Below, one piece after another: positions 1 through 52,538 of a DNA stretch of 52,538 bases. Location: IMG/VR virus record IMGVR_UViG_3300030046_000015, positions 1-52,538 of that record. One strand, 5' to 3'. The translations under genes were made by a program, and so were the position numbers. The notes below the pieces were generated by a model. That model saw only the letters and a list, made by a program, of their open reading frames with translations, ran no database searches and was not told the origin of the DNA. Each line of letters begins with the position of its first letter. Position 1 is the stretch's first letter. Source of the stretch: a virus.

Positions 1-2
1 CG

Positions 3-227
3 CTGGATAAGGTGGGCGCACTCGCCGATCCGGCGAAGAAGTTCCGCGTCACCGTGACGGAGGTCGAGGAGCCAACACCGCTGCCGTGCCCTTGTTGCGG
101 TACCAGCAATTACGTGTGCAGCCGAGATTTTCCAACCAGCATCTACTGCGTAACTTGCAGCCTGTCGATCACCGGCAAGACGTTCGCCGAGTGCGCGGCG
201 AAGTGGAACCGGAGGTGCGGCAAATGA
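3..227 (+). CDS. Lar-like zinc-ribbon protein (5' end possibly outside window)
   Basis: The frame is open to the left edge, so the true start may lie outside; GTG at 12 or 54 are in-frame alternatives. The protein has a CPCCG motif near the middle, a second CVTC pair about 20 residues later, and ends with an AAKWNRR motif. This CPxCG...C..C...A...WNRR layout is that of the Lar restriction-alleviation family of small phage zinc ribbons. Lar proteins modulate type I restriction in E. coli. That role here is inference only. The stop overlaps the next ATG (ATGA). Confidence 0.6.
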   Translation: MDKVGALADPAKKFRVTVTEVEEPTPLPCPCCGTSNYVCSRDFPTSIYCVTCSLSITGKTFAECAAKWNRRCGK

Positions 228-430
228 GGGGTGCCATTATATGCGACTTCCACCCGGCGGCCGAGGAGCCGCCGCTTACGCGCAAGATATACGGCTCCGC
301 GTACAGTCCTGACTGCCTGTTGAAGCTGGAAGGCGGCGGTTGGGCTGTCGGCATGTACATCAAAGGCGAAGGCTGGGAAAGTGACGAAGGCTACACCTAC
401 AATGTGAAGGAATGGGCCCTGCTGCCATGA
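224..430 (+). CDS. hypothetical protein, 68 aa
   Basis: I do not recognise this protein. The ATG at 224 is chosen because it overlaps the previous stop as ATGA. The product is acidic to neutral and rich in Gly, Trp and Tyr (LEGGGWAVGMYIKGEGW), which suggests a small beta-rich fold. Its stop overlaps the next ATG, so it sits in the middle of a translationally coupled run of small genes (3-1009). Confidence 0.6.
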   Translation: MRGAIICDFHPAAEEPPLTRKIYGSAYSPDCLLKLEGGGWAVGMYIKGEGWESDEGYTYNVKEWALLP

Positions 431-627
431 TAGAAGACGTTTGGCGCGACACGCCCGAACTGTACGAACGAGTGCGGGACACCGAACCGAAGACATGCTG
501 TATTTGCGGAGCGAGGCCGGCGCTGCGCAAGGTGGCTAAGAAGGGCTACTGCAGGGACCACTACGCCAACGCCGTCAGCGCGGCGTCCGGCGCTCCACTG
601 GTGCTGAAGGAGGAGGAACTGCTGTGA
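427..627 (+). CDS. small zinc-finger protein, 66 aa
   Basis: The ATG at 427 is chosen because it forms an ATGA overlap with the previous gene. The protein has a CCICGARPALRKV stretch followed by GYCRDHY, giving a C-x2-C...C-x2-H arrangement that could bind one zinc ion. The C-terminus is acidic (KEEELL). Function is unknown. It is coupled on both sides by four-base overlaps. Confidence 0.6.
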   Translation: MIEDVWRDTPELYERVRDTEPKTCCICGARPALRKVAKKGYCRDHYANAVSAASGAPLVLKEEELL

Positions 628-692
628 GCTATGTCGTGGTATTTGTCCTGCTGATGCTGGCGGCCTGCTATCTGGGAGCGCGGCGCAGATGA
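624..692 (+). CDS. 22-aa membrane micro-protein
   Basis: A GTG start overlaps the previous stop (GTGA) and its own TGA overlaps the next ATG (ATGA), so the reading frame fits exactly between two genes. The peptide is a single hydrophobic stretch (VVVFVLLMLAACYLG) followed by ARRR, consistent with one membrane segment and a basic cytoplasmic tail. LAAC resembles a lipobox. Length is far below usual annotation limits. The double overlap is the main evidence that it is translated. Confidence 0.5.
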   Translation: MSYVVVFVLLMLAACYLGARRR

Positions 693-1009
693 GGCTGCAG
701 AGGCGCCTGGAGCAGGTGTACGATGAGGTCAACCGCGGCCACTACGGGGGCAGGCTGCCGGAGGACCTGGAGATAAGGATCTACAAGATGAGGCTGGCCG
801 GGCGCTGGGTGCTGCACATGGATGATACCCACGCCATATGGGTGTCGGACGACCTGCCGGAGTTCGCCGCCTGCATCACGCTGGTGCACGAGGTGGTACA
901 CGTGCGCTGCCACCAGATGGGCTGGACGGACCATGAGACACACGGGCCGAGTTTCTTGAAGGAAAGGAAGCGCCTCCGCGACCGCGGGGTGTTTGATAGG
1001 TGGCTGTGA
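689..1009 (+). CDS. SprT-like zinc metallopeptidase family protein
   Basis: The 106-residue protein contains the HExxH zinc-binding and catalytic motif as HEVVH (residues 67-71). A downstream DHETHG segment (about 81-86) could supply the third metal ligand. It is followed by a GPSFLKERKRL stretch typical of SprT-like domains. The N-terminal YDEVNRGHYGGRLPEDLEI segment matches the family start (a helix followed by LP...I). SprT/SPRTN proteins cleave DNA-bound proteins. A small phage version may trim host or phage DNA-binding proteins, which is inference. The start overlaps the stop of the 22-aa gene. Confidence 0.75.
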   Translation: MRLQRRLEQVYDEVNRGHYGGRLPEDLEIRIYKMRLAGRWVLHMDDTHAIWVSDDLPEFAACITLVHEVVHVRCHQMGWTDHETHGPSFLKERKRLRDRGVFDRWL

Positions 1010-1052
1010 TGGTCGTAGCTGGGCTGGCAGGTTACGGCAGCTTGACTGGCGT

Positions 1053-1058
1053 TATAAT
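1053..1058 (+). promoter_or_regulatory. TATAAT -10 box, putative promoter
   Basis: A perfect TATAAT lies 44 bases before the start of the 762-aa gene. Upstream, GTTACG at 1031-1036 is a poor -35 match at 16-bp spacing. The box belongs to a set of ten perfect TATAAT boxes on this strand. Confidence 0.45.
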
Positions 1059-1096
1059 TAGGCAACGCAGTAAGAAGAACCCTCAGGAGAAATGAA

Positions 1097-3385
1097 ATGA
1101 CTGTAAAGACTAAGAAAGTGACGCAGACCGACCTGGACTTCACCGTGTTCAGTCGCGCGGTGGCCGCCCAGTTCCAGCGCATGAGCGCGCATCCGCTGTT
1201 CCGCGCATCAACCAGCAAGGACGATATGTGGGCCATATACCAGGCCGCTTGGCCGGAGGGCACCAACGAGATCTTCCGCGAGCGGCGGGAGCATGATTGC
1301 CAGAAGTGCAAGCACTTCATCCGAGCGGTCGGCGGCGTCGTGGCCGTGATCGACGGCGAGCTTGTCAGTATTTGGGACGCGGAGATGCCCGAGCCGTACG
1401 CCACGGTGGCTGCGGCCATGTCGCGCTACGTGGAATCTTGCGCCATCGACAACGTGTTCCTCACGTCGGAGCGCACGGCGGGGGTGGCGAAGAATTTTCA
1501 GCAGGTCATAACTGCCCTAGAGTTCCAAGACTCATTCGCGAAGGCTTCGGCTACACCGCTAAAGAGCGAACGCGTGATCGAGTGGAACCACTTCAGCGTC
1601 GCCATCCCGGACCGCTTCGTCGTCTCGAAGAAGGACATCGGGCCGAAACTGGCCGACGCCCGCGCCACGCACGACGTTCTGCTGCGCGGACTGCAGGAGC
1701 TCACGCTGGACTCGGTCGACACGGTGCTCGAGTTGATTGCGCAGAACTCGCTCTACCGTGGGGAGGAGTATAAGCATTCGTTGCAGACGTTCCGGGCGTT
1801 GAAGGTGAAGTTCGACGCCGTGAGTCCTGCCATGCAGCTTTCTCTGAATAACCGAGCGGCAGCGGATGAAGTGCTGAACGAACGACGCGACCAGTTCGCG
1901 TGGCTCCACGCCCAGGCCGCGCACCCGACAGCGAGTCGGATTCGCAACACGGCCATTGGCACGCTGCTGATCGACCTGTCGGCCGGGATCGAGCTCGAGG
2001 ACGCCGTCAAGAAGTTCGAGACGTCCGTCATGGCCCCATCCAATTACAAGCGGCCCACGGCGCTGGTTTCCAAGGCCATGATCGAGAAGGCGCGCGTGAA
2101 AATCGACGAGCTGGGGCTGGCGTCGGCTTTGGAGCGTCGCTACGCCGTCATAGACGACATCACGGTGAACAATATCCTGTTCGCCGACCGATCGGCCAAG
2201 GTGCTGAGGGGCCAGCGCGGCGGTGGTAAGACGGCCGAGAGCGCGTTCGCGGAACTGGCGGAGAAGATCCCCGAGGACGTCAAGAAGCTGGACCGCGTGG
2301 AGGAGATCGGCATCGAGAAGTTCCTCAAGGACGTGCTTCCGAAGGCGACCTCGCTGGAGGTTCTGTTTGAGAACAAGCACGCCGGGAACCTCGTCAGCCT
2401 TATCGCGCCAGTCGACCCCACGGCTAAGAACCTGTTCAAGTGGCCCAACAAGTTCTCCTGGTCGTACGCGGGGGACGTGGCGGACTCCATCAAGGAGCGC
2501 GTCAAGCGCGCCGGAGGAAGCGTAGTCGGCGACCTTTGCTGCCGGCTGGCCTGGGACTACACGGACGACCTGGATTTCCACATGATTGAGCCAGCTGGCG
2601 CGGGGCGTGGAAGAGGCGGTTTCGGCACCGGTAGCACGCATATCTTCTACGGCAACGTACGCAGGCCGTCTGCCAGCGGAGGCATTCTGGACCTGGACGC
2701 CAACGGTTGCGACGGCCTGAAGGCTGAACCAGCGGAGAACATCTTCTACGCCGACAAGGCCAACATGGCGGAGGGCGTGTACGAGCTGACGGTAAACAAC
2801 TACTCGCGACGCTCGACCGGAAGTGGATTCGAGGCGCAGGTGGAGTTTGGCGGCGTCACGCACAACTTCGTCTACGAGAAGGCGCTGCGCACCGGAGAGA
2901 CGGTAAGCGTAGCCAAGGTGAAGTACAGCCATGCGGCTGGGTTCGAGATTATCGAGTCGTTGCCGTCGACGCAAACCTCCAAGGAGGTTTGGGGTATGCA
3001 GACGCAGACCTTTCGCAAGGCGAACGTGGTCATGCTGTCGCCGAATTGGTGGGATGGCTACGCGCCTGGCACCGCGACGTTCGAATCACTCGGAGACGTG
3101 GAAGCTGACGAGCGGGTGGCGAAGGCGTTCGGTATCGGCAACAAGCACTACTTCTTCATGCTGGAGGGCTGCGCCAACGAGGGCAAGGCTCGCGGCTACT
3201 ACAATGAATTCTTGCGCGCGGACCTGGAACCGCACCGCAAGGTCATGGAGATGGTGGGGGCCAAGATGCGCACGGACGAGGCCGCGCACCAGTTGTCTGG
3301 CTTAGGCTTCTCGTCTACACAGAGGGCTGAGCTAACCGTGCGGGTCGGCGGAACGTTCAGCCGTGTCGTAAAGGTGGTGTTCTAG
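1097..3385 (+). CDS. large early protein with YfaP/DUF2135-like C-terminal domain
   Basis: This 762-aa protein starts at an ATG preceded by AGGAGA. The N-terminal 450 residues are mostly helical and not recognised; they include HDCQKCKHF, a possible metal site. From about residue 475 a beta-rich region reads LAWDYTDDLDFHMIEP, then HIFYGN, GGILDLDANGCDG, and GVYELTVNNYSRR. This matches the YfaP/DUF2135 pattern of an Asp-rich, possibly Ca-binding beta-sandwich. The last 100 residues (MLSPNWWDG...KHYFFMLEGC) are found with this domain in other large phage proteins as far as I recall. It has its own TATAAT box and is the largest gene before the polymerase. The role is unknown; a scaffold or host-interaction protein is possible. 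Confidence 0.6.
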   Translation: MTVKTKKVTQTDLDFTVFSRAVAAQFQRMSAHPLFRASTSKDDMWAIYQAAWPEGTNEIFRERREHDCQKCKHFIRAVGGVVAVIDGELVSIWDAEMPEPYATVAAAMSRYVESCAIDNVFLTSERTAGVAKNFQQVITALEFQDSFAKASATPLKSERVIEWNHFSVAIPDRFVVSKKDIGPKLADARATHDVLLRGLQELTLDSVDTVLELIAQNSLYRGEEYKHSLQTFRALKVKFDAVSPAMQLSLNNRAAADEVLNERRDQFAWLHAQAAHPTASRIRNTAIGTLLIDLSAGIELEDAVKKFETSVMAPSNYKRPTALVSKAMIEKARVKIDELGLASALERRYAVIDDITVNNILFADRSAKVLRGQRGGGKTAESAFAELAEKIPEDVKKLDRVEEIGIEKFLKDVLPKATSLEVLFENKHAGNLVSLIAPVDPTAKNLFKWPNKFSWSYAGDVADSIKERVKRAGGSVVGDLCCRLAWDYTDDLDFHMIEPAGAGRGRGGFGTGSTHIFYGNVRRPSASGGILDLDANGCDGLKAEPAENIFYADKANMAEGVYELTVNNYSRRSTGSGFEAQVEFGGVTHNFVYEKALRTGETVSVAKVKYSHAAGFEIIESLPSTQTSKEVWGMQTQTFRKANVVMLSPNWWDGYAPGTATFESLGDVEADERVAKAFGIGNKHYFFMLEGCANEGKARGYYNEFLRADLEPHRKVMEMVGAKMRTDEAAHQLSGLGFSSTQRAELTVRVGGTFSRVVKVVF

Positions 3386-3645
3386 TGGGCGATTGCACCG
3401 TATGTGGCGAAAACTGCATGGCCGATGTGCGCGAAGCATTTCCAGGCTGTCGTTACCAAGACTATAACAACAGCATTTGGAAAGTAGCTAGCGGCGACAT
3501 GCGCGATGATGACCCACCACTCGGCAGTGGACCGACAGAGGCATTTGCATACCATGACGCCGCCGGTCGGCTGTTCAAGGTGCAAGAACTCCGAAGACGT
3601 CGTGAGCTGGTAAAAGAAGAGAAGACGGCCGAAGATGAGAACTGA
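3385..3645 (+). CDS. hypothetical protein, 86 aa, Cys-containing
   Basis: GTG at 3385 shares one base with the upstream TAG (TAGTG). The N-terminus has CTVCGENC, and the C-terminus is a charged helix (ELRRRRELVKEEKTAEDEN). I do not recognise a family. The 3' end overlaps the next gene by 11 bases. Confidence 0.55.
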   Translation: MGDCTVCGENCMADVREAFPGCRYQDYNNSIWKVASGDMRDDDPPLGSGPTEAFAYHDAAGRLFKVQELRRRRELVKEEKTAEDEN

Positions 3646-3835
3646 GTTCCATGGACTGTTGGTGCTGAAGACGGGAGAGTTGGTAGTTGTGGACGCTGAA
3701 GTAAAGCTGTTCACAACTAGCAGCGCTGCTAAAGACTTCTACTTTGCAGAGTTTACACTAGAGCAATGTATTCCCGTCGTAGTGACGATTGAGAGCGTGG
3801 TGTCGCAAGTTGTGTTAACGGAAAGGAAGCAATGA
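3635..3835 (+). CDS. hypothetical protein, 66 aa
   Basis: ATG at 3635 lies inside the end of the previous gene. The product is rich in Val, Thr and Phe with alternating hydrophobic residues (LLVLKTGELVVVDAEVKLF), suggesting a small beta fold. No family is recognised. Its stop overlaps the next ATG (ATGA at 3832). Confidence 0.55.
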   Translation: MRTEFHGLLVLKTGELVVVDAEVKLFTTSSAAKDFYFAEFTLEQCIPVVVTIESVVSQVVLTERKQ

Positions 3836-4068
3836 TGTTCACATTAGATGCAGCACAGAAGAGTAAGCTACGCACTTGGCAGCAGGAACAGGAAGAACTG
3901 GTTAAAAGCGAAGGCAAGAATGTCGATCTAAATGGCGAGCCTTACTACGGCGCTATAGGCGGCGAACTTACATATTCATTCACGCCAACTTCACTGGCGA
4001 TAATTGTGAAAGTAAAGCACGCTGTAACAGAGAACGAGATTGATCTCAGCGACTACGACAGCTTCTAG
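3832..4068 (+). CDS. hypothetical protein, 78 aa
   Basis: It starts at the ATG that overlaps the previous stop; a second ATG follows directly at 3835. AAAGGAAG upstream is the likely ribosome site. The N-terminal half is a charged helix (QKSKLRTWQQEQEELVKSEGK) and the C-terminal half looks like beta strands. This resembles small phage proteins of unknown function. It ends just before a TATAAT box. Confidence 0.55.
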   Translation: MMFTLDAAQKSKLRTWQQEQEELVKSEGKNVDLNGEPYYGAIGGELTYSFTPTSLAIIVKVKHAVTENEIDLSDYDSF

Positions 4069-4070
4069 GC

Positions 4071-4076
4071 TATAAT
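4071..4076 (+). promoter_or_regulatory. TATAAT -10 box, putative promoter
   Basis: A perfect TATAAT in the context GGCTATAATC begins two bases after the upstream stop codon and lies 46 bases before the next start. No convincing -35 element is visible. Confidence 0.45.
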
Positions 4077-4121
4077 CAAACCAATGGCACCATACTCGCA
4101 CCACAGAAAAGGAGAACCACA

Positions 4122-4520
4122 ATGTCAGAAGCAAACTTCGAACGTGCGTCACGGCTGAAGATCCGTTTCGCGACCACCCTCGGCACCATCTCACCCGAAG
4201 ATCTCTGGGACCTTCCGCTCACTTCCGGCCGCTCGGTAAGCCTGGACGACATCGCCCGGTCGCTGAATAGCGAACTCAAGAGTGCCATGAACGAGAGCTT
4301 CGTGCTGAAGGCCACGGAGGCCGACGAGAAACTCCAGTTGGGCTTCGACATCGTGAAGCATATCATCGATATCAAACTGGCGGAGCGCGAAGTGGCGGCG
4401 ACCGCAGCGGCGAAGAAGGCCGAGAAGCAGAAACTGCTCGGTCTCATCGCGGAGAAGCAGGAAGGAGCCTTGAAGGAGAAGTCCGTCGAGGAGCTCCAGG
4501 CTATGGTCGAGGCGCTGTAA
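4122..4520 (+). CDS. conserved phage protein, 132 aa, helical
   Basis: The ATG follows AAAAGGAGAACCACA. The N-terminus (RLKIRFATTLGTISPEDLWDLPL, shown here by its end positions about 11-33) followed by an LDDIARSLNSELK segment and a central IVKHIIDIKLAE helix matches a conserved phage protein family I recognise by pattern but not by name. The C-terminal half is a charged helix with AAAKKAEKQK and ends in an EELQAMVEAL segment. Family members usually lie in early operons. No catalytic motif is visible, so function is unknown. Confidence 0.65.
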   Translation: MSEANFERASRLKIRFATTLGTISPEDLWDLPLTSGRSVSLDDIARSLNSELKSAMNESFVLKATEADEKLQLGFDIVKHIIDIKLAEREVAATAAAKKAEKQKLLGLIAEKQEGALKEKSVEELQAMVEAL

Positions 4521-4548
4521 TTGATTCCTGCCACAGGAAACCGCCCAC

Positions 4549-4653
4549 GTGCCGCTTGACGTCGAAGTGGAAGATCGGGCTTGTGGCTGGAAAGATGCGG
4601 AAAGCATTGAGCGGCTTCCGTATACCAACAGAGCAAAGGAGCGCCTATGTTAG
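4549..4653 (+). CDS. possible 34-aa micro-protein
   Basis: A GTG start about nine bases after an AGGAAA site opens a short frame (MPLDVEVEDRACGWKDAE...) that ends in TAG overlapping the first codons of the next gene. Its only support is the tight overlap and an otherwise empty 126-base gap. It could be chance. Confidence 0.25.
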   Translation: MPLDVEVEDRACGWKDAESIERLPYTNRAKERLC

Positions 4654-4868
4654 ACATGATTGCAATAGAGATGGCGCTGGAGAAGTTCAGAGCGAAGTGT
4701 CCTGATTCATACAAGGGCGTCGACGACTCTGAAACTATCTGCGCCATCTTGGGCTCTGCCGGCATGTTTGGAAGCATGGCGGCGCGTGCTACTAGCGAGC
4801 TGTGCCGTCTGCAAGCGAACATCGATGCGACGTTGTCGCCGGAATTTTGGAAAGAGGTAGACAAATGA
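4647..4868 (+). CDS. hypothetical protein, 73 aa
   Basis: The ATG follows AAAGGAGCGCCT, a good ribosome site. The predicted protein is helical, with two cysteines in the middle (AKCPDSY, ETICAILG) and an ELCRLQANIDATLSPEFWKE tail (20 residues). It resembles generic phage proteins sized 70-80 aa. Function is unknown. Its stop overlaps the next start (ATGA). Confidence 0.6.
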   Translation: MLDMIAIEMALEKFRAKCPDSYKGVDDSETICAILGSAGMFGSMAARATSELCRLQANIDATLSPEFWKEVDK

Positions 4869-5071
4869 GAACCATGTCGGTAGGGAAGTGGAGTAAGCTG
4901 CCAAGCGTGTACAAGGAAGTCCGCAACGGACGATACTGTGTCATGCTGGCTGGCAAGATGAGGCCGGTGATGCTGATCGGAGCCGCTACCAGGGAAGCGG
5001 AGACGGATATGAAGACTGAGTCGTGGACGCCGGCGCATTCGTTGGCGGCGTTCGCAAGGGAGGCGGGATGA
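4865..5071 (+). CDS. hypothetical protein, 68 aa
   Basis: The ATG at 4865 is set by the ATGA overlap with the previous stop; a second ATG at 4874 is possible. The sequence has basic residues early and a beta-like YCVMLAGKMRPVMLIG stretch. It is not recognised. The stop overlaps the next ATG at 5068. Confidence 0.55.
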   Translation: MRTMSVGKWSKLPSVYKEVRNGRYCVMLAGKMRPVMLIGAATREAETDMKTESWTPAHSLAAFAREAG

Positions 5072-5424
5072 GCTTGAAAAGCGTGCGGTACTGCGACGAA
5101 TGCGGAGCGGCCAAGACCATCGCCAACCATTGGTGGGCCGTCTCCAACACGGCGGAAGCGCCTCTGTTCATGACCTCCAAGAGCGCCGACAAGCTGCTGC
5201 ACAAGGACGCGTTCCGGCTGGATTACTGCAGCTACACCTGCGTCGGCACGGTGTTCAACCGCTGGCTGGACACTGGCTCCGTCGTCAAGAAGAAGCCGCG
5301 CCCGATCAAGGCGGTGGCCGTTGCCAAGGCGATAGAACCCGAACTCGACGAGACAGAGGAAGAGTACGCTCGGTTGCTTACACCGTCAGAGGTAGAAAAG
5401 GAAGCGTATGCAGCTGTTTATTGA
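5068..5424 (+). CDS. zinc-finger-like protein, 118 aa
   Basis: Starts at the ATG that overlaps the previous stop. Two cysteine pairs, YCDECGAAK near the N-terminus and DYCSYTC around residue 50, could form one zinc site. The rest is basic (VVKKKPRPIKAVAVAKAI) and then acidic (ELDETEEEYARLL). A nucleic-acid or protein adaptor role is possible but not shown. It overlaps the next gene by 17 bases. Confidence 0.55.
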   Translation: MSLKSVRYCDECGAAKTIANHWWAVSNTAEAPLFMTSKSADKLLHKDAFRLDYCSYTCVGTVFNRWLDTGSVVKKKPRPIKAVAVAKAIEPELDETEEEYARLLTPSEVEKEAYAAVY

Positions 5425-5878
5425 TTGTGACGGTGTGTTAGCGGACTTCGATCAATACTTCATCGACCACTACGGACGACATCCGACACTGGTGGAGGAA
5501 GAGCACGGCAGTAAACGACTGTGGCAAGATCTGCAGGACCATGAAGATTACTACTTCAAGCTGCCGCTCATGCCGGACGCCATGGAGCTGTACGATAGCG
5601 TCAAGCATCTGAATCCGATCATTCTGACTGGAAGACCAGCAAGCGGACTATGGGCCGTGGATCAAAAGATTCGTTGGACGGCCAAGCATTTTCCAGGCGT
5701 ACCGACCATCGTCTGTCTATCGCGTGACAAGTGCCATCACATGACCGCGCCTGGAGACATACTCGTGGATGATCGGGTGAAGTACGCACCATTTTGGACT
5801 GACGCTGGCGGAGTGTTCGTTCATCACAAGTCGGCGGAAGCGACGATTGTTACACTAGAGAGGCTGGGTTTGCTGTGA
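5408..5878 (+). CDS. HAD-superfamily 5'(3')-deoxyribonucleotidase-like phosphatase
   Basis: The 156-aa protein has HAD motif I as DCDGVLADFD at the N-terminus, motif II as ILTGRP around residue 75, and the acidic motif near the C-terminus as DILVDDRVKY. This is the order and size of NT5C-type 5'(3')-deoxyribonucleotidases, which dephosphorylate dNMPs (often dTMP or dUMP) in the cytoplasm. In a phage that seems to replace thymine (see the cluster at 27585-32631) such an enzyme could lower the dTMP pool. That link is inference. Confidence 0.75.
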   Translation: MQLFIDCDGVLADFDQYFIDHYGRHPTLVEEEHGSKRLWQDLQDHEDYYFKLPLMPDAMELYDSVKHLNPIILTGRPASGLWAVDQKIRWTAKHFPGVPTIVCLSRDKCHHMTAPGDILVDDRVKYAPFWTDAGGVFVHHKSAEATIVTLERLGLL

Positions 5879-5964
5879 AACATTTATGGCACGAGTTCAT
5901 CGGCGTGCTTGGTATGATCTGGAGCGCTATTTTATTTCTATTCACAGGACTTGGTGATCAATGA
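5875..5964 (+). CDS. 29-aa single-span membrane micro-protein
   Basis: GTG at 5875 overlaps the upstream TGA (GTGA), and its own stop overlaps the next ATG (ATGA). The peptide has one hydrophobic run, FIGVLGMIWSAILFLFTGLG, flanked by a basic start (KHLWH). This is consistent with one membrane segment. Function is unknown. The two overlaps support translation. Confidence 0.5.
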   Translation: MKHLWHEFIGVLGMIWSAILFLFTGLGDQ

Positions 5965-6134
5965 AGATATGGATTCTGAACGTACTGGTTAGTGACCAAT
6001 ACGGCACCATTGAGGACGTTGGTTACTTCTCTTCAAAGGAACTAACCGAAGCGGCGCAGGCTTCCATTCCAACGCAACTTAGTTTGGTGCGAGAGAAAGA
6101 GCTGGACAGACCGCTGGAACCGAGGTGGTTGTGA
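5961..6134 (+). CDS. hypothetical protein, 57 aa
   Basis: ATG at 5961 overlaps the stop of the membrane micro-protein. The sequence starts MKIWILNVLVSDQYG and has VGYFSSKELTEAAQA, suggesting a strand-then-helix fold. No family is recognised. Its TGA overlaps the GTG start of the J-domain gene. Confidence 0.55.
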   Translation: MKIWILNVLVSDQYGTIEDVGYFSSKELTEAAQASIPTQLSLVREKELDRPLEPRWL

Positions 6135-6469
6135 CGCCCTACTGCATACTGTTGGCGAAGCCAAACGACTCTGACGAGATCATTCGTAAATTATACCATG
6201 GGCTGGCGCGGTACTGCCATCCGGATGCGCGGCGTGGAATGCCAGAGGCGTCGCAGGAGAAGTTGAACTTCCAGTGGCACCGCATCACCGAAGCGTACTC
6301 AGCCATCAAGACTGACGCGCTGCGTGCACAGTGGGCGGCGTCGCAGTTTCTGCTGTCAGGGCAGTGTGGCAAGTGCGCAGGCTCGGGCGTGGTCGGTACA
6401 CGTATGTTCAAGGGCAAGATAACGGAGTGCAAGGATTGCAAGGGAGAGGGACGCACGCGTGATGGCTGA
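6131..6469 (+). CDS. DnaJ-like protein: J-domain plus CxxCxGxG zinc fingers
   Basis: The 112-aa product begins with a J-domain-like region: helices around LYHGLARYCHPDARRG, with the invariant HPD tripeptide, then an ITEAYSAI helix. It ends with two CxxCxGxG repeats (CGKCAGSG and CKDCKGEG) as in the DnaJ cysteine-rich region, but with two repeats instead of four. J-proteins stimulate Hsp70 ATPase, and phage versions could redirect host DnaK. GTG at 6131 is chosen for its overlap with the upstream TGA; GTG at 6125 is also in frame. Confidence 0.75.
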   Translation: MTPYCILLAKPNDSDEIIRKLYHGLARYCHPDARRGMPEASQEKLNFQWHRITEAYSAIKTDALRAQWAASQFLLSGQCGKCAGSGVVGTRMFKGKITECKDCKGEGRTRDG

Positions 6470-6482
6470 AAACCGGTCACGC

Positions 6483-6488
6483 TATAAT
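6483..6488 (+). promoter_or_regulatory. TATAAT -10 box, putative promoter
   Basis: A perfect TATAAT in the context CGCTATAATTG lies 18 bases before the ATG at 6507, with AAGGAGG in between. The leader would therefore be very short. No clear -35 element is visible. Confidence 0.45.
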
Positions 6489-6506
6489 TGAAGCAAGGAG
6501 GTCGTT

Positions 6507-6962
6507 ATGGCCAAGAGAAAACAGAAACAGCAAGAAACAGTAGTTCAGCCAACCAACCACGACCGTGCCCCTTACTGGGAAGTATTCTTCAAGTGTCAGC
6601 GTAGTCCTGTTCTACGGAGCCAGCTGATTACTGCACTCATGGCAGGTAAACCGTTGGAAGTTGAACGGCTTCCACCAGCCGCGCTGCTGGACGTCGTAAT
6701 GCTGTCCATGGTTACGCGTGAGTATTATCAAGCTGAGATAATTGACGATTACGTGGCTCTTCTTCGCAAGACTGACACTATTTGGCGCGAGCCGATGTGG
6801 ACGTGCAAAATTTTCGACCAATACCACTTGCACACGGCGGACTACGTGGTACGCGGTTCTACTGAGCTCGTCAGCTACGAGGACAGATATTTGCCAGGGT
6901 TAGTGCAGTGGTATTTGAACGCCGAAGCACCATCGTACTTCAAGGAGGAAATCACTAAGTGA
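6507..6962 (+). CDS. hypothetical protein, 151 aa
   Basis: The ATG follows AAGGAGGTCGTT, a strong site. After a basic and Gln-rich N-terminus (AKRKQKQQET) the protein appears helical and acidic, with many aromatic residues (REYYQAEIIDDYVALL, KIFDQYHLHTADYV). I recognise no domain. It is the first gene after a TATAAT box and is followed at once by a 36-aa basic peptide. Confidence 0.6.
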   Translation: MAKRKQKQQETVVQPTNHDRAPYWEVFFKCQRSPVLRSQLITALMAGKPLEVERLPPAALLDVVMLSMVTREYYQAEIIDDYVALLRKTDTIWREPMWTCKIFDQYHLHTADYVVRGSTELVSYEDRYLPGLVQWYLNAEAPSYFKEEITK

Positions 6963-7072
6963 TGAAGACGCTGCGTAAGGAATGGCGGATAGCGCGCTAC
7001 TACGGGGCCAGCAGGAAACTTGCTTTAAAGATAGTGTTTAGAAATTGGCGCTACAAGCGCCTGGGCCTCTAA
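6962..7072 (+). CDS. 36-aa basic peptide
   Basis: ATG at 6962 shares a base with the upstream TGA (TGATG). The peptide is strongly basic (KTLRKEWRIARYYGASRKLA then FRNWRYKRLGL) and could form an amphipathic nucleic-acid- or membrane-binding helix. No homolog is recognised. Confidence 0.45.
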   Translation: MKTLRKEWRIARYYGASRKLALKIVFRNWRYKRLGL

Positions 7073-7116
7073 CGCAGCAACAACAATTCGTTTGGTTGAA
7101 AGAAGGAGCTTTACGA

Positions 7117-7371
7117 ATGTACGCATCGATCGATTTCGCCAATAAGACAGAACTCCGCGCAGCAATCAAGCAAGGTCAGACCGTAGTGGCATACTCACCC
7201 ACGCTCGGTATGGCGGCTGTAACTGGTCGAACTAAGATTGAAGGGCCGTGGCCGATTGGCGCGGTCGCAGCAGACGCCACCACGCAACAACCGGTGGTAC
7301 GCTATCGCGGTCTGAACAGGTGGAGCGCGTGGGTCGACGTACGCGATATGCGCGTGGTGGCGGTGCACTAA
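7117..7371 (+). CDS. hypothetical protein, 84 aa
   Basis: The ATG at 7117 is chosen because AGAAGGAG lies eight bases upstream; the frame is open upstream to 7045. The product looks beta-rich (TVVAYSPTLGMAAVTGRTKI, PVVRYRGLNRWSAWVDVRDM). It may be a small SH3-like or barrel fold. Function is unknown. It is followed by the structured RNA region. Confidence 0.6.
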   Translation: MYASIDFANKTELRAAIKQGQTVVAYSPTLGMAAVTGRTKIEGPWPIGAVAADATTQQPVVRYRGLNRWSAWVDVRDMRVVAVH

Positions 7372-7398
7372 GTTCGCAATGCGTGACCTCAGCTCGCT

Positions 7399-7590
7399 GG
7401 CAGACCGGGTGCGAAGTGTCTGCCGACTAAGGAGCTACGGACCAGGAAACTGGACGTACGCTTCTCTGGACCTACCGCAACAACCTACCGAGTGTCCGGA
7501 GGGTTCTCTCGGACAGAGCAGCGCGGGACGCGGGTGCCCTTTCCATCCGGGTGCGCTGCGAGTGGTGAGTGGTAGGTCCAGAGAAGCGTA
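7399..7590 (+). ncRNA. candidate structured RNA with 20-bp closing helix
   Basis: The 236-base gap between genes folds strongly by eye. Hairpin A pairs 7399-7405 with 7418-7424 (7 bp). Hairpin B is CCAG-GAAA-CTGG at 7442-7453 with a GNRA tetraloop. A perfect 20-bp helix pairs 7457-7476 with 7571-7590. Inside it are hairpin C (7493-7501 with 7506-7515, one bulged base, GGTT loop) and hairpin D (7518-7524 with 7553-7559, extended by 7531-7536 with 7544-7549). The 3' strand of the long helix ends five bases before the ribosome site of the next gene. It may be a trans-acting RNA, a cis-regulator of the gene at 7608, or a MITE-like insertion. A 70-aa frame across it (7379-7591) looks non-protein-like. 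Confidence 0.6.
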
Positions 7591-7607
7591 AGATCAAGGA
7601 GAAAGAG

Positions 7608-8075
7608 ATGAGCACAACAACGAATGGAGAAGTTTGCTTTGGAGTACTGCTAAATGACGAGGCGGAGGAATTTGAGCTGCCTTGGATGGCGGCAGACGTT
7701 GACTGTGACGAAGAGGAGTGGTGGCTGAAGGTGAACGGCTACAAGCCGCCGTTTGAGCTCTTCACAGAAGATGGCGACTACATCGGCGGTGTAGAGCCGC
7801 CGCGTGCGAAGGTGCGTGAGTACTACGCGCACAAAACCGCGTGGATGAAGCTGAACCCATTGCCGTTCGAATTGGTTAATTACCGCAGCGGTGATTGCCC
7901 CATGTACATACTGGCCGTGCCTGGAACGGTGCAGACGGCCAATCGTGGATATCCGAAGGAGTTGACGCTGGACACGCGCATCCGCCCACTGAGGCAGATA
8001 GTGCTGCGTGAATTTTGCAAGAAGTACAACCTACCCACTGAATTCAAGTGGTGGCTTACAAGCTACTGGGGCTGA
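7608..8075 (+). CDS. hypothetical acidic protein, 155 aa
   Basis: The ATG at 7608 follows AAGGAGAAAGAG just downstream of the structured RNA. The N-terminal half is acidic with ADVDCDEEEWWLKVNGYKPP, and the C-terminal half is aromatic and basic (LREFCKKYNLPTEFKWWLTS, 20 residues). I recognise no family. Placement after the RNA suggests its expression could be controlled by it. Confidence 0.6.
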   Translation: MSTTTNGEVCFGVLLNDEAEEFELPWMAADVDCDEEEWWLKVNGYKPPFELFTEDGDYIGGVEPPRAKVREYYAHKTAWMKLNPLPFELVNYRSGDCPMYILAVPGTVQTANRGYPKELTLDTRIRPLRQIVLREFCKKYNLPTEFKWWLTSYWG

Positions 8076-8076
8076 C

Positions 8077-8523
8077 ATGCAGACCTTCCTTCCCTACAAG
8101 TCGTTCGTCAAATCGGCCGCGTGCCTGGATAATAAGCGGTTGGGCAAGCAGCGCGTGGAAGCCTACCAGCTGCTGAACGCGCTGCTAGGCTTGACGCACA
8201 AGCCAGGATCCGCCGTGCGCAAAGGATGGACCAACCATCCGGCAGCGTTGATGTGGAAAGGCCATGAAGGCGTTTTGTACCAATACGCTTGCATTGTATG
8301 CGACGAGTGGAAGCGACGCGGATTCAAGAACGAGGCCATGGAGGCTAATCTTCTGCGGCTGTTCAACGTAGTCGCTGTGCGCTTGATAAAGACATCGACG
8401 AGTCCAACGTGGCTAGGTAGTAGGAAGTTCCATGCGTCGCATCGCAGCAATCTACTGCGGAAGGATGCAGCGTGGTATGGGAAGTTCAACTGGAAGGAGC
8501 CGGCAGACCTGGAGTACGTCTGA
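8077..8523 (+). CDS. MSMEG_6728-family protein (pyrimidine-dimer glycosylase-related)
   Basis: The 148-aa protein begins MQTFLPYKSFVKSAACLDNK, followed by an RLGKQRVEA segment, then WTNHPAALMWKGHE, an EWKRRGF segment and FHASHRSNLLRKD near the C-terminus. This series is the signature of the MSMEG_6728 family, related to the Pyr_excise group of small DNA repair proteins (T4 endonuclease V is a distant relative). Repair or recognition of damaged or modified bases is the expected role, but catalytic activity has not been shown for most members to my knowledge. It starts one base after the previous stop. Confidence 0.75.
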   Translation: MQTFLPYKSFVKSAACLDNKRLGKQRVEAYQLLNALLGLTHKPGSAVRKGWTNHPAALMWKGHEGVLYQYACIVCDEWKRRGFKNEAMEANLLRLFNVVAVRLIKTSTSPTWLGSRKFHASHRSNLLRKDAAWYGKFNWKEPADLEYV

Positions 8524-8545
8524 CCGGTGCAGAAGGAGAAGTAGC

Positions 8546-9473
8546 ATGCCATTTGACGCAATGTACGACCAAGGAGTAGGTTTGAACCTGACGTCTAAGC
8601 CGCCTCTAGTAATACACCACAGTCCATGTCTTGACGGCTTCACCGCTGCGTGGGCCATGTGGCTGCAGTACCCTGACGCCGAGTTCGTGCCGGGCGTGTA
8701 CGGACAGGCTCCTCCGGATTGCACCGATCGTGACGTGTACCTGTTGGACTTCAGCTACAAGCTGGAAGTCATCGACGCCATGCAGCGTGTCGCCAAGAGC
8801 ATCACCATCTTGGACCACCACAAGACGGCCGAGAAGGACCTGTCCAATCTCTGGTCGCTGAACGACTGCAAAGGGGGTCACGAACGTGACGTGCATCTTC
8901 GACATGACCAAGTCCGGCGCGCGGTTGGCATGGGAGTGGTTCCATCCGCACACCGAGGTTCCCATGCTGGTCAGGGCAGTGGAGGACCGCGACCTGTGGC
9001 GCTTTTCTCTCGCGTACACCAAAGAACTAAACGCCGTATTGTTCAGCTACGACTACGACTTCAAAATATGGGGTTCCTTATCGCGACAAATGGAGTCTAT
9101 TCCTGGTCTTGCCAGCATGCTGGAGGCCGGTCGAGCCATCCTTCGCAAGCAGGACAAGGACGTTCGCGAGCTTATCGGCATGACGAAGATGCGTCGTAGC
9201 ATCGGCGGAATCATGGTGCCGTGTGCCAACATGCCGTATACGCTGGCCTCGGATGCAGCGAACTTGATGGCGGAGGGTAAGCCATTCGCCGCCACGTACT
9301 ACAGCGACAAGGACGGCTTTGCGGTGTTCAGCCTGCGCTCCAGGGAGGATGGCGCTGACGTCAGCGAGATAGCCAAGAAGTACGGCGGAGGAGGCCACAA
9401 GCATGCCGCTGGGTTCCGCATCGAGTTGGTGAATCACATGCTCGGGTTGTACGACTATGAGAGGACAAAATGA
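8546..9473 (+). pseudogene. DHH-family phosphoesterase, split by a +1 frameshift
   Basis: Two adjacent frames together encode one DHH/DHHA1 protein. The first part (from ATG 8546, after AGAAGGAGAA) carries HSPCLDG at 25-31, LLDFS at 66-70 and LDHHKTAE with the DHH motif at 90-92. The second part, in the next frame from about 8877, continues VTNVTCIFDMTKSGARLAWE and ends with the DHHA1 motif GGGGHKHAAGF. The break falls in a run of five G at 8873-8877; four G would restore one protein of about 308 aa. Members are NrnB/NrnA-like nucleases of short RNA, pAp or cyclic nucleotides. The break may be a sequencing error, a real mutation or programmed shifting. Confidence 0.7.
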
Positions 9474-9817
9474 CGGAGATCAAGATTCTAAGCGCGCTGT
9501 TCGTATTGTTGTTCGGCCTGAACGTGTGGTTGCGCAGCCATCCAGTCAAGAAGCGGAATACAAGCATGAAGCTGATACCACTTCTGTTAGTAGTAGTTGG
9601 CTTGACCGGTTGCTCTTTGCGTCCAAGTCTGGACGTTCACCTTTATTGCGGAAAACACGATACATGGCAGGTCTGTGTGCGGTGCCCGGCAGGATTCAAG
9701 CCAAAGGTGCAATGGAGACCGCTTAACGGCGAAGTTGGCGACAACGTAGTTACGGCATTCACCGATGCGCAGGCCGCGCGGTGTGTCGTCGACTGGAAAA
9801 GCTTGGTGAAACGCTGA
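9470..9817 (+). CDS. small membrane or lipoprotein, 115 aa (dual start possible)
   Basis: ATG at 9470 overlaps the previous stop (ATGA). The N-terminus has a membrane segment (ILSALFVLLFGLNVWL). About 33 residues in, an internal ATG at 9566 would begin a classic lipoprotein signal, MKLIPLLLVVVGLTGCSLRP, with lipobox LTGC. The mature part is small with several Cys residues (YCGKHDTWQVCVRCPAG). Either one two-span protein or two products from alternative starts is possible. Its position in the early region argues against a simple lysis role. Confidence 0.55.
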   Translation: MTEIKILSALFVLLFGLNVWLRSHPVKKRNTSMKLIPLLLVVVGLTGCSLRPSLDVHLYCGKHDTWQVCVRCPAGFKPKVQWRPLNGEVGDNVVTAFTDAQAARCVVDWKSLVKR

Positions 9818-10005
9818 TGGCGCACTTGTGGAGATGGTCGGTGCCGAAGGACGAATGGGAGCTGATCACGCAGGCTACGGACGAGAACAGGCAGACCGTG
9901 CTGCGCGGCTACAAGCGACGCGACCGCAAGGGCGTGCGGTTCAAGTGGACTGCCACGCAGGAAAAGCCGAAGAAGTTCAGGACGAGGGTGAAGAAGGAGG
10001 TTTGA
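9817..10005 (+). CDS. basic hypothetical protein, 62 aa
   Basis: ATG at 9817 shares one base with the upstream TGA (TGATG). The product is Trp-rich at the start (MAHLWRWSVPKDEWEL) and strongly basic afterwards (GYKRRDRKGVRFKW, KPKKFRTRVKKEV), so nucleic-acid binding is plausible. No family is recognised. Confidence 0.55.
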   Translation: MAHLWRWSVPKDEWELITQATDENRQTVLRGYKRRDRKGVRFKWTATQEKPKKFRTRVKKEV

Positions 10006-10006
10006 G

Positions 10007-10165
10007 ATGACAAGGGAGCATGGCACGGACTACGGTGCGCCGTTAACTGACTATGAGATAGAGGCATTGCGCTGTCTTATCGGCAGTCATAAGTACAAGG
10101 ATGTCGGCAATGAGGATGGCAAGGGCCGGTGTGTAACCTGTGGGGAGGAAGAATCCGATGAGTAA
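10007..10165 (+). CDS. small zinc-motif protein, 52 aa
   Basis: ATG at 10007 follows AAGGAGG and lies one base after the previous stop. The short protein has a YEIEALRCLIGSHKY helix and ends with RCVTCGEEESDE, giving Cys-Cys pairs that could share one zinc with the earlier Cys and His. Function is unknown. Confidence 0.5.
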   Translation: MTREHGTDYGAPLTDYEIEALRCLIGSHKYKDVGNEDGKGRCVTCGEEESDE

Positions 10166-10180
10166 ACTCTGGAGGCTGTG

Positions 10181-10450
10181 GTGAAGATTTTCAAGTATGC
10201 ACTACAGATAGAGGATGAGCAAACGGTGGAGCTGCCATTATGCTCTACCATACTATTCACTGGCGCGAATAATGGCGAGCTTTGTATCTGGGTACAGGTC
10301 CTGAACCCAAACGCGGCTAAGAAGCCGCACAAGCTGTTTATTCATGGTACTGGGCGTGAAATTAACGGCATGCTACAAAAGAAGTATCTAGGTTCAGTCG
10401 TGATGGAACCCTTCGTTTGGCACGTATTTCTCGAGGTGCCGCGTGGCTAA
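10181..10450 (+). CDS. DUF7352-like small phage protein, 89 aa
   Basis: GTG at 10181 is preferred because GGAGG lies five bases upstream; GTG at 10178 is also in frame. The pattern is KIFKYALQIEDEQTVELP at the start, ILFTGANNGELCIWVQV in the middle and FIHGTGREI then VWHVFLEV at the end. It matches a widespread small phage family of beta-rich proteins that I recall as DUF7352. Role unknown. It overlaps the ligase start by eight bases. Confidence 0.65.
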   Translation: MKIFKYALQIEDEQTVELPLCSTILFTGANNGELCIWVQVLNPNAAKKPHKLFIHGTGREINGMLQKKYLGSVVMEPFVWHVFLEVPRG

Positions 10451-11441
10451 CCTCTGGAAACCTATGCTCGCCGCCAAACCCGATCCCAAGGAACTAGACG
10501 CCACCCTGGAGAAGCTCTTCACGCTCGGTCGCACGTGGCTGGCGTCGCCGAAGCTGGACGGCATACGCGTAACGGTGCAGAACGGCAGGCTGTACAGCCG
10601 ATCGTTGAAGCTCATCCCCAATAAGGCCATGCAGCAGCTATGGGGGCGTGAGGAGCTCGACGGTCTTGATGGAGAAGTTATCGTTGGATCGCCCACGGCT
10701 GAGGACTGCTTCAATCGCTCCACCAGCGTGGTCATGAGCCGGGATAAACCAGCCGACGATGCTACGTTCAACATATTTGATTGCTACGACGAGATGGAGC
10801 CCTTCGAGATTCGACTGAGTAATGCGACATCGACGGCCGATCAACGACCATTCATGAATCTTGCTGGTAACCACTCTACTACTGAGCGCTTCATACGTCG
10901 CGTGCCGCACACGGTTATCAAGACTCTGGAGCAGCTGGCCTCTTACGAAGGAAAGCAGACAGGCTTAGGCCACGAAGGAATCATGTTGCGCGACCCAATC
11001 GGCGCGTACAAGCACGGCCGCTCCACGGTCAAGGAGGGCGGGCTGATCGCCGTCAAGCGGTTCGTGGACGCCGAGGCCGTGGTGATCGGCACGTACGAGC
11101 AAATGGAGAACACGAATCAGCGGGTGGTTAACGAACTCGGCAAGATGAAGCGCTCCAGCCACAAGGCCGGTAAGGTCGGGAAGGGGACACTGGGAGGGTT
11201 CACGGTAAGACCGTTGGCGTGTGCTTGTGAAGCATGTCTTCGTGACAGGTCCGAGGCGTGTCTGCGACAGTTCAGCATCGGCACCGGTCAGGGTCTTACG
11301 GACGCGGTGCGCCTGGAGCTCTGGAAGAAGCGTAATACGCTACCGGGTAAGATCATCAAGTTCCGCTACCAGCTTATAGGCACCAAGGACGCACCTAGAC
11401 AGCCGATATTTCTGGGCTGGCGGGACCCGCGCGACCTGTAG
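10443..11441 (+). CDS. ATP-dependent DNA ligase
   Basis: The 332-aa protein has nucleotidyltransferase motif I as SPKLDGIRV with adenylated Lys 37, motif III as LDGEVIV (about 75-81), FNIFD (109-113), motif IV as HEGIMLRDP (177-185) and motif V as LIAVKRF (201-207). An OB-fold domain follows. The enzyme seals nicks using ATP and would act in replication and repair in the cytoplasm. An odd feature is a Cys cluster (C260, C262, C265, C273) between the LGGFTV strand and the FSIGTG strand of the OB domain, a possible zinc site. GTG is the start, overlapping the upstream gene by eight bases. Confidence 0.85.
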   Translation: MANLWKPMLAAKPDPKELDATLEKLFTLGRTWLASPKLDGIRVTVQNGRLYSRSLKLIPNKAMQQLWGREELDGLDGEVIVGSPTAEDCFNRSTSVVMSRDKPADDATFNIFDCYDEMEPFEIRLSNATSTADQRPFMNLAGNHSTTERFIRRVPHTVIKTLEQLASYEGKQTGLGHEGIMLRDPIGAYKHGRSTVKEGGLIAVKRFVDAEAVVIGTYEQMENTNQRVVNELGKMKRSSHKAGKVGKGTLGGFTVRPLACACEACLRDRSEACLRQFSIGTGQGLTDAVRLELWKKRNTLPGKIIKFRYQLIGTKDAPRQPIFLGWRDPRDL

Positions 11442-11452
11442 CCCATCCGGGT

Positions 11453-11458
11453 TATAAT
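11453..11458 (+). promoter_or_regulatory. TATAAT -10 box, putative promoter
   Basis: A perfect TATAAT in the context GGGTTATAATTAAG follows the ligase stop by 11 bases. No strong -35 is visible. It would drive the genes from 11546 onward. Confidence 0.45.
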
Positions 11459-11545
11459 TAAGCCAGCAACCAAACTTTACAGTAACTAGATACCAAGACG
11501 TACGTGACCAAACTACACCGTAACTCAGAAGCCGAGGACTACAGA

Positions 11546-11830
11546 ATGATCATGCAGTGGAAACAGCAAGGCAATGATTACACAGCAAGCTGGCAGGGGA
11601 TTCATTTCGTGCTATTTGAGCATCCTACAACGAAGCGTTGGAACTTGTTCGCCGACGGAAAGCAAGTTCGGCAGACTTGGTCCAAGGCTCGTTTGGCGAT
11701 GGAGCAGATTGACGGCAAGCAGCAAGCGTTGGTGCTGAAGGCGTCGAGGGCGCAGGCACCTCGTCTGAGTCTGGAACTGCACACTACGTCGGCTCGTACG
11801 AGCGAGGTTGGTGAAGCGCGTGGCCACTAA
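11546..11830 (+). CDS. hypothetical protein, about 94 aa
   Basis: ATG at 11546 has GAGG about eight bases upstream; GTG at 11504 is an in-frame alternative that adds 14 residues. The N-terminal half is beta-rich and aromatic (NDYTASWQGIHFVLFEHP, KRWNLFADGK). The C-terminal half is helical. Short phage proteins of this kind are common but I know no function. The end overlaps the next gene. Confidence 0.5.
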   Translation: MIMQWKQQGNDYTASWQGIHFVLFEHPTTKRWNLFADGKQVRQTWSKARLAMEQIDGKQQALVLKASRAQAPRLSLELHTTSARTSEVGEARGH

Positions 11831-12326
11831 GACCGCACTCAAGCTGGACATCACTCCGGAGGTTACAGCGGCCAGCAAGGCACTGTCTCCGGCTGTGAAG
11901 CGACTGACGAAGATACTGGCTGGATTCGACGCCGACAGCATTCCGTACGGCGCACTTGCCGATTCGCTCTATGATCTGAAACAACTCAGCAAGATTCTCA
12001 ACAGTATTACAGTACCATTCGACGACCTACTACTTCCGTCGGTGAAAGCTACGGAAGAGCATTTTGTGCAGAAGCTGGCCGTGGGCGAGTCCAGCGGCGT
12101 GCAAGGGCTGAAGAGCCGCGTGCAGGTGACGGAGTCCATTATTCCGGTTGTGAAGGATTGGGAGAAGTTCTACGCCCACATCAAGAAGAAGGGGGAATTC
12201 GAATTACTCAATCGAGCAGTGAACCGAGCGGCGGTACAGGAGCGCTGGGACGCGAAGAAGCAAGTTCCGGGCGTAGACAAGTTCCATGCAAAGAAAGTGA
12301 GTGTGACGAAGTTGAGCGGGAAGTAA
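11820..12326 (+). CDS. conserved phage protein, about 168 aa, helical
   Basis: Start chosen at GTG 11820 (MATKTALKLD); GTG 11811 is an alternative. The protein has an LYDLKQLSKILNSI helix, a LPSVKATEEHFVQKL segment, then VTESIIPVVKDWEKFYAHIK and a C-terminal AAVQERWDAKKQVPGVDKF segment ending in VTKL. This pattern matches a family common in early regions of T7- and N4-type phages; members are unnamed to my knowledge. No catalytic motif is visible. It may be a structural or DNA-metabolism accessory protein. Confidence 0.6.
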   Translation: MATKTALKLDITPEVTAASKALSPAVKRLTKILAGFDADSIPYGALADSLYDLKQLSKILNSITVPFDDLLLPSVKATEEHFVQKLAVGESSGVQGLKSRVQVTESIIPVVKDWEKFYAHIKKKGEFELLNRAVNRAAVQERWDAKKQVPGVDKFHAKKVSVTKLSGK

Positions 12327-12377
12327 CTCCGGTCGATCCAGAAGATATTCTTCCCTCCATCTACTAAGGAATTGCTA

Positions 12378-12596
12378 ATGAGAGAACATTTCTGCGAAGA
12401 CTGTCGAGACGAACGAATTCAGTTGAATCATCTGGTCGGTCAGCGAATCACAAAGGCGCAGGTCAACTGCGATGGACCCGGTACCTACACGTTTGAATTT
12501 GAAGATGGTACCGTACTTAGCATTACGTCGTCAGGTAGCGATCTTACTACTACCGATGCAACGTTCACGATACCAAAACACACCAAGAAAATGTAG
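12378..12596 (+). CDS. hypothetical protein, 72 aa, CxxC
   Basis: The ATG at 12378 has TAAGGA eight bases upstream. The N-terminus has FCEDCRDERI, then a beta-rich part (YTFEFEDGTVLSITSSGSDL). It resembles small phage proteins with a Cys pair and a beta-sandwich. Function is unknown. Confidence 0.55.
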   Translation: MREHFCEDCRDERIQLNHLVGQRITKAQVNCDGPGTYTFEFEDGTVLSITSSGSDLTTTDATFTIPKHTKKM

Positions 12597-12609
12597 TGCA
12601 AGGAGCATT

Positions 12610-13521
12610 ATGGATTTCGCAACAATCGCAATGTACGTGGGACTGGGCGTTCTAGCCATCATAGTCCTGAGCATATTCTTCGGGTCGTTCTACACGGTGC
12701 CTACGCAGGAAGCGGCTGTAGTAGCGCGCTTCGGCAAGTTCAGTCACATCGCACGGCCAGGGCTCAACTTCAAGCGGCCATTCGTGGACTCTGTCGAGTT
12801 AGTTAGGCTGGCCACGTACCAGCTAGACGACACCATTGAGACGAAGACCAAGGACAACGTGTTCGTCACGCTGCCGGTGTCCTGCCAGTGGCAGGTGGGT
12901 AGTTCGGATCAAGCCATCCAGGACTATCATTACAAGCTAACCAACAACGAGCAGATCAGCTCCTACCTGTCCAACATCCTGTTGGGACACATTCCGGACA
13001 TGGACCTGGACACACTCTTCACGTCGCAGCAGCAGGTATCGGACAAGGCGTCGGCAGAACTTGAACTACAGATGTCCAAGTTCGGTGTCGAAATCACCAA
13101 AGTAATGATCACTGACATCCAACCGGACGCCGGAGTGGTCAAGGCCATGAACAGTATCAACGAGCAGACCCGGCTGGCCGTGGCTAATAAGGCACAAGGT
13201 GACGCGGAGTATATACTCAAGGTGCGGCAGGCTGAGGCTGATGCCGAGGTCAAGCGCCAAGAAGGTTTGGGCGTGGCTAACGAGCGTAAGGCCATCGCTG
13301 ACGGGTGGGCTGACTCGATCGACAAGATAAAGGGCAGTACCGACCTGTCGGATAACGACGCTACGTTCCTGCTGCTGTTCACCAACTGGACCGACATGAT
13401 GCAGAAGGTCGGCGGCTCTGACAACACCACCATGGTCTTTATGCCCTCTGGACCGGAGGGCTTGCAGAACTTCCAGGCGACGATGGCCAACGCGCAGTTG
13501 CATATGCTGGCGGCGAAGTGA
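12610..13521 (+). CDS. SPFH/band-7 (stomatin/prohibitin-like) membrane protein
   Basis: The ATG at 12610 follows AAGGAGCATT. The 303-aa protein has one N-terminal membrane segment (about 6-28, VGLGVLAIIVLSIFFGSF), then the SPFH start VPTQEAAVVARFGKF, a PGLNFKRPF segment and the helical KAQGDAEYILKVRQAEADAE region typical of band-7 proteins. Family members form ring-shaped membrane microdomains and regulate proteases. Phage copies are uncommon; a role in protecting membrane-bound phage factors or blocking FtsH-type proteolysis is inference. Confidence 0.8.
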   Translation: MDFATIAMYVGLGVLAIIVLSIFFGSFYTVPTQEAAVVARFGKFSHIARPGLNFKRPFVDSVELVRLATYQLDDTIETKTKDNVFVTLPVSCQWQVGSSDQAIQDYHYKLTNNEQISSYLSNILLGHIPDMDLDTLFTSQQQVSDKASAELELQMSKFGVEITKVMITDIQPDAGVVKAMNSINEQTRLAVANKAQGDAEYILKVRQAEADAEVKRQEGLGVANERKAIADGWADSIDKIKGSTDLSDNDATFLLLFTNWTDMMQKVGGSDNTTMVFMPSGPEGLQNFQATMANAQLHMLAAK

Positions 13522-13533
13522 TAAGGAGAAAGT

Positions 13534-13794
13534 ATGAACAACGAAGCAAGCGATGAAGTGGAATTGTACCAAAAGAAAATGTTGATCACGTTCGGCCGTC
13601 CGGTTGCCGTCATGATTGCTGGTAGTCCGGTGTTTACGGAAGTGGTGATTGCCGAAGTGAAAGACAAGAATCGAGACTTTATATACGGCGGCTCGATACG
13701 TGTCGTCGGTATGCCCAATCGTCCTGACTTTGAGAAGGCGCAGATTATGCACATTCACAGTATCAGCATTGCTGCTATGATCGAGCTCGATTAG
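13534..13794 (+). CDS. hypothetical protein, 86 aa
   Basis: ATG follows AAGGAGAAAGT. The protein is beta-rich in its middle (MLITFGRPVAVMIAGSPVF, EVVIAEVKDKNRDFIYGG) and ends IHSISIAAMIELD. No family is recognised. It sits between the SPFH gene and the SSB-like gene. Confidence 0.55.
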   Translation: MNNEASDEVELYQKKMLITFGRPVAVMIAGSPVFTEVVIAEVKDKNRDFIYGGSIRVVGMPNRPDFEKAQIMHIHSISIAAMIELD

Positions 13795-13856
13795 GTCGGG
13801 TTGCTCAGCGTCGCAGAAACCAAGCACCAATACGAACGCAGCACAAGGAGAACTGA

Positions 13857-14675
13857 ATGCCAGTAGTAAAGAAGACAGCAGCCAAAGGTAAGAAGACAAC
13901 GTCCACGGCGATAATTCCTTGGACGGAAAAATTTGCGAAGTACGCCAAAGAAACAAAGGAACAGACCAAGAACATCGGAGTCGGCGGCGTCAGTATTAAG
14001 TTCGGCCGTGGACGCATCTCTATCGGCGACGTCGAAGTCAAGGGCGGCAAGCTGGAGTGCGTCATTGTCGGCAGCTGCGCGCTCAATCGCTGGAACGAGC
14101 AGCCGTTTGATGCGTCCAATCCGCTGCCGCCGGATTGCTACGCGTTCTCTGTCATCTCGGACGACCCAGAGATGGCTCCTCACCCGTCGGCACCTGACAA
14201 GCAAGCTGTGAAGTGCGCCGATTGTGAAAAGAACCAGTTCGGTACGGCGCGCGTTGGCAAGGGCAAGGCATGCGGCAATACTATTCGTCTCGGCCTGCTG
14301 ACCGGCAATGACGCCACCGAGGACGCTGACAGCGTCGCCGCTGCGGAGATGGCCAATGCCGGTGTCAGCCCTACCAACCTGAACCATTACAAGAAGTACA
14401 CCGACCTGTTGGAAGAGGAGTATGGTCGTCCGCCGTGGGCCGTGGTGACGGAGATTGCCAGTTACGATGATCCGAAGACACAGATTCGTCTGGAGTTCAA
14501 GATGGTGTCTCTGATTGACGACGACGACGTTCTCCAGGCTCTTGAGAAGCGTGTGCTCAAGGTGCAGGAGCAACTTCAGAAGCCGTTCTCCGTGGCCGAT
14601 AAGACCGCGAAGAAGGCTCCGGCTGCGTCGAAGTCCAATTCCAAGTTCGCCGGCAAGAAGACTACACGGCGGTAG
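13857..14675 (+). CDS. phage SSB-like conserved protein
   Basis: ATG follows ACAAGGAGAACTGA. The 272-aa protein has a basic N-terminus, then FGRGRISIGDVEVKGGKLEC and a conserved middle: LPPDCYAFSVI, APDKQ, CADCEKNQFG and GKGKACGNTIRL. This order with its Cys pair and later Cys is a pattern I recognise from phage proteins next to the replicative polymerase in T7/N4-like genomes; they are often suggested to bind single-stranded DNA. The C-terminus is rich in Lys and Ala. The position just upstream of dcd and the polymerase supports a replication role. The exact function is not shown. Confidence 0.6.
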   Translation: MPVVKKTAAKGKKTTSTAIIPWTEKFAKYAKETKEQTKNIGVGGVSIKFGRGRISIGDVEVKGGKLECVIVGSCALNRWNEQPFDASNPLPPDCYAFSVISDDPEMAPHPSAPDKQAVKCADCEKNQFGTARVGKGKACGNTIRLGLLTGNDATEDADSVAAAEMANAGVSPTNLNHYKKYTDLLEEEYGRPPWAVVTEIASYDDPKTQIRLEFKMVSLIDDDDVLQALEKRVLKVQEQLQKPFSVADKTAKKAPAASKSNSKFAGKKTTRR

Positions 14676-14683
14676 AATTCTAA

Positions 14684-14725
14684 GTCGTACTTGGTCGGTA
14701 GCCCTCACTGCTGGCCAAGTACGGC
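14684..14725 (+). promoter_or_regulatory. 18-bp leader hairpin overlapping an alternative SD hairpin
   Basis: Bases 14684-14701 pair with 14708-14725 without a gap, including four G-T/U-type wobbles and a six-base loop (CCCTCA). Bases 14718-14722 (AGTAC) can instead pair with 14736-14740 (GTACT), placing the AAGGA ribosome site at 14731-14735 in the loop. The two structures share 14718-14722 and so exclude each other. There is no U tract, so a simple terminator is unlikely. It precedes the membrane peptide and dcd. Confidence 0.55.
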
Positions 14726-14740
14726 GAAGAAAGGAGTACT

Positions 14741-14845
14741 ATGAAACTGATCTTACTGATCCCGCGCATCTTCCTCATCATTTGTTTGATTCCTTTTGCG
14801 TTGGTTTTTGGCCCTGCACTATTTACGAAGCGGAGATTGTTTTGA
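14741..14845 (+). CDS. 34-aa single-span membrane micro-protein
   Basis: ATG directly follows an AAGGAGTACT ribosome site. The peptide reads MKLILLIPRIFLIICLIP then FALVFGPALF and TKRRLF, so one long hydrophobic segment and a basic tail. Its TGA overlaps the TTG start of the dCTP deaminase gene (TTGA). It may exist partly to couple translation into dcd. Confidence 0.55.
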   Translation: MKLILLIPRIFLIICLIPFALVFGPALFTKRRLF

Positions 14846-15273
14846 TTCTATCGCGGCAAGATCTTATGAAGTACGTAGAGCGGGGTGCGCTACGGTTCGA
14901 GCCAGCATTGGCTGACGATCAGTTTCAGCAAAACGGCATTGACATGATTGTGAGTCAGGTGGAGAGCGACTTGTTGGCCGCAGGTGGATTCACGTTAGGT
15001 CGTACGCGCGAGATTATAACCATGCCTGACGACCTTATGGCGTTCGTGCAAATACGGTCCACTTGGGCGCGTATGGGCTTCATCATGCCACCGACTGTGA
15101 TAGACGCTGGCTTCCAGGGCAGTATCACCCTGGAGATAGCCAAGTTCGGCGCGCCGGGTTACGTGCCTGTTGGACAGCGATTCGCCCACGTCATCTTCGC
15201 GAAGCTTACCAGCGCCACCGAGCCTTATCGCGGCAAGTACCAGGGCCAAGTGGCCATTACGGGGGCGCTGTAG
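14842..15273 (+). CDS. dcd: dCTP deaminase (Dcd/dUTPase superfamily)
   Basis: The start is read as TTG at 14842 because it gives the typical N-terminus MILSRQDLMKYVERG, has GGAG six bases upstream and overlaps the previous stop. The 143-aa protein has the family core IRSTWARMGF (the usual GRSSLAR region), then VIDAGFQGSITLEI with the position of the catalytic Glu in LEI, and YRGKYQGQ at the end. It is shorter than the usual 170-190 aa. Dcd converts dCTP to dUTP, feeding the dUMP pool. This fits a phage with a dUMP-hydroxymethylase-like enzyme. Confidence 0.8.
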   Translation: MILSRQDLMKYVERGALRFEPALADDQFQQNGIDMIVSQVESDLLAAGGFTLGRTREIITMPDDLMAFVQIRSTWARMGFIMPPTVIDAGFQGSITLEIAKFGAPGYVPVGQRFAHVIFAKLTSATEPYRGKYQGQVAITGAL

Positions 15274-17253
15274 ATGCCACGTGCGCCGCAGGTGATTCTC
15301 GCAGATTTTGAAACGAAGGGTATTCAGTCGCGGCCAAAGTACCCACCGAAGCCGGGTTCGCTCGCTCTTAAGTGGCCCGATCAGTCAGATTACAAACTCA
15401 TGGCATGGGGTCATGGGGATGGAACGCGTGCGTTCGACAACAATTGCACAGAGAAGGAAGCGCGCGGCGAGCTCAAGAAGGCACAGGAAAGCAAGTATCC
15501 AGTGCTTTGGCAGAACGAGAAATTCGATCTGGACGTCGCCGAAATACATTGGGAACTACCAATCCCGGATTGGCGGAAGCGTCACGATACTATGTATCTT
15601 CTCTTCCTCGAGAACCCTCATGCTCCGTCTCTAGCGTTGAAGGAATCGGCCCAGCGCATACTAGGGATTGCGCCTGAGGAGCAGGACAAGCTGAAGGAGT
15701 GGATCCTAGCCAACATCGAGGCGGCGCGTAAGAAGCCCAGCACATGGGGTGCGTATATCTGCGAAGCGCCTTATCGAATTGTCAAGCCCTACCACAAAGG
15801 CGATCTCACGCGCATGGGTCGGTTGTTCAATAAGATCTACCCGTATATCGTCGAGTCCGGAATGCTGGAAGCGTATCAACGTGAATTGAAGCTCATGCCA
15901 ATACTGCTGGAGAACGAGCGGGTGGGGATGCGCGTGGACATGAATGGCCTAGAGCGTGACTTGCCGGCGATGATAGCTGGCGTAGAGAAGACCGATGTCT
16001 GGCTGCGCAAGAAGCTGGGTATTGAGAACATCGACAGTGATCGGCAGCTTGGCGAGGCGCTTTACAATAAAGGAATCGTAAGCGACTTTAAGAAGACAGC
16101 CAAGGGCCATCTGTCGGTGAGTAAGAAGACACTTACGTTGAATAAGTTCAAAGACCCGAAGGTGTATCAAGCCCTGCAGTATCGCGGTCAGATGAGTACG
16201 TCCATCTCGATGTTTATCAAGCCTTGGTTGGAACTTGGTACAGCCGGCAAGGGTACCATTCACCCTAACTGGTCGCAGGTGCGCAGTCCGAAGGGTAACA
16301 ACGATACAGGAGGAGCGCGCAGCGGTCGCATCATTTGCTCAAAGCCTAACTTCTTAAATATTCCGAAGAAATGGAAGCGCGCAGCTTCTGCCGGTTACGT
16401 CCATCCAGCATTCTTGAAGGTTCCAGAATTGCCGTACGTACGTAGTTACTGCTTACCGGATAAGGGTCAGCGGTGGGGCAAAAGGGATTTCGATCAACAA
16501 GAATTGAGATTGTTCGGCCACTTTGAAGAAGGACCCGTTATGGCAGGTTTCTTATCTGCCCAAATAGATTTGCCATGCTCTAAGTGCGGCGCACCTGTAG
16601 GTAAACAATGCGTTGGTGGCAAATTTCACGCAGAACGCAAATACGACATCCATGAACTGGTGCGTGCAGAAGTAGAACGGCGTTTGATTGAAGCGTGTTT
16701 ACGCGAAGGATTCGACCGTGACACTGCCAAGAGTTGCGTGTTCGGTCGTCTGTATGGCCAGGGTATAACCGGCCTGATGCAGCTTCTACAGCTACTAGAT
16801 GAAGAGAAGCCTATTGCGCAGATCATCCAGGCTTCTATCAACGCGGCTGTGCCATCGATCAAGGAACTGGACAATCGTTTGAAGGCGCTCTCGGATGAAG
16901 GCTTGCCGATTCGCACGTTTGGGTCACGTCTGTACTATTGTGAAGAGCCGAAGTACAGTCCTCTGTATGGCAGAGACATGACATTTTCATATAAACTTCT
17001 CAACTACCTCATGCAAGGTAGCGGAGCTGATGTAACGAAAGAAACATTGATACGTTATAACGAAGCCAAGAAGAATAGCAGATTCGTCGTCACTGTGTAT
17101 GACGAAGTTAATTTCAGTGCACCTGCTAAAGCAATGAAAGAAGAACAGAAAATAATGCAAGATTGTATGCGTAGTATCGCCACCGACGTTCCCATGTTGT
17201 CGGAAGGCGAATCTGGTGTTAATTGGGGGACTTTGACAAAATGGCAGGATTAA
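15274..17253 (+). CDS. family A DNA polymerase with 3'-5' exonuclease domain
   Basis: The 659-aa protein starts at the ATG directly after dcd. The exonuclease domain shows LADFETKG (residues 9-16), NEKFDLDV (81-88) and HDTMYL (104-109). Polymerase motif A is RDFDQQELRLFGHFE (404-418), motif B DRDTAKSCVFGRLYGQG (481-497), and motif C VVTVYDEVNF (605-614), with Tyr in place of the usual His. Between motifs A and B an extra segment LPCSKCGAPVGKQCVGGKFH (C435, C438, C446, H452) looks like a zinc knuckle. It is the replicative polymerase of the phage. Confidence 0.9.
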   Translation: MPRAPQVILADFETKGIQSRPKYPPKPGSLALKWPDQSDYKLMAWGHGDGTRAFDNNCTEKEARGELKKAQESKYPVLWQNEKFDLDVAEIHWELPIPDWRKRHDTMYLLFLENPHAPSLALKESAQRILGIAPEEQDKLKEWILANIEAARKKPSTWGAYICEAPYRIVKPYHKGDLTRMGRLFNKIYPYIVESGMLEAYQRELKLMPILLENERVGMRVDMNGLERDLPAMIAGVEKTDVWLRKKLGIENIDSDRQLGEALYNKGIVSDFKKTAKGHLSVSKKTLTLNKFKDPKVYQALQYRGQMSTSISMFIKPWLELGTAGKGTIHPNWSQVRSPKGNNDTGGARSGRIICSKPNFLNIPKKWKRAASAGYVHPAFLKVPELPYVRSYCLPDKGQRWGKRDFDQQELRLFGHFEEGPVMAGFLSAQIDLPCSKCGAPVGKQCVGGKFHAERKYDIHELVRAEVERRLIEACLREGFDRDTAKSCVFGRLYGQGITGLMQLLQLLDEEKPIAQIIQASINAAVPSIKELDNRLKALSDEGLPIRTFGSRLYYCEEPKYSPLYGRDMTFSYKLLNYLMQGSGADVTKETLIRYNEAKKNSRFVVTVYDEVNFSAPAKAMKEEQKIMQDCMRSIATDVPMLSEGESGVNWGTLTKWQD

Positions 17254-17401
17254 AACATTAGCAGTAGTAAAGAGGCAGCCTGGACCACTGTGCTGACCGG
17301 GTTACTGCATGAAGTAGATTCACTGCTTGATCCTGAGCATGTCTATCACTTGCCAAGTACGCAAGACGACGGCGAACCAACCACTGAGTAAGAAAGGCAC
17401 A
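17254..17401. other. 148-base gap with a weak hairpin
   Basis: No gene longer than a few codons is convincing here. GCAGTA at 17261-17266 can pair with TACTGC at 17303-17308, enclosing GGCAGC/GCTG-type pairing at 17274-17298. There is no T tract. AAGAAAGG before 17402 is the ribosome site for the next gene. Confidence 0.4.
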
Positions 17402-18193
17402 ATGGCACCTAAGAAAGTACCCGCACCCGAGGTCAAGAAGACAACAACTACATTCACAGTGCCGCAGAAGTTAGCGACCCTTTCCTCGTGGTCATATTCG
17501 GTGTACACTTCGTGGCTGCGCTGCCCAGCAGCGGTGTGCTACGACAAGATTAAACGTATAAAGATATTCGAGCCGGAGAACCCAGCATTCGTCAAGGGCA
17601 ACGCTGTCCACAAATTTGCCGAGGATTACATCGCCGGAAGACTTCCGGCCAAGGAGCCAATCCATCCAGGCTTAAAGCAAGTGCAAGATCGTGTGACTAC
17701 GTATCGCAAGGTCAAAGCCATGGTGGAGCAAGACTGGGCGTTCACGAAAGAATGGGTTCCCACCAAGTGGAATGATTGGACTCATTGCTGGTTGCGTATC
17801 AAGGTTGACGTCTGCGCGGTTACGGAAGCCACCAAGAAGGCGCCACCGCTGGTACATATAACGGATTGGAAGAGCGGTAAGGTGTATGAGGAGCATAAGC
17901 AACAGCGTAGCCTGTACGCGCTGGGAGGACTGCAGCTAGTCGAGCTCGGCTTACTAGCCGGTGGAAACAAGGATACCAAGGTAGTAGCCGAGCATCTATA
18001 CACCGACACCACCCAGTCGGCGACGGAGGAGTATTCACTCAAGGATCTGAAGCCGCTGAAGAGTGAGTGGTTGACGCGTACCAAGCAAATGATGGCCGAT
18101 ACAAAGTACGAGCCGAAGCCGGGTTACCATTGTCGGTGGTGCAGGTTTAGGGCTTCTAACGGTGGGCCTTGCGAGGCGGAGCAGAAGTCCTAG
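17402..18193 (+). CDS. PD-(D/E)XK nuclease, Cas4/RecB-like
   Basis: ATG at 17402 is chosen because AAGAAAGG precedes it; the frame is open to 17327. The 263-aa protein has the RecB-type core: LRCPAAVCY, GNAVHKFAEDYIAG (His motif), LRIKVDV (Asp), ITDWKSGKV (the D-x-K motif) and QRSLYALGG (the QxxxY motif). The C-terminus YHCRWCRF...GGPCEAE together with an N-terminal Cys could form a Cas4-like Fe-S cluster. A role in DNA end processing next to the polymerase is likely. Confidence 0.85.
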   Translation: MAPKKVPAPEVKKTTTTFTVPQKLATLSSWSYSVYTSWLRCPAAVCYDKIKRIKIFEPENPAFVKGNAVHKFAEDYIAGRLPAKEPIHPGLKQVQDRVTTYRKVKAMVEQDWAFTKEWVPTKWNDWTHCWLRIKVDVCAVTEATKKAPPLVHITDWKSGKVYEEHKQQRSLYALGGLQLVELGLLAGGNKDTKVVAEHLYTDTTQSATEEYSLKDLKPLKSEWLTRTKQMMADTKYEPKPGYHCRWCRFRASNGGPCEAEQKS

Positions 18194-18369
18194 TGGGTAG
18201 AACTGCGAAGTATCGCTCGTCGGACGCACTCCTAGTTGATCTGTTCTTCTTGACCAAGGCTGTACCGCCGAAGGTAGAGCAACTAGGAGAATGGATAGCG
18301 GATCTACAGAGCATGTACGCGCAGTATCAGAAGGCGCTACGAAGGGAGAAGCGGCGTGCTAAAAGTTAG
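18193..18369 (+). CDS. hypothetical protein, 58 aa
   Basis: GTG at 18193 shares a base with the upstream TAG (TAGTG). The product is helical with a basic end (YQKALRREKRRAKS) and an LLVDLFFLTKAVPPKVEQLG stretch (20 residues). No family is recognised. It overlaps the next GTG by 14 bases. Confidence 0.5.
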   Translation: MGRTAKYRSSDALLVDLFFLTKAVPPKVEQLGEWIADLQSMYAQYQKALRREKRRAKS

Positions 18370-18610
18370 TGCTGGGTACGAAACGATAGAAGAAGAGTTC
18401 GAAGCGAGTTTGCGCCGAGTATTCGTTGACGGCAAAGCTGATTTTATACGTCTGGACGATCGTAGACGTGAATTTCTAGTGCGAAGTGCAGGCTATGGAG
18501 AAGAGCAAGGTTGGTTGCGCTTAGAGTTAATTGAAGTAGACGAACAATCTAGTTACCTTGAGGGACGTCTAACATCTGCTGGGAAGGTTCACTTTGGCCT
18601 CGCGGTATAG
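18356..18610 (+). CDS. hypothetical protein, 84 aa
   Basis: It uses a GTG start inside the previous gene, with AAGGGAGAAGCGGC upstream. The protein alternates charged helix and strands (FIRLDDRRREFLVRSAGYG, WLRLELIEVDEQSSYLEGR) and looks like a small beta domain. No family is recognised. Confidence 0.5.
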   Translation: MLKVSAGYETIEEEFEASLRRVFVDGKADFIRLDDRRREFLVRSAGYGEEQGWLRLELIEVDEQSSYLEGRLTSAGKVHFGLAV

Positions 18611-18977
18611 GCGTGAATCCCCCACGGAGGCGTGGTGCGTGGCATGGGCACGATTCCGTGGTGTCGTAGTGGCCAAGATGACCGGCTGTAATGGCATTCC
18701 GGATCGTATCTTCTTCTTACCCAGTGGAGCGCCAATCATCGGCGAGTTCAAAGCCAAAGGTAAGAAGGGTAAGGGGCTCCAGGCTGAGACTCAACCGTAC
18801 TACCTGACTAAGCTGATTGAATACGGCTACGAGGCGTACTGCTGGGACACCAAGGAAGCGTTTCTAGAGGTCATGAAAGGTAGGCTGGAATGTCCGCAAA
18901 CCGCACCATCCAGGACGAAGAAGTCGAAGAAATCATCGATCGCGTCGAGCAAACGCAAGACGGCTTTATCATCGTAG
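18594..18977 (+). CDS. VRR-NUC domain nuclease
   Basis: A TTG start at 18594 is proposed, with GGAAGG about six bases upstream, because it gives the usual N-terminal helix (EAWCVAWARFRGVVVAKM). The core follows: MTGCNGIPDRIFFLPSG, then IIGEFKAKGKKGKG, matching the VRR-NUC catalytic pattern (G.PD then E.K). After about residue 95 the sequence becomes low-complexity and Ser/Lys-rich (SRTKKSKKSSIASSKRK). VRR-NUC proteins are PD-(D/E)XK-type endonucleases used in DNA repair and phage recombination. The tail overlaps a second frame at 18890. Confidence 0.8.
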   Translation: MASRYRRESPTEAWCVAWARFRGVVVAKMTGCNGIPDRIFFLPSGAPIIGEFKAKGKKGKGLQAETQPYYLTKLIEYGYEAYCWDTKEAFLEVMKGRLECPQTAPSRTKKSKKSSIASSKRKTALSS

Positions 18978-19036
18978 AACTGTTGCATGAACTTTTGAAA
19001 CTGAGACGGAAGGTTAGAAATGACTCCAGTAATTGA
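18890..19036 (+). CDS. possible 48-aa acidic protein overlapping the VRR-NUC tail
   Basis: In another frame, ATG at 18890 (AAAGG nine bases upstream) encodes MSANRTIQDEEVEEIIDRVE then QTQDGFIIVELLHELLKLRR. This has a better protein-like composition (amphipathic helices) than the Ser/Lys tail of the nuclease over the same bases. It ends in TGA at 19034-19036, overlapping the next gene by 17 bases. It could be a genuine out-of-frame gene. Confidence 0.4.
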   Translation: MSANRTIQDEEVEEIIDRVEQTQDGFIIVELLHELLKLRRKVRNDSSN

Positions 19037-19262
19037 AGGCGTAAAGATTGGCGACGAGGTGAAGGCGCACGGTATCAAGTGGCGTGTGGCAGCGTTGAAC
19101 GAGAAGAATGGTCACGTGTACCTGGAGCGAGGCGCTGTGGGTTATGAGAAGGGCGCGCAGTGGGTGCAGACGGTAACGGCTGAGACGGCGAAGGATTACG
19201 CAATTGTTAAAGAAAACAGCGTAAGCATAACCAGTAGGAAGGGACTTGACCTTGCCGACTGA
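19020..19262 (+). CDS. hypothetical protein, 80 aa
   Basis: ATG at 19020 follows GGAAGGTTAGAA. The product begins with a beta-like part (IGDEVKAHGIKWRVAALNEK) resembling small SH3-like folds. No function is known. It overlaps the helicase start by 17 bases. Confidence 0.55.
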   Translation: MTPVIEGVKIGDEVKAHGIKWRVAALNEKNGHVYLERGAVGYEKGAQWVQTVTAETAKDYAIVKENSVSITSRKGLDLAD

Positions 19263-20742
19263 CCTCGTACCAAAATCACTGGCTCTGAAGATGGAGCAGT
19301 GGCGGAAAGCGGCTAAACCGTGGACGCCATGGCCGTATCAGGAACGCACACTGAAGTTCATGCTAGAGAATCCTCGGTCTGGCTTGCTGCTCGATCCTGG
19401 AATGGGCAAGACAAGCGTTTCATTGGCTATGTTCAAGATATTACTGAAGAAGAAGTTAGCCAAGCGCATGTTGGTCATCGCACCGTTACGGGCGTGCTAC
19501 TATACTTGGCCAGCGGAGGTGTGTGATTGGACAGACTTCAAAGACATGCGTATCGCTCTGTTGCATGGTGCCGACAAGGAGAAGAATCTACGCAATTTGC
19601 AACCAGAGCATCAGATCTGCATTATTAATCCTGAGGGCATTCCATGGTTATTCGAGACCATGAAGCGCGCTAAATTGCTGGAAGCTGATGTGCTGGATAT
19701 TGATGAATCGTCTCTATGGAAGAGTAGTGCAACGGTGCGTTTCCGCGCTTTGCGGAAGCACCTGCGTACGTTTAAGCGGCGACATATACTCACAGGTAGC
19801 CCTCGTCCTCGTAACTATCTGGACTTGCATGGGCAGGTGTATCTACTGGATCAGGGTGCAGCGCTGGGAGAGTACATATCCAGCTATCGCAATACGTACT
19901 TCTTCCCTACCGGCTACCAGATGCGCGAGTGGCAGATACTGCCAGGTGCTGAGAAGAAGATCGACGCGCTGGTAGCGCCCATGATGATGCGTCTGGACGC
20001 CAAGGACTATCTGAAGCTGCCTAAGGAGATGGAGCGCACCCACCGGGTTGATCTACCCACGGCGGCGCGCGTTGAATATGACAAGATTGAGAACTCGCTA
20101 CTCAGTACACTCTTCACGCAGCCGTTGGTGAATTCAGCCAGCGCGCGGTCGAAGTGCTGCCAGATTGCCAACGGATCGGTATACCTGGACTACGACCCGG
20201 AAGAGAATTGGGGTAACAAGCAACGACCAGTTAAGGTAGTGCACACGGCCAAGGTGGAAGCGGTAGTGGACCTTGTACGTGAGCTACAGGGTGAGCCGTT
20301 ACTACTTGGTATCGGTTTCCAGCATGACGTAACGGCGCTGCGGTTGGCGCTGGGTAAGGACGTTCCATGCATCAACGGGCAAACCACACGGTCGCAAGCG
20401 GCGGACTACATCGAGCGGTGGAATAAGGGCCAATTGCCGTTGCTGCTAGGTCACCCGGCCAGCATGGCGCATAGTTTGAATATGCAGAAGTTCAGCTCTA
20501 GACACGTCGGTTACTTCGACATACCAGACAACTACGATCTTTATCACCAATTCTTCCTGCGTGTATTGCGCCAAGGCAACAAATCGGCGTGGGTCATGAA
20601 GCACCACTTCGTCGTCAACAATACGGTGGACATACCAAAGATTCGAAATTTAAGGTCTAAGGAAACTGGGCAGAAGGCGTTTCTAGCGTCCATGAAGGAG
20701 TACTCGGAAGAAAGAGCTGGTGGTAAGAAAGGGAAGAAGTGA
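19246..20742 (+). CDS. SF2 (SNF2-like) DNA helicase
   Basis: The 498-aa protein has the Q-type WPYQERTLKFML segment, Walker A as LDPGMGKTS (about 49-57), motif Ia MLVIAPLRACY, motif II DIDESS (in place of DEAH/DEAD), and motif III LTGSP. The C-terminal half has ALRLALGKDVPCINGQTT, a HPASMAHSLNMQ segment and LRQGNKSAW, as in phage SNF2-type helicases. It is likely to act in replication or recombination. The start codon is TTG at 19246 (or 19252), preceded by AGGAAGGG. The tail is Lys-rich. Confidence 0.85.
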   Translation: MTLPTDLVPKSLALKMEQWRKAAKPWTPWPYQERTLKFMLENPRSGLLLDPGMGKTSVSLAMFKILLKKKLAKRMLVIAPLRACYYTWPAEVCDWTDFKDMRIALLHGADKEKNLRNLQPEHQICIINPEGIPWLFETMKRAKLLEADVLDIDESSLWKSSATVRFRALRKHLRTFKRRHILTGSPRPRNYLDLHGQVYLLDQGAALGEYISSYRNTYFFPTGYQMREWQILPGAEKKIDALVAPMMMRLDAKDYLKLPKEMERTHRVDLPTAARVEYDKIENSLLSTLFTQPLVNSASARSKCCQIANGSVYLDYDPEENWGNKQRPVKVVHTAKVEAVVDLVRELQGEPLLLGIGFQHDVTALRLALGKDVPCINGQTTRSQAADYIERWNKGQLPLLLGHPASMAHSLNMQKFSSRHVGYFDIPDNYDLYHQFFLRVLRQGNKSAWVMKHHFVVNNTVDIPKIRNLRSKETGQKAFLASMKEYSEERAGGKKGKK

Positions 20743-21194
20743 GCAGTAAAACTGAAGCACAATACTTACGCGAAGCTACGAAAGTAGGCAAGTGTCGTCT
20801 TCATCCTTCGCGAAATGTAGCCAGACGCGTTTACATTCTACGTCATGGCTACGTACCCAGTCACATATACGTTTGCCATAAATGTGATCAACCGCAATGT
20901 ATCGTGGATACGCATCATTTTCTTGGTACGCAGCTTGACAATGTTCGTGACATGATTCGCAAGGGTAGAAAACGACAGGTAGAGTGGACGTCTGAAATGC
21001 GTGCTAAGAAAGCTGAATCATCTAGAAGTATGTGGGCCGATCCGAAGTTTCACAAAGCACAGAAGAAGCGTATAAAGGATGCTTACGCGAAGAAAGTGTG
21101 GACTAAAGAAGAGCTCGCAGCGAAGTCTGCCGCTGTGAAGCTTGGCCACATCACCAGAGCGATAAATAAAGCAGCAAGAGCGAAGGCGCTATAA
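20739..21194 (+). CDS. HNH homing-type endonuclease
   Basis: GTG at 20739 overlaps the helicase stop (GTGA). The 151-aa protein has the HNH_3-type core YVCHKCDQPQCIVDTHHFLG, then TQLDNVRDMIRKGR. It ends with basic repeats (WADPKFHKAQKKRIKDAY, KKVWTKEELAAKSA) typical of DNA-binding NUMOD-like tails. Free-standing HNH enzymes of this kind are mobile genes in phage genomes. It sits between the helicase and a TATAAT box. Slightly lower GC than its neighbours suggests recent transfer, judged only by eye. Confidence 0.85.
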   Translation: MSSKTEAQYLREATKVGKCRLHPSRNVARRVYILRHGYVPSHIYVCHKCDQPQCIVDTHHFLGTQLDNVRDMIRKGRKRQVEWTSEMRAKKAESSRSMWADPKFHKAQKKRIKDAYAKKVWTKEELAAKSAAVKLGHITRAINKAARAKAL

Positions 21195-21195
21195 T
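21190..21195 (+). promoter_or_regulatory. TATAAT -10 box, putative promoter
   Basis: A perfect TATAAT (context GCGCTATAATTC) overlaps the stop codon region of the HNH gene and precedes a leader hairpin at 21200-21222. No obvious -35 element. Confidence 0.45.
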
Positions 21196-21199
21196 TCAA

Positions 21200-21222
21200 A
21201 GAGCGTCAGAAGGAGGCGCTCT
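21200..21222 (+). promoter_or_regulatory. leader hairpin with SD in the loop
   Basis: AGAGCG at 21200-21205 pairs with CGCTCT at 21217-21222. The 11-base loop contains AGGAGG, the ribosome site for the gene at 21227. The start codon lies five bases after the stem. Confidence 0.5.
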
Positions 21223-21226
21223 GAAA

Positions 21227-21517
21227 ATGAACTGCATCGCGAGAGTTCCCATGGGTGGGCGCAGCGTTAGTATGCGCTCGTGCTTACGCGCCGCATGCGT
21301 GGGCGGTTACTGTACGCAGCACAATCCAGAAAATGTGGCTAGGAAAGCTGAAGAGCGAAGCGCCAAGTGGGATGCCGCGCAGAAGGAGCGCGTAAAGAAG
21401 TTTAGCTGTCTACCGTGCGCTATTGCGCTACTGAAACGTGCGCAAGCCCAGCTTCGCGTTGACAGCAAGTTGAACAAGGACGTTGAGAAGTTCCTGCGGG
21501 AGGTCTCCAATGGTTGA
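21227..21517 (+). CDS. Cys/His-rich hypothetical protein, 96 aa
   Basis: The protein starts MNCIARVPMGGRSVSMRSCL and has CVGGYCTQHNPENVARK, a C-x4-C-x2-H arrangement seen in several unnamed phage proteins and possibly binding zinc. A second Cys pair (SCLPCAIALL) follows, then a helical C-terminus. It is controlled by the hairpin leader. It overlaps the next gene by eight bases. Confidence 0.55.
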   Translation: MNCIARVPMGGRSVSMRSCLRAACVGGYCTQHNPENVARKAEERSAKWDAAQKERVKKFSCLPCAIALLKRAQAQLRVDSKLNKDVEKFLREVSNG

Positions 21518-22004
21518 GCAGCTGGAACTCCCCGTAAACGCGGTAGAAGTAGTGCCGCAGCCTGGACTCTTGGCTACGTGGGCCGAGGTCCAGGCATTCA
21601 TCTTTGCCGGCAAGGCGACGTTCACCCTGGTGTCGCTGAAGACGGGCGTACGCTTCACGTACAAGGTCACCAAGCGCAAAGAGAATCCGGCCGACGACAC
21701 TGTGTACTTCGCAAACCTACTGCGTGGCCCCGACAACACGTCGGACTTTGCGTACATGGGTGTTCTTCGTAAAGACCCGGCGCGCTTCTTCTGGACGGCT
21801 ACCAGCGGCAAGGTCGGCCGGCAAGCGGCGGCGTACAAGGCGCTGGTCTGGTTCGTGGACGCCATGAAGTGTGGGCGCGAGGTGCTTGGCGATACGCTGG
21901 CGGTCTGGCATGAGGGAGCGTGCGGTCGGTGCGGTCGGAAGCTTACGGTTCCAGGCTCCATCGCGGCGGGTCTTGGCCCCGAGTGTGCAGGGAGGATGGT
22001 ATGA
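21510..22004 (+). CDS. DUF6011-like protein, 164 aa
   Basis: ATG at 21510 is preceded by GGGAGGTCTCCA. The N-terminal half holds a beta-rich region (GKATFTLVSLKTGVRFTYKV, then FAYMGVLRKDPARFFWTATS). The C-terminus has HEGACGRCGRKLTVPGSIAA then GLGPECAGR, the CxxC...GxGPxC pattern of the DUF6011 zinc domain. Function is unknown; proteins of this family are frequent in phages and plasmids. Confidence 0.7.
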   Translation: MVEQLELPVNAVEVVPQPGLLATWAEVQAFIFAGKATFTLVSLKTGVRFTYKVTKRKENPADDTVYFANLLRGPDNTSDFAYMGVLRKDPARFFWTATSGKVGRQAAAYKALVWFVDAMKCGREVLGDTLAVWHEGACGRCGRKLTVPGSIAAGLGPECAGRMV

Positions 22005-22192
22005 CCTTTGAGCAAGAGTACACCGAAGAAGAGGTCACGATGTTACTGCGCGGATTAGACCTGTTGGCAACTGAGATGCGTCAAGCGCAGTACGTTGCCG
22101 TGCGTGACGGCAACAAGCCGTTCGTCAAGCACAATGCGTATTTTCTTGGAGTTTTACGTAAACTCCGCGAGAAGCTGCGTTCAGAGGTATAA
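22001..22192 (+). CDS. hypothetical protein, 63 aa
   Basis: ATG at 22001 overlaps the previous stop (ATGA). The protein is helical (EEEVTMLLRGLDLLATEMRQ, then LGVLRKLREKLRSEV). No family is recognised. Its last codons contain a palindrome (22148-22166) and a TATAAT box. Confidence 0.55.
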   Translation: MTFEQEYTEEEVTMLLRGLDLLATEMRQAQYVAVRDGNKPFVKHNAYFLGVLRKLREKLRSEV

Positions 22193-22193
22193 T
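22148..22193 (+). promoter_or_regulatory. TATAAT box with upstream palindrome
   Basis: GGAGTTT at 22148-22154 and AAACTCC at 22160-22166 form a 7-bp inverted repeat, and TATAAT follows at 22188-22193. After it, GCGG (22201-22204) can pair with CCGC (22215-22218) around GAAGGGG. Both lie at the 3' end of the gene at 22001. The palindrome may be an operator or chance. Confidence 0.35.
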
Positions 22194-22224
22194 GTTTTCA
22201 GCGGACTGAAGGGGCCGCCAAGAC

Positions 22225-22410
22225 ATGACAAAGATAATGGCACGGCATCACAAGACACGCGTTGCGAACTGTAAAGGGCGCATGCGTGGTGAACGTTCTG
22301 AATACGGTGTGTGGGCTTATTGGTGTCCAGAAGCTCAGAAGTCGACGAAGACTAGTGGCTGGACCGCGCAGCCTTGCACGTGCGCAAAGAAGGCGGCCAG
22401 CGATGCCTAA
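22225..22410 (+). CDS. small Cys-containing protein, 61 aa
   Basis: The ATG follows GAAGGGG. The product is basic, with HHKTRVANCKGRMRGERS and later WCPEAQKS and CTCAKKA, so four Cys could bind a metal. No family is recognised. It overlaps the next gene by eight bases. Confidence 0.5.
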   Translation: MTKIMARHHKTRVANCKGRMRGERSEYGVWAYWCPEAQKSTKTSGWTAQPCTCAKKAASDA

Positions 22411-22627
22411 GCTCACCGTCCTTTGCCTGAACGACTATCCGATAGGCGTCTACTCATCCGAGCAGTTCGCCGAGTTCGCCGCCGTCGTGGACTGGAAGGG
22501 CCGCGAGCCGCGCTGGCGGGAACAGGGCTTGAAGTTCAAGGAGTCGTTCGACGGTACCATCGGCTCCTACGTCAAATGGCACTACCACCAGCACGAGTTT
22601 GAAGTGGATGCGGAGGCGCGGCTATGA
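22403..22627 (+). CDS. hypothetical protein, 74 aa
   Basis: ATG at 22403 lies in the tail of the previous gene. It has a beta start (KLTVLCLNDYPIGVYSSEQF, 20 residues) and a WHYHQHEFEVD end. It could be a small mixed alpha-beta protein. Not recognised. Overlap of four bases with the next ATG. Confidence 0.55.
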   Translation: MPKLTVLCLNDYPIGVYSSEQFAEFAAVVDWKGREPRWREQGLKFKESFDGTIGSYVKWHYHQHEFEVDAEARL

Positions 22628-22824
22628 GTGAACAATCTAGACGCATAGCTGCAGAGCAAAGACGCTCCACTATTCTCTCTAAGCGTTTCAAGACAATGGC
22701 CGATCACATTAACTCGCTTCGTGACAGTCAGTTTGAAACTCTAGACATCAGCGAAGAAAAGTTGCTTATCAACATGGAACAATGCTTACTGGCGCTGGCA
22801 AAAGCGCGGATTGGAGCGAGATGA
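22624..22824 (+). CDS. hypothetical helical protein, 66 aa
   Basis: ATG overlaps the previous stop (ATGA). The sequence is charged and helical throughout (RRIAAEQRRSTILSKRFKTM, then KLLINMEQCLLALAKARIG), possibly a coiled coil. Function unknown. Confidence 0.55.
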   Translation: MSEQSRRIAAEQRRSTILSKRFKTMADHINSLRDSQFETLDISEEKLLINMEQCLLALAKARIGAR

Positions 22825-23051
22825 GTAAGCCATTCTCCGTCATGGTTCCTTGCCCCGGCGTTACCAACGACGGTCTTGCCGGCCACTCTATGCGCGACTT
22901 CTGTTCGTCGTGCGCGCCGCATTGGGAGCAATATCCAACGTGCCCAACGCATCATCGGAAGCTACCATCCAGCGGATTCTGCAGCGATTGTAAGAAGTTC
23001 TACCGCGAACCGGAGCGTTTGGATCTCTCGGAGTACAAGGGGTTTGCATGA
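22821..23051 (+). CDS. zinc-ribbon-like protein, 76 aa
   Basis: ATG overlaps the previous stop (ATGA). It has three possible metal pairs: DFCSSCAPHWEQ, TCPTHHRK and FCSDCKKFY. Together these form a treble-clef or ribbon-like zinc site. The role is unknown; transcription or nucleic-acid adaptor functions are possible. Confidence 0.55.
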   Translation: MSKPFSVMVPCPGVTNDGLAGHSMRDFCSSCAPHWEQYPTCPTHHRKLPSSGFCSDCKKFYREPERLDLSEYKGFA

Positions 23052-23227
23052 AACTCTTGAGCGATCCAATCACCTTGGAAGAGCTTGAAGTCGTCCTAGC
23101 GCGCGTACTGGATTCGCCATTCGAAGTTGACAAGTGGCGGTCCACTGTAGAGGACGCGTACATCCGCATCGGCGGAAAGAACGCGCGGCTGGTACAGCCA
23201 ACGAAGAGGGAGTTCCTCCATGGCTAA
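23048..23227 (+). CDS. hypothetical protein, 59 aa
   Basis: ATG at 23048 overlaps the previous stop (ATGA). The product reads MKLLSDPITLEELEVVLARV then LDSPFEVDKWRSTVEDAYIR and ends with basic residues. No family is recognised. Its last codons overlap the next start by eight bases. Confidence 0.5.
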   Translation: MKLLSDPITLEELEVVLARVLDSPFEVDKWRSTVEDAYIRIGGKNARLVQPTKREFLHG

Positions 23228-23411
23228 ACAACGCGTGGTCGTCAACGGCACGGAGTACAACCTGATCATACCGCATGGACAAGAAATCACGCTTTCCAGC
23301 GATAAGCACGCTGCGACTATGACCACGACCCTCCACGAACTTCAAACGCAGTACGGCGTGAAGACGGCGTACTTTGTGCGGTTGGCACTGAATGAGTGGA
23401 GACGGCGATGA
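23220..23411 (+). CDS. hypothetical protein, 63 aa
   Basis: ATG at 23220 has AGGGAG upstream. The product is MAKQRVVVNGTEYNLIIPHG then TLHELQTQYGVKTAYFVRLA, suggesting a small beta hairpin and a helix. It could be a small DNA-binding protein, but nothing shows this. Coupled to the next gene by ATGA. Confidence 0.5.
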   Translation: MAKQRVVVNGTEYNLIIPHGQEITLSSDKHAATMTTTLHELQTQYGVKTAYFVRLALNEWRRR

Positions 23412-23692
23412 TCTTCCTACTATTCGTAACGAACATACTCACGATGTGGCTGCTGTGGCTGGCGATCTACCGCCTGCATCAAGCGAAGAAGCGCCCACTG
23501 ATTACGGCTGAGCTCAAAGTGGAACGCACGCAGCGCGTAGAGCATTCCACGTTGACCGACGATGTGATCAGCGCGTTGATGAATCTCGGTTACAAGAAGA
23601 AGGTAGCGCAGCGTGCGGTAACTGAGGTGGTCGGCAACGGCTGGACGACGTTCGACGACCTGTTCCGCGCGGCGCTGAGGAGGGCGGGATGA
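23408..23692 (+). CDS. membrane-anchored RuvA-C-like (UBA-like) protein, 94 aa
   Basis: ATG overlaps the previous stop. A membrane segment (FLLFVTNILTMWLLWLAI) is followed by a basic linker. A C-terminal three-helix domain then reads LTDDVISALMNLGYKKKVAQ and ends with FDDLFRAALRRAG. This matches the RuvA C-terminal (UBA-like) pattern DVISAL..LGY.......AV, which in RuvA contacts RuvB. A membrane-tethered copy is unusual. It may interact with host RuvB or a phage motor. This is inference. Confidence 0.6.
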   Translation: MIFLLFVTNILTMWLLWLAIYRLHQAKKRPLITAELKVERTQRVEHSTLTDDVISALMNLGYKKKVAQRAVTEVVGNGWTTFDDLFRAALRRAG

Positions 23693-23877
23693 CACCGGAT
23701 CGTGGGACTGAGGTCGTGTATACAGCGCCCAATGGAACGTCGTTCCAGGCGGTCGTAGTGAATGGTCGTCTGGAGGATGACGGGCTTTTGGCGATTCGGC
23801 ACAAAGCGGATGGCCGGTTGGTGTTCGCGAATCCAGATTTTCTGGAGAAAGTCGTAGTTCCAGAAAACGAGCTATAA
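23689..23877 (+). CDS. small SH3-like hypothetical protein, 62 aa
   Basis: ATG overlaps the previous stop (ATGA). The sequence DRGTEVVYTAPNGTSFQAVV, then GLLAIRHKADGRLVFANPDF suggests a small beta barrel. Not recognised. Its 3' end contains the first copy of the TTTTCTGG/CCAGAAAA operator motif. Confidence 0.5.
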   Translation: MTPDRGTEVVYTAPNGTSFQAVVVNGRLEDDGLLAIRHKADGRLVFANPDFLEKVVVPENEL

Positions 23878-23878
23878 T
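23838..23878 (+). promoter_or_regulatory. TATAAT promoter with TTTTCTGG/CCAGAAAA inverted repeat
   Basis: TTTTCTGG (23838-23845) and CCAGAAAA (23860-23867) form an inverted repeat ending five bases before TATAAT at 23873-23878. A second copy of the same arms in reversed order lies at 24966-25000 next to another TATAAT box. This suggests one regulator for both genes. Confidence 0.5.
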
Positions 23879-23885
23879 CCTAATC

Positions 23886-23902
23886 AGCGCACAAGGAGCG
23901 CT
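23886..23902 (+). promoter_or_regulatory. leader hairpin with SD in the loop
   Basis: AGCGC at 23886-23890 pairs with GCGCT at 23898-23902, leaving ACAAGGA in the loop. AAGGA is the ribosome site for the gene starting at 23908. Confidence 0.5.
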
Positions 23903-23907
23903 ACCCA

Positions 23908-24939
23908 ATGCCTGAAGTGATCTCAGAAAACATCGTCCGCAAGATTCAACTCCTCCTCCAACTCGCAGAGCGCGCCGCTGGTAACGAAGTGGAAGCCGCC
24001 GCCGCCATGGCGAAGGCTCAAGAGCTTCTAGCACAGTACAACCTGGACCTCGCCACCGTACAAGACAAAGTCGTCAAGGGCGGTACGAACACGCCGGACG
24101 ACGCCATGGCGAAGCGTGATTACGCCGTAACGAAGCGTTCAGCCATGTACCAGTGGCAGCGGAATCTTGTGCGCGCTTTGGCCGAGGCGAACTACTGCAT
24201 CTACTGGACGGCCGAGGTACAGGAAGAGCTCTACATTCCGAAGAGCAAACGGAAGTACGATGATGACGAGGCCATGCAGAAGCGTTGGGTGAAGCGTCAT
24301 AAGGTGCTTGGACGCACCGCCAACACGATGTCGGTCTTGATGATGGTGGACTACTTGATGGACACGATTGAACGTCTACTACCGTACGAACAGAAAGAGC
24401 GACTCAGCCGGTCGGCTAGCAGCTGGCGCGAGGGCTGCTCTGATCGTCTGATTCAGCGCATCCAGGCGAAGGCCGAAGCCATGAAGAAAGCGGATTACGC
24501 CACTCAGGGAGAAGCTGCTTACACCACGGCCATCGCGTTACGGAACGTCGCTACCGCTGAGGAGATCGGGAACTACGACTTCCAGAACGGCGCGGGTGCG
24601 TGGGCGGCGCGCGCCGCACGTATGAAGGCGAACGAAGAGCGTTGGGCCGCGCAGGACAAGTTGAACGCTGAACGCGAAGCCAAGGAGCTCGCGGAACTGG
24701 AAGCGAAATTGGCACTGGAAACGCCTGCGCAGAAAGCCAAGCGTCTGAAAGCGGAAGCGCGTGAAGCGGAACGGCGCGCTAAGTACAGCGAACGGTATTG
24801 GGAGGCTCAGGATCGCAAGGCGTATCGTGAAGCTTCGCGACGTGACCACGGAGCGTATCGGGCCGGGTCGGCAACGGCGGAGAAAATCGGCCTTGACGAC
24901 CAGCTGAAGTCTGGTAAGACTGCTGGAAATCTAAGCTAA
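23908..24939 (+). CDS. DUF2786-containing helical protein, 343 aa
   Basis: The N-terminus (KIQLLLQLAERAAGNEVEAA, then AMAKAQELLAQYNLDLATV) matches the DUF2786 pattern, a helical domain of unknown role frequent in phages and bacteria. The middle is helical with WQRNLVRALAEANYCIYW. From about residue 240 it is a charged coiled coil, rich in Glu, Arg, Lys and Ala. The gene has its own operator-linked promoter and a hairpin leader. Function unknown. Confidence 0.7.
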   Translation: MPEVISENIVRKIQLLLQLAERAAGNEVEAAAAMAKAQELLAQYNLDLATVQDKVVKGGTNTPDDAMAKRDYAVTKRSAMYQWQRNLVRALAEANYCIYWTAEVQEELYIPKSKRKYDDDEAMQKRWVKRHKVLGRTANTMSVLMMVDYLMDTIERLLPYEQKERLSRSASSWREGCSDRLIQRIQAKAEAMKKADYATQGEAAYTTAIALRNVATAEEIGNYDFQNGAGAWAARAARMKANEERWAAQDKLNAEREAKELAELEAKLALETPAQKAKRLKAEAREAERRAKYSERYWEAQDRKAYREASRRDHGAYRAGSATAEKIGLDDQLKSGKTAGNLS

Positions 24940-24963
24940 GTCGTTGAAATTGGGCCAGTTGCA

Positions 24964-25008
24964 CTCCAGAAAAATAGTTTTCAGATTCTCTGTTTTCTGG
25001 AGTATAAT
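24964..25008 (+). promoter_or_regulatory. operator-linked TATAAT promoter (10-bp inverted repeat)
   Basis: CTCCAGAAAA (24964-24973) and TTTTCTGGAG (24993-25002) form a perfect 10-bp inverted repeat, and TATAAT follows at 25003-25008. TTCAGA at 24980-24985 matches 4 of 6 bases of a -35 box at 17-bp spacing and lies between the arms. A protein bound to the repeat would block or assist this promoter. The arms match those at 23838-23867. Confidence 0.55.
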
Positions 25009-25014
25009 CATTTC

Positions 25015-25031
25015 AGTGGCAAGAAGCCACT
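25015..25031 (+). promoter_or_regulatory. leader hairpin just upstream of the SD
   Basis: AGTGGC (25015-25020) pairs with GCCACT (25026-25031) around AAGAA. AAAAGGAG follows at once, and the start codon is at 25047. It may stabilise the mRNA 5' end. Confidence 0.5.
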
Positions 25032-25046
25032 CAAAAGGAGCCTCAA

Positions 25047-25430
25047 ATGAACCTCACCGATAAACTCACAATCGCCGCCCTAGTTGGAATCGCCTCCATC
25101 GGTCTGTCACAGACCCCGACCGTCAAGCCGGTGTCGCTCGCCACCACCGCGCCGTCTACGTCATTCGTAGTGCCTACCGCTCAGCCCGTTACCGCGTCGC
25201 TCTTCGCGAACGACGGTCCGATCAAGCCGGGTGCGAAGCTCGTAGTGGTAGGTAACGGTTGGTACAAGGCGTCGCCCACTACGTACGAGTTCCGTTCGGC
25301 CGGCAAGCTGATCGCGACGGTCGATTGCTCTCCTAACGGTACGTGGTACGCTCACCTTCACGCTGGTGCCACGCTGGTTGCATTCACCACCCTGGACGCC
25401 GCGCAGTCGTTCATTGCTTCCAGCCGCTAG
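25047..25430 (+). CDS. secreted or envelope small protein, 127 aa
   Basis: The ATG follows AAAAGGAGCCTCAA. The N-terminus MNLTDKLTIAALVGIASIGL is signal-like, with a possible cleavage near LSQTPTV. The mature part is beta-rich and Ser/Thr/Ala/Val-rich (APSTSFVVPTAQPVTASLF, then YEFRSAGKLIATVDCSPNGT). Strong leader and promoter elements suggest high or early expression. Function unknown; an envelope-located early phage protein could act in superinfection exclusion (speculation). Confidence 0.55.
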   Translation: MNLTDKLTIAALVGIASIGLSQTPTVKPVSLATTAPSTSFVVPTAQPVTASLFANDGPIKPGAKLVVVGNGWYKASPTTYEFRSAGKLIATVDCSPNGTWYAHLHAGATLVAFTTLDAAQSFIASSR

Positions 25431-25466
25431 TAGCTCGTCTTCACGCCTCTCTAACCTTCGTAGATA

Positions 25467-25484
25467 TAGCGGTACAGGCCGCTA
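25467..25484 (+). promoter_or_regulatory. leader hairpin just upstream of the SD
   Basis: TAGCGG (25467-25472) pairs with CCGCTA (25479-25484) around TACAGG. AAGGAGA follows and the start is at 25497. Same design as the hairpin at 25015. Confidence 0.5.
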
Positions 25485-25496
25485 AGGAGAAACAAA

Positions 25497-25652
25497 ATGC
25501 CACAGTCCATGCAACAGAAGCGCAAGAACTCCCTCGAACTTCTCAAGTCAGCACTCATCAGCCGCATCGCGCAGGAAGAGTTCAAGAAGGCTGAGAACCT
25601 CGCCCGCATGATCCAGTTCACCGAAGCCGCCATCGCGAAGGGTGGACGCTAA
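25497..25652 (+). CDS. small helical protein, 51 aa
   Basis: ATG follows a hairpin and AAGGAGA. The product is a charged amphipathic helix (MQQKRKNSLELLKSALISRI, then AQEEFKKAENLARMIQFTEA). Not recognised. Its stop is one base before the next ATG. Confidence 0.6.
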   Translation: MPQSMQQKRKNSLELLKSALISRIAQEEFKKAENLARMIQFTEAAIAKGGR

Positions 25653-25653
25653 C

Positions 25654-27213
25654 ATGGCAAAGTCAATCCTGAAGAACATCAAGGCAGCACCGAGCGCGAA
25701 AGCTGTCAAGGCTGTTGGCAAGAAGTTGATCAAGACGGCTAAGGGCGAAACAGTCGTAGCCACGCACGACATCCACAATAAGTCGCTCGCTCCCACCGCG
25801 CCCGTAACGCCGCTGACTCAGGCGTTCGTCAAGGCCGGATTCGTATACAGCCGCACTGAGGAGGTAGATAACAATACCGCTCATGGCTATACACGCGAAG
25901 ACGGTGCGGCGCTTCTATTCACGCACGCTGGCAGTTCGTCCAGCATCAACACCGCGTGGCAGGTGAAGTTTGCGGACGGCTCCACGGCTGAAGGCAAGAA
26001 CGCTCAGCAATTCGTAAAGACCATGTACGACGCTAAGGGACCGGCTCCGTTACCTAGCAACGTCGTGGCCGCGCTGGACGCGCTACGTAAGCTGACGGCT
26101 GGCAAGTATCGCATCAGCGATCTGGCTGGCGACGCCAACTACAAGGCGCGCGTGCAGCTTCTGAAGCTGCTACGTAAGACTGACAAGGTACTGGTCAAGG
26201 AGAGCGGCGTCAACAAAGTGCTGACCGAGTTCTACGTCGCGCTCGGCATCGCGAAGTCGTCCGTGGCCGGTATGGAGTCGGCATTCAGCGCGAAGTGCAT
26301 GGAGCTCGCGAAGAGTGCCAGCAAGACGGAGCGCGCGGTAGCGAAGGTAGAGAAGGCTGTAATCGCTGACGAGCTTCGGAAGACGGTACACACCCGCGTC
26401 GTATTCGATGGCAAGCCGATCCTGGACGCGCCCAAGAAGATGAACAAGAAGCAAGAAGCCAAGGACAGCGCCGATTTCAAGCTGGAACTGGCGGCACGAG
26501 TCAAGCGTGCGGAGCGCGAAACGGCGAACATGCCAATGGCGCAGCCGAAGTCGGATGCTGATATCTACGTCAACCTGGACGAGATATTCCTGCTGGAAGA
26601 TCCCAATAATGGTATCGTTTTGCTACAGTTGGAAAAACCCAATTCGCAGGGCGCGATTTGCGTGTATAATAACGGGAGTCGCGTTGCTGCCGGAGTAGTA
26701 CCGACAGAAGTTCTGAGAACACTGCGTCAGATCACAAGTAGCGATCTAGTGAGAGACGTAAATCAGTTACTACACCCCATTACGGCTGGAGTTGTAGTTT
26801 CGTCCGTGGCTGAACGCCACCTTACAGCGGTGTTAGATCACTGCAAGGAGAACATCATGACCACTGCAACCGTTGAAACCAAGAAGCAGAAATTCGCACC
26901 TCCCGCTGGAACAGCCAAGAAGACCGCGAAGAACGCTGTCACGACCAAGGTCAAGGCAACCGTAACCAAGAAGGCCGACAAGGCACCGCGCGCCGCAGCC
27001 GCCGATCGCAAGATCAAGGCGTTAGTAACGTTGAAGTCGGAGTCGTTGCCCCGCGAAGGCAGCTTCTGCTACGGTCAAGTTGAGGCCATCATCGGCTCCA
27101 AGACCGTGAGCGAGGCTCAGGCCAAGCTGGACAAGTCCAAGCTGAATCCCAGCGGTCGCAAGCTGGAAGTGGCGTGGCTGGTGAAGCAGGGCTACCTGTC
27201 CGTCATCGAGTAG
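25654..27213 (+). CDS. large Lys/Ala-rich protein, 519 aa, with internal start
   Basis: ATG at 25654 is set by its position directly after the previous stop. The N-terminal part is basic (KSILKNIKAAPSAKAVKAV) with a beta-like middle and a long charged helical part. At about residues 310-395 a more AT-rich stretch encodes IYVNLDEIFLLEDPNNGIVL and HPITAGVVVSSVAERHL. The C-terminal 118 residues begin after AAGGAGAACATC and an ATG at 26857: MTTATVETKKQKFAPPAGTA, then many Lys/Ala repeats and a small globular end. This could be a two-domain or composite protein. Function unknown; nucleic-acid binding is suggested by basic repeats. Confidence 0.55.
   Translation: MAKSILKNIKAAPSAKAVKAVGKKLIKTAKGETVVATHDIHNKSLAPTAPVTPLTQAFVKAGFVYSRTEEVDNNTAHGYTREDGAALLFTHAGSSSSINTAWQVKFADGSTAEGKNAQQFVKTMYDAKGPAPLPSNVVAALDALRKLTAGKYRISDLAGDANYKARVQLLKLLRKTDKVLVKESGVNKVLTEFYVALGIAKSSVAGMESAFSAKCMELAKSASKTERAVAKVEKAVIADELRKTVHTRVVFDGKPILDAPKKMNKKQEAKDSADFKLELAARVKRAERETANMPMAQPKSDADIYVNLDEIFLLEDPNNGIVLLQLEKPNSQGAICVYNNGSRVAAGVVPTEVLRTLRQITSSDLVRDVNQLLHPITAGVVVSSVAERHLTAVLDHCKENIMTTATVETKKQKFAPPAGTAKKTAKNAVTTKVKATVTKKADKAPRAAAADRKIKALVTLKSESLPREGSFCYGQVEAIIGSKTVSEAQAKLDKSKLNPSGRKLEVAWLVKQGYLSVIE
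26665..26670 (+). promoter_or_regulatory. TATAAT box inside the 519-aa gene
   Basis: A perfect TATAAT (context GTGTATAATAAC) lies 187 bases before the possible internal start at 26857. No -35 is visible. It may serve that internal gene or be chance. Confidence 0.3.
26857..27213 (+). CDS. possible nested gene product, 118 aa (in-frame)
   Basis: ATG at 26857 has AAGGAG eight to nine bases upstream and would yield the basic C-terminal part of the 519-aa protein as a separate chain (KKTAKN, KATVTKKADKAPRAAAADRK, then a globular tail ending GYLSVIE). This could be a histone-like protein made from an internal start. It is not independent of the larger gene. Confidence 0.35.
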   Translation: MTTATVETKKQKFAPPAGTAKKTAKNAVTTKVKATVTKKADKAPRAAAADRKIKALVTLKSESLPREGSFCYGQVEAIIGSKTVSEAQAKLDKSKLNPSGRKLEVAWLVKQGYLSVIE

Positions 27214-27231
27214 TTCAGCGTAGTAGCGCGA

Positions 27232-27251
27232 GTCCGGCGCGTTATCCGGAC
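27232..27251 (+). repeat. 6-bp inverted repeat hairpin
   Basis: GTCCGG (27232-27237) and CCGGAC (27246-27251) form a small hairpin in the 66-base gap after the 519-aa gene. No T run follows, so a terminator is unlikely. Confidence 0.4.
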
Positions 27252-27279
27252 ACATCTCAGCCTGAAAAGGATTGACATC

Positions 27280-27474
27280 ATGCCTACCTCTCTAGCTCGT
27301 CGTATCCGCCGCATTGGCATCCTGCCTTCCATAACCGTTGACGGCGTTACGAAGCGTCGCTTCGAGGAAATGAGCTCGTCTGCTCGTTCTAAGATGGAAG
27401 ACGCCATACGAGCCGAACGAGCGCCGCGTCATGCGAAGTTTCTGGCGGCGCGCAAGTCGGCTAGAAGCAAGTAA
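27280..27474 (+). CDS. small basic protein, 64 aa
   Basis: ATG at 27280 is preceded by AAAAGGATTGACATC. The product is very basic (LARRIRRIGILPSITVDGVT, then APRHAKFLAARKSARSK). It may bind nucleic acid. It is the last gene before the terminator at 27508. Confidence 0.55.
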   Translation: MPTSLARRIRRIGILPSITVDGVTKRRFEEMSSSARSKMEDAIRAERAPRHAKFLAARKSARSK

Positions 27475-27507
27475 ACCACTACAGATAGCCTGAACACGAA
27501 GAGTATG

Positions 27508-27539
27508 AGACGCCCAGAACATCGGGCGTCTTTGTATTT
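27508..27539 (+). terminator. rho-independent terminator
   Basis: AGACGCCC (27508-27515) pairs with GGGCGTCT (27524-27531) around AGAACATC, then TTTGTATTT follows. A downstream AGACGCC (27553-27559) could pair alternatively with 27525-27531. It ends the upstream operon before the modification cluster. Confidence 0.75.
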
Positions 27540-27584
27540 CCCCGGGTGTCTTAGACGCCTTTGCCACGTAAGAGGAGAACGATC

Positions 27585-28484
27585 CTGAAAAACCTAACAC
27601 TCATCATCCCCACGCACGGTCGTGTTAACAAGCAGATAACGCTCCAGGCGCTGCCGACTGCGCTCCAGGCCGAGGTCATCCTCGTGGCTTCGTTGCCTGA
27701 CGAAGCCAAGGCGCTGAAGAAGCTGTACCCGGCTAACCAAGTGCTTACAGCCAAGGGCACTACATCCATCGCTACGAAGCGTCACTGGATTATGAAGAAC
27801 GTAGCCGGCAAGTTTCTATTTATGATGGACGACGACCTGGCGTTCTTCGAGCGCTGCCCGGCTAAGTGGCGCGTGTGGGAGGAGCATCGCAAGGCGTACG
27901 CCGTAGCTCCGGACGCACCGGCTGGAACCTCGCTGATGATGCGTCGCTATCCTAAGGACAAGGTCCTCTTGAAGCTATTCCAGGAGATGGATTCCTACGC
28001 TGGTAAAGAGCACGACCTCGGTATGATCGGCATCGCGCATCGGCGTCACTCTGACAAGAAGAAAGCGGCGTGGGAGAAGAACGCAAGGATGATGTATGCT
28101 TTCGGTGTCAACCGAGAGCTCTATCTCAAAGAGAAGATTCGCTTCGACGCCATAGGTCTGCGCGAGGACTTCCACGTGGTGTTGTCCATGTTGCGTAAAG
28201 GCCATGAGTGCCACAACTACGTCGAGCTACTCAACAACGAGTACGGCACATTCGGCGCGGCGGGAGGGTGCAGCGGCGAGCGCAGTATGGAGTACAGCGA
28301 CGCCCAGTGCTTCGAGTTGGCCAAGCTACACCCCGGCTTCGTGAAGGTGGTGGACCGCGCGTACACCACGACGGCTGTGCGTAAGGAGGTCGTGGTAGCC
28401 TGGAAGAAGGCTTACCTCTCCTCTCTGGCTCAGCCCAAGGTTCCAAGCGTACGGAAGGCAGCAAAGAAAGCGGTGACGGCATGA
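27585..28484 (+). CDS. GT-A glycosyltransferase, TET-associated (TAGT)-like
   Basis: The frame is open from TTG 27561, but AGAGGAG lies inside it. The best start is CTG at 27585, seven bases after GGAG, giving MKNLTLIIPTHGRVNKQITL. The 299-aa protein has the GT-A DxD-like motif FLFMMDDDLAFF (D82-D84), a KGTTSIATKRHWIM segment before it, and IGLREDFHVVLSMLRKGHEC followed by GAAGGCSGERSMEYS near the C-terminus. This order (IPTHGR, DDD, ED, GG.S..R) resembles TAGT-family enzymes that add sugars to hydroxymethylated bases in phage DNA. The donor and acceptor are not known from sequence. It heads the modification cluster. Confidence 0.7.
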   Translation: MKNLTLIIPTHGRVNKQITLQALPTALQAEVILVASLPDEAKALKKLYPANQVLTAKGTTSIATKRHWIMKNVAGKFLFMMDDDLAFFERCPAKWRVWEEHRKAYAVAPDAPAGTSLMMRRYPKDKVLLKLFQEMDSYAGKEHDLGMIGIAHRRHSDKKKAAWEKNARMMYAFGVNRELYLKEKIRFDAIGLREDFHVVLSMLRKGHECHNYVELLNNEYGTFGAAGGCSGERSMEYSDAQCFELAKLHPGFVKVVDRAYTTTAVRKEVVVAWKKAYLSSLAQPKVPSVRKAAKKAVTA

Positions 28485-28648
28485 AGTGCGAAAATTGCAA
28501 GAAGAAGTGTGCGAATCGGTTCTGTAACCTTGGCTGCTTCAACCGGTGGGTGCGGCGTGGTAATCGCAAACTGGTGGAGGACGCGCACAAGAGCGGCACG
28601 GAGGATTACCGCGTCGTCGTACGGAAGATGATGGGAGGCACGGCGTGA
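28481..28648 (+). CDS. small FCS/MYM-like zinc-finger protein, 55 aa
   Basis: ATG overlaps the previous stop (ATGA), and its TGA overlaps the next GTG (GTGA). It has MKCENCKKKCANRFCNLGCF, a C-x2-C...C...C-x3-C arrangement like MYM/FCS fingers, then a basic region. It may assist the neighbouring enzymes. Function unknown. Confidence 0.55.
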   Translation: MKCENCKKKCANRFCNLGCFNRWVRRGNRKLVEDAHKSGTEDYRVVVRKMMGGTA

Positions 28649-29382
28649 TCATTCACCACAAGATTCAGCGCAACAGCGGAGCAGCCCTAGAGCCGTGTAT
28701 CTATAAGAGTGGCCATGGTGTGCCGACGCAAGGCGCTAAGATGCGCGCCTATCCGGACGTATTTGTGCCGGTGCTAGGTATAACGACTGGCGGCTACGTC
28801 ATGCCGGTAATGGGCGAACCATCGCCGGTACTGGACCTGCCGTTGGCGCTGGCCCGGTTGGCTGCTTTATGGGACCTGCCGGTGGCGCATGTCTACGATT
28901 ATGAGGGCCGCCGTCGCCACCACGTAGTCCAAGTAGAGCCGTTCACTCGCACAGAAGGCTTTCCGCCTATTATCCGGTCGGCGCTGACGACGTGGTACGA
29001 ACGAATTGGTAGTACGCAAAGCAAAGGAGCACAGGTCGTACATGGTGATCCCACCCTGGAGAACTACGTACGCGACGGTTATTGGCTAGACCCTAGTACG
29101 CGTCCATTGCCACAAGAGGCCGAGCTTGACGGCGGCAAGCTGCTGCAGTCGTACTTCCACTACGGTCGCCCTTGCCTGGAGTCGGAACGTTACATGATAC
29201 GTAAGTTCTTGGTCGAGCAAAAATTGAACCTGGACCTCTGTATCTACTACATGCTGACGCACATCATTCGGCTGTATGGTGTGCAGCCGCAGGCGCGTGT
29301 ATGGGCCATTGACGTCGTATCGGGCCTGCGTAATTTGGCGGAAGAACTTCGCACGGAAATGAGAGTGGATGCATGCAAGTAG
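28645..29382 (+). CDS. APH/choline-kinase-fold kinase-like protein
   Basis: GTG at 28645 overlaps the previous stop. The 245-aa protein has the catalytic-loop-like motif VVHGDPTLENYV (H133, D135, N140) and the following LDP plus AELDGGKLLQS (D162, K165), in place of the usual DFG region. This is the C-lobe arrangement of APH, choline-kinase and related small-molecule kinases. The N-lobe is short. The substrate is unknown; a sugar, amino alcohol or choline-like group is plausible given the adjacent NTP-transferase. It overlaps the next gene by ten bases. Confidence 0.65.
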   Translation: MIIHHKIQRNSGAALEPCIYKSGHGVPTQGAKMRAYPDVFVPVLGITTGGYVMPVMGEPSPVLDLPLALARLAALWDLPVAHVYDYEGRRRHHVVQVEPFTRTEGFPPIIRSALTTWYERIGSTQSKGAQVVHGDPTLENYVRDGYWLDPSTRPLPQEAELDGGKLLQSYFHYGRPCLESERYMIRKFLVEQKLNLDLCIYYMLTHIIRLYGVQPQARVWAIDVVSGLRNLAEELRTEMRVDACK

Positions 29383-30092
29383 TTATTCTGGCGGCAGGAC
29401 GCGGTGAACGATTTGTCAGTAACGGGGTAATGACGCCTAAACCGCTGCTCCCAGCGCGCGGTCGCACGATGATACAGCATGCGCTGGTCCAGGCGTCTGA
29501 AATCATCAAGACGCCTGTCGTTGTGTGCTTGGTGGATTTGTACAGTGAGCTTCACAAGCAAACGCCGAAGAACATGCATCCGATCCGCGTGCCCATTCGG
29601 TTCGTGCAGAAGGGTGCGGCCATGTCTTTGTTGGCGGCGTCAGGTGTGATTCGCGATACCGATCCGGTGCTGGTCATGGACTGTGACACCATCTTCAAGA
29701 GTGGTGTGCTTGCTAAGTTCTCTGAGTTTAGTGAGGCTTGCTTCAAGTCTGGCGTGCAGTCTTCTATGCTGTGCTTCCGTCCTAAGGATGACAGCGAGCG
29801 CTACAGTTTCGTTATCATGAAGGATCACTTAGTGACGCAGGTGGTGGAGAAGCAGCGCATAAGCGGTATTGCTTCTTGCGGCGTTCATGCATTCCAGTCG
29901 TGGGAGCTTGCCAAGCGCGCCATCTACGAGATGGTGATTCTCAGTACGATGACTAACGGTGAGTACTATCTGGCACCGTGCCACAACAATTTGCAGTTGA
30001 CCACGGCCATGGTGATCGCAGCCGATGAATTCAACCACGTAGGCACACCGGCTGAACTGGAGGCGTATGAGCAAGCAGTTCCCAAGGCTTGA
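29373..30092 (+). CDS. sugar-phosphate/choline-phosphate NTP-transferase family protein
   Basis: The 239-aa protein begins MQVVILAAGRGERFVSNGVM, then TPKPLLPARGRTMIQHAL. This is the GxG..R/PKPL signature of NTP_transferase enzymes such as GlmU, RmlA and LicC. VLVMDCDTIF (D103, D105) is the metal-binding motif. Such enzymes join a phosphorylated small molecule to a nucleotide to form an NDP-activated donor. Together with the kinase upstream and the glycosyltransferase, it would supply the donor for base decoration (inference). Confidence 0.75.
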   Translation: MQVVILAAGRGERFVSNGVMTPKPLLPARGRTMIQHALVQASEIIKTPVVVCLVDLYSELHKQTPKNMHPIRVPIRFVQKGAAMSLLAASGVIRDTDPVLVMDCDTIFKSGVLAKFSEFSEACFKSGVQSSMLCFRPKDDSERYSFVIMKDHLVTQVVEKQRISGIASCGVHAFQSWELAKRAIYEMVILSTMTNGEYYLAPCHNNLQLTTAMVIAADEFNHVGTPAELEAYEQAVPKA

Positions 30093-30939
30093 AGAGTTCG
30101 TGTACTTCGTGAACGAGCGTTGGTCCATACATCAGAAGCGATTGGCTGGGAAGCCTGCTCCGTGGACGAAGGATCCTATCCTGTTGGAATACCGCTTTAC
30201 CAACGTACGTCGCGAAGACGACAGGGTCACTAAGTGTATACACGAAAACTGGTTACAGCCGCACGCGGAGGACTACGACACGGTAGTCTTCGCAATGGCG
30301 CTGGCACGGTTGGTGAACTTGCCGGCGAGCCTGGAAGCGCTCGGTTATCCATCAAAATGGAATCCGAAGCGGTTTGTGAAGCTGATGGAGGCGCGCAAGA
30401 AGGACGGCATGGCGACGTTCACAGGGGCATACATGATAAACGCCGTCGGTGCTACCAAAGGACAGTCCAAGGCGTCGTACTTGGCCGACCAGGTGCTTGG
30501 GCCGTTGTGGAACAGCCGTAAGCTGCTAGGTAACTTGGTGCGTACCGGGTGTGAGCTTAGTACGTTGCAAGAAGCGCTCATGTTACATCACGGCTTCGGA
30601 GGTGGGTTCATGAGTGCGCAGGTCGTGGCGGATATTAAGCACCTGCCTTCTATGAAGAAGGCTGAAGACTGGATGACGTTCGCAATGTCAGGGCCAGGAA
30701 GTCGTAGAGGGTTAAACTGGCTCGTGGGAAGAGAACCAACTGCGCGCTGGAACGAAGAGGAATGGCATGCTACGCTGCTGGATTTGATGAAGGTAGCTCA
30801 GCCAAAGTTGAAATGCCCAGTGTTGGATGCGCAGAATCTACAGAACTGTCTGTGTGAATTCAGCAAATACTGCAAGGTGAAGTACAACGGCGGCAGAGCG
30901 AAGCAGAAGTTCCGCGCCAGCGGCGAAGCTTATAATTAA
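30067..30939 (+). CDS. HMUDK_hel / aGPT-Pplase-family base-hypermodification protein
   Basis: The 290-aa protein has the family hallmark LLEYRFTNVRREDDRVTK (about residues 39-56) after a DPIL turn and a C-terminal LCEFSKYCKVKYNGG segment. This is the helical, DNA-glycosylase-like fold of 5-hmdU DNA kinase helical domains and of alpha-glutamyl/putrescinyl-thymine pyrophosphorylases, which act on 5-hydroxymethyluracil in phage DNA. No P-loop kinase domain is present, so it fits the pyrophosphorylase/transferase type better than the kinase type. It overlaps the previous gene by 26 bases. Confidence 0.75.
   Translation: MSKQFPRLEEFVYFVNERWSIHQKRLAGKPAPWTKDPILLEYRFTNVRREDDRVTKCIHENWLQPHAEDYDTVVFAMALARLVNLPASLEALGYPSKWNPKRFVKLMEARKKDGMATFTGAYMINAVGATKGQSKASYLADQVLGPLWNSRKLLGNLVRTGCELSTLQEALMLHHGFGGGFMSAQVVADIKHLPSMKKAEDWMTFAMSGPGSRRGLNWLVGREPTARWNEEEWHATLLDLMKVAQPKLKCPVLDAQNLQNCLCEFSKYCKVKYNGGRAKQKFRASGEAYN
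30931..30936 (+). promoter_or_regulatory. TATAAT -10 box, putative promoter
   Basis: A perfect TATAAT (context GCTTATAATTAAC) overlaps the end of the previous gene and lies 28 bases before the start of the ThyA-like gene. No -35 is visible. Confidence 0.45.
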
Positions 30940-30964
30940 CCCATAGCAGCGAAAGGAAGTGAAG

Positions 30965-32056
30965 ATGTACAGTTACAAAGCTAGAGACGTAAATGAGGCG
31001 CTTTCACTTGGACTACAGCATTTGTTACACAGTGGAATCAAAGAGGACTCCAGAGTAGGTCCAGTGCTAGTAGCGCCAGGGCCGGTGTGTATCGAGTATA
31101 CCGACCCAAGGCAGCGAGTGCTGTATTCACCAACGCGCGATGCGAACCACGTATTCCATGTGATGGAGGCGTTGTGGTTTTTCTCGGGGAGCAACGAACT
31201 GGAGTTTCCGGTTTTCTTTAATGCCTCATACTCGCAGTTTTCAGATGATGGCAAGACTATGTGGGACTCTTACGGATGGCGCTGGCGAGAATTCTTCGGC
31301 TATGACCAGCTCGATGCCATAGTGGAGGAGCTCAAGTCGAATCCGGGAAGCAGGCGCTGCGTATTGGCGATGTGGAACGCTGATATTGCGCCAAGCGCCC
31401 CGCAATGGGAGGCGAAAAGTGGCGTACAGTACAGCGATGATCTTGGCGTTGCGTGCAACGGTGGTAAAGCCGTTCCGTGCAACACGCACGCTTACTTCGC
31501 CATACGAGCCGGCAAGCTGAACATGACCGTCATGAACCGCAGCAACGACAGTATGTGGGGCGCATTCGGCGCGAACGCGGTCCACTTCAGCTTCCTGTTG
31601 GAGTACATGGCGATGCGTATCGGTGTGCCGATGGGCAGTTACTATCAGTTCACGAACAATCTGCATACGTATACCGACAAGTTCAGTATTGACAAGCTGA
31701 ACGCCATTGAATACGAGTGCGTTACGCTCGATCAGTTGGAACCTCTTGGACCCTCTATCACAGAAGGATTCGACGACGACCTGAAGCTGTTCATGCCGTG
31801 GGCGCTGAAGGTGATACGTGCCACCCCACCGCCGGCAACGTTCCCGTCAGACGTATTACCAGAAGCTACGCAGCTTGCAGCGAACGTCCCCGCCTGCAAG
31901 ACGCCATTCTTCCATGCGGTAGCCATTCCGATGTTCCTGTTCTGGGTGTTCCGAAAGTGGAAGGATGAATACAGCAGCAACACTTGCCTCGATGGCATTG
32001 ACGCGCCGGACTGGAAGCGCGCGTGCTACGAGTGGAAAGAACGGAGGCGGAAGTGA
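30965..32056 (+). CDS. thymidylate-synthase superfamily, probable dUMP hydroxymethylase
   Basis: ATG at 30965 is preferred (AAAGGAAG seven bases upstream); GTG at 30959 is in frame. The 363-aa protein has TS elements: SRRCVLAMWN (129-138), the catalytic Cys172 in AVPCNTHAYFAIRAGKL, NRSNDSMWGAFGAN (191-204) and YYQFTNNLHTY (226-236). The usual PCH is PCN, and the LGLPFN segment is replaced by WGAFGAN. Such changes are typical of the phage TS-like branch that makes 5-hydroxymethyl-dUMP instead of dTMP. The assignment is inference; a plain thymidylate synthase is less likely. Confidence 0.75.
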   Translation: MYSYKARDVNEALSLGLQHLLHSGIKEDSRVGPVLVAPGPVCIEYTDPRQRVLYSPTRDANHVFHVMEALWFFSGSNELEFPVFFNASYSQFSDDGKTMWDSYGWRWREFFGYDQLDAIVEELKSNPGSRRCVLAMWNADIAPSAPQWEAKSGVQYSDDLGVACNGGKAVPCNTHAYFAIRAGKLNMTVMNRSNDSMWGAFGANAVHFSFLLEYMAMRIGVPMGSYYQFTNNLHTYTDKFSIDKLNAIEYECVTLDQLEPLGPSITEGFDDDLKLFMPWALKVIRATPPPATFPSDVLPEATQLAANVPACKTPFFHAVAIPMFLFWVFRKWKDEYSSNTCLDGIDAPDWKRACYEWKERRRK

Positions 32057-32631
32057 AAGAACTCCTGCAATTCATTTACGAGGGCGGTAGTGTAATTCGC
32101 TACCACGCACGTCCAGGCTTACGCACAGACACCGATGCGTCACACTCGTTCGGCGTTGCTCTTTGGTGCAGTTTACTGGCCGGCAAAGATGCCGAGGGTC
32201 GTACGCAAGCCAGCGCCATGTTGCTTATGGCAGCGCTAACGCATGATCTGGCCGAGCAAGCAGCGTCAGACATCAGCGCTCCAGCCAAGCGCATGATGGG
32301 CCTGTCTGACCTAGTCCATGACTGGGAGCAGAAGACGCTGCGTAAGTACGACCTGGATTATGAGCAATGGTTGGATCCGGAGGAGTTGCTCATCCTTAAG
32401 CTGGCTGACTGCTTTGATGGTCTGCTGTATTGCTGCCGTGAGCTTGCCTTAGGTAACAAGAACGTCATGCTGATCTGGAAGCGATTCTGTTCATACATCG
32501 AAACACTCACGGTAAATACGGAAGTACCCTTGGACATCGCGCTGCGCGCCTCTAACATGTACGAAGCTATAAAGGAGATCTATCGTGAAACCCGTAGTGA
32601 AGCAGGTCCGGAATTCAACGTCTTCGAGTAG
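32053..32631 (+). CDS. HD-domain 5'-deoxynucleotidase / dNTPase (YfbR/DatZ-like)
   Basis: GTG at 32053 overlaps the previous stop and has GGAGGCGG upstream. The 192-aa protein shows HD motifs: SHSFGVAL (H31), LTHDLAEQAASDISAPAKRM (H64, D65) and KLADCFD (D119). This is the YfbR-type 5'-deoxynucleotidase layout, and is similar to DatZ-type dNTP hydrolases of base-modified phages. It may remove an unwanted canonical nucleotide (dTMP, dUMP or dATP). The true substrate cannot be told. Confidence 0.75.
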   Translation: MKELLQFIYEGGSVIRYHARPGLRTDTDASHSFGVALWCSLLAGKDAEGRTQASAMLLMAALTHDLAEQAASDISAPAKRMMGLSDLVHDWEQKTLRKYDLDYEQWLDPEELLILKLADCFDGLLYCCRELALGNKNVMLIWKRFCSYIETLTVNTEVPLDIALRASNMYEAIKEIYRETRSEAGPEFNVFE

Positions 32632-32869
32632 CAAGGCTAACGATACGCAGGTAGGAGGTAGTCACTATCAAGAGGCGTCGGCGGTGTGTCCTCACTGTCA
32701 TAAAATTATTCAGCACTGGGATCTGTATGCCAAGATGCCATACTTGGTTGGACAGGTGGCCAAGTACACATTACGCTTCCTCGGTAAGAACGGCCTGGAA
32801 GACCTGAAGAAAGCACAGCACTTCCTACAGAAGCTGATCGAAGTGTACTATCCGGATGAGAAGTCTTAA
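32585..32869 (+). CDS. DUF3310 protein, 94 aa
   Basis: GTG at 32585 follows AAAGGAGATCTATC. After a Ser-rich start, the DUF3310 pattern is clear: DTQVGGSHYQ, IQHWDLYAKM, VAKYTLRFLGKNGLEDLKKA, HFLQKLIE. A CPHCHK insertion between the two halves is an odd feature. DUF3310 is common in phages and has no known function. It is the last rightward gene. Confidence 0.85.
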   Translation: MKPVVKQVRNSTSSSSKANDTQVGGSHYQEASAVCPHCHKIIQHWDLYAKMPYLVGQVAKYTLRFLGKNGLEDLKKAQHFLQKLIEVYYPDEKS

Positions 32870-32876
32870 ACGACAA

Positions 32877-32928
32877 AAGACCCGGCTGGCTGGCACTCGA
32901 TGTTCTGAGTACCAGCCAGCCGGGTCTT
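32877..32928. terminator. strong bidirectional terminator between converging operons
   Basis: Bases 32877-32893 pair perfectly with 32912-32928 (17 bp), extended by ACTC/GAGT across one mismatch, with an eight-base loop (32899-32906). On the minus strand the stem is followed by a T-rich run (TTTTGTCGTTT); on the plus strand by a weaker one. It separates the rightward and leftward operons. Confidence 0.85.
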
Positions 32929-32934
32929 ACTTGT

Positions 32935-33477
32935 CTACGCTGCCAACGCGTAAATGCAGTGGTTCATGAATAGAGGGCTCAGGTGCAGCGTCTCGGGTGT
33001 GACGAGGTTGTCTTCGTCCTCTAGACAGTTGAGCGGCCACTTGTCTGCCTGCTGCATGAACAGCGTCATCAACGCGGAGCATATCAGCAGATGGTTGTCC
33101 ACACCGATGCGCGCGTGTATGAATAGACCAACTATGTCCGCGTAGTCGTACGGGCACCCGATCTTCGATTCCAGCCAGGTCATGGCCGTCTCGTACTCGG
33201 CATCCGTGACCGGTATGGCGTAGCGGCGTTCCCGCGTCGGTTTGCACCAGTTCAGTGGCCTAGAGTTAACTCCTGTTCCGGAATGTGCCCCTACCCAGTG
33301 TTGACCATCGCGGCTTAGAGCCTCGGTGTGGCACCACTTACTGTCGGTGGTCCACGTGATGAGCCCGGATATTATTCCTGGTTCATCGATAAAGCGTATT
33401 ACCAGATATTTCTGGTTCTGGTCGAATTGCAGAGCCCAGCTGCGATCCCACACAAGAGCGTACGTGCTTTCAGTCAT
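32935..33477 (-). CDS. permuted papain-like (NlpC/YiiX-type) protein
   Basis: The 180-aa protein starts after GAAGGTGTAGCC. It has GLITWTTDSKWCHTEAL (a likely catalytic His), WVGAHSGTGVNSRPLNW, YDYADIVGLFIHARIG and LLICSALMTLFMQ (a likely catalytic Cys near the C-terminus). This His-then-Cys order fits the permuted papain-like fold, used by peptidases, amidases and acyltransferases. Phage versions of this fold occur but are not well studied. It is the last gene of the leftward operon. Confidence 0.65.
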   Translation of the reverse strand: MTESTYALVWDRSWALQFDQNQKYLVIRFIDEPGIISGLITWTTDSKWCHTEALSRDGQHWVGAHSGTGVNSRPLNWCKPTRERRYAIPVTDAEYETAMTWLESKIGCPYDYADIVGLFIHARIGVDNHLLICSALMTLFMQQADKWPLNCLEDEDNLVTPETLHLSPLFMNHCIYALAA

Positions 33478-33479
33478 GG

Positions 33480-34241
33480 CTACACCTTCTTGGCCGCTGC
33501 CAGCAGGCCGGTCAGGTCAAGTCCAGACGGCGTCTTGCCGCTGTTTTGGTTCACCCAGTCCTCCGTGACAATGACGTACCCTTCGTCGATGTAGCCAAGC
33601 ATGAACTCGTTCGACATCGGAATCTTCATGCCCCAGCTATTGACAGTGCCGCCGGCCGCACCTTCGCCGAGCTGCACGATGCAGTGGCCACCTTCGGGCT
33701 TCAGACCCGGCGCGAAGTTCCAATTGGACGTGTTCTGCTGGCACTGCTCCGGGCACTGTATGCCAAGGTACAGTCCACCGAACGTGTACGCGGCCCACTT
33801 CATCTGCGCAAGGCTGGATACATCCAGCGCCGCGTAGGCGAGTATCTTGTGCGCGGAGACTCCCACTTGCACGCCAATCTTTTGCCAGTAGGTCAACAGG
33901 TCGGTCAGAGCCGTGCCTTGGTCGGTCGGGTTGTCTCCGGATGGACCGGCGTTTATGTTGAACCCGGTTACGGCGGAATACAGACTGAGCGCATCGGCGG
34001 TGGTCGGCTGCACTGGACGGCCAGTGTTGTAGCTCTGCGCTTGTATAAGGTGCAGTGCCCCGGCGCACGCACAGTCACCCCACTGGTCGTTACCCAGGAT
34101 GCTGAGCGCGGCGTCTGGCACGGCGTACTCCCAGCCGTGCGCGGGCGCGACAGGCCACGTATCAGCCTTGTCCAGGAAATCGCTAAGTGACGGCATACTC
34201 AGCCTGCGCTTCGGGGCGTTCTTTCCGTATTTGAATCCCAT
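33480..34241 (-). CDS. papain-fold cysteine peptidase-like protein
   Basis: The 253-aa protein has the motif NDQWGDCACAGALHLIQ (a likely active Cys at the start of a helix), EGGHCIVQLGEG (His) and NSWGMKIPM (Asn), giving a Cys-His-Asn order like papain or C39 peptidases. The N-terminus is basic and Pro-containing. It lies downstream of a terminator at 34264-34303 and of the lysis genes, so it may be a late-expressed hydrolase or virion protein. The substrate is unknown. Confidence 0.65.
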   Translation of the reverse strand: MGFKYGKNAPKRRLSMPSLSDFLDKADTWPVAPAHGWEYAVPDAALSILGNDQWGDCACAGALHLIQAQSYNTGRPVQPTTADALSLYSAVTGFNINAGPSGDNPTDQGTALTDLLTYWQKIGVQVGVSAHKILAYAALDVSSLAQMKWAAYTFGGLYLGIQCPEQCQQNTSNWNFAPGLKPEGGHCIVQLGEGAAGGTVNSWGMKIPMSNEFMLGYIDEGYVIVTEDWVNQNSGKTPSGLDLTGLLAAAKKV

Positions 34242-34263
34242 GTTTCAGTCCTTCCAATGTTGC

Positions 34264-34303
34264 GTGCAAAGAAGAAAGGGAGCCGACCCGAAGGCCGACT
34301 CCC
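34264..34303 (-). terminator. rho-independent terminator with UUCG loop
   Basis: On the minus strand 34303-34293 pairs with 34288-34278 (11 bp with two G-U pairs) around a TTCG tetraloop, then TTTCTTCTTT follows. It lies between the lipoprotein gene and the cysteine peptidase gene and would end or attenuate the lysis operon. Confidence 0.8.
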
Positions 34304-34316
34304 TGCTTGCCGAAGG

Positions 34317-34856
34317 TTACTTTAGTTCAGCACCGGCCAAACGCGAGTCGGCCTTCACGGCGGCGTTCCAGGCTGCCTTGAAGTCACTGACGCGACTATG
34401 CAGCATGTGGTGCTTGATTTGCACGCGCCCGATGTGCGGGTTATGGGAGGCTGCCACTACTGGTGTAGGCGCCACAGTGCTCGGCGGCAGTGCAGCCAGG
34501 ATTGCCTCAATACCGGCAACTAGCACATCGATCAGCGGAGAGTATGCGGCCGTAAGCGGGATGGCTGCCGTAATAGCTACGATGGTATTGAGCGCGTCCT
34601 CTACGATGACCACCGTACCGCCAGCCTGCCACGTCGCCTCTGCGGTCTGCAGTGCGGCCACTGCAGCCTTCAACTGCGGTGCCCAAGGAGCATTAGGCTG
34701 CGCTACCGCCAGAATGTTCACTGCCTCGGTCAGTACCACGTTGACCTCATTGACCACTTGCGAGCCGGTGCAGCCCACCATTGGCGCGGCGCACAGTGTT
34801 AGGCAAAGGGCGGCGACTACCGAGCCCTTTGTAATTCCTGCGATAAGATTTTTCAT
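34317..34856 (-). CDS. lipoprotein of the lysis region, 179 aa
   Basis: The N-terminus MKNLIAGITKGSVVAALCLT, then LCAAPMVGCTGS has a lipobox-like MVGC, so export and lipid attachment are likely. The rest is Ala/Val-rich and hydrophobic (TVVIVEDALNTIVAITAAIP), with a basic His-rich end (SHNPHIGRVQIKHHMLHSRV). A spanin-like role is possible by position next to a holin-like gene, but no coiled coil is evident. Confidence 0.6.
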   Translation of the reverse strand: MKNLIAGITKGSVVAALCLTLCAAPMVGCTGSQVVNEVNVVLTEAVNILAVAQPNAPWAPQLKAAVAALQTAEATWQAGGTVVIVEDALNTIVAITAAIPLTAAYSPLIDVLVAGIEAILAALPPSTVAPTPVVAASHNPHIGRVQIKHHMLHSRVSDFKAAWNAAVKADSRLAGAELK

Positions 34857-34871
34857 ATTCAGTCTCCTTGC

Positions 34872-35153
34872 TTACTTGGTTGGTGGTGCGCCAGGGGTAA
34901 CCGACACCTTGGTGTCTACTTCCGTTCCGTCCGGTTGTTGCTCCTGTTGGTGAAACAGGATCTGTTCGACGTATGGAGTGTGCAGAACTGCGATCGCGGC
35001 CAATAGAAACTGACCGAGCGGCGCTAGGCGTGGATGGTAGCTGAGAAAATGGTTGACGGCCGTAACTTGGCTCGCGGCGGCACCCGTGGCGATCAAGCCC
35101 AGGATGATCAGGGTTTGCTTCTTGATTGCTTTGCCGTTGATGGTCAGGTTCAT
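34872..35153 (-). CDS. holin-like membrane protein, 93 aa
   Basis: The protein has a first membrane segment (QTLIILGLIATGAAASQV), a short middle and a second (LGQFLLAAIAVLHTPYVE), followed by a charged, Gln- and Pro-rich tail. Size, two spans and place near the endolysin fit a holin. It starts at ATG overlapping the previous stop (ATGA). Confidence 0.6.
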   Translation of the reverse strand: MNLTINGKAIKKQTLIILGLIATGAAASQVTAVNHFLSYHPRLAPLGQFLLAAIAVLHTPYVEQILFHQQEQQPDGTEVDTKVSVTPGAPPTK

Positions 35154-35392
35154 GCGATTGGGTCTCCTAGTACTTTCTCTACGTGGCTCCAGACTTCGTC
35201 ATTTGAGACGAAGAACGGCAGCTTGATTATGATGATGGTGACCTGCTTCGCAGTGACAGACCATGCCAGCGTCACGCCGTCGGCGGTGGCCGTTCCGGTG
35301 GGCTGCGTGGGATCCACGGCTGGACCGCCCAGTGATCGCAGCTTGGCGACCAGCGCTACCGGGTCGGTCAATGCGTACGTGTGTGAGTTCAT
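35150..35392 (-). CDS. hypothetical protein, 80 aa
   Basis: ATG at 35392 overlaps the upstream stop (ATGA). The product has MNSHTYALTDPVALVAKLRS, then a beta-rich part (GVTLAWSVTAKQVTIIIIKL). It is not recognised. It lies between the endolysin and the holin-like gene. Confidence 0.55.
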   Translation of the reverse strand: MNSHTYALTDPVALVAKLRSLGGPAVDPTQPTGTATADGVTLAWSVTAKQVTIIIIKLPFFVSNDEVWSHVEKVLGDPIA

Positions 35393-35910
35393 CGTTCTGC
35401 CCTCGCTATCCACTCAGGCAAGTCAGATGCGAGAGTTGGGTTGCCGGACGCTATCGCCTTGTAGTGCGTGATGCGCGCCGTGATGAAGTTTGCTACCAGG
35501 GTTGGTTGGTCGCAGTAGTTAGCCGCTCCTACCGTATTCGAGCCCCAACCGCCATCCACATTTATCTGAGCATCCTCCGGCAGCAGCGTGTTGACGGCGC
35601 GCTGCAGCATGAATACCGCCGTACCAGGTCCGCCGTTGACCGCCTCATCGAATACTCGCTTGGCTAGGTCGTCGGTAGCCAGCGCCGCGTACCACTGGTT
35701 CCAGAACTTGGTCTGATAGAAGTTTCGCACGGCTGGTCCGCGATCTGCTTGTGGTACGGCGTTTATGGCGGCGAATTCAGACGGGAAGGAGTGACTGTTG
35801 ATGCCGGAGATGGCGTGCGCGCCAGGTGGCGGATCGGGCACCATGGCGTAATGATATGTCGGGTCTTCCGAAGTCATGATCCATGCGTAGCTGACGTCGA
35901 AGTTGGCCAT
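35389..35910 (-). CDS. GH108-type endolysin with PG_binding_3-like end
   Basis: The 173-aa protein has FYQTKFWNQWYAALATDDLA, a RVFDEAVNGGPGTAVFMLQR segment and NVDGGWGSNTVGAANY, ending TARITHYKAIASGNP. This is the pattern of glycoside hydrolase family 108 (N-acetylmuramidase) with its PG_binding_3 half. The usual N-terminal EGG is replaced by SED (E15), which may still supply the catalytic Glu. It is the phage endolysin. ATG shares a base with the previous stop (TAATG). Confidence 0.75.
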   Translation of the reverse strand: MANFDVSYAWIMTSEDPTYHYAMVPDPPPGAHAISGINSHSFPSEFAAINAVPQADRGPAVRNFYQTKFWNQWYAALATDDLAKRVFDEAVNGGPGTAVFMLQRAVNTLLPEDAQINVDGGWGSNTVGAANYCDQPTLVANFITARITHYKAIASGNPTLASDLPEWIARAER

Positions 35911-38072
35911 TAGAATGAAGTTCCTTTGCTGAATGCCGAGCCGCTGGAAAACTGGGAGCCTATGAAGGCGGGTGGTGCAAGGTACTCAACCGCTCCGATG
36001 GCTCCCGGTACTGGCCGGGTCACCATGTAGTAGTCGGTTGACGGGCCGCCTGTCGTGTCTGACGCCAGCAGGGGGCTGCCAGATGTTGGGTAGAAGGAGT
36101 TTCTTGCTACAAGGGGGTTGAACACGTCCAGAGCCGCTTCGCTCACCCACGTCTGCGAGGGCTGATTCAACAGAAGCGGACTGACGCAAATCGTTCCATT
36201 CGTAGTCGATGGACATGTTCCACTCCGCATGCCAAACTCATCATTGTGCGAGACGTTCAGCGTGATGCCCGATGGCCCCGTTCCCGGCCCGTTGGTGAAG
36301 TCGTAGACCGTGGGGACGTTGGTTCCACCGTAGGGGTTGTTCGGATCGACGTAGCCAAGGAACACGTTGTTGGTGGAGTTGATGGTCGATGGGCAGGTGG
36401 AGTCCGCGCCGTTGCAGGCCACGAATATGGCTATCTGCTGAGCCGTGATGAATGTGTTGTTGATCAGGTTCCAGGTCGAGCCCGTTGGGATCACCGAGGC
36501 CATGCCGTTGCCGCCAGCGCGGCAGAAGCCCGTCAGGTACTGGTTGTAGGTTGACGGAGCTCCGGTGATGGACGCGCTCATCCTTGAACAGTTATTGACC
36601 GTGAGGTTGTTCTCGAATAGGGTCGTGTTGACCACCGAGTCGTCCCCGCCCCACTTCCAGTTCGATCCCATGTTGCCAATTGCAACGGAGTTGGTGATCG
36701 TGATGTTCGCGGTCTCGACGTGTGGGCCAATGAAGCCGTCCTTCGTGTTGTAGTCGTCCACGCAATAGTTGCAGGTGAACGAGACCAAGGGCGTGTTCTG
36801 CCCGCTCCAACTATCTCCAAAGCCTGCTGAGTTGGTGTCGTAGCAGACCTGCGCCGGGTAGGTATTGGTGATGGGATACTGCTCGTAGCAGCCATTGAAG
36901 ATTTGCGTCACGTACTGTGCGTTGATGCTTGACCCTGGATAGTCAGGGGTAGAATTGTTGATCCAATGACCGCTCTCTGTGGTGAGACCCACAGCGGCAT
37001 GAGGTGTTTGGAGGGGACCAGTGAACTGTGTTGAAGTAACAGAAGTTATAGAGATCACTTGACCGTTTAGGAACGTTGAGGTTCCAAAGGCGGAGAGGGT
37101 TACGATCATTCCTGGATTCAAGCCATTTGTAGGGTTTGGCGTGCCTGCGGGAGCAATTATAGTTACGTTATTGCTACTGTCTATGGAATATTGTGTGCTG
37201 TTGTTATTAAAGAGGTTGGCATCGTCGAAATTCCATCCAGCAAATGCGTTGAAGCCAGAGAAAACCCTAGTTAAATTGATCGTTCCGCCAATAGGTCCGA
37301 ACAGTCCCGAGGCCGTAAATCCGTGAACATAGACATCCTGAAGGTTGATGTCCGCAGACTGATTGTTGAAGATGAAGCCCGTCACCGCGTAGTCGTCGTA
37401 GGGAGGGCTGTTGGAGCAGCCGCGCGGATAGGCCGGGGAACCCGTCTGGTAGGTGCAGACGCCGTTGTGCGTCGTCAACTCGATGCCCTGGATGTCCACA
37501 TGCTGCGTCGATTGCAGGTTGAACGTGAAGACAAGCCCGAAGCCCCCGAACAACTGTGTCTCATTGGTAGCGCCATAGGGGTAGTTGTTGTTGATTGGCG
37601 TGCATGTGTAGGTCCCGTACGCGCAGCCTCCGAGGATCTTCGTGTGCGCTCCCGAGGTTCCCGCTGGGATTGGGGGGTTGAAGCACCCTGTGTTACCGTT
37701 GCCGGAACCGCACCATTGGTTGGGCGGATTGCCGTTCAACGCGTTGTCGTAGCCCAGCCGGCAGTTGGGATTCGATGGGTTTGTTTGCCCCGCGAGCGCG
37801 TGACATCCACGGATGACTACCGTATCCCCGCCAGCGATGACCCATGCCGGGTTGCTCCCGCTGTTGTCGCTCCATAGGTATCGGATGTCGTTGTAGGCGC
37901 ATGGCTGATCTGTGCCCGTGCCAGGATAATCGGCGTCCGCCTGCCCGTTGCACTGGCCTGCGGTCACCGAGGTCGAGTACCTCGTTCCGCCGCCAGGGCG
38001 GACGAACCAAGTCGTGCCCCACGCGGGGGCCGAGCACATCAGAAGCAGCGTAGATAGGAGTAGGAGTCTCAT
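35910..38072 (-). CDS. secreted-type right-handed beta-helix tail protein
   Basis: The 720-aa protein has a clear Sec signal peptide (MRLLLLSTLLLMCSAPAWG, cleavage likely after AWG), then TTWFVRPGGGTRYSTS. The rest is a Cys-rich, Asn/Gly/Thr-rich parallel beta-helix with repeats like IDIQGIELTTHN and ITITNSVAIGN. It ends in a hydrophobic part (PGAIGAVEYLAPPAFIG). Proteins of this form are usually secreted bacterial enzymes or adhesins. As a tail protein it could bind or degrade a polysaccharide. The signal peptide is unexpected for a virion protein. Confidence 0.65.
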   Translation of the reverse strand: MRLLLLSTLLLMCSAPAWGTTWFVRPGGGTRYSTSVTAGQCNGQADADYPGTGTDQPCAYNDIRYLWSDNSGSNPAWVIAGGDTVVIRGCHALAGQTNPSNPNCRLGYDNALNGNPPNQWCGSGNGNTGCFNPPIPAGTSGAHTKILGGCAYGTYTCTPINNNYPYGATNETQLFGGFGLVFTFNLQSTQHVDIQGIELTTHNGVCTYQTGSPAYPRGCSNSPPYDDYAVTGFIFNNQSADINLQDVYVHGFTASGLFGPIGGTINLTRVFSGFNAFAGWNFDDANLFNNNSTQYSIDSSNNVTIIAPAGTPNPTNGLNPGMIVTLSAFGTSTFLNGQVISITSVTSTQFTGPLQTPHAAVGLTTESGHWINNSTPDYPGSSINAQYVTQIFNGCYEQYPITNTYPAQVCYDTNSAGFGDSWSGQNTPLVSFTCNYCVDDYNTKDGFIGPHVETANITITNSVAIGNMGSNWKWGGDDSVVNTTLFENNLTVNNCSRMSASITGAPSTYNQYLTGFCRAGGNGMASVIPTGSTWNLINNTFITAQQIAIFVACNGADSTCPSTINSTNNVFLGYVDPNNPYGGTNVPTVYDFTNGPGTGPSGITLNVSHNDEFGMRSGTCPSTTNGTICVSPLLLNQPSQTWVSEAALDVFNPLVARNSFYPTSGSPLLASDTTGGPSTDYYMVTRPVPGAIGAVEYLAPPAFIGSQFSSGSAFSKGTSF

Positions 38073-40885
38073 TAGAAGCTCTTTGCCGACATGGATGACA
38101 GCTTCATGCCGGTAGCTGTCGATCCCTGCATCGTGATGCCCATGTCAGTCCCGGTGTTTGCAATGGTCTCGGCAGGGCTTGTGGCCTGTGGGCCTGCAAC
38201 TGTGATGCTTGTGCTGGAAAGTGTAATGGTGTAGTTGCCAGTTCCAGTACCTGTGGCGCTGGTGTATTTTAGGTTCGCGGTTCCGCTCACCACATCGTAG
38301 ATTTGGTAAGCCCCGGTCGTTGCCAATATATTGATGGCGGTGAAGTTGGAGGAGTTAGTCCAGCGCACTCCAATCTGGCACACAGCGGAAGTGGAAGTCC
38401 CAGTGCAAGTGGCTAGATTGAAACGAATCGTTTCGTTTGTCTGGCCGGTGTTGATTAGGTCTTCGTTGCCGGTGGTGTTGGGTACCGAGATGGACACGCC
38501 ACCGCCGGATGCATAAGCGAAGTCTTGTCCACCTGTCAAAGCCCATGTGCAGCCGCTGCCCGCCGTACAGGTAGCAGGAACAGTTCCTGCAAGCAACGTA
38601 CCTGATCCAGCTTCGTTGAATATCGTGTTTACGTAGACTGTCGCACCGCCGGGGTATAGGTTGGTGAAGCAATCGCCGTTCTGGTAGGTCGGGGCGAAGC
38701 CTCCGGCAAGAAGTCGTCCAGCACCCGGTAGGCTGCAATTCGAAGCCGTGAGGCTTGTCGGTACTACGCTCCCACCAAGCACCGCTGCGGCTCCAGTGTT
38801 GATGTCCTCCCAGTTGATTCCACCAAGTTGAATCTGCGGAGCTGCGCCTCCGGTGATTTGAATCAGGTTCGCCGTAACTGTGGTTGCCGTCGTGTTGATG
38901 GTCGCGTTGTGAATAGAAAGAACGCCCGGAGTGACTACGTTGTGCGTGATCCAATTCCAGCCAGAAACGGCAGCCGCTGGATTCACCAGGGTCGGCCCAT
39001 CGATGTCGATTAGTTTGTAATTCGCATTGATATAGTAGCCGAGATAAGGCTGAGAATATGGATTTTGAGAGCCGTTGGACTGGGATGTGTGTTGGTGGAT
39101 ATGCACCGATCCAACATTTCCGTTCCCCGTCGTGAACTTGGCAATCTCTATGTCGTTGCCAAGCACTGTCCCGCTCGTATTGTTGATATGAATATCATCG
39201 GCGAGTTCGGTGCTGCTGTAGACAAGAGGCCCGGCAGCGGCCCCGTCGATCAAGTTGTTATCTGCGAACACATGCTGAATCCATCCAAAGTGAATGGCAG
39301 TTGGATAGCACGTCGAGCAGGTCTCGTTCCCGTCGTCGGGATTCCAAGCTAAGGCGTCGTCTCCAGACACGATGACATTTTCGCTCTCGTAGATATTAGA
39401 GTCAGGGCCGGTGAAGTGAAAGCCATCCGTGTTCTTCTTGAGAACCATCGGAACGATCTGATGTAGATAATTGTGGTTCAGCCAAACGTTCGAATCGTTC
39501 GAGAACATCGCGCTGTACGTGCCTGAGTCATAGATTTCGTCATAGTCCATGACGACGCCATTTACACTGAGCAGTTGGACGCCGAAGATCCAAAGATTCG
39601 ACCCGTTTGTGGTGTGCGCCGTTCCTTGTCCGTTGCCACTGCCTGTCACCGCTTGAAGCGAGTTCGCATTTAGCGTGCAACCCGTGATTCGGATATTGGA
39701 ATCGGTCTGGTTCGAGACTAAATAACCACCCGTTCCGCTCGTAGTAGTCGGGGCGTTCTGATGGGCATTGACGATAACCGGAACGTTCGCCGCCGCCTGC
39801 ATGATGAATCCGTACTGAGGGGACGTACATTCAATCCATGTATTCGATCCAACGACTAAAGATGTGCTCAGAGCAACCCCAGTATCCATCATCAAGTGGA
39901 TGTTCCCCGAAGCGAGGGTGGAATTGATTGGCCCTGCCGAGTCGACGGTTCCGGTTGCTGAACTTCCCGGCACTACTGCAACTCCGGGAGTCACGCCGAT
40001 GATCTTGGATGCATAGACGACATTAGTGCTGAACGATCCAAGCACCTGCGCGGCTGTTGCAATGGACGGCACTCCGGTAGAAGTTGTATTCCAAAGCAAC
40101 CCAGTCCCCAACCCAGACAGCAGCGTGCCGTTGATTCCCTTTACTGTAGTGGCTCCGCCTGTAGAGGTGCTGGTTGCATCGCCAGAGAGTTGCACAAAGG
40201 GAGTCGCTAGGTTGCTATTCGGTATTCCTGTTGGCAGCATGGCCACCGTAAGCGCACAGTAACTCGGTGCCGCTGTAGAGCCTGTGCAGTTGCCGAACAG
40301 TGTGCTCCCGGACGCATTGCTGAGCGTAAATGCCAGGGCTGGTGCCGTAGTCGGATTAGCCCCCAAGGCCGCCGTAAACAGCGGCGAAAGATTGGCCACG
40401 GTAAAGCTAGTCAATCCAATGCTTAAAGGCGTCTCCGCGCCGCCATTCAGTGATTGAAGAAAGCTGTGCGTGGTGGCGTCTGCTCGAATGTAGTCGACGC
40501 CCGCGGTGGGTGCTCCTGACGTGACGGATTCACCAAACGCAGCGCATCCAGTGGTGTGCGAACAGGATGTAGGTGGTGTGGTTCCCAGAGCTAGGCCACC
40601 CGTGGCTGCTAGGGACGTGAATATGCCAGAGTTAGGCGTGCCGGTGCCGATCGCGCCGGGTGATGCCCAGTTTACCGTGCCGCTACCGAGTTGAACCCAC
40701 GCGCCGTTGATGCACTGAAACGTTCCAACATTGACCGTAACGACGAGCCAATTTGGCTGCGTGCACGCGCCGGTAGGCGTGTAGTTTTGATACTGCACAG
40801 GCTGCAGGTTGGTCTGCGCAGAAACGACGGCTGGAGCTGCCGCAAAGAGCAGCCCCAGCAAGAAGAGAAGCTTTCTCATAGTCAT
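38072..40885 (-). CDS. tailspike-like protein with polygalacturonase-like beta-helix and signal peptide
   Basis: Start taken at ATG 40885 with AAGG eight bases upstream (GTG 40894 and ATG 40879 are alternatives). The signal peptide is MTMRKLLFLLGLLFAAAPAV, then VSA|QTN. After a fibre module (WASPGAIGTGTPNSGIFTSL, 20 residues) a right-handed beta-helix follows: VVGSNTWIECTSPQYGF, NTDGFHF, and VIVSGDDALAWNPDD. NTDG and GDDA match the GH28 (polygalacturonase) active-site motifs. The C-terminus (about 200 residues) is a beta-sandwich-like stretch. It is likely to be a depolymerase spike for a host polysaccharide. Confidence 0.7.
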   Translation of the reverse strand: MTMRKLLFLLGLLFAAAPAVVSAQTNLQPVQYQNYTPTGACTQPNWLVVTVNVGTFQCINGAWVQLGSGTVNWASPGAIGTGTPNSGIFTSLAATGGLALGTTPPTSCSHTTGCAAFGESVTSGAPTAGVDYIRADATTHSFLQSLNGGAETPLSIGLTSFTVANLSPLFTAALGANPTTAPALAFTLSNASGSTLFGNCTGSTAAPSYCALTVAMLPTGIPNSNLATPFVQLSGDATSTSTGGATTVKGINGTLLSGLGTGLLWNTTSTGVPSIATAAQVLGSFSTNVVYASKIIGVTPGVAVVPGSSATGTVDSAGPINSTLASGNIHLMMDTGVALSTSLVVGSNTWIECTSPQYGFIMQAAANVPVIVNAHQNAPTTTSGTGGYLVSNQTDSNIRITGCTLNANSLQAVTGSGNGQGTAHTTNGSNLWIFGVQLLSVNGVVMDYDEIYDSGTYSAMFSNDSNVWLNHNYLHQIVPMVLKKNTDGFHFTGPDSNIYESENVIVSGDDALAWNPDDGNETCSTCYPTAIHFGWIQHVFADNNLIDGAAAGPLVYSSTELADDIHINNTSGTVLGNDIEIAKFTTGNGNVGSVHIHQHTSQSNGSQNPYSQPYLGYYINANYKLIDIDGPTLVNPAAAVSGWNWITHNVVTPGVLSIHNATINTTATTVTANLIQITGGAAPQIQLGGINWEDINTGAAAVLGGSVVPTSLTASNCSLPGAGRLLAGGFAPTYQNGDCFTNLYPGGATVYVNTIFNEAGSGTLLAGTVPATCTAGSGCTWALTGGQDFAYASGGGVSISVPNTTGNEDLINTGQTNETIRFNLATCTGTSTSAVCQIGVRWTNSSNFTAINILATTGAYQIYDVVSGTANLKYTSATGTGTGNYTITLSSTSITVAGPQATSPAETIANTGTDMGITMQGSTATGMKLSSMSAKSF

Positions 40886-40895
40886 CGGTTTCACC

Positions 40896-43800
40896 TTAAG
40901 GTTGGCACTGGTAGTTAATGGTTACTGTGGTGCCCAGGATTGTGGCGGTGTTGGTGAAGCTGACGCCTGTTGCCGTTGCGACTGAGTTCCCGATGCCTAG
41001 ACTAGCCCCGCCGTTCTGCGTAGCGGTGCAAGCGTACGCCGTAGTAGTCGTGGGCCACACCAACGTCAAGAACGTACCAGTCGCAAACGTGCCACCCGCG
41101 ACAGAGTAAGTTCCTCGCAGATTCGTGCACGTCGCCGTCAGGCAGGTGATCGTTCCCGTTCCACTGCCGCCTCCGGCGGAGGTGATCGGATTGGAGATGG
41201 CGGTGTATGGGTGCGCTATGTTCGCGTTCGGTAGAAGTCCGGTGACTCCTCCAGCCGAGCCGCTGGCCAAATTGACGGTGGAGAAGTTCATGAGGGACGT
41301 GAATTCCGACCCGCCGTTTAGAGTCAGCTTGAACAAGTGAGAGGAGTCTGCGCGGATAGTGTCCACACCAGCCGCTGCGGTAACGGGCGTTCCTGCTTCC
41401 GCAAAGGCGCCACAACCAGATACTCCAGCGCCACAGGTCGGAGGTGATGAACCGAGCGCAAGGCTCGTTGCCGTCAAAGTGGTGAACGCTCCGCTATTCG
41501 GCGTCGTGGATCCGATTGCACCCGGGGTCGCCCATGGAATACTTACGCTCGGACAATCTGTTCCATTCTGCAGGCATGGAAGGATGCCACCGATGGTCGT
41601 TCCCGCAGCGAAGGAACTCGCCGCGCTTGTGGCAGTCACCTCCTTGGCTATCACCGTTCCAGTGGGGCCGTTGTTTCCGAACGTGTAGCTGTTCGCCGAG
41701 TAGGTGTAGAGGATGCCGCCGTTGGAGCCCAGCTCGTCGAAGATAAAGTACGGGAGCGGGGTTCCGCCGTTAGGATTCGCGTCGACAACGCACAGCACGC
41801 ACCCGTTGTTGCCTGGCGTGAAGTACGAATGGATGAATTGGGAGTATGAGCCGTCGATGTCATACGCAGTGTTGGCGACCCCATTTCCCGGATTGTTTTG
41901 CACGCGCATCCCATACAGGACGTCGACCGGCCCGATGTCATTCAGCGTAATACCGACGCTGGGAAAGCTGAAGTCGATCCCCGTATACTGCGCCATTCGT
42001 ATCGTCGCACCCTGGGCCTCGTACTCAGACGAGGAGGAACCAACGACCGAGTCAGCCACGTTCCAAGTCGCGTGGTTGGTGCAAAGGTTAGCGTCGCCCT
42101 GCGTGCCGTTGTTGGTGCCGCAGATCATTGCAGCCCCGTACATCTTGATCTGGGGCAGTGGCGACGTGATGGTGGCTCCGGTGCCCGTCTCGGTCGCTCC
42201 GGACTGTGTCCACGTGAGGACGATGTTGTAGAGGTTTAGCGTGTTCGAAGCGACGGTGAAAGTCCCGTTCAGGTCGGACGGTGTCGCCCCGCTGACGACG
42301 ATGGTCGAACCGGCGGGCCAGAAGTAGGGGGGAAAGTTGGTGTTCGGAGCCGTGGCCGTCACCACGCCCGTGCCGCTGTTGCGTGAGAGCGACAGGTTGG
42401 GCAGGAGGTTCGCGCTTGGCTTGACGACGTTTCCGTTGCCCGCGCAGCTTCCCTTTACGCAATGCCCGAAGATTACATGGGTGGAGTCGATGGCGCCAGC
42501 GATGAAATCGACCGTGGCCACTGTTGAACCGTTCGGGCCTAGAACCTGCCCGCCCGGGCCGCCCTGCCCGATAAAGTCTCCCGTGTGGAATGGATACTGC
42601 GATTCAAGCACGATGGTCTGAGTTCCGCCGCCGAGTGTCCCGACGCTGGTGACAGTGTCCTCTTCCTCCTTCGTTCCGACTTGGAAGATATCTGAGCCCG
42701 TCGCGAAGCCTGCTACGTTCGTTCCACCGAGGACGTTGATCGTGCAGTTCTGCGCGCCGTACACGCCGAAGTTTCCTTGGAGCGAACTCGTGCAGCTCGC
42801 GATGGTTCCATAGGCCGTCGAGGGCGTTACGGTACCCGAACTTAGGGTGTACTCATTGGCTCCGTCCACGTTGGGCGTGTAGACGCTTACCGTATATGGC
42901 CCCGAGACCCCGGTGGTCTGATTGACCATAAACAGCCCAACCGGAAACTGGTTGGAATTAGCGGGCATTTCACTCCAGTCGCCCGCCTGCGATGGCCCGG
43001 TAACCACGAGCAGCGTAGTACTATTGGCCCCCGAGGTGGCAGATACCACGGGACCGAATAGTTCGCCCACTTGCTTGATGTGGACGCACTTCCAGCAGCC
43101 GCCCTCGTCATTAGCGTTCACCAAGTTTATGACCGCGGACATGTAGTCGTAGCTGCAGTGGGTGTCGCCCTCGGAGGTGTGCGCGAAGAGACAGCCCTCA
43201 TACTGACTGATGCCAGCAGTTGCGGACTCGAATGAACCCGGGTGAACCGAAAACACCGACCAGTCGCTGTTGCCGTTGAAACTCTGACCGCTATTGTGAC
43301 CGGGGCTGAAGCTGTCGAACGCCGTCTGATCGAATTGGAAGCTGTTGCTCGGCGTCGTGTTGGTTTCGGTGAATCCGTAGGACGTGCCAGTTGACTGCGT
43401 GACGAACTGATTGCTGGTTCCGGCGTTGTTCACGCAAGTTCCGATAGCGCAGCCCGAGCCTCCCCCACCGATGGTGAAGGTGCTTCCCGTCTGCGTTACC
43501 CCGGCTCCAACGATGGAGATTGAAGGGCCGGTAACGGTCGTGACAGGGCCGATGACGGACGTTATTCCTGCGGTCGCTGGACATACCGCGTTCGCCGCCG
43601 TGCAGATTAGCGATCCGTTTACCTCGCTACCCGTAGCCGCGAGAATCGGCGCTCCAAACGTGAAGTAGCCTGGATTTGTAACGTTGTAGTCGAGCAGGGA
43701 ATTGCCCACAGTCGTGGATGACGTTGCAATCGGAAAGAATCCCGTGGTGAGGCCGGAGAGTCCACCGCCCGTGCAGCCAACGTTAGTTACCACCGCAGGA

Positions 43801-45413
43801 GAGCCTGCGGGATAGCAGAGCGGGCTGGTGCTGGGGGTTAGGTAGTTGAGTTCTAGGCCGGTAGGTACAATCGTGGTGATTGTAGATCCGGCGTTCTGAA
43901 AAGTAACGGAGCCGCCGGGCGCACCACTAACCGCTGCGGTGTTGAATGTGATCGTATTGGTCAGAAATGTTTCGCAAGCAAAAGGATTCCCCCCGCCGAC
44001 TTGAGCCTGCGATGAACAGATACTACCAGTTGGGAAAGAGCTTTCGGATTCGTCGTCAAGTGGACCCATGTAAATCCCATTTACCACATCCGTCCACGCG
44101 CTATTTGTCGCCAAGCTTCCCTCTATCCTGAACGGGACTCCTGCGGCACCTTGCACTCCTAACATCGGAGAAAGTTCTCCGCCTGATCCAAAGTTCTCTT
44201 CGTAAACATAGAGAGATGGTTGATTAGTATTGTCTTGGGGACCCACGGTCAGGGGTAGGGATATGGTCACATCGCCTGGGTTGGTGATTCCGTTGTCGAT
44301 GGGCGAGTCACCGAGCGTAGAAGATGTTACAGCATAGGGGAGAAATCCCGCCGTCAAAGAGAATCCGCCACCCGCCGCAACCCAGTTCCCCTCATCGTTA
44401 CAGAACAGCCCACTGGGCGTTCCTACGGGCGTGCAGGTGACGAACTGCGACGTAGCGCTCGACTTGCTATTAACGAAGTTTCCTCCACCCGGCTGGAACG
44501 CGATTCCATTCGGAGCGTATATCCCCCCCTCTGCTGCGAGCAGGTCGGGCATGTAAACCGTGCCGCCGAATGACGTCTGGAATGTTACGCCCGGATTGAT
44601 TCCATTGAACAAGCCACCTTGACCCGACGAGGCCACCTGAAAATTCTGCTGGGTCGTGGGACTAGATGCCTGTGTGTAGACGGCTCCGATAATATTGGTG
44701 TTGATCGGATGAGACACAGCCGCGTATGCGTTACCTCCGCGACGAAGGCTTAGCTGATTCAATACAAGCGACGTGGGGGTTGTCGAATCCCAGCATATAA
44801 ACTCCACCGCTCCGTTCGTCCATCCACATCCCGTAGACGGCCATCCTGCGGTGGACGCTACTGGAATGACAAGGGATGTCGAGGTGATTGAGGCAGTCGT
44901 AGTAAGAGCTGCGCCGACGCTGAATCCGGGGTTATTCTGGTCGAGATTAGCGCAGGTTGGGCCAGCGCAGAAGGGAGGTATGGCGCATCCGGCACTACCC
45001 AGGGGGCAATTGACCCCGTTGATGAGAGAGAAGGGGTTCGCCAGAGTCTCTAGTACATTGATTCCCGAAGGGTTGGTGACGTTGATCGCCCCATTGCCGC
45101 TCGAGTTGGCGAAGTTCACGGGTGACGACAGCGGGCCTGAGCCATTGACGCTAATGGCCGTTCCAGCGCCAGCCGTATTCACCCATCCGGCGGAAGAGCA
45201 CACGAATAACGTGTTGCTTACAGTGTTGGTGTACGGTTGCCCATAGTTGACCGAGGTGCACGTCCACAATGGCGACACCGGATCCACCGTGCCTGTGATT
45301 GCCGGCCACCGAATTTGCGACGCGGGGTTTATCACAGTCTGCGCGGAGACGGCGAAAGCGGCGCAAAAGAAGAGCAGAAAGCAAAGCAGCGCACGCTTAG
45401 ATGTACTTGACAT
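40896..45413 (-). CDS. large tail fibre/adhesin with signal peptide, about 1505 aa
   Basis: ATG at 45413 is chosen for GGAG about nine bases upstream (ATG at 45419 is an alternative). The N-terminus MSSTSKRALLCFLLFFCAAF, then AVSA|QTV is a strong signal peptide. The body is long, Gly/Ser/Thr/Asn-rich and beta-structured. Two copies of a module share GFLPYAVTSSTLGDSPID / GFFPIATSSTTVGNSLLD and TNPG. Near the C-terminus it has WATPGAIGSTTPNSGAFTTL, the same module as the neighbouring spike. It is probably the main receptor-binding fibre. Confidence 0.65.
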   Translation of the reverse strand: MSSTSKRALLCFLLFFCAAFAVSAQTVINPASQIRWPAITGTVDPVSPLWTCTSVNYGQPYTNTVSNTLFVCSSAGWVNTAGAGTAISVNGSGPLSSPVNFANSSGNGAINVTNPSGINVLETLANPFSLINGVNCPLGSAGCAIPPFCAGPTCANLDQNNPGFSVGAALTTTASITSTSLVIPVASTAGWPSTGCGWTNGAVEFICWDSTTPTSLVLNQLSLRRGGNAYAAVSHPINTNIIGAVYTQASSPTTQQNFQVASSGQGGLFNGINPGVTFQTSFGGTVYMPDLLAAEGGIYAPNGIAFQPGGGNFVNSKSSATSQFVTCTPVGTPSGLFCNDEGNWVAAGGGFSLTAGFLPYAVTSSTLGDSPIDNGITNPGDVTISLPLTVGPQDNTNQPSLYVYEENFGSGGELSPMLGVQGAAGVPFRIEGSLATNSAWTDVVNGIYMGPLDDESESSFPTGSICSSQAQVGGGNPFACETFLTNTITFNTAAVSGAPGGSVTFQNAGSTITTIVPTGLELNYLTPSTSPLCYPAGSPAVVTNVGCTGGGLSGLTTGFFPIATSSTTVGNSLLDYNVTNPGYFTFGAPILAATGSEVNGSLICTAANAVCPATAGITSVIGPVTTVTGPSISIVGAGVTQTGSTFTIGGGGSGCAIGTCVNNAGTSNQFVTQSTGTSYGFTETNTTPSNSFQFDQTAFDSFSPGHNSGQSFNGNSDWSVFSVHPGSFESATAGISQYEGCLFAHTSEGDTHCSYDYMSAVINLVNANDEGGCWKCVHIKQVGELFGPVVSATSGANSTTLLVVTGPSQAGDWSEMPANSNQFPVGLFMVNQTTGVSGPYTVSVYTPNVDGANEYTLSSGTVTPSTAYGTIASCTSSLQGNFGVYGAQNCTINVLGGTNVAGFATGSDIFQVGTKEEEDTVTSVGTLGGGTQTIVLESQYPFHTGDFIGQGGPGGQVLGPNGSTVATVDFIAGAIDSTHVIFGHCVKGSCAGNGNVVKPSANLLPNLSLSRNSGTGVVTATAPNTNFPPYFWPAGSTIVVSGATPSDLNGTFTVASNTLNLYNIVLTWTQSGATETGTGATITSPLPQIKMYGAAMICGTNNGTQGDANLCTNHATWNVADSVVGSSSSEYEAQGATIRMAQYTGIDFSFPSVGITLNDIGPVDVLYGMRVQNNPGNGVANTAYDIDGSYSQFIHSYFTPGNNGCVLCVVDANPNGGTPLPYFIFDELGSNGGILYTYSANSYTFGNNGPTGTVIAKEVTATSAASSFAAGTTIGGILPCLQNGTDCPSVSIPWATPGAIGSTTPNSGAFTTLTATSLALGSSPPTCGAGVSGCGAFAEAGTPVTAAAGVDTIRADSSHLFKLTLNGGSEFTSLMNFSTVNLASGSAGGVTGLLPNANIAHPYTAISNPITSAGGGSGTGTITCLTATCTNLRGTYSVAGGTFATGTFLTLVWPTTTTAYACTATQNGGASLGIGNSVATATGVSFTNTATILGTTVTINYQCQP

Positions 45414-45777
45414 AAACATTGTCTCCAGTAGCAGTTGCATTGTTGGTCATCGTGATAACGGCTCCGGAGAGCGTAAAATCAATACCGTCGCGTTGTAGGA
45501 TGCCGTTCCAGTAGAATCCGAATATGAAGTTAGGCACCTGGCTGCATGTGTAAGAGTTTCCAGGTATGACCCCCACGGGGGTCTCCGTGACGGCGTTGGC
45601 GGCAATCTGTTCGCCCAGATTCGTGATGATGAAGTCGGCCAAGGCGGGCATCGGTATGATGCCGCCAAGCATCAGATCCAGCAGGTTCCAATTGTAGTTT
45701 GTAGGAACCTGCCAGTTCGGCTGGTTGTACGCCGGAATTTGCAGTCCTATATTCGGAGTCGTCGTCTCACTGGCCAT
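45397..45777 (-). CDS. small tail-associated protein, 126 aa
   Basis: The protein begins MASETTTPNIGLQIPAYNQP, then NWQVPTNYNWNLLDLML. The pattern NIGL..P......W...N.N...LD is common in phage tail-fibre-adjacent structural proteins. The C-terminus is beta-rich (DFTLSGAVITMTNNATATGD). It probably attaches to or trims the fibres. Stop and start nearly touch its neighbours. Confidence 0.6.
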   Translation of the reverse strand: MASETTTPNIGLQIPAYNQPNWQVPTNYNWNLLDLMLGGIIPMPALADFIITNLGEQIAANAVTETPVGVIPGNSYTCSQVPNFIFGFYWNGILQRDGIDFTLSGAVITMTNNATATGDNVYVKYI

Positions 45778-45780
45778 GAT

Positions 45781-46821
45781 TTAGTTTCCTATCGCGTAGA
45801 ACGCCAGTGTGACTGCCTGGTCGAAGTTTGCACCACCACCACCTGTAGGAACGGAGCATTGTAGGAATACTTGTGCTCCGGTGGTGGTTACTGACACCGC
45901 GCTGGCGGAAGCTATATCGTTGGCGTGTGCGCTAGGACTTGGCAAGCCTTGTACGGTTACCTGCAGTCCTGGCACTGCTGTAAAACCGTGTGGAAAGACA
46001 ATAGCAGCATTCGCAAACTGGTTGCCGGTGGATGGGACGTTGATGCTACCCCACACTTCTATGGTTCCATCAGGAGAGATTCTGTAACTACCGTTTGAGT
46101 TTGTTACGCGTGAAAAACCTGGCGATTGCGGCACAAAGAACCCACCGACGTTCGTCAGCACCTGGCCAGCCGCACCCGGTGCGGCCAACGTCAGCGTGGT
46201 GAACGCTCCGGTCGACGGCGCGGCGGCACCTATGGCGGTGCCTACTATACCGTTAATATCGGATAGCACGGGCGCGGCTGGAACCAGATTGCTGTTGACG
46301 TCGACCTTGAACAGCAATATGCACTCCGCGTTCGGCGACGTATCCAGAGCGCCTGCGCCAATTACATCGCCGGACCACGTGACTGTTCTCCCGCCCGTGG
46401 CATCCTGAGATAGTACCACAGTCAGTAAATCGCCAACTTGCTGATTGATTATCGTTATATCCGCATTACCGGTGAGTCTTACTTCGAATCCCAGCGACTG
46501 CGACATGTCGAACGTTACATTTGGCGCGTACGTCACCAGCTGCAAATTGGCCCTGAAGTCCGCCGACGTCAGGAAGTTGGCGCACTGGGCGGTAAGCGTA
46601 GACAGATTGGAGTCCGACGTAGTGAAGCCCTTGGCAGCGAACGCCGTGAACAGGGCAGTCAGATACGTGGACATCTGGTAGAACACCTTGTTCGCTAGCG
46701 GCGAAAGGAACAGGGAGGGGTCCGTCGCTCCTCCCGCGCGCTGTGAGTCGGCCAAGTAGGCCGCATCATTCTCTTGATTCGCTGCGGTGGGATTCCACTG
46801 CAGAAGATTGGTGGTTGCCAT
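45781..46821 (-). CDS. tail fibre protein with Gp53-like C-terminus, 346 aa
   Basis: ATG has AAGGAGCTAC upstream. After a start MATTNLLQWNPTAANQENDA the protein has a structural part, then TAIGAAAPSTGAFTTLTLAA (the same type of module as in the longer fibres). The C-terminal domain reads SNGSYRISPDGTIEVWGS, then VFPHGFTAVPGLQVTVQG, like Gp53-type fibre tips. No signal peptide is seen here, unlike the next three large proteins. Confidence 0.7.
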   Translation of the reverse strand: MATTNLLQWNPTAANQENDAAYLADSQRAGGATDPSLFLSPLANKVFYQMSTYLTALFTAFAAKGFTTSDSNLSTLTAQCANFLTSADFRANLQLVTYAPNVTFDMSQSLGFEVRLTGNADITIINQQVGDLLTVVLSQDATGGRTVTWSGDVIGAGALDTSPNAECILLFKVDVNSNLVPAAPVLSDINGIVGTAIGAAAPSTGAFTTLTLAAPGAAGQVLTNVGGFFVPQSPGFSRVTNSNGSYRISPDGTIEVWGSINVPSTGNQFANAAIVFPHGFTAVPGLQVTVQGLPSPSAHANDIASASAVSVTTTGAQVFLQCSVPTGGGGANFDQAVTLAFYAIGN

Positions 46822-46839
46822 GTAGCTCCTTGCCCGCGG

Positions 46840-47475
46840 TTAGCCGGCCCAGTGTCCCGTGTCGAATCCAGATATGAATCCCGGCGAGCTGCCAAATCCG
46901 AAGAAGGGCAAGACACCGAACAGGTACGTATAGAGCACGCCCTCGGGACGCGGTACGATGTAGCCGTGCACGATTAGATCCTGCAGTATAGATGTGAATG
47001 ATCCTGTAAGGGTGAGATCCACAGTCATATTCTGATTGTCGATGACCACGATTGTACCGCCAGGAAATAGTTGCTTCCAGATTGGGTACAGGCTGACAAT
47101 CGTACCATCCCACTGGTTGGTCGCGATCTTCGCCTTGATGTAGATGCGAAATGTGGCGTCGTCCAGGATTGGGCTGACTCCGCCGCTTGGCTGGAAGTTC
47201 ACCGTGCGGAATGCGCCGACCGTGGCTCCTAGCATGTCCAGTTGCGCGCCAATGGCGCTGTCCAGGTCGAGCGACGTGTCCATTTGAACCAGGCACTGGC
47301 TGGCGTCATCGAATTTCTTCAGCAGAACGTAGAGCAACGCGTTCAGCTTCTTGGAATTGGCGTACTGGCTCGTCAGCAGCCCTATATAGTATCCGATGGG
47401 CAGTGTTTCCAGCGGCTCATTGCCGTAGCCTCCGGTGCCATAACCTTGCGTGCCGTAGTACGGGTTGCTACTCAT
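46840..47475 (-). CDS. DUF2612-like baseplate protein
   Basis: The 211-aa protein has LLTSQYANSKKLNALLYVLL, then SLDLDSAIGAQLDMLGATVG, a DDATFRIYIKAKIATNQWDG segment and LTLTGSFTSILQDLIVHGYIVPRP. This is the DUF2612 signature, the functional counterpart of tail protein I in the contractile-tail baseplate. It has a Gly-Tyr-rich N-terminus and a Gly/Phe-rich end. The start overlaps the baseplate J stop (ATGA). Confidence 0.8.
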   Translation of the reverse strand: MSSNPYYGTQGYGTGGYGNEPLETLPIGYYIGLLTSQYANSKKLNALLYVLLKKFDDASQCLVQMDTSLDLDSAIGAQLDMLGATVGAFRTVNFQPSGGVSPILDDATFRIYIKAKIATNQWDGTIVSLYPIWKQLFPGGTIVVIDNQNMTVDLTLTGSFTSILQDLIVHGYIVPRPEGVLYTYLFGVLPFFGFGSSPGFISGFDTGHWAG

Positions 47476-48890
47476 ACCGTGACCACTCCTATGTTGCCGG
47501 CGATACCCTCAGCGGCATAGTAGAAGTTTGGCATAACGATGTCGACGACGCCGAGCGTGGAGAACGAAACCGCGCCTCCGGTACTGGCAGCTGTAGTTGG
47601 AATTGTCAACGGTATGGTAGTGCCTGACGGGGTTCCAGTCAATGTTCCAGGCGCGATGCCGGGACCAGAGACCAGTTGACCGGCTATGATGCCAGTAGCT
47701 GAGGCCACTACCATAGACGATGCGGCAAGGCCATACGTGCCCGTGGTAGAAGCCGTTGTTACACCAAGTTGTACAGATACTGTTCCGAAGTTCGGCGCGA
47801 TCAGGTTGGTGTTCACGTTCATGATCTCGAAATAAATAGCTCCGATGGACACAGTCTCGCCAATGGCCAGTTCGTTTAGGTACGTTACCAACGCAGCCTG
47901 CACCGCACTTAGCACGGCACTGTTAGGCGTAGTACCGTAGCCAGTCAACGTGGTGAGCACGAATATGGGATACACCGTTGGCAAAAAGAAGCTGATGTCC
48001 TCGGTCACGCCAGTATTTGGATCAATCACTGGATTCGTCGTGGTACCGTTGGTGAAGCAACCGATCGTCTTTTTCTGGTAGATCGCCGTGGCCACACTTA
48101 GTACGTTGGTGCATTGCACGACCATTGAGATGGAGTGGGGCGGGTTGCCCCAACTGTCCACGGCTCCCGTCGGATTCTCGATAGAAGACCCTGGGCCACC
48201 TGGCGTGGGGTAACCCGGAGCAACGCGAATGACTCCGGGTGCGGCTAAAATGGCAGCTATGGTGGATGCCACAGGAGTTAGAGATGGCAGCGCCACTGAC
48301 ACCGCTTGACGCGCACGCAGACTGGAGTCGGACTCCACTACGTCGCCCACAGTCGCTGCTGTTGGATTGGTGACAGTACTCCAACCAGACGTCGGCGTGT
48401 TGATGACGTTGACCTGCCCCGGCTCGGCGGCAATAGCTCCTGGAGTGGTGCAAGTCGCCGTTACGCTGATTATCCCGCTGAGAGGAAATGTAACCGTCGA
48501 AGGAAGTGCCCACAGGTTACCATTCTGATCCTGTGCGAATCCGTTCGTAATAGTCGACAATCCTGTGCCAACTAGATTCAGCAGTACGGTAGAGAATGTG
48601 AACGCCTCGCGCGCCAGCCCGTTCATCTTCACTTGCCTATCTAGGCCAGCTCCCACGGCCGTTTGTGGCGATGACTGGTTGTACGCCAACTGTGCAGCCT
48701 GCATGGTGTCGGATTGCTTCAGGGAGATGATGCTCAACAGCTGGTAGATGGCCGAGTCTGGGCCAACATACTGATTGATGCCATATATGTTCAAGAACGC
48801 TTGCAGGTTGTCGGCAAGGATCGACGGGTACGAGGGAACGGTGAGTCCGCTCGCCGTTACGGACGGTGGAGCATAGGCGGGTGTGCTCAT
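47472..48890 (-). CDS. baseplate J (gp47/XkdT-like) protein
   Basis: The 472-aa protein has AIYQLLSIISLKQSDTMQAA at the N-terminus and then GAGLDRQVKMNGLAR, a GDVVESDSSLRARQAVSVAL segment and a VRVAPG-like turn, as in Baseplate_J proteins of contractile tails. In the C-terminal third, an inserted Gly/Thr/Ser-rich stretch (SGPGIAPGTLTGTPSGTTIP) interrupts the usual fold and could be a small beta domain. It builds the wedge of the baseplate with gp25- and DUF2612-like partners. Confidence 0.8.
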   Translation of the reverse strand: MSTPAYAPPSVTASGLTVPSYPSILADNLQAFLNIYGINQYVGPDSAIYQLLSIISLKQSDTMQAAQLAYNQSSPQTAVGAGLDRQVKMNGLAREAFTFSTVLLNLVGTGLSTITNGFAQDQNGNLWALPSTVTFPLSGIISVTATCTTPGAIAAEPGQVNVINTPTSGWSTVTNPTAATVGDVVESDSSLRARQAVSVALPSLTPVASTIAAILAAPGVIRVAPGYPTPGGPGSSIENPTGAVDSWGNPPHSISMVVQCTNVLSVATAIYQKKTIGCFTNGTTTNPVIDPNTGVTEDISFFLPTVYPIFVLTTLTGYGTTPNSAVLSAVQAALVTYLNELAIGETVSIGAIYFEIMNVNTNLIAPNFGTVSVQLGVTTASTTGTYGLAASSMVVASATGIIAGQLVSGPGIAPGTLTGTPSGTTIPLTIPTTAASTGGAVSFSTLGVVDIVMPNFYYAAEGIAGNIGVVTV

Positions 48891-48906
48891 GATTCTCCTT
48901 GCTGCT

Positions 48907-49305
48907 TTACGCGTCTAGACTTGATTCGCTCAAGGCTGGTGCTGTATTTATGGCAACCGGACCAAATTGCGTGGTGGTGTTGGCCGTTATGCCTAGTCGA
49001 CCATTCGTGAACGTCACCTGCACGTTGTTGGTGCCGGTTACATATGGTCCGCCCTCGATGTTCTGGCGTATGGCCAGCTCCATGGCGGCCAGCCCTTGCG
49101 GTGTTCCGAGTTGCCCAAGTATGGCTTGGAACACTGGTAGCCCGATATTCAGGTTCTCCCACCACTCTCCAAGGAACAGATTCAAACGGGTCTTGATGGC
49201 CTGTGCTACTGCAGACGTATCTGTAAGATTGGCGTTGGGGTCAAATATAGGGTCGTATCCTGCGTCCAGCAGCAGGTACTGCATCGTAGGGGCTACGTTG
49301 GCCAT
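48907..49305 (-). CDS. gp25/GPW-like baseplate wedge protein
   Basis: The 132-aa protein begins after a spike gene and has AVAQAIKTRLNLFLGEWWEN, then LNIGLPVFQAILGQLG and MELAIRQNIEG, the core of the gp25/GPW family (lysozyme-like wedge). The C-terminus is Thr/Asn-rich. It would sit in the baseplate next to J and DUF2612. Confidence 0.75.
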   Translation of the reverse strand: MANVAPTMQYLLLDAGYDPIFDPNANLTDTSAVAQAIKTRLNLFLGEWWENLNIGLPVFQAILGQLGTPQGLAAMELAIRQNIEGGPYVTGTNNVQVTFTNGRLGITANTTTQFGPVAINTAPALSESSLDA

Positions 49306-49308
49306 GAA

Positions 49309-50064
49309 CTACTGTCCCTTCAAAATGGTGGTCTCTGAGCCTGTAGGCACGGCAGGACCAGTATAAGGCGGCGACAGTGTAGCTAGATATGGCATGATAT
49401 TGGTAACGAACCACTGGTAGAAGGTATCGTTTACTAGCGCCAATGCCATACCATCGTTCTTAGCTGTTACAGACGCTCCACTGATGGTGACTCCTGCTTC
49501 TGCCACGTCGATGATAGTATTACCGTCGTCTGACCGAATCTGCAGTGAGTCGGTGGAGTAGTCTGAAAGCAGGTTGTTCTGGCTCCACATGCCTGGAAAG
49601 AACCCGCAGTCGTGCACATGGTGCCTGCGGACTTCAAGCTGGCGCTGCGTGCCGGATGGTATAGGCCACGACACCGGCTTTGGATTCTGAGCCGGAGGGG
49701 CGTTCTGCTGACCGTGCAGCCACCAATTGTCGAAGCAAGTGTCGCAGAATATCAGCATCCCCTGGTCGCCCTTCTTCAAGGGCAATGTCACGCTAAATCC
49801 TCCTCCGCGCGGCAATAGGATTGGCACGTTGATGATGGGCGGCACGTCCCACCACTGCTGCTGCCCGTTGTAGCGCACTCGCTCCTGTATGGCTATCTGC
49901 ACGGTTACGGTCTGCGCGCTGCCGTTGATGTCTTCTGTTAGGAACGCCGGTGTGGCAACGCGCGCCTTGGCCAAGGCTTGCTTGACAATCAGCTTCCACT
50001 GACTGGTGTCTGAGGCCGTTACCTGTGCCAGTGTAAGACCGGGCGTGTTGGGCGTGCTTGACAT
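49309..50064 (-). CDS. Gp138-type membrane-puncturing spike
   Basis: ATG at 50064 has TAGGAG upstream. The 251-aa protein has the N-terminal OB part (VQIAIQERVRYNGQQQWWDV, PPIINVPILLPRGGGFSVTL), then PLKKGDQGMLIFCDTCFDNW, matching the Gp138_N pattern. A conserved HDCGFFPGMW segment follows, then a beta-helix-like part (SLQIRSDDGNTIIDVAEAG). It is the tail tip that pierces the outer membrane. Confidence 0.8.
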   Translation of the reverse strand: MSSTPNTPGLTLAQVTASDTSQWKLIVKQALAKARVATPAFLTEDINGSAQTVTVQIAIQERVRYNGQQQWWDVPPIINVPILLPRGGGFSVTLPLKKGDQGMLIFCDTCFDNWWLHGQQNAPPAQNPKPVSWPIPSGTQRQLEVRRHHVHDCGFFPGMWSQNNLLSDYSTDSLQIRSDDGNTIIDVAEAGVTISGASVTAKNDGMALALVNDTFYQWFVTNIMPYLATLSPPYTGPAVPTGSETTILKGQ

Positions 50065-50071
50065 GCGACTC

Positions 50072-51133
50072 CTAGGTTGGCGATGTGGCCGACAGCAGGC
50101 CATCCAGCAGGTTGGAGGCGAACGTGGTACTGCAGCCGGTTACTTCCGTGTACCAGTCGTTTCCACGTGAGTCGCCGACATGCCTTACTTGTACGACGAA
50201 CTGCAGCGTGTTGAGCGGGTTCTGGAACTGACCTACTTGAATTACTTGTTGCGTTATGAGCAGGTTGCCGGCCAACTGCACTACTTGCACTGGCAGTGTC
50301 ACCTTGAGACGTGGGTCTAGCAGCACCGTGAATATGATTCCTTGCGGAGTTTGGCGAGGAGTGCCTATGATACTCTGCGTAGTTCCGGCCGGCAGTCCCG
50401 ACGCTACAGTTCCTATTGGAGTGGGCAATGCATAGATAAGATCAGGAGCAGGCGTGGCTAGGCCAGAACCGATATTGCCGATCTCGGTCATGTACGCCGC
50501 ATTGCCTTTGCGAAACGTTGACAGGTTCTGGTCGGATGATACGATGTCCAGGTAGTCGCCCATCGTATGGAACACGGTGTTTCCACGCGGATACTGCTTG
50601 GCTGTCAATGCTGCTTGCGCATGCTCGCTCAGCGTGGCTGTATTCTGACTGTTCTCCATAGGAGGCAGACCAATGTTGCCGGCCATCTGTGTAAGCAGCT
50701 GAGCCTGCTGCGCGTACGGGCCGATGGAGAAGGCCACCGGGTTGGCCATGGATATCGGATTGGCCACGCAGTGCAGTGTTACGCGCGTGTCGATGACGTT
50801 CTCTTCATCCAGCAATACCTGGAATATGGGGCCGTCCCACACCACCGAACTCAGCGCTGGGCCGGTCTGGAAACCCGCCTTAAGCCTGACCTTAGTAGCC
50901 GCCAGTACTATGTTGTTGATTGTCTCCTGACTAAGGTTGTATACGACGATGTCAGCGTACCACCAAGGAGACGGTATCGTGGACTGCACTATTTCAAACG
51001 TTATACGCAGCGATTCCGGCTCCCATGCGTTGGTGGACACGGTAAGGTCTTGGTCTACGCCGTTGGCGTCCGTGTACGTTATGATCAGCTCCCATGCCTG
51101 CCCGAAGAACGGAATCTGAGATGTGGTACTCAT
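50072..51133 (-). CDS. probable baseplate hub protein, 353 aa
   Basis: ATG at 51133 overlaps the plug gene stop (ATGA). The protein has QAWELIITYTDANGVDQDLT, SLRITFEIVQSTIPSPWWYA, DIVVYNLSQETIN, then a hub-like beta-rich body with HCVANPISMANPVAF. It ends with VRHVGDSRGNDWYTEVTGCS. The order between plug and spike fits a hub (gp27/gpD-like) protein, as in Pam3-type baseplates. Assignment is by order and fold-like pattern. Confidence 0.65.
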   Translation of the reverse strand: MSTTSQIPFFGQAWELIITYTDANGVDQDLTVSTNAWEPESLRITFEIVQSTIPSPWWYADIVVYNLSQETINNIVLAATKVRLKAGFQTGPALSSVVWDGPIFQVLLDEENVIDTRVTLHCVANPISMANPVAFSIGPYAQQAQLLTQMAGNIGLPPMENSQNTATLSEHAQAALTAKQYPRGNTVFHTMGDYLDIVSSDQNLSTFRKGNAAYMTEIGNIGSGLATPAPDLIYALPTPIGTVASGLPAGTTQSIIGTPRQTPQGIIFTVLLDPRLKVTLPVQVVQLAGNLLITQQVIQVGQFQNPLNTLQFVVQVRHVGDSRGNDWYTEVTGCSTTFASNLLDGLLSATSPT

Positions 51134-51465
51134 GCGGTATCGCCCCACAACAATGAGAAGTTGGTAAGGTTAGCAGCACCTGGGTAATCGGAAGACGCAT
51201 TGCCAGTGTTCAAGATGTACGCACTGCCGATCTTCAAGTAACCGTACTGCGCCAGTATATTTGCCGATGGATAGTAGCCGGTGACCAATGGCAGTGAAGC
51301 GATTAGAATAGCATTCTGCGCACTTGTCACTTGCAGCTGCCACCAACCGGACATGACCGAATATGATAGGAAGAATCCTAATGTAAGTGGGTTACCATCT
51401 ACGGTCAACTGAACTGAGAATGATTGGTTAGGATTCTGCGTTAGCGGTATGATTTGCGACGACAT
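51130..51465 (-). CDS. Pam3_gp18-like baseplate plug protein
   Basis: The 111-aa protein begins MSSQIIPLTQNPNQSFSVQL, followed by VDGNPLTLGFFLSYSVMSGW, WQLQVTSAQNAILIASLPL and GYLKIGSAYIL. This matches the small beta-barrel plug protein of Pam3-type baseplates (about 110 aa). It would sit between hub and tube. The start shares a base with the upstream stop (TGATG). Confidence 0.7.
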   Translation of the reverse strand: MSSQIIPLTQNPNQSFSVQLTVDGNPLTLGFFLSYSVMSGWWQLQVTSAQNAILIASLPLVTGYYPSANILAQYGYLKIGSAYILNTGNASSDYPGAANLTNFSLLWGDTA

Positions 51466-52307
51466 CAGTTCGACCCTCCGAACTGCTGCGGCGTGGAGCT
51501 GTATGACCCAGCTCCCGGCACGTTAACGGCAGTTTGATTCTGCTGCGCACTGCCTATCAAGGTTCCAGGCATCGCCGGAAACTGGTTGTTGATGCTATCG
51601 GCATTCAGCGTATTGATCATGGAGCCTGGGGGCACAAGGAACTGACTGTCGATAGTGGATGTCGTTGGTGCGGTGCTGACCTCGCCAAGTCCGGTCTGAT
51701 TCGTCTCATTCGGACGAGAACTTGTGGGTGCCGTCTGCACGTCAGCCAAAAACAACTGGCTAAATTCGACTCGGAAGCGCGCTCCGGTTATGGACTTATT
51801 GTCCTCATGCGGCGAGATATCCGCTATCAGCATGTTTGAATATGTGCGCAGACGAGTAGTAACTTGAAGAGGCACACGTGAAGCCTGTAACGCTAGCATC
51901 TGCTGGTACGCCGACACGCTCTTGGACGAATTGCCGGTCCACTGCTGAACGTAAGGGGGACTGGTCTGATTGGAAGCGACGTACTGCGGAGTCACGTCTG
52001 ACATGAGCACGTATATGACCAGCGACGCCGGGTTGAGGTAGGCGTGGCTGGTTATGGCCGCGCCGTTTTGCACCGGGTGCATGGTCTTGGTGAGCGTCTG
52101 TCCATGCTCTAGTGATAAGACGGCGTCGAATACGTAAGTAGTGGACGAAGTCACCGACAACTGCAACGGAGTGTCAGGACTGCTACCAGAGACTTCCGTT
52201 CCCACGCTGCTCTGACCGTAACTTGCCGGTACGGTTACGGAAACCATCGGCATCTTGGCCCATTGCGGAGGACGATACTGGGCGATCGGTGCTGGTGCGG
52301 TCGACAT
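51465..52307 (-). CDS. Dit-like tail protein, 280 aa
   Basis: The protein has VFDAVLSLEHGQTLTKTMHP, then VQNGAAITSHAYLNPASLVI and SAYQQMLALQASRVPLQVTT, followed by RLRTYSNMLIADISP. This is the Dit-like N-terminal domain pattern (tail initiator near the tape measure). It ends with a Thr/Ser/Pro-rich, flexible part. It would join tail tube and baseplate. Coupled to the next gene. Confidence 0.75.
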   Translation of the reverse strand: MSTAPAPIAQYRPPQWAKMPMVSVTVPASYGQSSVGTEVSGSSPDTPLQLSVTSSTTYVFDAVLSLEHGQTLTKTMHPVQNGAAITSHAYLNPASLVIYVLMSDVTPQYVASNQTSPPYVQQWTGNSSKSVSAYQQMLALQASRVPLQVTTRLRTYSNMLIADISPHEDNKSITGARFRVEFSQLFLADVQTAPTSSRPNETNQTGLGEVSTAPTTSTIDSQFLVPPGSMINTLNADSINNQFPAMPGTLIGSAQQNQTAVNVPGAGSYSSTPQQFGGSN

Positions 52308-52310
52308 GGC

Positions 52311-52538
52311 CTACCCCGTAGCTCCCGCATCTTGCAACTCATAAAGGTTGCGCTGCGTCTGCTTGTTTTTCAGTGAGTTCAGCTTGGAGACGACCGCGTT
52401 CGCGACGTGCTCGTTGGTGTGGCCCGGCTTGTCTATGTGGATCACGATAGATCCGACGTGGATGTCGCCCGACACTCCCTTGGCGCGCGCGATGGCCGCT
52501 ATCTCGGCCTGCGCCTCCGAGCTTAGCGCGCCGTGGCG
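52311..52538 (-). CDS. C-terminal part of a probable tape-measure/tail protein (cut by window edge)
   Basis: The frame runs from the window edge to a TAG (52311-52313). The visible 75 residues have SSEAQAEIAAIARAKGVSGD, then VGSIVIHIDKPGHTNEHVAN and KLNSLKNKQTQRNLYE. The position right before the Dit-like gene suggests the tape measure protein. Only the tail end is visible, so this is uncertain. Confidence 0.5.
   Translation of the reverse strand, partial: RHGALSSEAQAEIAAIARAKGVSGDIHVGSIVIHIDKPGHTNEHVANAVVSKLNSLKNKQTQRNLYELQDAGATG

Follow-up and report, generated by a model that had tools for sequence, protein, structure and literature searches.

A compact gene cluster in the DNA of an uncultured phage probably makes and installs glycosylated 5-hydroxymethyluracil, a reading to which we give a probability of about 65%. 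According to this reading, the cluster would provide hmdU and its own NDP-sugar, and a TAGT-family glycosyltransferase would transfer the sugar onto hmdU flipped by the HMUDK_hel protein (HEL). The window, meaning the whole stretch of DNA analysed (52,538 nt), contains eight packed genes at positions 27585-32869, all on the + strand. Every gene of this cluster reported by the first-pass annotation was present, and its coordinates were correct. Adjacent genes overlap by 4-47 bases at six of the seven junctions, and a 19-base gap lies at the remaining one. A 101-kb contig of the same virus is probably near-complete. The cluster, its flanking hairpins and two supporting genes are as follows.

14515..15273, + strand: dCTP deaminase-like protein, a supporting gene that could feed dUMP (TIGR02274, 100.2 bits against a cut-off of 92.8)
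15274..17253, + strand: family A DNA polymerase, a supporting gene (PF00476, 1.5e-37; 22% identity to M6 gp62, distant)
27507..27532, + strand: terminator-like hairpin 5' of the cluster (consensus scan)
27585..28484, + strand: TAGT-family glycosyltransferase (PF20691, phrog_842, D82-D83-D84, start site)
28481..28648, + strand: 55-aa Cys-rich protein, possibly zinc-binding (Cys pattern in sequence)
28645..29382, + strand: APH/choline-kinase-fold small-molecule kinase, proposed sugar kinase (AF2 model, Foldseek, VIA, invariant residues)
29373..30092, + strand: NTP transferase of the sugar-1-phosphate nucleotidylyltransferase type (NTP_transf_3, NTP_transferase, Arch_glmU, MurU, PDB)
30067..30939, + strand: HEL, predicted DNA-glycosylase-like (HhH-GPD) fold, proposed hmdU-flipping partner (PF18723, model, VIA)
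30959..32056, + strand: thymidylate-synthase (TS) homologue, proposed dUMP hydroxymethylase (phrog_5131, M6 gp58, active-site residues)
32023..32631, + strand: HD phosphohydrolase, YfbR-like 5'-deoxynucleotidase, proposed to control the thymidine-nucleotide pool (YfbR-like, 6e-9; M6 gp59 homologue)
32585..32869, + strand: DUF3310 protein (PF11753, 2e-7; M6 gp61 homologue)
32879..32926, no strand assigned: 20-pair hairpin at the boundary between the cluster and convergent late genes (consensus scan, sequence)

The terminator-like hairpins come from a consensus scan only, in which 9 sites were found against 4.2 expected. The 55-aa protein had no significant family in Pfam (best E 0.083) or PHROGs, and its 13 profile matches were all copies of the window's virus. 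The earlier 'zinc-finger' label goes back to the Cys pattern in its sequence.

We infer every reaction of the pathway, the sugar, and the flipping of hmdU by HEL for TAGT. In the proposed order, dUMP would be hydroxymethylated by the TS homologue. Thymidine nucleotides would be suppressed by the HD enzyme together with other pool enzymes, and therefore hmdUTP would be polymerised instead of dTTP. A free sugar would be phosphorylated by the APH-fold kinase, and the NTP-transferase would convert the sugar-1-phosphate to an NDP-sugar not abundantly provided by the host. HEL, as a DNA-glycosylase-like protein, would then recognise and flip hmdU, and TAGT would move the sugar onto the 5-hydroxymethyl group.

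We observed the gene content and synteny, conserved active-site residues, predicted folds, the recurrence of the kinase/NTP-transferase cassette, and an alternation between TAGT and P-loop kinase. The TAGT gene product matched PF20691 (E 1e-14, 55.4 bits, above the curated cut-off of 27.5) and phrog_842 in PHROGs (E 2.6e-43). Its apparent start is a CTG at 27585, 3' of a AAGAGGAG site, with an in-frame TTG at 27561 as the alternative. The acidic metal-binding motif D82-D83-D84 was invariant among three sequences, those of the window and two LuckyBarnes homologues. A previous report described the T2/T6 TAGT as adding a second sugar onto an existing one, on glucosylated cytosine (PMC13216743). 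Because that enzyme extends an existing sugar, the TAGT of the window perhaps does not act on hmdU itself. HEL was found near TAGT in 40 of 61 distinct TAGT-scan loci within the fetched flanks, at a median start-to-start distance of 1.2 kb, and no fused TAGT-HEL or kinase-HEL ORF was found among 677 annotated ORFs. The earlier suggestion that the glycosyltransferase transfers the donor group to the base is supported.

HEL matched PF18723 (E 2e-41, 142.7 bits, above the curated cut-off of 25) and shared 33% identity with M6 gp55. Its model had a pLDDT of 94.4. VIA gave Z 11.0 for MjOgg and 10.6 for PUGT, with 11.0-10.2 over Ogg enzymes, Mag1 and PUGT, values to be read with the tool's warning that for helical folds a Z below about 13 may carry little meaning. 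Glycosylase-type structures extended down to Z 5.9, and unrelated ones began at 3.5; the best Foldseek E was weak (0.97). The model thus predicts an HhH-GPD DNA-glycosylase-like fold. An older annotation as a pyrophosphorylase was not adopted, since the family to which Pfam attributes amino-acid transfer is PF18724, which was not found here, and since HEL pairs with TAGT where the P-loop kinase was not found. An amine-adding role of HEL is unlikely on the same Pfam assignment and on the resemblance of the model to DNA glycosylases.

An M6-like amine or amino-acid hypermodification was considered and rejected. The P-loop 5-hmdU DNA kinase (PF18748) and the amino acid:DNA transferase (PF18724) were each found in none of the eight cassette records (the window, the 101-kb contig and six cassette relatives), and M6 was positive for both. 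M6 gp54 and gp51 had no blastp match in the window's virus at E 0.01. Since neither family was found in the window or the 101-kb contig, the M6/ViI-type amino-acid route is not indicated. We then surveyed HEL loci, keeping 80 of 428. The 67 distinct loci comprised 14 with TAGT only, 25 with the P-loop kinase only, 28 with neither and 0 with both (Fisher p 0.0011; rows related, not independent). The exclusivity was weaker for loci with flanks longer than 5 kb on each side (p 0.076, n=36) and for whole records with curated Pfam models (p 0.083, n=41), again over related rows. A raw count on a HEL tree of 80 labelled rows gave a minimum of 14 switches from one state to the other (TAGT or kinase). 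As 28 of the 67 loci carry neither gene, HEL has other partners or roles. Among eight neighbour proteins scanned from such loci, GT-B matches were found in L049 (6e-5) and L095 (7e-3), both below cut-offs, and radical SAM/SPASM matches in L049 and L056; four gave nothing. These neighbours are only suggestive of other partners.

The kinase was left unplaced by sequence searches (Pfam, PHROGs, PDB and others), with no Pfam match at E<=1 and no relevant PDB sequence match, and its fold was assigned from the model alone. The AlphaFold (AF2) model, with seven homologues as input, had a pLDDT of 86.9 and a pTM of 0.85. It matched APH/choline-kinase/fructosamine-3-kinase structures (Foldseek best E 9.7e-4; VIA Z 13.9 over 214 residues), and the earlier APH call was therefore right. 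The closest structures were choline kinases including LicA, fructosamine kinases, maltokinase and glucosamine kinase, and the structural neighbours of known substrate mostly phosphorylate small molecules. K21, H133-G134-D135, N140 and D149 (the HGDxTLxN motif plus D149) were invariant in the seven homologues. The homologue in L104 scored 23.1 of the 23.2 bits needed for the Pfam APH cut-off, which the window kinase did not reach.

The NTP-transferase passed the general Pfam cut-offs for NTP_transf_3 (E 7e-14) and NTP_transferase (E 3e-10), and its PDB sequence matches were sugar nucleotidyltransferases, MurU included. The best models were GlmU-, MurU- and AglF-like, led by Arch_glmU (E 1.7e-18; 66.7 bits against a cut-off of 292.1) and including MurU (1.9e-9), all below curated cut-offs. 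Structure prediction and family search, the check suggested for these two proteins, thus returned an APH fold and sugar-type models as best, and the named-subfamily cut-offs were not reached. The proposal that the pair makes a phage-encoded activated donor is favoured by these sugar-1-phosphate nucleotidylyltransferase models and by a similar candidate module in RB69.

Seven distinct contigs carried the pair, always alongside TAGT, HEL, TS, HD and DUF3310, and their longest matches to one another reached at most about 72% DNA identity. Since the pairing recurs with the same companions, it is not due to chance. The kinase-profile scan gave eight loci, all in contigs carrying the cluster, and a search of genome contigs for kinase relatives gave 42 pattern matches and no relatives. 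The cassette was found in 5 of 53 distinct TAGT-HEL loci (L185 and L189 lie outside that count), the majority being without it, and in none of 26 P-loop kinase loci. A SIS-type sugar isomerase was found in 0 of 8 cassette records, with RB69 positive.

The APH-fold kinase might instead replace the P-loop kinase and phosphorylate hmdU in DNA, after which the NTP-transferase would nucleotidylate the 5-phosphomethyl group and TAGT or HEL would attach the final group. It lies upstream of HEL like the P-loop kinase in M6, no P-loop 5-hmdU kinase was found in the cassette records, and in M6 and ViI activation is proposed to occur by phosphorylation of hmdU (PMC6449724). However, 48 of the 53 distinct TAGT-HEL loci had neither kinase in the fetched flanks, and TAGT chemistry therefore seems independent of a kinase. 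The sugar-1-phosphate relatives of the NTP-transferase, the small-molecule substrates of the kinase's neighbours and the RB69 pair also argue against this alternative, which has a slim chance of being right. Slimmer still is the chance that the donor is an activated alcohol related to choline, ethanolamine or glycerol. The closest structures do include choline kinases such as LicA, but the sugar and fructosamine kinases named above belong to them as well, the best NTP-transferase models are of the sugar type (below cut-offs), and the partner of the cassette is a glycosyltransferase. The NDP-choline/ethanolamine-like donor offered by the first-pass annotation is thus less likely than an NDP-sugar.

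The TS homologue matched Thymidylat_synt in Pfam (E 6e-18) and phrog_5131 in PHROGs (E 3e-94), with 38% identity to M6 gp58. Cys174, Asn206, R194, S195, D197, H236 and Y238 were each conserved in all 89 distinct family members of at least 300 aa, and the 23 members adjoining an hmdU kinase also carry the uracil-type Asn. Asn206 aligns with the Asn of E. coli TS and with an Asp in the CMP hydroxymethylase MilA; RB69 ORF048, taken as a cytosine-type control, was gapped at that position. From its sequence, the TS homologue is proposed to be a dUMP-type hydroxymethylase. The catalytic Cys and uracil-type Asn throughout the family agree with an hmU-derived modification, as had been suggested. A dCMP hydroxymethylase yielding glycosylated hmC is quite improbable: the cytosine substrate of the T2 and T6 TAGT (PMC13216743) and a CMP hydroxymethylase as the best PDB match speak for it, but the invariant Asn, the shared family with M6 gp58 and the thymidine-pathway backbone speak against it.

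NTP-transferases of this kind are also present in bacteria and archaea, and cyanophages carry them next to other sugar genes. In the fetched flanks of 80 cellular NTP loci (kept of 81), the kinase, HEL and TS profiles had no match at E 0.05, and one weak TAGT match (L268, E 0.0095) falls on the NTP gene itself; these flanks are therefore uninformative on the identity of the sugar. That wider occurrence would fit a kinase, NTP-transferase and glycosyltransferase acting on the host envelope and only incidentally adjacent to the TS homologue, but this is highly improbable given the DNA-modification companions kept in seven cassettes, the cellular loci without the other profiles and the confinement of the kinase-profile loci to cluster-bearing contigs.

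For glycosylated 5-hydroxymethyluracil, a broader and tentative extension, which we hold at somewhat less than even odds, is that HEL is a general hmdU-flipping adaptor with interchangeable effectors, either the P-loop kinase or TAGT and other glycosyltransferases. The lineage of the window would have added a sugar kinase and a nucleotidylyltransferase, giving a thymine-position base with a sugar foreign to the host, a base not yet recorded. If this is true, 5-hydroxymethyluracil may be the base glycosylated by many 'solitary' TAGTs, those known from 288 of 753 genomes without an alpha- or beta-GT (PMC13216743). Solitary TAGTs would gain a predicted substrate and partner, and the HMUDK_hel family a candidate role in phages where its namesake kinase was not found. 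With the two-gene donor cassette named, a thymine-position sugar becomes directly testable through it. DNA with glycosylated thymine-position bases should in principle be protected from restriction enzymes and CRISPR nucleases and be attacked by Type IV enzymes, and the cluster enzymes may serve as tools for tagging hmU in DNA.

Among known systems, the 5-NedU pathway of Pseudomonas phage M6 (Yuavirus) shares HEL (gp55), TS (gp58), HD (gp59) and DUF3310 (gp61) in the same order, and hmdU is the presumed precursor of its modified T (PMC6449724). M6 differs in having the P-loop hmdU kinase gp54, the amino acid:DNA transferase gp51, Nmad5 (gp56), and annotated threonine dehydratase and DNA repair photolyase genes; in the window, TAGT, the APH kinase and the NTP-transferase stand in place of gp54 and gp51. 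Brevibacterium phage LuckyBarnes has a TS, two TAGT-type glycosyltransferases and an adjacent HMUDK_hel, and PF18748 and PF18724 were not found in it. Unlike in the window, its annotated neighbours name no NTP-transferase or kinase, and its TS is longer and more distant (27% identity). No literature report on LuckyBarnes DNA chemistry was found under the phage name. HTVC023P-type pelagiphages carry a TS, aG/PT-PPlase1 (an older name for HEL homologues), a 5'-deoxynucleotidase and a putative beta-glucosyl-HMC-alpha-glucosyltransferase in one region near the DNA polymerase (PMC9599517). The available part of that report reads this as M6-like thymidine hypermodification and mentions no donor kinase or NTP-transferase. 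The earlier view that the cluster matches no known pathway therefore holds for the donor cassette only.

RB69 DNA is arabinosylated (PMC6024577). Its NTP-transferase ORF053 adjoins the APH-like ORF052, side by side as in the window, and the pair has a proposed role in making UDP-arabinose (PMC6024577); ORF051 had no family match. RB69 differs in its cytosine base and SIS isomerase, and its kinase and NTP-transferase are only distantly similar (25 and 14 bits). In Thanatos, also with a cytosine base unlike the window, TH1_063 acts in vitro as a UDP-xylose pyrophosphorylase and is a proposed feeder of DNA glycosylation, and TH1_060 has predicted glycosyltransferase and phosphotransferase domains; xylose transfer to DNA was looked for and not detected, according to the available part of the report (PMC12838424). 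Bacillus phage SP-15 resembles the window in its uracil-derived base and phage-encoded uridylyltransferase and glycosyltransferases (PMC5977210). It differs in a ThyX-type synthase, UDP-glucose dehydrogenase, phosphomannomutase and CDP-glycerol-type transferase, and the available part of its description mentions no TAGT/HEL cluster (PMC5977210). In a search of incomplete coverage, neither the donor cassette nor the TAGT/kinase alternation turned up in the literature, and related clusters are possible in Lee 2022. The combination of TS, HEL-family and TAGT-type genes is already known from pelagiphages (PMC9599517); what is new is the donor cassette. Glycosylated hmU would be a relative of known phage DNA camouflage.

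The window is a phage record that showed full-length identity to bases 17587-70124 of G001, a contig of the same virus (101,166 bases). The ends of G001 repeat imperfectly over about 1.1 kb at 93-95% identity, which argues that this contig is probably near complete; strain mixture, terminal redundancy and gene duplication are possible causes of the repeat.

G001, 1-1277 and 99806-101166: imperfect repeat at the two contig ends, with duplicated ORFs
Window, 27585-32869, plus strand: probable DNA-modification cluster of eight genes

The genes of the cluster overlapped at six of seven junctions, and a 19-base gap separated the remaining pair. Terminator-like hairpins flanked the cluster, one on each side, in a consensus scan that found 9 sites against 4.2 expected. 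Pfam and PHROGs confirmed six genes named in the first-pass annotation, encoding a TAGT (PF20691-type glycosyltransferase), an NTP-transferase, an HMUDK_hel protein (HEL, PF18723), a thymidylate-synthase homologue (TS), an HD phosphohydrolase and a DUF3310 protein. The TAGT gene has an apparent CTG start at 27585, downstream of AAGAGGAG, a strong ribosome-binding site, and its homologues start at the equivalent place with ATG, GTG or TTG. Elsewhere in the window, an SPFH/Band 7 protein (12472-13521; PF01145, 3.9e-30) was unexpected amid phage replication genes, and a 762-aa P-loop protein (1097-3385) matches phrog_1735 (2e-242), a phage family with no assigned function.

The cluster probably serves phage DNA hypermodification: hydroxymethyluracil would be glycosylated from a sugar donor that the phage makes itself. 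In the proposed pathway, TS would convert dUMP to hmdUMP, HD would lower the thymidine pool, and hmdUTP would be polymerised into DNA. The kinase would convert a sugar to sugar-1-phosphate and the NTP-transferase would convert this to an NDP-sugar; HEL would then flip out hmdU for transfer by the TAGT. The evidence in hand consists of a parts list, predicted folds, residues and gene patterns.

The TS homologue belongs to the same family (phrog_5131) as gp58 of Pseudomonas phage M6, with 38% identity. Catalytic Cys174 and Asn206 were invariant in 89 distinct family members of at least 300 aa. At the position of Asn206, E. coli TS has the Asn by which it recognises uracil and the CMP hydroxymethylase MilA has Asp, making a uracil substrate likely. 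By analogy with M6, where hmdU is the presumed source of the modified T (PMC6449724), we infer that the enzyme hydroxymethylates rather than methylates.

The NTP-transferase exceeded the Pfam cut-offs for NTP_transf_3 and NTP_transferase. Its top NCBIfam models were the sugar-1-phosphate enzymes Arch_glmU, GlmU, MurU and AglF, all under their curated cut-offs, and MurU was also among its PDB sequence matches. The kinase gave no useful sequence match in Pfam, PHROG, NCBIfam or PDB. Its AlphaFold model (pLDDT 86.9, pTM 0.85) was nearest to fructosamine-3-kinases, aminoglycoside phosphotransferases, choline kinases and maltokinases, and K21, HGDxTLxN (133-140), D149 and D162 were common to seven viral-contig homologues, a count that includes the window protein. 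By this model and these residues, it is an APH-fold kinase that retains the catalytic residues, which bears out the earlier assignment.

The kinase and NTP-transferase occurred together as a donor cassette in seven distinct contigs (the window's virus, L027, L100, L101, L104, L185 and L189). The window's virus had three further identical copies, and L102 was identical to L101. Among five cassette contigs, the longest DNA matches were 65-72% identical, and L104 and L185 shared almost none. TAGT, HEL, TS, HD and DUF3310 genes were present in 7/7, and the order TAGT-APH-NTP-HEL-TS-HD-DUF3310 was kept in 6/7, with extra genes interposed at some points; in L104, HEL comes first. No SIS gene was found in the eight cassette records, and the sugar must therefore have another source. 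Adjoining the L104 cassette are a sulfotransferase-like gene (10827-11492; PF13469, 9.8e-6, 26.4 bits, cut-off 27) and a weakly GT-B-like gene (8862-10001), and the L104 sugar might be sulfated or extended. An HAD-like gene lies between the L104 kinase and NTP-transferase (12268-12744; PF00702, 1.3e-4, under cut-off), and RB69 ORF051, near a similar gene pair, is HAD-like by eye, with no Pfam match. Such an enzyme could strip a second phosphate from the sugar.

We also considered an M6-type amino-acid pathway. In M6, separate genes encode the P-loop 5-hmdU DNA kinase (gp54, PF18748), HEL (gp55) and the amino acid:DNA transferase (gp51, PF18724). The PF18748 and PF18724 models each matched 0/8 of the window, G001 and six other cassette records, and in a 43-record search both were found in M6. 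The visible sequence thus does not encode this pathway. M6 gp54 (NC_007809) and several relatives carry the public label 'terminase small subunit', apparently a spreading mis-annotation.

Pfam titles PF18723 '5-hmdU DNA kinase, helical domain'. The HEL model (pLDDT 94.4) gave weak Foldseek matches (best E 0.97). In a second structure comparison, MjOgg ranked top at Z 11.0; the tool cautions that for helical folds a Z below about 13 may carry little weight. The 40 rows down to Z 5.9 were DNA glycosylases or fold relatives, among the latter PUGT, a phage 5-PmdU glycinyltransferase, and a queuine salvage enzyme, and unrelated rows began at 3.5. Because these matches agree mutually and stand well above the remaining rows, HEL is probably a DNA-glycosylase-fold protein, and the predicted fold suggests base flipping. 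HEL was also present in three contigs of 332-463 kb (L036, L048, L081) with no TS within the flanks fetched, and by eye an adenylate-kinase-like P-loop protein lies nearby in L039 and L061.

We compared TAGT and P-loop kinase across loci annotated with local profile HMMs (80 kept of 428 relatives in the HEL scan; 80 of 87 in the TAGT scan). A TS, HD and DUF3310 block recurred in many loci. The two genes did not co-occur in any set, as shown below.

TAGT and P-loop kinase in HEL-scan sets
Distinct loci, n=67: TAGT only 14, kinase only 25, neither 28, both 0 (Fisher p 0.0011)
Loci with >5 kb on both sides, n=36: TAGT 7, kinase 11, neither 18, both 0 (p 0.076)
Whole records, curated Pfam models, n=41: TAGT 9, kinase 11, both 0 (p 0.083); 1/9 TAGT and 6/11 kinase records under family cut-off

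The whole records were hand-picked from the HEL scan at about 28 kb or longer, copies excluded; local and curated models disagree on several records, such as L023, L044, L024 and L025. The amino acid:DNA transferase accompanied the kinase in 8 of the 41 (p 1.4e-5). The HEL tree (108 rows, 80 labelled) required at least 14 TAGT/kinase changes, a raw minimum from observed labels, and TAGT and kinase therefore appear to have been exchanged frequently. The nearest cassette-free HEL relative, L020 (52% identity), encodes both the P-loop kinase and an amino acid:DNA transferase. In L049 and L056, whose HEL-TS-DUF3310 clusters lack both TAGT and the P-loop kinase, radical SAM/SPASM genes stand upstream of HEL, as in L072 by eye; in L049 this gene adjoins a possible GT-B gene. 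Such clusters perhaps represent a third chemistry.

Among the literature matches listed, there was no report of an APH/NTP cassette with TAGT and HEL, nor of the TAGT/kinase alternation; this is no proof of novelty, since the central Lee and Iyer papers lie outside the search. RB69, whose DNA carries arabinose (PMC6024577), has NTP-transferase ORF053 adjoining APH-like ORF052 (25 bits against the cassette profile); unlike the cassette records, it has an SIS isomerase near the pair. Synthesis of UDP-arabinose by ORF052/ORF053 is a proposal in PMC6024577. Thanatos TH1_063 is a UDP-xylose pyrophosphorylase in vitro, and PMC12838424 describes transfer to DNA as not detected. Pelagiphages carry TS, a HEL-family protein, a deoxynucleotidase and a TAGT-type gene in a single region (PMC9599517), and in LuckyBarnes TS and HEL accompany two TAGTs. 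In 288 of 753 genomes, TAGTs occur without alpha- or beta-GT, and PMC13216743 flags them as possible novel transferases. SP-15 is an older example in which a uracil-derived base goes together with sugar enzymes of the phage (PMC5977210). Beside these systems, the cluster would add a new variant to phage DNA hypermodification.
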